Part shown: positions 1-30,257 of the stretch, in pieces
Numbering within the stretch: the first letter of the stretch is position 1
How the letters are laid out: each line of letters starts with the position of its first letter
Virus record (IMG/VR): IMGVR_UViG_3300010297_000049
Coordinates: 1 to 30,257 of that record
Length of the DNA: 30,257 nt
Reading direction: 5' to 3' (one strand)
From: a virus
The notes under the pieces: model-generated
Told to the model about the DNA's origin: nothing
The model's input: only the letters and a program-made list of their open reading frames with translations
Database searches by the model: none
Program-made: the position numbers and the translations under genes

Positions 1-1
1 G

Positions 2-79
2 ACGACTGCTCTATTCTTCCTGATCGGTTACGCTATGGGAGCGGGACATGTCCTGCTCATCCGAAGGATTCTCCGCTAA
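2..79 (+). CDS. C-terminal end of a small membrane protein (5' truncated)
   Basis: An open frame enters from the left edge and ends at TAA 77-79. The visible 25 residues begin TTALFFLIGYAMGAGHVLL and finish in a basic IRRILR tail. This looks like a hydrophobic membrane segment followed by a positive cytoplasmic end. The stop codon overlaps the ATG of the next gene (TAATG, 77-81), an arrangement typical of translationally coupled phage genes. Most of the protein lies outside the window, so no function can be given. The frame could be open by chance, but the TAATG junction and the hydrophobic content favour a real gene. Confidence 0.55.
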   Translation, partial: TTALFFLIGYAMGAGHVLLIRRILR

Positions 80-246
80 TGATCAAAGCACTCACCCGCT
101 CACGTTCCGCTGACTTCCATCGCGCTACCATGCTCAAAATTCTGATCGGTGCTGGACTGCTCTACCTACTATGGGAACCGATCCGTCCCGTCCGTATTGT
201 GACAGCGGATGTACTGTACACCGCAGGCGACCTGATCCGCCGTTGA
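79..246 (+). CDS. Small single-pass membrane protein, 55 aa, function unknown
   Basis: The ATG at 79 overlaps the stop of the upstream frame, and the gene ends at TGA 244-246, just before the first repeated leader. Residues 1-16 are basic (MIKALTRSRSADFHRA). Residues 18-32 (MLKILIGAGLLYLLW) form one hydrophobic span that would cross the inner membrane. The rest, from WEPIRPVR to VLYTAGDLIRR, is short and amphipathic. Short membrane proteins of this sort are common in the early or accessory genes of T4-like cyanophages; I do not know a function. Translation is probably coupled to the preceding gene, because no clear Shine-Dalgarno sequence is seen. Codon use is GC-rich, like the following four genes. 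Confidence 0.7.
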   Translation: MIKALTRSRSADFHRATMLKILIGAGLLYLLWEPIRPVRIVTADVLYTAGDLIRR

Positions 247-251
247 CCCCT

Positions 252-281
252 TATACTGATCTCAGTTCAACCAACAGACCA
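252..281 (+). promoter_or_regulatory. Repeated leader cassette, copy A (-10 box plus CAGTTCAA leader)
   Basis: TATACT (252-257) is followed by GATCTCAGTTCAACC and then GACCA directly before the ATG at 282. The -10 box starts 30 bases before the ATG, exactly as in copies B and D. ACTGA and TCAGT form a short inverted repeat within it. No good -35 hexamer lies 16-18 bases upstream, although TTGACC abuts the -10 box. There is no Shine-Dalgarno sequence. The promoter role is inferred from the -10 match and the fixed distance. Confidence 0.6.
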
Positions 282-467
282 ATGCAAGTTTACGCCGTTA
301 TCTCTGGTGCCCACTACGAAGGCGAATCCTTCGACTCCCTGCGACTGTTCGATTGCCGCTCCGCTGCTGAGGCATACGAAAAGGAACTGCAGCAGCAGTT
401 CGGTGTAGACTATACCCTTCTGGAAGTGCGGGAGGTTTGCATGGAATCCGCTCTCTGTGCCGCCTGA
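282..467 (+). CDS. Small conserved-type cyanophage protein, 61 aa, unknown function
   Basis: The start at 282 (MQVYAVISGA) is preferred over the in-frame upstream start at 171. The longer version would run through the -10 box and leader at 252-281 and overlap most of the preceding gene. The protein is soluble and acidic to neutral: an opening beta-like strand, then a helix (SAAEAYEKELQQQFG, about residues 28-41), then another strand (YTLLEVREV). There are no membrane segments or catalytic motifs. It resembles the small uncharacterised proteins of cyanophage accessory blocks. The leader suggests expression from its own promoter, and a hairpin at 481-498 follows the gene. Confidence 0.75.
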   Translation: MQVYAVISGAHYEGESFDSLRLFDCRSAAEAYEKELQQQFGVDYTLLEVREVCMESALCAA

Positions 468-480
468 GGCACTGGCACAA

Positions 481-498
481 GGGGGGCATCAACCCCCC
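481..498 (+). terminator. GC hairpin between small genes
   Basis: Six G, a six-base loop (CATCAA) and six C make a strong hairpin 14 bases after the upstream stop codon. No T-tract follows. It could be a weak intrinsic terminator or an mRNA 3'-end stabiliser. It directly precedes leader copy B. Confidence 0.55.
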
Positions 499-510
499 AC
501 CCTGACCCCC

Positions 511-540
511 TATACTGATCTCAGTTCAGACAAACGACCA
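511..540 (+). promoter_or_regulatory. Repeated leader cassette, copy B
   Basis: TATACTGATCTCAGTTCA (511-528) matches copy A base for base, is preceded by the same TGACCCC, and ends in GACCA before the ATG at 541. The distance from -10 box to ATG is again 30 bases. No -35 hexamer or Shine-Dalgarno sequence is visible. Confidence 0.6.
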
Positions 541-876
541 ATGCGTAAGATCGAATCCCTGATGAACGTCGCCATCAGCGACAACGCTACGTGGGCGATG
601 GATAACACCGCTGTCACTCTGAACGCTGACGGTGAGTCTGAGGTCTTCCTGCACGGTAACCTCATCGCTCGCATCGGTGAAAATTTTGTTCAACTGTTTG
701 ACGGCGGTTACCGTTCTTCTACCACGAAGTCCCGCCTGAACGCTATCTGCGACGCTCATGCCGTGACGGGTGAGGGAGTGTTTCAGAAGGCGGGGGAGTG
801 GTTCTGCCGCCAGTATGACACCGCTGCTAAGACCTGGCAGACCGTACCTTTTGAGAGCGGTATGACCCTGGTGTGA
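541..876 (+). CDS. Conserved-type cyanophage protein, 111 aa, unknown function
   Basis: The start at 541 (MRKIESLMNVAISDN) follows leader copy B; an in-frame ATG at 457 would lie inside the previous gene and span the hairpin and leader. The protein has the pattern of a family I recognise from many cyanophages but cannot name: an N-terminal segment with NATWAMDNTAVT, a beta-rich centre (VFLHGNLIARIGENFVQLFDGG, two pieces, about residues 42-63), then TTKSRLNAI and a C-terminal half with VFQKAGEWF and a final FESGMTL. It is soluble, with no membrane segment. The central G-N-L-I-A and F-D-G-G pieces are probably structural turns. A strong hairpin follows at 895-918. Confidence 0.8.
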   Translation: MRKIESLMNVAISDNATWAMDNTAVTLNADGESEVFLHGNLIARIGENFVQLFDGGYRSSTTKSRLNAICDAHAVTGEGVFQKAGEWFCRQYDTAAKTWQTVPFESGMTLV

Positions 877-894
877 CACCTGACTAACTGGTCC

Positions 895-918
895 GGAGGG
901 GTTGACCAGGACCCCTCC
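895..918 (+). terminator. GC hairpin downstream of the 111-aa gene
   Basis: GGAGGGGT (895-902) and ACCCCTCC (911-918) pair perfectly around an eight-base loop, TGACCAGG. No T-tract follows. The loop overlaps a TTGACC that could serve as the -35 element of the next promoter, so terminator and promoter are interleaved. Confidence 0.6.
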
Positions 919-931
919 CACCCCCTATAGT
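902..931 (+). promoter_or_regulatory. Leader cassette copy C with recognisable -35 and -10
   Basis: TTGACC (902-907), an 18-base spacer and TATAGT (926-931) resemble a sigma70-type promoter. CAGTTCAAAC, the conserved leader core, follows at 937-946, and the ATG is at 954. This is the only cassette copy in which both hexamers are visible at a normal distance. Confidence 0.6.
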
Positions 932-953
932 AAACACAGTTCAAACGAAACAC

Positions 954-1190
954 ATGGCACGCGCAATCGGTTCCGCCCGCTCCACCGACACCAACGCTAA
1001 GGGGGGTGCCCTCCGTTCTTCCTCTGGTGGTGGTATGACCTTCACCCCTGCTAAGGGTCTGGGTGCTTCCATGGTCGACGACCTTGACGGTGTGGTTTCC
1101 CGTGCTAAAGCACAATACGCCGCCGACCGCCGTGCTGCTGCCCGTGAGCGCCTGATGGACCGCATCGACGCCCTGCTCGCAGACGACTGA
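954..1190 (+). CDS. Small basic protein, 78 aa, unknown function
   Basis: The gene follows leader copy C. Residues 1-35 are rich in Ala, Gly, Ser and Arg and look disordered (ARAIGSARSTDTNAKGG, then SSSGGGM). Residues 40-78 look helical and charged (DDLDGVVSRAKAQYAADR, then ERLMDRIDALL). The helical end could mediate self-association or binding to another protein. There is no membrane span, cysteine or catalytic motif. Codon use is strongly GC-rich: the 60 bases from 1141 contain 38 G or C. I do not recognise the family. Confidence 0.7.
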   Translation: MARAIGSARSTDTNAKGGALRSSSGGGMTFTPAKGLGASMVDDLDGVVSRAKAQYAADRRAAARERLMDRIDALLADD

Positions 1191-1195
1191 TTCTG

Positions 1196-1228
1196 TGGTA
1201 TGATTCTCTCAGTTCAAACCCACTGACC
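1196..1228 (+). promoter_or_regulatory. Leader cassette copy D (extended -10)
   Basis: TGGTATGAT (1196-1204) has the TGn extension of an extended -10 promoter. CTCAGTTCAAAC (1208-1219) and GACC follow directly before the ATG at 1229. The -10 to ATG distance is 30 bases, as in copies A and B. The box overlaps the spacer just after the previous stop codon. Confidence 0.6.
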
Positions 1229-1426
1229 ATGGCACTGTACAACATCGCAACCGATCTCAAGACCCGCCAGACCGTATGGGTCAGCACTAACGTAGTGAAG
1301 GGTCGCCCGCAACTCAATTCACACCGCGACGACGTCTTCGGTCGTTCCCTTGCTAAGGCAGGTTCGGACGGATACACCGCTGTGGAACTTGCAGGACTGC
1401 ACACCGACTACGTGGGGAGGGGTTGA
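1229..1426 (+). CDS. Small soluble protein, 65 aa, unknown function
   Basis: The protein starts MALYNIATDLKTRQTVWVST, a two-strand-like opening, followed by a basic stretch with HRDDVFGRSLAKAG and a C-terminal YTAVELAGLHTDYVG. It ends in a TGA at 1424-1426, next to the hairpin-rich spacer. There are no membrane segments or recognised motifs. It is the last of the GC-rich small genes and the last with the cassette leader in its close form. The function is unknown. Confidence 0.7.
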   Translation: MALYNIATDLKTRQTVWVSTNVVKGRPQLNSHRDDVFGRSLAKAGSDGYTAVELAGLHTDYVGRG

Positions 1427-1447
1427 CACCCTGCTGGGTTCGTGGTA

Positions 1448-1495
1448 GGCAGTGCCCCCGTGGGGGTGCCGCCGCCCCGTGGGCGCGTGTGGCGG
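1448..1495 (+). other. Tandem GC hairpins in non-coding spacer
   Basis: The spacer holds a C-run facing a G-run (GGCA...CCCCC then GGGGGTGCC, 1448-1470). Next comes CGCCC-CGT-GGGCG (1473-1485), nested within CCGCC (1472-1476) and GGCGG (1491-1495), and TTTATAA follows. These could form stacked hairpins acting as a terminator for the upstream GC-rich block, or a structured RNA. No open reading frame of interest is seen here. Confidence 0.5.
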
Positions 1496-1540
1496 TTTAT
1501 AAGCCCCCCCCCGTTTTAAAAACGCATAGGATCCCCTAAG

Positions 1541-1573
1541 CTATAAAGTCTTGCTTTCGCGGGGTCTTTATAG
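1541..1573 (+). terminator. AT-based hairpin, possible terminator
   Basis: CTATAAAG (1541-1548) and CTTTATAG (1566-1573) pair perfectly, and an inner CTTGC/GCGGG stem closes over TTTC. A run of five T follows at 1583-1587, about nine bases past the stem. The outer stem pairs equally on the other strand. It probably separates the GC-rich gene block from the following genes. Confidence 0.5.
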
Positions 1574-1602
1574 AACTCACAGTTTTTCTATATAAAACAA
1601 AA

Positions 1603-1800
1603 ATGGAAACACAAATACCTCAGATGCAAAAAAATCCGGACAAAAATTTTACGACCGTAGAGGTTGATCCTATAACTGGGGAGTATTATATTACGATACC
1701 TGAGTGGATCTTAAATGATTTCGGGTGGTATGAGGGCACGGAAGTCAATATGGAAGTTGAGGGTGATTGTATTGTAATCACTGAAATCAAGAGAGATTGA
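1603..1800 (+). CDS. AbrB/SpoVT-type DNA-binding-like protein, 65 aa
   Basis: From about residue 19 the protein reads as a swapped-hairpin AbrB-like domain: VEVDPITGEYYITIPEW, then ILNDFGWYEGTEVNMEVEG and a final IVITEI strand. The pattern of a strand, an I-P turn, a short helix with L and G-W, and two closing strands is that of AbrB, MazE and SpoVT domains, which bind DNA as dimers. At 65 aa it is a single domain without an effector part. It may act as a phage transcription regulator or antitoxin-like factor; no partner toxin is adjacent. The leader is A-rich (TATAAAACAAAA) and lacks a Shine-Dalgarno sequence. This gene marks the switch to AT-rich codon use. Confidence 0.65.
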   Translation: METQIPQMQKNPDKNFTTVEVDPITGEYYITIPEWILNDFGWYEGTEVNMEVEGDCIVITEIKRD

Positions 1801-1825
1801 CTTCTTATAGATAATGCGTTATGAT
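1797..1825 (+). promoter_or_regulatory. Sigma70-type promoter for the glycosyltransferase gene
   Basis: TTGACT (1797-1802), a 17-base spacer and TATGAT (1820-1825) closely match the bacterial consensus. The -35 box overlaps the stop codon of the AbrB-like gene. ATTCAAATTCAAAC downstream (1839-1852) is a distant version of the leader core seen in copies A-D. The ATG of the next gene is at 1864. Confidence 0.65.
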
Positions 1826-1863
1826 TCCCTATGAATCGATTCAAATTCAAACTTGATTAAGTT

Positions 1864-2619
1864 ATGACAAAAGGATTTACAGTAAAAGCAAAAACACCTG
1901 TTGCGAAGAAAGAACCAGAGTGGGATTTAGATCAAGCAAGGGAGATGGTAAGAGGAAAGACAGTAGTCTTTTGTCTCCCTGGGCGGGGAGTGTCCTACAC
2001 ATTTCTGAAAAACTTCGTACAGTTGTGTTTTGATTTGGTACAGGCAGGAGCAAGTATCCAAATCTCACAAGATTATTCTTCGATGGTAAACTTTGCACGT
2101 TGTAAGTGTCTGGGTGCAAATGTTCTGAGAGGACCCAATCAGAAACCATGGGATGGTAAGTTAAAGTATGATTGGCAGTTATGGATTGATAGTGATATTG
2201 TGTTTAACACAGAGAAGTTCTATCAGTTGGTTCTGATGGATAAGGATATTGCTGCTGGTTGGTACATGACGGAAGATGGTCATACAACTTCTGTTGCACA
2301 CTGGTTAGAAGAGGATGATTTCCGCAACAATGGTGGAGTGATGAATCATGAAACTGGTGAAAGTATCTCAAAGCGTCGCAAACCATTTACTGTTGATTAC
2401 ACTGGTTTTGGTTGGTTATTGATCAAGAATGGTGTCTTTGAACATGAAGGTATGCCATATCCTTGGTTTGCACCGAAGATGCAAGTCTTTGAATCTGGTG
2501 AGGTTCAGGATATGTGTGGAGAAGATGTAAGTTTCTGTCTGGATGCAAAGGACGCAGGATTTGAGATCTGGTGTGATCCTCGCATCCGCGTTGGTCACGA
2601 AAAAACTCGCGTGATCTGA
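1864..2619 (+). CDS. GT-A-type glycosyltransferase, 251 aa
   Basis: The layout fits a nucleotide-sugar glycosyltransferase of the GT-A fold. A first strand and glycine loop (VVFCLPGRG, 34-42) is followed by a helix, then ISQDYSSMVNFAR (67-79). The metal-binding DxD motif is DSD at 109-111, within LWIDSDIVF. The acceptor-side motif GEDVSFCLDAKDAGF lies at 219-233, and the metal or base histidine of VGHEK is at 245. It probably transfers a sugar to a phage virion protein, phage DNA or host surface glycan; the substrate cannot be read from the sequence. It resembles Anp1-like and family 2-like phage transferases. The gene has its own sigma70-type promoter and runs into two tiny genes. No membrane segment is present. 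Confidence 0.75.
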   Translation: MTKGFTVKAKTPVAKKEPEWDLDQAREMVRGKTVVFCLPGRGVSYTFLKNFVQLCFDLVQAGASIQISQDYSSMVNFARCKCLGANVLRGPNQKPWDGKLKYDWQLWIDSDIVFNTEKFYQLVLMDKDIAAGWYMTEDGHTTSVAHWLEEDDFRNNGGVMNHETGESISKRRKPFTVDYTGFGWLLIKNGVFEHEGMPYPWFAPKMQVFESGEVQDMCGEDVSFCLDAKDAGFEIWCDPRIRVGHEKTRVI

Positions 2620-2623
2620 GTCA

Positions 2624-2782
2624 ATGACAGAGAAGTATACGGTTCTCCATAAAGGAAAAGTTCTCTTCAAGAACTTGACAGAAGACGAATACTTCGATAT
2701 TATGGAGGACCTTTCGATTGAGTTTTATCAGAAAGGTTCTCCAAACCCCTCGGAGATTGAAACAAAAGTTACTCGATTTTAA
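2624..2782 (+). CDS. Small conserved-type cyanophage protein, 52 aa
   Basis: The gene begins four bases after the glycosyltransferase stop (ATG 2624) and ends at TAA 2780-2782. The protein opens MTEKYTVLHKGKVLFKNLT, continues with an acidic helix EDEYFDIMEDLSIEFYQ and ends SEIETKVTRF. It looks like a small strand-helix protein. I believe similar small proteins occur beside structural genes in other T4-like cyanophages, but I cannot give a function. Tight spacing on both sides supports its being a real gene of the same operon. Confidence 0.7.
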   Translation: MTEKYTVLHKGKVLFKNLTEDEYFDIMEDLSIEFYQKGSPNPSEIETKVTRF

Positions 2783-2788
2783 AGTATT

Positions 2789-2938
2789 ATGGCAAAAGCA
2801 AAAGTTGGTCTGAATAAGAGTTCTTATATTCCAGGTCCTCCTAAGAAGTCTCGTCAAGGCATGGGTGGGGGAACCAAATATGCCGCTACGTCTCGCAATG
2901 GGGCGCGGAAAAAGTATCGCGGTCAAGGTAAAGGTTGA
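2789..2938 (+). CDS. Very basic small protein, 49 aa
   Basis: The ATG at 2789 lies seven bases after the preceding stop, and the gene ends with TGA 2936-2938, just before a terminator. The protein has many Lys and Arg residues plus Gly and Ser (MAKAKVGLNKSSYIPGPPKK, later RKKYRGQGKG). It lacks hydrophobic core residues, so it is likely disordered and nucleic-acid- or capsid-binding. The PGPPKKSRQG piece may be an extended docking segment. The function is unknown. It is the last gene before a T-tailed terminator. Confidence 0.7.
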   Translation: MAKAKVGLNKSSYIPGPPKKSRQGMGGGTKYAATSRNGARKKYRGQGKG

Positions 2939-2944
2939 TTTTAT

Positions 2945-2977
2945 GAGGGGGGTTCCACATGGTTCCTCCTCTTTTTT
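2945..2977 (+). terminator. Rho-independent terminator
   Basis: GAGGGGGG pairs with CCTCCTC (one G-T pair) around TTCCACATGGTT, in which CC and GG add an inner pairing. TTTTTT follows at 2972-2977. It sits seven bases after the stop of the basic 49-aa gene and immediately before a late-type promoter, so it closes the glycosyltransferase operon. Confidence 0.85.
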
Positions 2978-2982
2978 ATGAA

Positions 2983-2990
2983 AATAAATA
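2983..2990 (+). promoter_or_regulatory. Degenerate T4-type late promoter
   Basis: AATAAATA matches TATAAATA at seven of eight positions and lies between the terminator and the 95-aa gene at 3049. T4 and its relatives use this single box with the phage sigma factor gp55. The next base is C, as in the copies at 18059 and 27401. The leader it would give is about 50 bases and contains the hairpin at 3021-3042. Confidence 0.6.
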
Positions 2991-3020
2991 CGATTAAGGG
3001 ATAGCAACCCCTCTAAAAGT

Positions 3021-3042
3021 TCTGATTTCACAGTAAATCAGG
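3021..3042 (+). promoter_or_regulatory. Hairpin overlapping the Shine-Dalgarno sequence
   Basis: CTGATTT (3022-3028) pairs with AAATCAG (3035-3041) across a six-base loop, CACAGT; T3021-G3042 can add a wobble pair. The Shine-Dalgarno CAGGAG (3039-3044 region) is partly inside the 3' arm, so folding could hide it from the ribosome. The ATG is at 3049. Confidence 0.5.
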
Positions 3043-3048
3043 AGCAAA

Positions 3049-3336
3049 ATGGGCAATTCACCTGTCGATAGAGATGCAAACTACATGAGAGAGATGTGGG
3101 GAACCACAAAACTCATCTCAGATTATGGTTCAATGCGTCCAAACAGTGATTTTTTGGATAATTTAGCAAATCATCAGCATCAAAAGATGCTTCGTGAGAT
3201 TTCTAATGATGATCTAACACCAAAAAAGCATGATTTTGACACTCAGAACGAACTTCATGAAAAAATCCGCAATGATGAGGATTATGATGATTGGGATTAT
3301 GGTACAGAACCGTTTTATGGGAAGATTTCTGGGTAG
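3049..3336 (+). CDS. Unknown acidic protein upstream of gp25, 95 aa
   Basis: The start is set by AGGAG five bases before the ATG at 3049. The protein begins MGNSPVDRDANYMREMWG and contains a polar helical middle with LDNLANHQHQKML. It finishes with a very acidic, aromatic tail (NDEDYDDWDYGTEPFYG). There is no membrane segment or cysteine. The acidic tail may bind a basic partner during baseplate assembly. Its place between a late-type promoter and gp25 suggests late expression. I do not recognise a family. Its end overlaps no other gene, and the gp25 promoter follows within five bases. Confidence 0.75.
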   Translation: MGNSPVDRDANYMREMWGTTKLISDYGSMRPNSDFLDNLANHQHQKMLREISNDDLTPKKHDFDTQNELHEKIRNDEDYDDWDYGTEPFYGKISG

Positions 3337-3340
3337 GTGC

Positions 3341-3348
3341 TATAAATA
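3341..3348 (+). promoter_or_regulatory. T4-type late promoter for gp25
   Basis: TATAAATA is a perfect match to the T4 late box, preceded by C. It lies five bases after the stop of the 95-aa gene and 24 bases before the gp25 ATG at 3372. It probably drives gp25, gp6 and the giant gp7-like gene as one message. Confidence 0.85.
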
Positions 3349-3371
3349 ATTGGACGAAAAGTACCATTTCA

Positions 3372-3773
3372 ATGGCATCCAAGAGGATTTCCAGAGCATT
3401 TAAAGACATCAGTTTGTCCTTTGATCCCCATCCGGTGACAAAGGACCTTCCTGTATTGACAAATGAGCGTTCAATTCGTAGATCAGTTCGCAATTTAGTC
3501 GAAACGATCCCGACAGAACGCTTTTTTAACTCTACTCTTGGTACAAATATTCGTAGAAGTCTATTTGAGTTCGTTGATTATAGTACTGCCGTTATAATTG
3601 AAGACCAAATTCGTAATACTGTTAGTTTTTATGAACCAAGAGTCACAAATCTCAAGGTTCAAGTCGATCCAAGACCTGATGACAACAGTTTCGATGTGAA
3701 TGTCATCTTTGATATCATTGGTTTAGATATTGCAACGCAACAATTTTCATTCATATTAGAGGCAACACGATAA
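3372..3773 (+). CDS. 25: Baseplate wedge subunit gp25, 133 aa
   Basis: T4 gp25 is a small lysozyme-like-fold wedge protein that joins the baseplate to the tail sheath start. Here 133 aa compares with 132 in T4. The recognisable pattern is RSVRNLVETIPTERFFN (residues 37-53), a LFEF segment, and then the family hallmark VSFYEPRVTNLKVQVDPRP with the E-P-R triad and a following DD. The start at 3372 is chosen because an in-frame ATG at 3291 would run through the late promoter at 3341. No Shine-Dalgarno sequence is visible. gp6 follows after three bases. Confidence 0.92.
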   Translation: MASKRISRAFKDISLSFDPHPVTKDLPVLTNERSIRRSVRNLVETIPTERFFNSTLGTNIRRSLFEFVDYSTAVIIEDQIRNTVSFYEPRVTNLKVQVDPRPDDNSFDVNVIFDIIGLDIATQQFSFILEATR

Positions 3774-3776
3774 ACA

Positions 3777-5702
3777 ATGCCTTTTACACAGTTTACCAAC
3801 CTAGATTTCGATCAAATAAAGACAGAGATTAAGTCATATCTCCGTGCAAACTCCAATTTCACGGATTTTGACTTCGAAGGATCTAATTTCTCTGTCCTTA
3901 TCGATACTCTCGCGTATAATACCTATATCAACGCATTCAATGCGAACCTAGTTGTTAATGAATCCTTCCTGGATGCAGCGACAGTTAGAGAAAATGTGGT
4001 TTCTCTTGCCCGTAACATTGGTTACGTACCACGCTCTAAAAGCGCCGCTAAGGCACACATAACATTCAGTGTTCCTACCACTACCGCAAGTAGTTTCATC
4101 ACCCTTAAAGCGGGTCTGGTGTGTGTAGGATCGTTCGATAACACATCATATCGCTTCTCTATTCCAGAAGATGTAAGTGCAACTGTTATAAATGGTGTTG
4201 CACAGTTTGGATCAGCATCTTCTCCGATTCAAGTCTATCAGGGAACACTGTTACAGAAGCAGTTTTTAGTCAATAGTTCTGTTGATCAGCGTTTTATTCT
4301 TGATAATCCAAACATTGATGCCTCAACAATCGTTACTTATGTAAGAGGTATTAATGATACTGGATTGGGAAGAGAATATCATCGTGTTGATAATATCCTC
4401 AATCTCAATAAGAACTCTGAGATCTATCTGATTCAAGAAGTTCAAGACGAAAGATACGAACTTCTGTTTGGTGATGGATACTTTGGTAAAGAGTTGGAGA
4501 ATAACTCTGTTGTTACAGTTAAGTATGTTGTAACTGATGGTGAAGCAGGTAATGGACCAGCAGCATTTGATTTCCAAGGAAACTTTGTTGATGAGTCAAA
4601 CATCAGAGTGATTCCTTCTGCGTCAGTGCCCGTTACAACCGTTCAGAGGGCGATGAATGGCGGTGAGATAGAGAATGTATCATCAATCAAATACTTCGCT
4701 CCTAGGTTGTATTCCGCGCAGTACAGAGCGGTTACAGCAAGGGACTATGAGGCGATTATTCAATCAATCTATCCCAACACAGAATCGGTTGCTGTTGTGG
4801 GTGGTGAGGAGTTAACTCCACCACAATACGGCACTGTTCAGATCAGTATCAAACCAAAGAACGGCACATACGTTTCTGATTTTGATAAGCAGAATATCCT
4901 ATCAAAGATCAAACAGTATTCGATTGCTGGTATTAATCAGAAGATCGTTGATCTCAAAGTTCTCTATGTTGAGATTGATTCTTCTGTTTATTATAATACA
5001 TCACAAGTTTCGAATGTTGATGATTTGAGAACCAATATTATCAACTCTCTTACTACATATTCGAGAGATGTTGATATTAATAAGTTTGGTGGAAGATTCA
5101 AATACAGTAAGATCTTACAGTTGATTGATAGAGTTGATAGTGCAGTAACTTCTAACATCACAAAAGTGAAGATTAGAAGAGATATGAAGGTTCTGAAGAA
5201 TCAGTTTGCACAATACGAACTCTGTTTTGGCAATAGATTCCATATTAATCCTGCCGGATATAACATTAAGAGTACTGGATTTACTGTAAGTGGTTCAAAT
5301 GATATTGTATACTTCACTGATGTTCCAAACAAGGATGCAAATGGCAACTTAGATGGAAGTGGAATGGGTGTTCTTTCTGCAATCAAGAGAACGGAACAAG
5401 ATAAACTTCAAGTTGTTGTTAAGTCTGTTGGAACAGTAGATTATGCTAAGGGTGAGATCTTGGTTAATACAATCAATATCACATCAACTGTTGCTGACAA
5501 TGATCTTATTGAGGTTCAAGCATTCCCAGATTCTAATGATGTTGTCGGATTGAAGGACCTTTATCTTAGTTTCAATGTTCCGAATAGTACAATAAATATG
5601 GTAAAGGATGTTATCGCATCTGGTGAAGATATTTCTGGAGTTACCTTCACAAGAGATTACTATACTTCAAGTTATTCCAACGGAGCATTAGAGAGGAAAT
5701 AA
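3777..5702 (+). CDS. 6: Baseplate wedge subunit gp6, 641 aa
   Basis: gp6 forms the continuous inner ring of the T4 baseplate and links the wedges. T4 gp6 is 660 aa and this protein is 641. The N-terminal signature is clear at residues 40-93: SVLIDTLAYNTYINAFNAN, then VNESFLDAATVRENVVSLAR and NIGYVPRSKSAAKAH. This block is shared by gp6 and baseplate J-like proteins. Residues about 220-250 (ERYELLFGDGYFGKEL) match the next conserved core. The gene starts with TAAACAATGCC, overlapping nothing, and has no Shine-Dalgarno sequence. It ends three bases before the gp7-like gene and supplies that gene's GAGG ribosome site. Confidence 0.93.
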   Translation: MPFTQFTNLDFDQIKTEIKSYLRANSNFTDFDFEGSNFSVLIDTLAYNTYINAFNANLVVNESFLDAATVRENVVSLARNIGYVPRSKSAAKAHITFSVPTTTASSFITLKAGLVCVGSFDNTSYRFSIPEDVSATVINGVAQFGSASSPIQVYQGTLLQKQFLVNSSVDQRFILDNPNIDASTIVTYVRGINDTGLGREYHRVDNILNLNKNSEIYLIQEVQDERYELLFGDGYFGKELENNSVVTVKYVVTDGEAGNGPAAFDFQGNFVDESNIRVIPSASVPVTTVQRAMNGGEIENVSSIKYFAPRLYSAQYRAVTARDYEAIIQSIYPNTESVAVVGGEELTPPQYGTVQISIKPKNGTYVSDFDKQNILSKIKQYSIAGINQKIVDLKVLYVEIDSSVYYNTSQVSNVDDLRTNIINSLTTYSRDVDINKFGGRFKYSKILQLIDRVDSAVTSNITKVKIRRDMKVLKNQFAQYELCFGNRFHINPAGYNIKSTGFTVSGSNDIVYFTDVPNKDANGNLDGSGMGVLSAIKRTEQDKLQVVVKSVGTVDYAKGEILVNTINITSTVADNDLIEVQAFPDSNDVVGLKDLYLSFNVPNSTINMVKDVIASGEDISGVTFTRDYYTSSYSNGALERK

Positions 5703-5705
5703 AAT

Positions 5706-8700
5706 ATGTCGCATTTTGAGAAGAGAGTGCAACTCAATAAAATTATTGAGAGCCAACTTCCAGAGTTTTTAGTTGCAGATTTTCCAAAGGCAGTTGAATT
5801 TTTCAAACAATATTATATTTCCCAGGAATATCAGGGATCAGATTCTGACCTGATAAACAATCTTGATCGCTACATTAAGTTAGATAATCTCGTACCAGAA
5901 GTTGTCGTTGGTAAAACAACCCTTTCTTCCAGCATTACGTCTACTGATTCCACAATAACCGTATCTTCCACTAAGGGTTTTCCAGAAGAGTATGGTTTAT
6001 TGAAAATCGGTGATGAGATTATCACTTATACCGCCAGAACAGAAACAACTTTCACTGGTTGTATTCGTGGTTTTAGTGGAATCACTGGGTACGATGTTGG
6101 CATCACAAGTTCTTTCTCTAATGTTAACAAGCAGAATGTAGTATTTTCTACCTCTGTCGCAGCAGCACATACCCAAAGTTCAGAAGTAACTAACCTCAGT
6201 GTTCTTTTTCTGCAAGAGTTTTATAGAAAACTTAAAAGAACTTTCACGCCAGGATTAGAAGATAGTGATTTTGTTTCCGATTTGAATGTAGGAAACTTTA
6301 TCAAACATGCAAGAAACTTCTACCAGTCGAAAGGTATTGAAGAATCTGTAAAGATTATCTTCAAGGTTCTGTATGGTGTAGAAGCACAGGTATTGGATCT
6401 TGAAAAGAGATTGATCAAACCATCTTCCGCTGATTATATCAGAAGAGAAGTTGTTGTAGCAGAAAATATTTCGGGTGATCCTTTCAAGTTGGAAGGACAA
6501 ACTATTTTTAGATCAACTGATCTTAACACAAATGCATCAGTATCTGATGTAGAAATCTTCACAAGAGACAGCAAGACATATTATAAACTTGGATTGTTCG
6601 TAGGATATAATGATAGAGATCTTGTTGAAGGTATTTTTGAAGTACCAGGAAAATCAAAAGCATTAGAAGCAGTTTCTGTTGGATCATCTATCATTTCAGT
6701 TGATTCGACCATTGGATTTGGTCAAACTGGAACTCTGGTATCAGGAACAAATACCATTGAATATACCTCAAAGAGCATCAACCAGTTCTTTGGTTGCACT
6801 GGCATTGATGTAAGCATTGGTGTAAGTGATGATGTCAGAGCAGATGAAACTATCTTTGGATATGAAAATGGAGATATCACCAAGAAAGTTGATCTTCGTA
6901 TCACAGGTGTTCTTTCGGATTTTGTTCCACTAGGAGATTTGTCTCTCATCGAAGAGGGTGAAGAGATCTCTATTCGCCACATTGGTGAGGCAATTCAAAA
7001 TCCAGATGAGGATAAAACCTTCAAAGAGATCTTTGCCAACTCTTGGATTTACAATACAAGCACAAGATATAAAGTTGGATCTATTGTTGGATCTAACTTC
7101 ACTCTCCTCAGCAATATTGAAAAATCAAGTCTGAGAGTAGGAGATACTGTTGATGTATTGTTTAGAAACAGTGAGAATGTTGCTTCTGCAAATGCGATAG
7201 TATCAAGCATCAATACATCAACAAGACAAGTTGTATTGAGTAATCTCAGTGGATTTACACCTATTCCATCAATTGATTATGATATTCGCAGAAAACTGAA
7301 AAAGTCGGTATCATCCAATGTACAACTTTTACTCGGAAATAATAACTACATCTCAGACACACTAAATGTGTATTCAAATGATGCAGGAGACACTGGATAT
7401 ATTGCATCTCAATCTTTACCATCATATACAATCGTAGATGAAATAGTAGAGTCTTCACTCGCAAATGGGTTTGATACAAACCTCGGTGATTATAGTTCTT
7501 TACTGAAAAACTATGGAACTATCAAGTTCTCCACAAATGTTAGATTTATCAATGGTGATAGAGTCGTTTACACCTCAAACAATCCACTTTCTGGATTAGT
7601 TTCTGGTGAAACATATTTCGTTACCATTGTAGCACCAAATGAAATAAGATTATATACTTCGAAAGCACTTCTTTCAGGATCAAACTCTGTTAGATTTGGT
7701 CCGAATTTGACTGCATCTACTCATAGATTTACATTGAAGCGTCATGAGAATAGAGTTTTAGCACCAAATACTATTCTTAGAAAGTTCCCACTGAGTCAGT
7801 CATTATCAAAATCTAAGAATGAAGATAGAGGTGTTGAAAATATCGGCATCTTGATTGATGGTGTTGAGATTTCAAGTCCAAACTCAACAAATAAAGTTTA
7901 CTACGGTCCTATTAGTGAGTTTGAGGTTCTCAATGGTGGAAGAGATTATGATGTAATAAATCCACCCCAGATCACTATTTCAACAGGTGCTGGTGTTACT
8001 GCACTTGTTGAACCTATTATCTCAGGTAACGTAAAGGAAGTCTTTGTTGATCCACAAGATTTTGACGTAAATGATGTTTTTTCTCTGTCATTGACTGGCG
8101 GAAATGGAACAGGATGCTATCTACAACCAGTCATTGGTGAGAGATTCCGCGAGATTGAGTTTGATAGTCGCGCACTAACTCTTGGTGGTGGCGTTGATAT
8201 TGTAGATGAAACCATCACATTCTTATCTGATCATAATCTTGCAGATGGTCAGCATGTATTCTATAACCAAAATGGAAATAGTCCAATTTCTATTGGAACA
8301 TTTGATGATGTAACAAACAGTATTACAGGAACTCTGGTTAGTGGCGATGAATATGTTGTAAAGTTTGTCAATACCAGAACGATTAAACTTTATAATAGTG
8401 ACTCTGATGCACTTGCTGGTATTAATACCATTGGTTTCTCCACCGCCACATCTGCTAGTGGTATCCATAAGTTCAGAACTCTTTCTAAGAAAACTCTCAG
8501 AAGCGTAAAGGTTTTATCATCTGGATCGGGTTATCAATATAGAAAACTAAGAGTTCCATCTTCGGGAATCTCTACCGAATATAACACGTTCACTTTTAAG
8601 GATCATGGATTCAATCATGGCGATATTGTAACTTATTCAACTACTGGTGATGTAGTTGTTGGATTATCGACTTCAAATCGCTATTCGATTTCTAAGATAG

Positions 8701-11700
8701 ATTCTGATACTTTCAGAGTAATAAATGTTGGAGTTGGAGCAACAGTAACAACAGATCTGGTTAGATCTAAGTATGTTGAGTTGGGATCAACTGGTTCTGG
8801 TTATCAGATTTTCCAATATCCAGAAATACAGGTTGTTGCTAACGTATCGTATGGATCAACTTTTAGTGGAGAGTTTACTTTCACTCCTATTGTTACTGGT
8901 GAGATTGTAGGTGCATATCTGTACGAAACTGGAACAGGATATGGATCGAATATTTTAAATCTTCACAAAAAACCAATCATTACCTTAAAGAATGGAAAGA
9001 ATGCTCAGTTAAACCCAATTATTTCTAATGGAAGAATAGTTGACGTACAAGTATTGAGCAAGGGTTCTGAGTATTTCTCAATACCAGAGATTGTAGCGGA
9101 CAATGGTGGTACTGGTGCTATTCTCAGACCAATTATTTCTGATGGTAAGATTGATGATGTTGTTGTAATCAATGGTGGCATAGGTTATAGTGCATCATCA
9201 ACAACACTCTATGCAAAACCAAGAGGTTCTGGAAGCATATTTGATATAAGAGTTAGAGAACTTACAGTTAATGATGCTAACAGATTTGGAGAATATGCCA
9301 AGACAAGGACGCCAAAGATATTCTCAAATCTGTACTCAAACGATACCAATGATTCGATTGTTTATGGAATCTATGGATATTCGGAAGATTTAGCAACAAC
9401 ATATAGTGATCTTGGAGGTCTTCACTCACCAATCATCGGATGGGCATATGATGGAAATCCAATCTACGGACCATACGGATATTCACAACCAGATAATATA
9501 CAATCTGGTGTCAAGATAATCAAACCTGGTTATACCTTAGATTATACCAAGATAACCGATAGACCATCAACATCAACTTTTGCAGAGGGTTTCTTCATTG
9601 AAGATTACCACTTCTCGAATAGTGGAGATCTTGATGATCACAATGGAAGATTCTGCAAAACCCCAGAATTTCCAAATGGTGTTTATGCATACTTTGCTGG
9701 TGTTACTACTAGCACAACATCAAATAAACTCGAACCATCCTATCCATATTTTGTAGGAAATACTTTTAGATCAGATTTCATTCCTGAAAACAAAACTCTT
9801 GATCAAACATTTGATTTTAACAATTCAAATATTGTTAGAAATACCTATCCATATAAAGTTAATGATCCAAATGCAGACTATGATTTCTTTGTTGAACCAT
9901 ATGAAGTAGTTCAACAAACAAGTGTAATAGAATCTGTCACCAGAGGTGAAGTTGATGATGTTCTGGTAGTCGATGGTGGAACTGGATACAGAATTGGAGA
10001 AAGACTCAACTTTGATGAATCTGAGAGTGGTGGAACTGGATTTAGAGCAGAAATATCAGAACTTGTTGGAAAGAATGTACTTTCTCTTCAAACTAGTCTT
10101 GACAGATATGAGAACTGTGTATTCATATGGGATGACAACTCCCAAGTATCTGCTTATTACAGATCTGGATTTGATCTGAATAATAATGATTCAGTTCTTG
10201 TTGGAGGTTTATCAACATCCATCCTAAATCTTTCGGGATCTAAGAGAATAGGATTTACCACCGAAGCAGTAAGTCTTGCTGCTACAATGACGAGTTATAG
10301 TTCAACTCCTGGTGGAGTAATTCAAGATATCTTCGTATCTCCTATTCCAAATGTATCGATAGGTGGTAGTATTTCAATCAACTCATCTCTTGGAGATGAG
10401 ACTGTAAGGGTTCTCAACAACTACCAGAATGGTATTCTTCGAGTTAAGAGATACGCTAGTTCCGGAGTTGCTCACACATACAGCAGTGATTTAAATGTAC
10501 TGAACGACAGAGTTAAACTGCCAGTAAAAACAAGTCAGTTTGAATCTAAGAGAGATGATTTAGTTTACTTCAACGCAAAAGATTCTGTTGGGGTTGGAAC
10601 AACTCCTGGCGGCGCAATATCAAAAACTTTCAGTGTTGGAAATGTTACCAATACTATTTCTATTCCAAACAGAAGCATCTATCTTCCAAACCACCCATTC
10701 AAGACTGGTCAAAGGGTTACATTCAGCATGTCCGACGTTTCGGGTGTAAATGCTTTGATTGTTGGTAATGATGAAACAAATCTGAATACCTTCTTCCTGC
10801 CAGATTCATTTGCATTAACTTCCGAAGTTTATGTCATTAATAAAGGAAGAAATCACATCGGATTGACAACCCAAGTTGGTTTAACCACAAATAGTGAAGG
10901 ATTGTTCTTCTACAGTGATGGATCTGATAACTCAGAATACCTGTTCAAATCAAACCACTCACAGGTTACTGGAAATGTTGATAGAATAACAACATTAGTA
11001 AGCACTGCTGCTTCACATGGTTTGCAAAATGGTGATACTATTAAACTCAACATTGCACCAAATACTGTTGTTGGTCTTGGTACAACCGCAGCATTAACGC
11101 TTTCATTAGAACCAAATGATAAGAAGCTTCTAGTTAATGCTATTGGAATCAACTCATCTCAGATTAATACCGTTACAAACACTATTACAGTAACCGATCA
11201 CGGATATAAGACTGGCGACAAGATTCACTACACAAGTATTGAGGTTGCATCTGGATTGACAACTGGTTCATACTACGTTGTAAGAGATAGCAGCAGCACC
11301 TTCAGATTGGCAGAGACTGCTTATGAATCAAAACCTGCATCTGAAAAAACAGTCAATATTGTTGGAACTGGCGCAACAATCCACACGTTTGCACTGATCA
11401 ATCCTCAGATCAATGTTGTTAGAAATTCCGATTTGGTATTTAATCTTGGCGATTCTTCTCTAACTGGATATGACTTGAAGATATTCTATGATAGAGAGTT
11501 TAAAAATGAATTTGTAAGTGCTTCCGATGATAGACAGTTCAATGTTGTTGGTGTTGGTAGCGTTGGTCTAGGAACTGCCTCCCTCACTTTAAAATACTCC
11601 AAAAATATACCATCAAAACTCTACTATTCATTAGAAAAATCAGGATATATTAGCACATCTGACGTAGATGTTTCCAACAATTCTCTCATCAACTATGTTG

Positions 11701-14700
11701 ATAGTGAGTACAATGGAACCTATCAGGTATTTGGAATCTCAACAAATACATTTAATATTTCACCATACAGTCTTCCTTCTGTTCTGACATACACAGAGAA
11801 TCAGACTGATGTATTAGAGTACTCAACAAAATCCTCAACAGCAATAAATGGATCAATCGGAAAGGTAAAAATCATTTCCAAAGGTTTCAACTTCAAAAAT
11901 CTTCCAAAGTTTGTTGATGTTGAGACTAGGGATGGTGAAAATGCTAACGTTTCTGCGATTTCCGATTCGGTTGGAAATATCAAGAGCGTAAGGATTAAGG
12001 ATATTGGATATGAGTATCCATCAGATAAGACTCTGAGACCAGAAGCATTTGTTTCTCCTGTTGTTAGAATCGACAATCTCGATACTATCGATCAGATTGA
12101 CATTCAATTTGGTGGTGCAAAATACCTCAGTGCTCCCGATCTGATACTTCTTAATGATACAACCAAGGAAGTAGTTGATACTACAACACTTCTGGCAGAT
12201 ACTCCAAATGGATCAATCGCTGATGTTATTCAGTTAGCACCAATATACGGATTAGATTCTGAACCACATAAGATTATTGCTATTAATAACTCTAATGGTG
12301 TTGGTATCAGTTCGATGGTAACTAGCAACTCTGGTGTTGCTACATGCACATTGAAGACGCCAATTTTAGGATTTAGCGTTCCACAGTTTACCATTGGCGA
12401 TAGAATATTTGTTGAGGGTATTGAACTCATAGATGGATCTAATGGATCTGGATACAACTCAGAAAACTATGACTATCAGTTCTTCACCGTTCAGTCCTAT
12501 TTGAATACAAATCCAGCAAAGGTTACCTTTGCTCTCGTTGATAATGATGGAGTTGGGTTGACAACAAATCCAGGAATCGCAAAAACTTTCCAATCTGGAT
12601 ATGCAACCATCATCAACGAATCCAACTATCCAATCATCGATGTTATTAAGAAGAGAGGCGTATTTGCCCTTAATGAGCAACTCTTTGTTGATATTGGATC
12701 TGGATTCTCTGAGCAGGATATTTTTGTTACCTCTGTAAGAGATGATTACATTAAGATAAAAGGTAGATATTCCTTACAGAAGGGAGATAGAATCAAGGGA
12801 AGAGTTAGTGGTGTTATAGCAGAAGTTTCTAGCATCAGTGGCAACAGAGCCAAGTTTACTATTGATTATGCTTCGAAGAAAGATATTGGATGGAGAAATG
12901 ACACTGGTAAGATTAGTGAAGATTATCAGGTAACTCCAAATAACGATTATTATCAAAATCTTTCTTACTCTATCAAGAGTCCAATCTCTTGGAATGAGTT
13001 TGTGAATCCAGTAAATGGTTTGCTTCACCCTGCTGGTATGAAGAACTTTGCGGATGTTGGTATAACTTCCGCCGCCAATGGATCTGTTGGTCTTGGTGGA
13101 TCAACAACAAGTCTTGTTATTCTTGATGTTGTTGGTGAAAGAAGAGTTGATATTATCAACAACTTCGATAATACCGTTGATTATGATGTTAGAGGAAATC
13201 AATCTAAGTTCTTACAGATTCAAAATAGAAAACTGACTGATTACACGGAATGTAGAACTAACAGAGTTCTGATTCATGATGATATCAGCGGAAGATTTTC
13301 TAGCAGAGGATTTGAAGATCCATTCGTTGAGATTGAAGAGATTGATATTATTGATACTCACGTAAGATACCTGATTCAGATTGTTGATCCAGATACTTTT
13401 GATTCTCAACTGAGCGAGTTGGTTTTACAAACAACAACTCTCGATTCTATCTTGTTTGAGAAGTCAACAACATATACAAAAGAGAAACTTGGCGATTTCA
13501 GCGCCAATGTTGATTCGACTGGAAGAAAAACATTAATATTCACTCCTACTGACAGATTTGAAAGAGATCATGATATTAAGATCTTGAAGAAAACTTTCCT
13601 AAACTCTGTTTCTGGGTTAGGAACAGAAACCTTTGGTTGTGTTAACTTGACAGGTTCAAACGTTATTGGTGTTACCAGCATTGGAACCGCCAATAATATT
13701 GCCACTGTTTTGGAAGTTTCTGATAGCAACTTCAATGGATTGTTTGCAAATATTGAAATATTCAACACATTCACTAGGGATCTAAACTATGTTGAAGCAG
13801 TTTTAGATTTTGATGGAACAAATACTTATTTGAGTGAGTACTATTTTGATACTACTACTCAATCATATAGCAACTCTTCCATTGGTATTGTTACATCAAT
13901 ATACGATTCAACTGCTGGTATTGTATCATTTAGAGTTCAAAATGATACTATTAATAATCTGGACATTCGTGCAAACATTGTAGGGTTTGCAGCAACAACT
14001 GCTGGCATTGGAACTTATAGGTTCTTGGTTAGTGCTCAACCATCTGGTTCTGAAAGAAGTGCAAGACTTGAATCGACTGTTGGATTTGGAACAACTGTTA
14101 TCCGAGTTGGAACCTTTGATATTAACACTATTACATCAACATCATCTTTGGTAAGAGTTTCTTCTGGAAGTAGTTCCGCTGTTCACCAGGTTTCTGCACT
14201 GTATGATGGTGAAGATGTTACAGTAACACCTGGTCCTTTTGCACCAACAAATAATGTTTCTGGATTGGGAACATTTGGTGGAGAAGTTAATGGAAATGAG
14301 TTCTACTTAAACTTCTATCCAGATTCAGGTTTTGATGTTGAACTTCAATCTTTCAATGAAGTGTTCTACACACTCAGCGATTTTGATAATGAACCTCTAC
14401 AACTTTCATATGGTCCAAGTAACCAAAGACTGTTCCTCTCATCATATGATAGTATCAACGGAACAAGAGCAAATAAAGTCAACTTCCCATTAACTTACCA
14501 GGGAATACCAATCTATAAGAAGACTTTCTCACCATCAGATTCTAGTGTAATAGATCTTGAAACTGGTGTATTTACGATCAGAAATCACTTCCTCAATACT
14601 GGCGAAGAGTTAATCTATACTCCAAAAGCATCATTCATTGGTGTTGGACAGAGTGCTATGGGAATCGGAGCAACAGCAAACTATCTTGGTGTTGTAACCG

Positions 14701-17700
14701 ACAGATTGCCAGAGAGAGTATATCCAATCGTTATCACACCAGATACATTTAGATTGTCAACTCAAAAGCAATATGCAACTTCTGGCATTGCGGTAACATT
14801 TACTGATGTTGGACTTGGAAACGCACATGAACTTGAACTGACTAAGAAACTTTCCAAGTCAGTAATCTCTCTTGATGGTATTGTTCAACAACCAATCACC
14901 TTTACTCCCATTTCCCACAGTCTTCAATACAATAGTGGATCCATTTCTGCTGGTATTGCAACTTTCAACCTGAGTGGAATTTCATCTGTTCAACCAAGAG
15001 ATATTCTTAAAATTGATGATGAATATATGAAGGTTGTTGAAGTTGGTGTTAGTACCAATGTTGGCGGTGCTTTACTTGGTCCTATCAATGGTATTATTCA
15101 ATCTGGTACTGCCGCAACATTCCCAACAGTTTCTGTTGTAAGAGCATCTTTCGGTAGCACAGCAATATCTCACACTGATGGTGCAAATGTTCAACTTTAT
15201 AGAGGATCATTTAATATTGTAGGAAATGAGATATTCTTCGCAGATCCACCTAAGGGTAATACAAGAGCAAGAAGAGATGAAAGTAATCTTCCTTATGTAA
15301 GAGCACAATATTCGGGCAGAACCTTCCTGAGATCAAACTATGACACCAATATGATTTTTGATGATATCTCTGATCAGTTTACTGGTATTGGTAAAACATA
15401 CACGATGACTGTTCAGGGTATTAATACCACCGGTGTTGATATTGGAAATGGAATCCTGTTCCTGAACGGTGTTTTCCAAACACCAACAACAATCAATAAC
15501 TCTGGAAATAACTATGAGTTTGAAAATGATTCTGTTGCTGGTATTTCTAGTGTAGTGTTTACTGGCATTACATCAACAGATGGATCATACATCAGATCTG
15601 AGTTTGACATCAACCAGAATCAACTCCCAAGAGGTGGTTTGATCGTTTCCCTTGGATCCACACCTGGTCTTGGTTACGCACCCCTTGTAGGGGCAAAGGT
15701 TAGGGCAGTTCTTGATGGATCTGGATCGATTGTAGATGTTGTTAGTGTTGGAACTACTATTACTGGTGCAAGTTTAGGAGTTAGCACAGCATCTTACAAT
15801 AATACTTCTGGTATTATTGAAATCGAAACTACTACCGCACACGGTTTGAATGGTGGAGATAGAGTAAAACTGGTTGGTTTAGCATTCACTTGCCCAACAA
15901 ATCCTGGCGTTACTTCATACTTCCCAGAAGATCAACCAAACTTCGTTGATCGTGCATATGACATTGTTAACATTCTTTCTGATACGAGTCTAACAGTTAA
16001 CGTTGGACCTAGCACAATCGTACACAACTATATTGGATTTGGTACTGTTTATGAGTACTTTGCCTTAAATAATGGTTCTGGATACAGAGGTCCAGTATCA
16101 ATCGGAATCACAGATCCAAATCATTCTGGCACAGAAGCAACTATTTCTGCTACTGTTGGTGCAGGTGGAACACTCGGATTTACAGTTACTAGTGGTGGAT
16201 CTGGATATGTAGAACCATACATCGAAATTCCAGAACCAATTTATGAAAATATGGAAGTTGTTGGTGTATCAAGACTTGGAATCGGTGCAACAACAGAAAC
16301 TGGTAGCAATCTTCTCCTCAATGTTAAGATTGGATCTGCAAGTACAAACGTTGGCATAGGATCTACACTCTTCTTGGTAGAATCCTTCCAGATTACAAGA
16401 CCTGGATATTCATTCCAAGTTGGCGATGTTATGAAGGTTGTTGGTCTTGTTACAGCAAAAGACTTTGCTGAACCAATCTCAGACTTCCAACTTGAAGTTG
16501 TTGAAACATTTAACGACTTGTTCTCATCATGGTCATTTGGAGAAATGGATTACATCGATAGTCCAAGATTCCTTCAAAACGGAAGCAGAACCAGATTCCC
16601 ACTGTATTACAATGGTCAACTGTTAAGTTTTGAGGTTGATCCAAATAATCCACTTTCTGGTGCTATTGATCTTGACGCGGTTCTTGTCATATTCGTTAAC
16701 GGTGTTATTCAGCAACCTGGATATGCATATCAGTTTGCTGGTGGAACCTCAGTGGTATTCACAGAACCACCAAAAGAATCTGACAAGGTTGATATATTCT
16801 TCTATCTTGGTCAAGAAGGTGTTGATGTTACTCTGATTGACGTAAATGAAACAATCAAGATCGGTGATGATGTTTTTGTTAAGAAACATCCTCTGTATCC
16901 ATTAACTGCTGATCAACTGCGCGATAGAACTATCGTAGATCTTCTTGGTTCCGATACTGTTGAAACAGACATTTATGTTGGTACTGGAATCAATGATACC
17001 ACATTCAAACCAATTGATTGGATCAAGCAGAAGAAAGATAAGTATGTTAAGGGTGACATCATTTACAAGACAAGAGATTCTCTTGAACCCGCTATCTTCC
17101 CAACTGCCAAAATCATTGGCGACTTAAATGTTGGATCAACTGATATCTTTGTAGATAATGCACAGTTCTTTAACTACGAAGAAGATAACTATGGAATAAC
17201 AATCAATACTGTTGATGGATTGATTGTTGAGGGATCAGATCCAGTATCTGCCGCATTTACAGCAACTGTTTCCGCTGGTGGTACAATCAGTGCTATCACA
17301 ATCACAAACGCTGGTATTGGTTATTCTGTCGCTACTGTTCCAGTTAAGTTCTCCGCACCTTCTTCTATCGGAGTTGGAATCGGTTCAACCGCTTCTGGAA
17401 CGGCAACGATCTCTGGCGGTTCTGTAACTTCGGTAACTATTGACAATCCTGGTTTTGGGTACACAAGCACAAATCCACCACAAGTTATTACCGTAGTTCC
17501 AAAGGCAGTTACTGAGTTGGTTGCAAATATCCAGAATGTTCAGGGATTCTCTGGCATTATTACAGGAATCACAACTACAACTGGAACTGGTGGTCATCCA
17601 CTTGCGTTGAAGATTAACTTCCGCGCAAATGCATCAGATGCCAATGACCTTCAAGTTGGATATCCAATCCTTGTTTATGATACAACCGTTGGAACTGGTC

Positions 17701-18053
17701 TTACATCAGTTAACAGTGAAGATGCATCAATCGTTGGAATTGGAACATTATTCCTTGATAATGTTTATATTGTTAACTCTAAGACTAACTTTGGACCTGA
17801 TGCAGAAATACTCTGCAACATCCACACATCAAGCAACGTTGCTGGAATTGCAACTAATGGGTCAACCACACTTCCATTAGGAAGTATCTCTTGGGGTAGG
17901 ATTTATAACTATGATTTACGCGCAAATCCAGTTTCCATCGGAGTTACTGGTCTTGTGGTTGATTCTGGATTATCCACCTTCCCAACGATCCAAAGAAGAA
18001 CCTTTGGATTGAGAAATGGTGGTGGAATCAGAAAACTTTCCAACCTTCCATAA
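5706..18053 (+). CDS. Giant gp7-like baseplate/virion protein with repeated modules, 4115 aa
   Basis: This protein sits exactly where T4 has gp7 (1032 aa), the wedge initiator. Residues 204-227 carry NFYQSKGIEESVKIIFKVL and YGVEA, matching the segment DFYSTKGIEASYKFLFKVL that I recall from T4 gp7; GQTIF follows, as GQTIY does in T4. After about residue 250 the protein is a long beta-rich array. One module family reads roughly H-x-F/L-x-x-G-D-x-V-x-Y then YxV then F/I-R/K-L (residues about 606, 842, 965, 1653, 1829, 2958). A second is G-x-G-Y with ALVEPII-like repeats (about 741, 1022-1165, 1412, 2048, 3452, 3845). A YHYH-like GWAYDGNPIYGPYGY lies at about 1244-1258. GAGG, nine bases before the ATG, is the ribosome site. 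The frame is uninterrupted. A role in receptor contact or baseplate periphery is inferred. Confidence 0.8.
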   Translation: MSHFEKRVQLNKIIESQLPEFLVADFPKAVEFFKQYYISQEYQGSDSDLINNLDRYIKLDNLVPEVVVGKTTLSSSITSTDSTITVSSTKGFPEEYGLLKIGDEIITYTARTETTFTGCIRGFSGITGYDVGITSSFSNVNKQNVVFSTSVAAAHTQSSEVTNLSVLFLQEFYRKLKRTFTPGLEDSDFVSDLNVGNFIKHARNFYQSKGIEESVKIIFKVLYGVEAQVLDLEKRLIKPSSADYIRREVVVAENISGDPFKLEGQTIFRSTDLNTNASVSDVEIFTRDSKTYYKLGLFVGYNDRDLVEGIFEVPGKSKALEAVSVGSSIISVDSTIGFGQTGTLVSGTNTIEYTSKSINQFFGCTGIDVSIGVSDDVRADETIFGYENGDITKKVDLRITGVLSDFVPLGDLSLIEEGEEISIRHIGEAIQNPDEDKTFKEIFANSWIYNTSTRYKVGSIVGSNFTLLSNIEKSSLRVGDTVDVLFRNSENVASANAIVSSINTSTRQVVLSNLSGFTPIPSIDYDIRRKLKKSVSSNVQLLLGNNNYISDTLNVYSNDAGDTGYIASQSLPSYTIVDEIVESSLANGFDTNLGDYSSLLKNYGTIKFSTNVRFINGDRVVYTSNNPLSGLVSGETYFVTIVAPNEIRLYTSKALLSGSNSVRFGPNLTASTHRFTLKRHENRVLAPNTILRKFPLSQSLSKSKNEDRGVENIGILIDGVEISSPNSTNKVYYGPISEFEVLNGGRDYDVINPPQITISTGAGVTALVEPIISGNVKEVFVDPQDFDVNDVFSLSLTGGNGTGCYLQPVIGERFREIEFDSRALTLGGGVDIVDETITFLSDHNLADGQHVFYNQNGNSPISIGTFDDVTNSITGTLVSGDEYVVKFVNTRTIKLYNSDSDALAGINTIGFSTATSASGIHKFRTLSKKTLRSVKVLSSGSGYQYRKLRVPSSGISTEYNTFTFKDHGFNHGDIVTYSTTGDVVVGLSTSNRYSISKIDSDTFRVINVGVGATVTTDLVRSKYVELGSTGSGYQIFQYPEIQVVANVSYGSTFSGEFTFTPIVTGEIVGAYLYETGTGYGSNILNLHKKPIITLKNGKNAQLNPIISNGRIVDVQVLSKGSEYFSIPEIVADNGGTGAILRPIISDGKIDDVVVINGGIGYSASSTTLYAKPRGSGSIFDIRVRELTVNDANRFGEYAKTRTPKIFSNLYSNDTNDSIVYGIYGYSEDLATTYSDLGGLHSPIIGWAYDGNPIYGPYGYSQPDNIQSGVKIIKPGYTLDYTKITDRPSTSTFAEGFFIEDYHFSNSGDLDDHNGRFCKTPEFPNGVYAYFAGVTTSTTSNKLEPSYPYFVGNTFRSDFIPENKTLDQTFDFNNSNIVRNTYPYKVNDPNADYDFFVEPYEVVQQTSVIESVTRGEVDDVLVVDGGTGYRIGERLNFDESESGGTGFRAEISELVGKNVLSLQTSLDRYENCVFIWDDNSQVSAYYRSGFDLNNNDSVLVGGLSTSILNLSGSKRIGFTTEAVSLAATMTSYSSTPGGVIQDIFVSPIPNVSIGGSISINSSLGDETVRVLNNYQNGILRVKRYASSGVAHTYSSDLNVLNDRVKLPVKTSQFESKRDDLVYFNAKDSVGVGTTPGGAISKTFSVGNVTNTISIPNRSIYLPNHPFKTGQRVTFSMSDVSGVNALIVGNDETNLNTFFLPDSFALTSEVYVINKGRNHIGLTTQVGLTTNSEGLFFYSDGSDNSEYLFKSNHSQVTGNVDRITTLVSTAASHGLQNGDTIKLNIAPNTVVGLGTTAALTLSLEPNDKKLLVNAIGINSSQINTVTNTITVTDHGYKTGDKIHYTSIEVASGLTTGSYYVVRDSSSTFRLAETAYESKPASEKTVNIVGTGATIHTFALINPQINVVRNSDLVFNLGDSSLTGYDLKIFYDREFKNEFVSASDDRQFNVVGVGSVGLGTASLTLKYSKNIPSKLYYSLEKSGYISTSDVDVSNNSLINYVDSEYNGTYQVFGISTNTFNISPYSLPSVLTYTENQTDVLEYSTKSSTAINGSIGKVKIISKGFNFKNLPKFVDVETRDGENANVSAISDSVGNIKSVRIKDIGYEYPSDKTLRPEAFVSPVVRIDNLDTIDQIDIQFGGAKYLSAPDLILLNDTTKEVVDTTTLLADTPNGSIADVIQLAPIYGLDSEPHKIIAINNSNGVGISSMVTSNSGVATCTLKTPILGFSVPQFTIGDRIFVEGIELIDGSNGSGYNSENYDYQFFTVQSYLNTNPAKVTFALVDNDGVGLTTNPGIAKTFQSGYATIINESNYPIIDVIKKRGVFALNEQLFVDIGSGFSEQDIFVTSVRDDYIKIKGRYSLQKGDRIKGRVSGVIAEVSSISGNRAKFTIDYASKKDIGWRNDTGKISEDYQVTPNNDYYQNLSYSIKSPISWNEFVNPVNGLLHPAGMKNFADVGITSAANGSVGLGGSTTSLVILDVVGERRVDIINNFDNTVDYDVRGNQSKFLQIQNRKLTDYTECRTNRVLIHDDISGRFSSRGFEDPFVEIEEIDIIDTHVRYLIQIVDPDTFDSQLSELVLQTTTLDSILFEKSTTYTKEKLGDFSANVDSTGRKTLIFTPTDRFERDHDIKILKKTFLNSVSGLGTETFGCVNLTGSNVIGVTSIGTANNIATVLEVSDSNFNGLFANIEIFNTFTRDLNYVEAVLDFDGTNTYLSEYYFDTTTQSYSNSSIGIVTSIYDSTAGIVSFRVQNDTINNLDIRANIVGFAATTAGIGTYRFLVSAQPSGSERSARLESTVGFGTTVIRVGTFDINTITSTSSLVRVSSGSSSAVHQVSALYDGEDVTVTPGPFAPTNNVSGLGTFGGEVNGNEFYLNFYPDSGFDVELQSFNEVFYTLSDFDNEPLQLSYGPSNQRLFLSSYDSINGTRANKVNFPLTYQGIPIYKKTFSPSDSSVIDLETGVFTIRNHFLNTGEELIYTPKASFIGVGQSAMGIGATANYLGVVTDRLPERVYPIVITPDTFRLSTQKQYATSGIAVTFTDVGLGNAHELELTKKLSKSVISLDGIVQQPITFTPISHSLQYNSGSISAGIATFNLSGISSVQPRDILKIDDEYMKVVEVGVSTNVGGALLGPINGIIQSGTAATFPTVSVVRASFGSTAISHTDGANVQLYRGSFNIVGNEIFFADPPKGNTRARRDESNLPYVRAQYSGRTFLRSNYDTNMIFDDISDQFTGIGKTYTMTVQGINTTGVDIGNGILFLNGVFQTPTTINNSGNNYEFENDSVAGISSVVFTGITSTDGSYIRSEFDINQNQLPRGGLIVSLGSTPGLGYAPLVGAKVRAVLDGSGSIVDVVSVGTTITGASLGVSTASYNNTSGIIEIETTTAHGLNGGDRVKLVGLAFTCPTNPGVTSYFPEDQPNFVDRAYDIVNILSDTSLTVNVGPSTIVHNYIGFGTVYEYFALNNGSGYRGPVSIGITDPNHSGTEATISATVGAGGTLGFTVTSGGSGYVEPYIEIPEPIYENMEVVGVSRLGIGATTETGSNLLLNVKIGSASTNVGIGSTLFLVESFQITRPGYSFQVGDVMKVVGLVTAKDFAEPISDFQLEVVETFNDLFSSWSFGEMDYIDSPRFLQNGSRTRFPLYYNGQLLSFEVDPNNPLSGAIDLDAVLVIFVNGVIQQPGYAYQFAGGTSVVFTEPPKESDKVDIFFYLGQEGVDVTLIDVNETIKIGDDVFVKKHPLYPLTADQLRDRTIVDLLGSDTVETDIYVGTGINDTTFKPIDWIKQKKDKYVKGDIIYKTRDSLEPAIFPTAKIIGDLNVGSTDIFVDNAQFFNYEEDNYGITINTVDGLIVEGSDPVSAAFTATVSAGGTISAITITNAGIGYSVATVPVKFSAPSSIGVGIGSTASGTATISGGSVTSVTIDNPGFGYTSTNPPQVITVVPKAVTELVANIQNVQGFSGIITGITTTTGTGGHPLALKINFRANASDANDLQVGYPILVYDTTVGTGLTSVNSEDASIVGIGTLFLDNVYIVNSKTNFGPDAEILCNIHTSSNVAGIATNGSTTLPLGSISWGRIYNYDLRANPVSIGVTGLVVDSGLSTFPTIQRRTFGLRNGGGIRKLSNLP

Positions 18054-18058
18054 CAAGA

Positions 18059-18066
18059 TATAAATA
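18059..18066 (+). promoter_or_regulatory. T4-type late promoter for gp8
   Basis: TATAAATA with C following lies 6 bases after the stop of the giant gene and 18 bases before the gp8 ATG at 18084. It probably drives gp8, the 2455-aa gene and the two small genes up to 27397. Confidence 0.85.
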
Positions 18067-18083
18067 CATAAAAAAGTTTAACG

Positions 18084-19643
18084 ATGTCAGCGATTGTTAC
18101 TGATCAGTTTAGAATTCTGAATGCCAGTAATTTTGTAGATTCTGTTGAGTCTGCTTCTAACTCATATTATATTACTGTAAGTCTTTCTAACCCAACTGCC
18201 GTTGGTTTTGGAAGATCTACTACTTGGAATACAAACCCTCCCGCACCTGTTGATAACTTTGCTTACAACAGTCATGCGGGAGATGTTGTTTTGTATGGTA
18301 AGAAGATAACTTCTGCCAATATTAGGAGACTTGTTAGAAGAATAGATTGGGTTTCTGGAAATAGATATGAGATGTATAGGGACGATTACAGCGTCCTTAA
18401 TCCCGCACCACTGACCAATGCATCAAGATTGTATGATGCAAACTACTATGTAATGAACTCTGATTACAGAGTTTATATTTGCATAGAAAATGGTTCCAGT
18501 GGTGATAATCCTAAGGGAAATGTTTCCCAGGATGAACCAACCTTTACAGACTTAGAACCATCAAGAGCTGGTGATAGTGGAGACGGGTATATCTGGAAGT
18601 ACTTATTCACAATATCACCTAGTGATATTATTAAGTTTGATTCGACAGAATATATCACGGTTCCAAATAGCTGGGCAACTTCAACCGACTCTCAAATAAG
18701 ATCGGTTAGAGAATCTGGCGATTCTTCCGTTAACGAGAATCAGATTAAAACGGTCTATATTCAAAAGGCGGGAGCAAACTACTCTAATGGTCTTGGGCAA
18801 GAATTAAATATTCTTGGTGATGGAACAGGTGGAAAAGTTAGAGTTGATGTTGAGGGAGGAAGAATAACAAACACTGTTGTTACTTCTGGTGGAAAAGATT
18901 ATAGTTACGCTCTTGTTGATTTGGGTGCCATTAACTCAAATACGACTGGAACTAATGCAAAACTAGTTCCCATCATACCACCATCGAAAGGTCATGGTTA
19001 TGATGTTTATACAGAACTGGGTACTGATAAAGTTCTGGTATATGCCAGATTTGATGATTCTACAAAAGATTTCCCAGTAGATACAAGTTTTGCTCAGGTA
19101 GGAATCGTAAAGAACCCAACTTCCATTGGATCTGATCAAGTTTACGGTGACAATACATTTACTGGATTGTATTCCTTAAAGTTCTCAACTATTACCGGAA
19201 CTCCTTCGGTTGGTGAAAAGGTTGAGCAATCAGTTGCAGGGGGAACTGGAAAGGCATATGGATATGTTGCTTCATGGGATAGTGAGACGAAAGTCCTGAA
19301 ATATTTCAGAGACAGATCTCTCTACTACAACCAAACAACATTTGACCAGCAAGATTATGTTGGTATATCTACCAATGGTAGAGTATACGATTTTGAATCA
19401 TCTTCAAATTTGATCAGCGGTCAATCATCTGGATTTACTGCTTCAATCGATACTGGATTTGCTGGAATCACGACAAATCCAACTGGCACCAAGTTGATTA
19501 ACCTTGGTGTTAACTTTACAAGTGGATTGGCAAGTCCTGAAATAAATAAAGGATCAGGTGATTTAATTTATCTTGACAATAGACCTAGCATTGCTAGAAA
19601 CCTGCGCCAAAAAGAAGACATTAAAGTTATACTGGAATTTTAA
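18084..19643 (+). CDS. 8: Baseplate wedge subunit gp8, enlarged, 519 aa
   Basis: T4 gp8 (334 aa) is a dimeric wedge protein at the outer rim. Family motifs appear in order: AIVTDQFR at the start, FGRSTTW (42-48), RRIDWVSGNRYEMY (85-98), GDGYIWKYLFTI (166-177) and EYITVP (189-194). They match AIVTSKFR, FGRSEPW, RRDW, GDGYVWEYLFEI and EYIVVP in T4. The protein is about 185 residues longer than T4 gp8. Residues about 229-285 (GANYSNGLGQ, later GGRITNTVVTSGGKDYSYA) are a G-x-x-Y module of the type repeated in the giant upstream protein, which accounts for part of the excess. Its late promoter is at 18059; the next gene begins three bases after the stop. Confidence 0.92.
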   Translation: MSAIVTDQFRILNASNFVDSVESASNSYYITVSLSNPTAVGFGRSTTWNTNPPAPVDNFAYNSHAGDVVLYGKKITSANIRRLVRRIDWVSGNRYEMYRDDYSVLNPAPLTNASRLYDANYYVMNSDYRVYICIENGSSGDNPKGNVSQDEPTFTDLEPSRAGDSGDGYIWKYLFTISPSDIIKFDSTEYITVPNSWATSTDSQIRSVRESGDSSVNENQIKTVYIQKAGANYSNGLGQELNILGDGTGGKVRVDVEGGRITNTVVTSGGKDYSYALVDLGAINSNTTGTNAKLVPIIPPSKGHGYDVYTELGTDKVLVYARFDDSTKDFPVDTSFAQVGIVKNPTSIGSDQVYGDNTFTGLYSLKFSTITGTPSVGEKVEQSVAGGTGKAYGYVASWDSETKVLKYFRDRSLYYNQTTFDQQDYVGISTNGRVYDFESSSNLISGQSSGFTASIDTGFAGITTNPTGTKLINLGVNFTSGLASPEINKGSGDLIYLDNRPSIARNLRQKEDIKVILEF

Positions 19644-19646
19644 ACA

Positions 19647-22600
19647 ATGCCACAAAAGACTAATCTAAATGTAAGTCCTTACTATGATGATTTTGATAAA
19701 GGAGATAACTTTTACAGAGTTCTCTTCAAGCCTGGTCACCCAGTTCAGGCAAGAGAACTAACTGGTCTTCAATCTGCTTTACAAAATCAGATAGAATCCT
19801 TCGGAAGTCATATCTTCAAAGAAGGATCTATGGTAATCCCTGGTGGAGTTACTTGCGATAATGCTTTTACTACGGTAAAAGTAAATCCAGATCACTTAGG
19901 TATTGACATTACAGTATACCTCGATGCAATCGTTGGTGGAAATAACGGAAAAGGTATTAAGGTAAAAGGACAAAATTCAGGTATTGTCGGCACATTAAAG
20001 GGATATTTGCTCCCACCGGAAGAGGGAGTTGAAGAGATTACATTGTTTGTTAAGTACCGTGATGGTGCTTCTGATGGAGAATCTATTGAATTTGAAGATG
20101 GGGAAGTTTTAATCCTCGAAGAAAACGTAACGTATGGAAATACAACACTAAACGCAGGTGATACAGTATTAACAACCTTCTCAGTTGATGCAACTTCAAC
20201 TGGATATGCTGTTGGTGTTTCACAAGGAGTCTATTTTATCAGAGGAGTTTTTGTAGATGTTGCAACATCACAAATCATCCTTGATCCATACAATAACGAA
20301 CCATCATATAGAGTTGGTTTTGATATCTTAGAAGAGATTGTCAATTCTGATGATGATCCAAGATTAAACGATAATGCAAAAGGTTTTACAAACTATGCAG
20401 CACCTGGTGCTGATAGATTGAAGATTAGTGTAAGATTATCTAAAAAGCAACTTTCAGATTTTGATGATACTAACTTCGTTGAGTTAGTTAAAGTTGATCA
20501 GGGCGTAATCAAGAAGTTACAGAATAAGTCTGAGTATAGTGTAATCAAGGACTACTTTGCCAAGAGAACATTTGAAGAGTCTGGAAACTATGCAGTTGAT
20601 CCATTCAAAGTAGATGTAGTCAACTCACTCAATAATGAGACTGGTAATGGCGGTCTTTATAGAGAAGGTCAAAAAACAGAGCAAGGTAATGTACCTAGCG
20701 ACGATTTGATGTGTGTTAGAGTGTCTGCTGGCACCGCATATGTTAAAGGTTTTGATGTTGATCTTGTTGGATCTACCATTGTTGATGTAGAAAAACCAAG
20801 ATCTACCAAAAAAGTTGATGGTGCATTAGTACCATTCTCGATGGGAAGCCTTTTAAAGGTTAATAATGTATTTGGTGTTCCATATTTAAATATTGGTGCT
20901 CCTGTTGGTAGTGGATCTAATGTAATCTCACTTTACAACAGAAGAAGAAATACCTCAACAACTAATGCTGGAACAGGATTAAAGATCGGTGAAGCAAGAG
21001 TTTATTGGTATGGTGTTTCCGATGCACCATATAGCGGAGCAACAACTGAGTGGGATTTGTATCTCTATGATATCCAAACCTACACGACTCTTTATCTTGG
21101 AAAAGAATATTCGACATCAGATGTCCCACTGACATCTTTCGTAAGAGGTCTTTCAAGTGGTGCAACTGGATATCTTGCATCAAAACCAAATGATGCTGCA
21201 TTTAGCATTTCACAAACATCTGGAACTTTCTTAGTTGGTGAGCAGGTAATCATCAATGAAAATCCAGAATATAAGGTTGCAATCAAAGCGGTAGATGTTC
21301 ATGCAGTAGAAGACATTAAGTCCGTACATCAGGACTCAAATACTTTAAACACATCCTTACAGACTGATTTCATTGCGGATGCTGTTTTGTATGCGACAAT
21401 GCCACCCAAGTTTTCTATCACCGACAAGTTGACGGTCAGTGGTGGAAATACTGGTGCTGTTCCAGGTAGACTTTTCAGTGCAGTAACTGGAATCAAAACC
21501 GAATCAATCATTGCATATCAAACTGCTGGTCAAAGTGATCCAAACTTCAACAGAATCACCTCTATTGCTGCCAATGGAACTTCTATTGGTTTGGCAGCAA
21601 TAGATTCTAGTGTTAGTGGAGTTGCAAGGGCAAACGTTGATAATGGAGATTCTGTATTCAGAATCATGGTTCCAAAAATCACAGGATCTGAGGCATCTGG
21701 TCTTTATAGTGAACTTCCCAAATCAAAGATTGCATCCGTTGATTTGGCACAATCAGATCTTACGATCACAAAGCAAATCACAGGAAGATCTACTAATGGT
21801 AGTGGAGAACTTACCATTACAACATCAGATGCATTAGATACCTCCGCAGGCATCACTAGCGTATTCTTTGAGGCATTTGATGCTGAAAGATACTCCATTC
21901 ACTACAGTGATGGATCTACTGAGCAACTCACATCAGATCAGTTCACTCTTGGTGCTAATGGAGGATCCGTTTCCTTCACAAATCTTACAGCATCACAGTC
22001 TAACGTAACTGTTGTTGCAACTCTCAACAAGAGAAATGTTACTAATAAGTCCAAAAACTTCACAAGAAGTAAGCAGGTATCAGTAACAAGAACAAGTGGA
22101 TCTTCAACAGCAACTGGATTAACAACTAGTTTGTATTATGGTTTAAGAGTAGAAGATAACGAAATCTCGCTCAATGTTCCCGATGTTGTTAATGTTCGTG
22201 CTGTTTACGAGTCTACAAATACATCTGCTCCTGTTCTTGACAAGTTAACCTTTGCAACAGGACTTTCTCTGGATGCAAATGCTATTGTTGGCGAAAAGAT
22301 CGTAGGAGAAGATAGTAGAGCCGTTGCACAAATTGTCAATAAGACATCAACAACAGTAGATTTTGTTTATCTCAACGAAGATAACTTTGAAGTTGGTGAA
22401 ACTGTCAAGTTTAAGGAATCTGCAATCAGTGCAGTAATCCAAGAAGTAACGAATGGAAGTTATGTAGATAGAACTAAAAACTATGTTCTAGATAAGGGTC
22501 ATAAGAATCAATACTGCGATTATTCTAGAATAAGAAGAAGACAAGGTGCTGCTGTACCAACAAAACAACTCTTGATCGTTCTTGATCACTATAAGGTTGC

Positions 22601-25600
22601 CACAGGAAACAGTGGAGATATCTTTACTGTCAATTCCTATACGGAAGATAGATACACATCAGATATTCCTTCTATTCCAAATGGAACTCGTGTAACAGAT
22701 CTTCTCGATTTTAGACCAAGAGTCAATGAGTTTGATCCATCTTCTACCAATGCATCTCCATTTGCATTTAGTAGCAGATCATACGAAACAAATTACAGAT
22801 ACATTGTATCTCCTGATGAAACATCCTTTATTGGATATAGTTACTATCTACCAAGAATAGATTTGGTAACTCTCAACCGCCTTGGCGAGATTGAAATCGT
22901 TCAGGGTGATGCTAATGATAACCCACAGGCACCAGTTCTTGCCGATGATGCGATGGAAATCGCACAAATTAGTCTCCCAGCATATCTTTTCAATCCAGCA
23001 AAAGATCCAAAGATTCTTCTGAGAGACAACAGAAGATTCACGATGCGTGATATTGCTAAACTTGAGCAAAGAATTGAAAATCTTGAAGAAGTTACAAGTT
23101 TGTCTTTGCTTGAACTCAATGCAAAATCTCTTGAAGTAACCGATGCAAACGGTTTGAATAGATTTAAGTCCGGTTTTATTGTTAGTGATTTTAGAGATAA
23201 ATCTCTCGCAGATCCAAGATACTCAACTATCGATGTAAGTAGAGAAAGTGCAACTGCAATCACACCTATTGACTTTTGGTCAATGCCAGCAGAGCTTGCA
23301 TTGGATCCAGGAATTGATAGAACAAAAGCAGACCTTTCCCAAAACTTAAAGTTACTTGATGCAAATATCCAAAAAACTGGCGATTTATTAACTCTTGCTT
23401 ATCAAGAAGTTGATTGGATCAACCAACCACATGCAACTAATGTGGAAAATGTTAACCCATTCAATGTCATTGTATTTGTTGGAGGAATCGCTCTTGATCC
23501 TCAGTCAGATAACTGGGTAAGAACGATTTACATTGATGATCACAGAGTAGAATCAACTGGCGCTAACTGGGTACAGGAAGCAAAGGTAAATGTCGATGTT
23601 GACAATCAAACCGAATACGTCACTTACAGGAAAGGTGGTGGTAGAGGAGAGAAAACAACAAAGGCGTTTACAACAACAACTACCACAACCACAACACAAT
23701 ATACACCAAAACTTCAAGGTCCATCAAGAGAGTTTAACTATGTTGAGGATGTTAAGATTTCTGGTAATGTTGATCCATATATGCGTTCAAGAAACGTATA
23801 CTTCAATGCAAATGGTTTGAGACCATTTACCAAGCACTACCATTACCTTGATAGTCAGCAAGTAGATCTTGTACCAAAACTTTGTGAGATTGAAATGGTA
23901 TCTGGAACTTTCCAGGTGTTTGAGGACGCAGATATCTTCTATGGTGGAAGAAAGATTGGTCATATTAGAGTTCAAAAACCAAATCACAAGTTTGGCGATA
24001 CATCTAGACCTGATATTGGTGCAGGATTAGGATCTCCCGCTGTTCTCGTTGAGGAATATAGTGTTGATCCATATAATAGAACTAGACCAGCACCTGGAAC
24101 TTCATATTCACCAACATCAAAACTCATCAACTTTGGAGTAAGAGCACTTTCTACCGAAGAAAAATATTATGGTTATGTAACCGCTGGTGCAAGAGTTGTT
24201 GGTAGATCCAGTGGTGCAATCGCAAATATTACCAGAGCAGAGTTGGTATCTGATAACTGGGGTGATATTGTTGCCAACTTCTTCTTCAGAGATCCAAACA
24301 GCAATCCACCACCACCAGTAAAAGTTAAGAGTGGAACTAAGACTGTAAAAGTTACAGCAGTTCCTCCTGGTGTTACACCACTTCCAGGTTCAACCGTATT
24401 TGCTAGTGAAGCACTTGGAACGTATAGCGGATCTGGTACTATTCTTACACAAGAAACCAGTCGTGTTGCAGTTAGAAATCCACCCAAACCAGCAGCGAAA
24501 GCGACAGAGGTTAATGTTCAAGTTAAGGCACCACACAGAGACCCACTTGCACAATCATTTACCGTTGATGGAAGAGGTGCATTCTTAACATCATTCGATC
24601 TTTACTTTGCCACTAAGGACCCAGGTGCTAAGATCTATATTGAACTTAGAACTGTTGAACTTGGAACTCCAACATCGTTCTTGGTTCAGGACTATACACA
24701 AGTAGCACTGAATCCAGAAAATATCAATATCAATGAAGCAAATCCATTTGAACCAGTTCCAACTAGAATCAGATTCCCATCTCCTGTTTATTTGGAAGCA
24801 GACAAAGAATACGCTATCGTAATCCTCTCACCTGCATCTGATGGTTATGAAATGTGGACAGCAACAATGGGTCAGAAGACTGTTAGAACACAGAATCTCC
24901 CAGATGTTCAGAACGTTGTTGTCACTAAACAGTATATTGGAGGGTCTCTCTTTAAGTCCCAAAATGGTACTATTTGGACTGCAAGCCAATATCAAGATTT
25001 GACCTTCAAACTTTATAAGGCAAAGTTTGTTCCATCCGGAACTTTGACATTCTATAACTCCGATATTACTCCAAATGGAAATAATGCTGCAAAACTTGCA
25101 GAAAATCCAATCGAGGGTCTTCCAAGAAAACTGAAACTGCCCGTATCTGGTGTTACCGGAACAGAGGTTGCAAATATTAAACCAGGAGTTAAAATCGGTG
25201 AGGGTTCAAGCCCAAGCATCACGGGTATTGTTGAAAATACTGGTGGTCCTATTCCAACTGGAACTGGCAATGTTGAGATTATTACCGCAGGAAGTCAGTA
25301 TCCAAATGGAACACATACTTCCGTACCACTCTTCTCCCTTTCTGGAAAAGGATCTGGTGCTCAAGCAACGGTTACTGTTTCTGGAAACATAGTTACTGCC
25401 GTTAATGTTACTACCAGTGGTAGTGGTTATGTTAATGGTGAAGTTCTTGGAATCACCACATCAACTATCGGTGGTGGATCTGGTGCGAGAGTTGGTGTAA
25501 CTGAGCATGATACATTTGATACCATTTACTTGACCAATGTTCAGGGTCAGAACTTCACAAACTCTGCAACTGTTGTTTACTACACCGATCAAACTGACGA

Positions 25601-27014
25601 ATCAACTAGAACTAATACATCTGCATCTGTAAATGGAACTTCTAGTTTGATTGATGATAAGTACTCTGGAAATGTATTCAGAGTTAAGCAATACAATCAC
25701 GCACATCATGGTGGAAACAATAAGATTGAAATCACAAATGTTTCCCCAGATAGAGAAAGAGTTGCTCTGACAGCAGCATTTGGATTAAATGATACAACTG
25801 TATCAGTTGCAAATACCACCCCATTCGCAACATTTGAAGGAATATCTACTAGCCGTGGATATGCATTGATTCAAAATGAAGTTGTTTCTTACAGCAATAT
25901 CACTGCTGGATCTGGTGGAGCAGGAACTCTCACAATCGATGCAAGAAATCTGAATAACTCTGTTAAGAGCACTCACCCTGCAACAGATTTCATTCAACCA
26001 TATGAAGTAAACGGCGTTTCTCTTATGAGAATCAACACCACTCATGATATTCCATCAACATACTACAAATCAGAAAGTTCCAACCTTGACAACTACTTCT
26101 TAGAGTTTAGCAGAACTTCACCAACTATTAGATCTAGTGGTGCATCGATGATCAACTTTGAGGGTGAGAAAGGATTTGGTGGAAATACGGTTGGTATTTC
26201 ACAAAACCACCAGTTTAGTTCTATTGAACCAGTATTCAATGTTATTACCCCAGGAAAGGGAACTTCTGCAAATAGCAGACTGAGAACTATTTCTGGAACA
26301 AGTGCAGGTGGAAGTGAAGTTTCATTCCTTGATCAAGGATTTGAATCTATTCCTCTGAATAGAGTTATTCAACTTCCAACACCAAGAATGGTTGCATCTA
26401 GAGTAAATGAACTGGAAAGATTGACAGATCTTCCATCTAATAAATCTCTGACATTACAGGTAGATTTCAGAACAGAGAATGAAAATCTTTCTCCCGTAAT
26501 GGACATTCAAAATGCAACGTTTGTTCTTGGAAGAAATAAATCCAACAAACCTATTGATGATTATGTTGTTGATAGCAGATCGAATGAAATCAACAGTGAT
26601 CCACATGGAGCAGTTTTTGTAACAAGAACAGTTGGTCTTTTGCAACCAGCAACAAGTTTACGTGTTGTTATTGCTGCTAATAGACAAGAAGATGCTGATT
26701 TTAGAGTTTTCTATAAACTTTTCAAAGCAGATTCTTCTGAAGTTCCTCAGAAGTTTGTTCCATTCCCAGGATATGATAATATGATTGATACTGACGGTGA
26801 TGGTTTTGGAGATCAAGTTGTCGATCCAAACAAAAATAGTGGAAGAGCAGATGGTTTTGTTGCTCCAAACAACGCACAAACTTTCTCAGAATATCAGTTT
26901 ACTGCAAATAATCTGGAACAGTTTGATGCATTTGCTATTAAAGTTGTTCTTTCTTCAACCAACGAATCTACTCCTGTTAAACTGAAAGATTTTAGATGTA
27001 TTGCTCTTGCATGA
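19647..27014 (+). CDS. Giant DUF4815-type virion structural protein, 2455 aa
   Basis: The N-terminus (NLNVSPYYDDFDKGDNFYRV, then VLFKPGHPVQARELTGLQSA and FKEGSMVIPGG) is the recognisable DUF4815 domain of cyanophage and pelagiphage tail or baseplate proteins. It fills the region T4 uses for gp9 to gp12. A threonine run (residues about 1340-1348) and a proline-rich linker (about 1551-1575) separate domains. Around 1391 LRPFTKHYHYLD matches a motif common in phage neck and tail spike-like proteins. Residues about 1881-1951 hold G-x-x-Y modules like those of the gp7-like protein. DTDGDGFGD (2381-2389) is a DxDxDG calcium-loop pattern near the C-terminus. Its role is probably as a baseplate-anchored fibre or outer wedge component; the exact T4 equivalent is uncertain. 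Confidence 0.82.
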   Translation: MPQKTNLNVSPYYDDFDKGDNFYRVLFKPGHPVQARELTGLQSALQNQIESFGSHIFKEGSMVIPGGVTCDNAFTTVKVNPDHLGIDITVYLDAIVGGNNGKGIKVKGQNSGIVGTLKGYLLPPEEGVEEITLFVKYRDGASDGESIEFEDGEVLILEENVTYGNTTLNAGDTVLTTFSVDATSTGYAVGVSQGVYFIRGVFVDVATSQIILDPYNNEPSYRVGFDILEEIVNSDDDPRLNDNAKGFTNYAAPGADRLKISVRLSKKQLSDFDDTNFVELVKVDQGVIKKLQNKSEYSVIKDYFAKRTFEESGNYAVDPFKVDVVNSLNNETGNGGLYREGQKTEQGNVPSDDLMCVRVSAGTAYVKGFDVDLVGSTIVDVEKPRSTKKVDGALVPFSMGSLLKVNNVFGVPYLNIGAPVGSGSNVISLYNRRRNTSTTNAGTGLKIGEARVYWYGVSDAPYSGATTEWDLYLYDIQTYTTLYLGKEYSTSDVPLTSFVRGLSSGATGYLASKPNDAAFSISQTSGTFLVGEQVIINENPEYKVAIKAVDVHAVEDIKSVHQDSNTLNTSLQTDFIADAVLYATMPPKFSITDKLTVSGGNTGAVPGRLFSAVTGIKTESIIAYQTAGQSDPNFNRITSIAANGTSIGLAAIDSSVSGVARANVDNGDSVFRIMVPKITGSEASGLYSELPKSKIASVDLAQSDLTITKQITGRSTNGSGELTITTSDALDTSAGITSVFFEAFDAERYSIHYSDGSTEQLTSDQFTLGANGGSVSFTNLTASQSNVTVVATLNKRNVTNKSKNFTRSKQVSVTRTSGSSTATGLTTSLYYGLRVEDNEISLNVPDVVNVRAVYESTNTSAPVLDKLTFATGLSLDANAIVGEKIVGEDSRAVAQIVNKTSTTVDFVYLNEDNFEVGETVKFKESAISAVIQEVTNGSYVDRTKNYVLDKGHKNQYCDYSRIRRRQGAAVPTKQLLIVLDHYKVATGNSGDIFTVNSYTEDRYTSDIPSIPNGTRVTDLLDFRPRVNEFDPSSTNASPFAFSSRSYETNYRYIVSPDETSFIGYSYYLPRIDLVTLNRLGEIEIVQGDANDNPQAPVLADDAMEIAQISLPAYLFNPAKDPKILLRDNRRFTMRDIAKLEQRIENLEEVTSLSLLELNAKSLEVTDANGLNRFKSGFIVSDFRDKSLADPRYSTIDVSRESATAITPIDFWSMPAELALDPGIDRTKADLSQNLKLLDANIQKTGDLLTLAYQEVDWINQPHATNVENVNPFNVIVFVGGIALDPQSDNWVRTIYIDDHRVESTGANWVQEAKVNVDVDNQTEYVTYRKGGGRGEKTTKAFTTTTTTTTTQYTPKLQGPSREFNYVEDVKISGNVDPYMRSRNVYFNANGLRPFTKHYHYLDSQQVDLVPKLCEIEMVSGTFQVFEDADIFYGGRKIGHIRVQKPNHKFGDTSRPDIGAGLGSPAVLVEEYSVDPYNRTRPAPGTSYSPTSKLINFGVRALSTEEKYYGYVTAGARVVGRSSGAIANITRAELVSDNWGDIVANFFFRDPNSNPPPPVKVKSGTKTVKVTAVPPGVTPLPGSTVFASEALGTYSGSGTILTQETSRVAVRNPPKPAAKATEVNVQVKAPHRDPLAQSFTVDGRGAFLTSFDLYFATKDPGAKIYIELRTVELGTPTSFLVQDYTQVALNPENININEANPFEPVPTRIRFPSPVYLEADKEYAIVILSPASDGYEMWTATMGQKTVRTQNLPDVQNVVVTKQYIGGSLFKSQNGTIWTASQYQDLTFKLYKAKFVPSGTLTFYNSDITPNGNNAAKLAENPIEGLPRKLKLPVSGVTGTEVANIKPGVKIGEGSSPSITGIVENTGGPIPTGTGNVEIITAGSQYPNGTHTSVPLFSLSGKGSGAQATVTVSGNIVTAVNVTTSGSGYVNGEVLGITTSTIGGGSGARVGVTEHDTFDTIYLTNVQGQNFTNSATVVYYTDQTDESTRTNTSASVNGTSSLIDDKYSGNVFRVKQYNHAHHGGNNKIEITNVSPDRERVALTAAFGLNDTTVSVANTTPFATFEGISTSRGYALIQNEVVSYSNITAGSGGAGTLTIDARNLNNSVKSTHPATDFIQPYEVNGVSLMRINTTHDIPSTYYKSESSNLDNYFLEFSRTSPTIRSSGASMINFEGEKGFGGNTVGISQNHQFSSIEPVFNVITPGKGTSANSRLRTISGTSAGGSEVSFLDQGFESIPLNRVIQLPTPRMVASRVNELERLTDLPSNKSLTLQVDFRTENENLSPVMDIQNATFVLGRNKSNKPIDDYVVDSRSNEINSDPHGAVFVTRTVGLLQPATSLRVVIAANRQEDADFRVFYKLFKADSSEVPQKFVPFPGYDNMIDTDGDGFGDQVVDPNKNSGRADGFVAPNNAQTFSEYQFTANNLEQFDAFAIKVVLSSTNESTPVKLKDFRCIALA

Positions 27015-27015
27015 T

Positions 27016-27243
27016 ATGAATACTGAGGATGAAAATCTAATACCTGTTGAAGGTCATGGCAATCTTTTTAGGGATAGATTTACGGGTGCTATTGTCAATA
27101 CAGACAGATCGGCATATTCAAACTATATTAGGATGAAAGAACAAAAACAGAAGGAGAAAGACGAACTCAATCAAATAAAAAGTGATATTGAAGAAATCAA
27201 ATCCCTATTAAAGGAACTTACAAATGGATCCAGACAAAATTGA
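27016..27243 (+). CDS. Small coiled-coil protein, 75 aa
   Basis: The ATG at 27016 is one base after the preceding stop, so it is preferred to the TTG at 27001 inside the upstream gene. The N-terminal half (NLIPVEGHGNLFRDRFTGAI, then VNTDRSAYSNYI) resembles a small conserved cyanophage domain. Residues about 37-70 form a heptad-like charged helix (MKEQKQKEKDELNQIKSDIE, then IKSLLKEL), likely a coiled coil. The function is unknown; a role as assembly factor or virion plug is possible. Its end overlaps the next gene by 20 bases, which implies coupled translation. Confidence 0.8.
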   Translation: MNTEDENLIPVEGHGNLFRDRFTGAIVNTDRSAYSNYIRMKEQKQKEKDELNQIKSDIEEIKSLLKELTNGSRQN

Positions 27244-27397
27244 ACTTGAAAATTTAACGAAGAGTTTTGAGTATTTCAAAATCGCTTCTGAGATAGACAA
27301 ATTAGATTCTATCGATGATTTGAAAAATCTTGCAAAGTCATACGTGAAACTTTATTTTAAACAGCAGGAAGTTGTGGCTGCTCTCATGGGATCATAA
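27224..27397 (+). CDS. Small helical protein, 57 aa
   Basis: The ATG at 27224 lies inside the end of the 75-aa gene, and TAA is at 27395-27397. The protein is predicted almost wholly helical: MDPDKIELENLTKSFEYFKI, ASEIDKLDSIDDLKNLAKSY and VKLYFKQQEVVAALMGS. It is mixed-charge with no cysteine. Short helical proteins of this kind are found beside structural genes in other cyanophages, without known function that I can recall. The overlapping arrangement and the late promoter directly after its stop support its being real. Confidence 0.75.
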   Translation: MDPDKIELENLTKSFEYFKIASEIDKLDSIDDLKNLAKSYVKLYFKQQEVVAALMGS

Positions 27398-27400
27398 CAG

Positions 27401-27408
27401 TATAAATA
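27401..27408 (+). promoter_or_regulatory. T4-type late promoter for fibre-type genes
   Basis: TATAAATA with C following starts four bases after the 57-aa stop codon and 35 bases before the ATG at 27436. It would drive the 75-aa, 579-aa and 64-aa genes and gp13. A second TATAAATG at 27431 overlaps the ATG itself and cannot serve the same role. Confidence 0.85.
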
Positions 27409-27435
27409 CTTCTTAGATCCTGATCTTGTATATAA

Positions 27436-27663
27436 ATGGCTGAAATCAAAGTCAGAGTAGGTCAACAACCAGCTGTAAAAGTTATTTCTTCGTTAGCTGG
27501 TGCCCAAGGTCTTTCTCTGTCTGAGCTTAGTGATGTTAGTGCTACTAATTTACAAAATGGCATGGTTCTTGTTTATAATAGCGCAATTAGGAAGTGGGAA
27601 GCAACCTTGGAGTTGACACCAGGCGCAACACAGAATTTAGACATCAACGGAGGAAATTTCTGA
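27436..27663 (+). CDS. Small fibre-tip-like protein, 75 aa
   Basis: The centre carries a module I recognise from larger cyanophage fibre proteins: LSLSELSDVSATNLQNG, then MVLVYNSAIRKWEAT, with the L-x-D-V, N-G, Y and K-W landmarks. The module usually occurs inside long tail fibres; here it makes up nearly the whole protein, after a short N-terminal strand (AEIKVRVGQQPAVKV). It ends NLDINGGNF, and the next gene's product ends LDGGNF, so the two may share an assembly or capping signal. No Shine-Dalgarno sequence is seen. The codons for GGNF contain the GGAGG that serves the following gene. Confidence 0.75.
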   Translation: MAEIKVRVGQQPAVKVISSLAGAQGLSLSELSDVSATNLQNGMVLVYNSAIRKWEATLELTPGATQNLDINGGNF

Positions 27664-27664
27664 C

Positions 27665-29404
27665 ATGGCAAGTATTATCAGGATCAAAAGATCCTCGGGT
27701 ACTAGTAAACCATCATCGTTACAATGGGGCGAATTTGGATACGTAACAGGTATTGGTAGTTACGGCGGATTAAATCAATATAAAGATAGAATTTTTATTG
27801 GTGACGATGGCACCAATGTAAACCCCGTTGGTGGATATTACTACACCTCAATGATGGAGCACCAACCAGGTGCTATCGACGGTGTTCAAAATACCAGAAA
27901 CCAAGATAATGGTGTTGTTGCAGTTCTTGCACCAGCAACTAATACTGGTTTAGGTGGAGCATCTTCCCTCAAAGTTGATCAGTGGAACGTAGATAATATA
28001 AGAATTGATGTAAATACAATATCTTCTACCGATACTGACGGAGACATCAATCTTGATCCAAATGGTATTGGTAGTGTAAGAATACCAGACAACACTTATT
28101 TGAGTTTTGGTGATGATGATAACGTAGGAATGCGTTATGATGAAACAACCGATGATAGATTTGAAATTGAAGGTGCCGATTGGTACTTCGAAGAAGGTGT
28201 TCAGATCGTAGTTGGTGATGTTACTCAATCCAATGATAAAGATACCGGAGCACTTGTAGTTGAAGGTGGTGCGGGTATTGAGAAAAACTTATATATTGGT
28301 GGCGATCTTAATGTATCTGGATCGGCAATATTTGATTCGGTAAAAATAGAAGATAATGTCATTTCCACTCTTTCTGGATCTGGCGATACCCTCTACATCG
28401 ATCCATATCCCGATGGATTGAGCAATGATGGAACGGTTGTCATTAAAGGAAACTTGCAGGTAGATGGAACTACCACACAAGTTAACTCAACATCAGCAAC
28501 CGTAAATGATCCAATCATTCACCTTGGTGATGTAACCAGCGAAAGAACCGTAATGGAGACGGTTGTTTCTGGTGTAAGTACAATCAGATTAGATTCTGTT
28601 GTAGGTATTAACACTGGTGATATTGTTAGTGGAAATGCTGGATTAAATGCTGGCGCTGCTAATACAATCACTTCATATGATACTACAAACAAGATTATTA
28701 CATTAACTGACGCTACTATTGCTGGTATTTCAACAACAGTACAGTTAACAATCACTCACGCATATGATACAAATACCGATAGAGGTGTTTCATATGCATA
28801 CAATATCAGCAGTGGAACCAGCAATAACAAAACTGGTTTCTTTGGTTTAGATGATAGTTCTATTGCAGACAGCACAGTAACTACATTAACCAATGGAACA
28901 CATGCTGATGATAGTAGACGATGGACTTATATTCCTGACGCTACTATCACAAATAGTGTAGTATCTGGAACCAAAGGATTCTTAGATGTAAAAGGTATTT
29001 ACTACCAGTCTGGTGATTTCAACACCAATGGAGTAGTATTCTTCGATGATACGGGATTACAGAGATCTACCAATAACCCTGCTTCACCAACACTAACATC
29101 GAAGCAGATACTGACCGCTGTTACGAAGAACACTCTGTCTCTTGGATCAGCAATCACTGCGAGTGCTGGCGATATTATCAGACAGGATTCTTCTGGTGCA
29201 TATGGTATAGTTGAGACATCGGTATCTTCTGCAAGTAGTGTTGACCTGGTTGGTGTTGAAGGAACATTTACCAATACCTATAACATCAGAAGAGAGGGAC
29301 AAAATGGATTTATTGAAGATCTCTCCTCAATCCCCTCCGCTGTAACGGTAATATATACTAATAAACCAACTTGGACTTCAACTCTTGACGGAGGCAACTT
29401 CTAA
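27665..29404 (+). CDS. Tail-fibre-like structural protein, 579 aa
   Basis: Residues 1-50 (IIRIKRSSGTSKPSSLQWGE, then FGYVTG and DRIFIGDDG) follow the N-terminal pattern of phage fibre proteins related to major tropism determinants: a basic strand, GE-G, and IGD. A repeated fibre-shaft type segment GALVVEGGAGIEKNLYIGG with DLNVSG follows at about 198-220. NDPIIHLGD at about 281-289 is another piece common in cyanophage fibres. The remainder is beta-rich and low in charge. The C-terminus is DGGNF. GGAGG, 11 bases before the ATG, is the ribosome site. It is likely a short tail fibre or baseplate-attached fibre; T4 gp12 or gp10 would be positional counterparts, not proven homologues. Confidence 0.78.
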   Translation: MASIIRIKRSSGTSKPSSLQWGEFGYVTGIGSYGGLNQYKDRIFIGDDGTNVNPVGGYYYTSMMEHQPGAIDGVQNTRNQDNGVVAVLAPATNTGLGGASSLKVDQWNVDNIRIDVNTISSTDTDGDINLDPNGIGSVRIPDNTYLSFGDDDNVGMRYDETTDDRFEIEGADWYFEEGVQIVVGDVTQSNDKDTGALVVEGGAGIEKNLYIGGDLNVSGSAIFDSVKIEDNVISTLSGSGDTLYIDPYPDGLSNDGTVVIKGNLQVDGTTTQVNSTSATVNDPIIHLGDVTSERTVMETVVSGVSTIRLDSVVGINTGDIVSGNAGLNAGAANTITSYDTTNKIITLTDATIAGISTTVQLTITHAYDTNTDRGVSYAYNISSGTSNNKTGFFGLDDSSIADSTVTTLTNGTHADDSRRWTYIPDATITNSVVSGTKGFLDVKGIYYQSGDFNTNGVVFFDDTGLQRSTNNPASPTLTSKQILTAVTKNTLSLGSAITASAGDIIRQDSSGAYGIVETSVSSASSVDLVGVEGTFTNTYNIRREGQNGFIEDLSSIPSAVTVIYTNKPTWTSTLDGGNF

Positions 29405-29407
29405 TAA

Positions 29408-29602
29408 ATGGAAAATCAAAATGAAGTGGATGTGAATGTTTTAATCAAACTTTATAATTCCAAATTATCAGCATTGACAAATCAAAATGTACTTCTTGAA
29501 GCAAAACTTGCTACATTAACCCAAGACTATAAAGAACAGATTGAATCTTTGCTTCAAGAAAATGCAGATTTGAGAGAACAGTTAGAAGAAAAACCAGAGT
29601 AA
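29408..29602 (+). CDS. Short coiled-coil protein in the fibritin (wac) position, 64 aa
   Basis: The protein is a near-continuous helix with heptad spacing of hydrophobics: VNVLIKLYNSKLSALTNQNV, then LLEAKLATLTQDYKEQIESL and LLQENADLREQLEEKPE. T4 carries fibritin, a long trimeric coiled coil forming the neck whiskers, directly before gene 13, and this gene lies directly before gp13. T4 fibritin is far longer, so homology is not claimed; it could equally be an assembly chaperone. GGAGG in the end of the upstream gene lies 13 bases before the ATG. gp13 begins four bases after its stop. Confidence 0.75.
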   Translation: MENQNEVDVNVLIKLYNSKLSALTNQNVLLEAKLATLTQDYKEQIESLLQENADLREQLEEKPE

Positions 29603-29606
29603 GAAT

Positions 29607-30257
29607 ATGGCAAAACCATCAACTAGACAAGAATTAATTGATTATTGTCTGCGCCAACTAGGTGCTCCAGTACTCGAAATAAACGTTGATGATGATCAAA
29701 TAGATGATCTGGTTGATGATACCATTCAATATTTTAATGAGCGCCATTATGATGGTGTTGAAAAAATGTACTTGAAGTACAAAATCACACAAGATGATAT
29801 TGATAGAGGAAGAGCATCTGGAACAACTGGGGTTGGTATTGTAACTACAACTGGATCTTCGACAATAACTGGTTACGGAACAACAACATTTAACTTTTAC
29901 GAAAACTCAAACTATATTCAAGTTCCAGAATCAGTAATTGGTATTGAGAGAATATTCCGTTTTGATACTAGTTCCATCTCTGGTGGAATGTTTAGTATCA
30001 AATATCAACTGTTCTTGAATGATCTTTACTATTTCAACTCTGTTGAACTCTTACAATATTCTATGACAAAATCATATCTTGAAGATATCGATTTTCTTTT
30101 AACAACAGACAAACAAATCAGATTTAATAAAAGACAAGATAGGTTATATTTAGATATTGATTGGGGATCTCAATCAGTCGACAACTTCATTGTACTGGAA
30201 TGTTATAGAGCACTTGATCCAGCGTCTTTCTCACAAATATACAATGATAGTTTTGTA
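29607..30257 (+). CDS. 13: Neck protein gp13, 3' truncated by window edge
   Basis: gp13 forms the collar connecting the portal vertex with the tail completion proteins in T4 (309 aa). The visible 217 codons contain no stop. The N-terminal pattern is diagnostic: RQELIDYCLRQLGAPVLEIN, then VDDDQIDDLVDDTIQYFNER and HYDGVEK, where I recall [20 protein letters not shown] and YGEYHFDGLNK in T4. Later pieces (NYIQVPESVIGIERIFRFD and LDIDW) also fit the family. The ATG at 29607 follows the coiled-coil gene; only a weak Shine-Dalgarno (AGAG/AAGA) precedes it. The remaining third lies outside the window. Confidence 0.92.
   Translation, partial: MAKPSTRQELIDYCLRQLGAPVLEINVDDDQIDDLVDDTIQYFNERHYDGVEKMYLKYKITQDDIDRGRASGTTGVGIVTTTGSSTITGYGTTTFNFYENSNYIQVPESVIGIERIFRFDTSSISGGMFSIKYQLFLNDLYYFNSVELLQYSMTKSYLEDIDFLLTTDKQIRFNKRQDRLYLDIDWGSQSVDNFIVLECYRALDPASFSQIYNDSFV

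Follow-up and report, generated by a model that had tools for sequence, protein, structure and literature searches.

Promoter-early stem-loops (PeSLs; Arbiol 2010, Comeau 2014) are small units of T4-like phages that combine a promoter with a stem-loop; they are placed between small genes in hypervariable regions, and genes are swapped by recombination between them (PMC4503421). For the cyanophage S-PM2, Puxty et al. 2015 (PMC4503421) considered PeSLs too sparse to explain its ORFan genes and left the mechanism of gene shuffling unclear; cyanophage genomes are rich in small genes whose function is unknown and whose turnover is fast. Intergenic promoter repeats before many genes are also found in the haloviruses HGTV-1 (PMC3950731) and HF2 (PMC8707807): those of HGTV-1 carry an inverted repeat and have been likened to PeSLs, and those of HF2 have been tested in reporters. 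Cyanobacterial promoters commonly have no -35 consensus and prefer A at +1 (PMC3219970).

Here we analyse a linear virus fragment of 30,257 nt (IMG/VR record IMGVR_UViG_3300010297_000049; the whole fragment is called the window below). Its right part encodes T4-like cyanophage proteins, including the baseplate wedge proteins gp25 (at 3372) and gp6 (at 3777), and the G+C content is 53–61% at bases 1–1500 and ~40% in the remainder. Downstream of gp6, the structural region has two very long ORFs (5706–18053, 4115 aa, and 19647–27014, 2455 aa). PADLOC gave no match to defence proteins, and P0006 gave no solved structures. We read the repeated units at the G+C-rich end as PeSL-like portable promoter cassettes of cyanomyophages that double as recombination joints, and put the probability of this reading at a little under 0.8.

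Like PeSLs, the cassettes stand between small genes in hypervariable regions, and genes are swapped by recombination between them. Unlike PeSLs, they have no conserved -35; the predicted start is occupied by a fixed CAGTTCA block, and a further conserved element, a DNA dyad, overlaps the upstream stop codon. Their stem-loop has no U-run after it, and arrays of up to 15 units contain roughly one unit for each gene. With the -10-only, sigma-70-type promoters of cyanobacteria the cassettes share the -10, the A start and the lack of a -35 consensus (PMC3219970), whereas their first transcribed bases (as counted from the predicted start) are conserved too, the unit is repeated and recombining, and its 18-mer almost never occurs in prokaryote genomes. 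The halovirus repeats resemble the cassettes in their position before many genes, but are archaeal TATA-type promoters of unrelated sequence.

Cassette copies in the window

The window genes at 282, 541, 954 and 1229 are each preceded by TATRNT-N5-CAGTTCA (copies A to D), and the original prediction of a repeated promoter-leader unit proved accurate in nearly all its particulars. The -10 boxes are at 252 (TATACT), 511 (TATACT), 926 (TATAGT) and 1199 (TATGAT); CAGTTCA follows each of them, always exactly 5 bases on (263, 522, 937 and 1210); and the four ATGs are 30, 30, 28 and 30 bases from the first base of the -10. The 18-mer TATACTGATCTCAGTTCA is common to copies A and B, GACC(A) stands directly before the ATG in copies A, B and D, no Shine-Dalgarno sequence was seen before any of the four genes, and copy C has a -35 (TTGACC-N18-TATAGT). 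TATANT-N2..9-CAGTTCA is found three times in the window against 0.09 expected; copy D fits the looser TATRNT. A 'distant version' that had been claimed before the gene at 1864 is instead an ordinary sigma-70-like promoter (TTGACT-N17-TATGAT, 1797–1825), where TTCAAATTCAAAC differs in sequence and spacing. The stop codon of gene 1603 sits inside the -35 of that promoter. We rejected a -35 box as part of the cassette: no hexamer is conserved across copies, and the TTGACC of copy C and the promoter before 1864 are separate cases.

Alignment of non-redundant copies gave the full order of the cassette: a dyad (GTGnCA-N10-TGnCAC), a G+C-rich stem-loop, TGACCCC, the -10, N5, CAGTTCA, ~11 bases and the ATG. 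The stop codon of the upstream gene is usually within the dyad or TGACCCC.

All features of the four copies are on the + strand. Cassette A has the conserved dyad as GTGACA..CTGTACAC (199–221, within the last codons of ORF 79–246), a short stem-loop GGCG..CGCC (226–241; a fold, of the class with matched arms) and the core TTGACCCCT (243–269), with the -10 at 252–257, CAGTTCA at 263–269 and a +1 predicted, from the -10 distance, at A 264. Small gene A (282–467) encodes 61 aa (PHROG 17343, unknown function). The dyad of cassette B, GTGCCG..CTGGCAC (457–478), encloses the stop codon of gene A (465–467); it is followed by the stem-loop GGGGGG-CATCAA-CCCCCC (481–498, with no U-run behind it; the fold of 455–510 has -25.4 kcal/mol) and the core TGACCCCC (503–528), with the -10 at 511–516, CAGTTCA at 522–528 and the predicted +1 at A 523. 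Small gene B (541–876, 111 aa) belongs to the Kyanoviridae Gp96 family (PF23790, PHROG 554). Cassette C has a stem-loop GGAGGGGTT..GACCCCTCC (895–918), with the -35-like TTGACC at 902, and a core at 926–943 (-10 TATAGT, CAGTTCA 937–943); small gene C (954–1190, 78 aa) has no family match, and eight members are found among the genes behind cassettes. The core of cassette D (1199–1216) has TGG before the -10 TATGAT and CAGTTCA at 1210–1216, with no convincing stem-loop or dyad upstream. Neither the family libraries nor the named phages gave a match to small gene D (1229–1426, 65 aa), which has 33 members behind cassettes among the fetched loci.

In 98 of 136 non-redundant copies, the right arm of the dyad lies at -39 to -37 from the -10. 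The two arms show no covariation (42 paired against 45 expected, of 100), so the dyad looks like a DNA-level element; an RNA hairpin was rejected on this ground, and the duplexes are no better than permuted ones. The stem-loop is variable in sequence, and its arms match their own partners far better than permuted partners (z=-10.8). A standard terminator was rejected for the stem-loop: no U-run follows the stem, and no terminator was called at the cassettes.

Frequency and genomic place of the cassettes

The exact 18-mer is present in at least 119 IMG/VR viral stretches and in cultured S-PM2. Among prokaryotes, it was found in only 3 of 11.3 million contigs (a collection of 257 billion bases), all of them from metagenome-assembled genomes assigned to non-cyanobacteria, and a host origin of the motif was rejected. 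These three contigs (L128, L129 and L130; the genomes are named Rhodobacteraceae, Eubacteriales and Deltaproteobacteria) are probably stray or mis-binned cyanophage DNA.

In ~1 Mb of fetched loci there are 463 copies of TANNNT-N5-CAGTTCA against 2 in the reversed control, a count in which the share of the 18-mer is inflated (most loci were retrieved through it) and in which contigs related to one another do not count as independent. An ORF of at least 25 aa follows 456 of the 463 copies, against 42% of random same-strand island positions; the motif is indeed commoner before genes than elsewhere. The following ORF begins with ATG for 453 copies, and the ORFs behind the motif start 9–27 nt further on, have a median length of 63 aa and fall into 69 families. 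Among copies other than the search 18-mer, the spacer between the -10 and CAGTTCA is 5 in 237, with at most nine copies at any other spacer (control: two at spacer 5).

Cassettes were found beside homologues of the window genes 1603, 1864, gp25 or gp6 in ~65 contigs, and the order of the arrays is cassettes, then homologues of 1603 and 1864, then gp25 and gp6. The densest array has 15 cassettes in 5.8 kb, and the cassette islands have 55–60% G+C against 30–45% in their flanks. At the right edge of the island most contigs encode a MazE/AbrB-like small protein, a candidate cassette regulator. In the window this conserved right neighbour is at 1603–1800 on the + strand (65 aa, PHROG 661); it is weakly MazE/AbrB-like, with 19.8 bits, under the Pfam cut-off of 24.7.

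S-PM2 has seven strict matches, all at 22.07–24.60 kb, on one strand and shortly before gp25, and no strict match outside this interval (196 kb searched); an eighth cassette near 23.24 kb has a weaker -10. Cassettes are therefore dense (eight at 22.0–24.6 kb) in a phage for which the literature called PeSLs sparse. Transcripts of the island gene S-PM2d241 are reported from infected cells, where the gene is differentially expressed (Rihtman et al. 2024, PMC10976474), so the island is transcribed. The array does not explain the S-PM2 deletion of 5,799–15,339 (Puxty et al. 2015, PMC4503421), as the deleted region is a different stretch. A search of nine named cyanophage genomes gave no match in S-SZBM1, S-RIM44 and S-B43 and only one or two in several others, so the array is not general. 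S-PM2 on Synechococcus WH7803 offers a cultured system for testing the cassette mechanism.

Gene exchange at the cassettes

Neighbouring genes behind cassettes make up 188 pairs, of which 93 are distinct. Breaks in nucleotide homology have 42% of their ends in cassettes against 18% at random, although conserved stretches may attract the ends of HSPs, which makes this test weaker than the paired-edge test and the hybrid junction. For the paired-edge test, swap or indel events were counted as replacements or indels with flanks at least 88% identical: both edges are in cassettes in 12 of 42 events, against 0.19 expected and a maximum of 2 in 200 shifts. The hybrid junction is a cassette of contig L121 that exactly combines two copies of contig L033 lying 531 bp apart; its left part matches copy 1 (45/45) and its right part copy 2 (45/45), which places the crossover within the shared CTCAGTTCAAA block. 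There are about three further hybrid-like cases, with small indels in the leader. The window itself has 96.0% identity to contig L113 at 73–299 and 98.7% at 501–6594, with a different gene A between; on this alignment, the difference is a gene swap between cassettes A and B, gene A being the swapped allele. The cassette is thus also a joint where genes are swapped.

In the mechanism that we propose, a cassette would end the upstream gene, whose stop codon usually falls inside it, and host RNA polymerase would begin the transcript with the A of CAGTTCA; a leader of ~18 nt, mostly without Shine-Dalgarno, would be followed by a gene of ~60 codons. Arrays made up of 1–15 of these units, each with one gene and almost all on the same strand, fill the G+C-rich hypervariable island beside gp25–gp6. 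Near-identical stretches are common to the cassettes, so homologous recombination from cassette to cassette is possible; through recombination enzymes whose part we infer, it would add, remove or swap the intervening gene, and each gene would stay behind a promoter through the exchange. For PeSLs, exchange between nearby units reportedly gave mini-circles in the 2010 work of Arbiol.

A feature-by-feature comparison with PeSLs shows, in S-PM2 and the ~65 contigs, a composite unit that recurs between the genes of a hypervariable region in a T4-like phage; a stem-loop is beside the promoter in window copies A, B and C and not convincingly in D; and recombination between units shuffles genes (the both-edge events, the L121 hybrid and the swap between the window and L113). 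We class the cassette as a PeSL-like variant, not a proven PeSL, as it has no -35 and its terminator role and early timing are putative. The idea of a portable early-expression unit keeps its 'portable' and, by anatomy, its promoter. Dense promoter cassettes acting as recombination joints offer a mechanism for the shuffling of small genes in cyanophages. The cassette is also a search handle for such genes and helps to place gene starts in unannotated arrays.

Readings of the core and the dyad

Cyanobacterial promoters often lack a -35 and favour A at +1, and the core is therefore most simply read as a site where host RNA polymerase starts on the A of CAGTTCA. CAGTTCA keeps a constant 5-base spacing from the -10, whereas its distance from the ATG is variable; it is therefore part of the promoter (as the probable start site) and is not tied to the start codon. 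This geometry argues for a transcriptional rather than a ribosomal role. The alternate sigma factor that had been suggested is not needed for promoters that commonly have no -35 consensus and start with A (PMC3219970). What a simple host promoter does not explain is the conservation of the upstream dyad, which could bind a regulator.

It is possible, if doubtful, that the array is a set of regulated promoters: a dimeric protein, phage-coded or from the host, would bind the dyad and activate or repress the array as one regulon, and an alternative sigma could read the -10 and CAGTTCA. The dyad is conserved before unrelated genes at its usual place, behaves as DNA rather than RNA, and has a MazE/AbrB-like protein encoded beside most arrays; but some copies, e.g. 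copy D of the window, have no dyad, the dyad centre near -54 from the predicted start is unusual for an activator, and the MazE/AbrB match of the small protein, a putative binder, is under the Pfam cut-off. Such regulation is compatible with portable promoter cassettes, the explanation that we prefer. A single dedicated regulator for both the dyad and CAGTTCA, possibly the MazE/AbrB-like protein, seems to us unlikely; if it existed, a gene captured between two cassettes would join one phage takeover regulon at once, and the pair would be a plug-in expression slot for new genes.

We consider it improbable that CAGTTCA is an RNA-level leader signal that guides ribosomes or stabilises mRNA without a Shine-Dalgarno sequence. 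CAGTTCA would be in the leader, and a Shine-Dalgarno-like word is found in only 35 of 447 leaders; but CAGTTCA holds a constant distance to the -10 (5) and a variable one to the ATG (9–19), the absence of Shine-Dalgarno sequences is common in cyanobacteria anyway, and an Rfam search of the cassette gave no match. The proposal of an RNA-level signal for leaderless-like initiation is not supported, given the same constant distance to the -10 and a CAGTTCA that floats 9–19 nt from the ATG, and the predicted leaders of ~18 nt speak against leaderless mRNA.

A Pho box, i.e. a putative PhoB site, is very improbable. Table 2 of PMC10976474 lists CCTATACT GAT CTCAGTTC, which covers a part of the cassette motif, at -30 of S-PM2d250, but in LN828717 this tag is used for two genes, 12555–12722 and 155233–155376 (L133 and L134), and the motif is ~30 nt before the former, not before the 'ATPase' at 155233. 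Furthermore, TATACTGATCTCAGTTCA does not contain PyTTAAPyPyT/A, the consensus given in PMC10976474, whose entry for the site names no binding test, and dozens of small genes, unrelated to one another, have the motif in front of them. A locus-tag collision appears to be the source of the label, and the cassettes put this one published 'Pho box' in question. The published row couples the motif before one S-PM2d250 with the product name of the other (PMC10976474).

An artefact (an assembly chimera of G+C-rich sequence with phage, or chance matches), which might be suspected from the abrupt change in G+C near 1500, at a contig end, is already refuted by S-PM2 and L113: cultured S-PM2 shows the same step and order, as do dozens of contigs, and L113 is 98.7% identical across the step.

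A second class of cassettes has TACAAT as its -10 (107 copies, with a spacer that is mostly ACTCT or TCTCT), and shares arrays with the TATACT class (IMG/VR loci, e.g. L098, L108 and L109).
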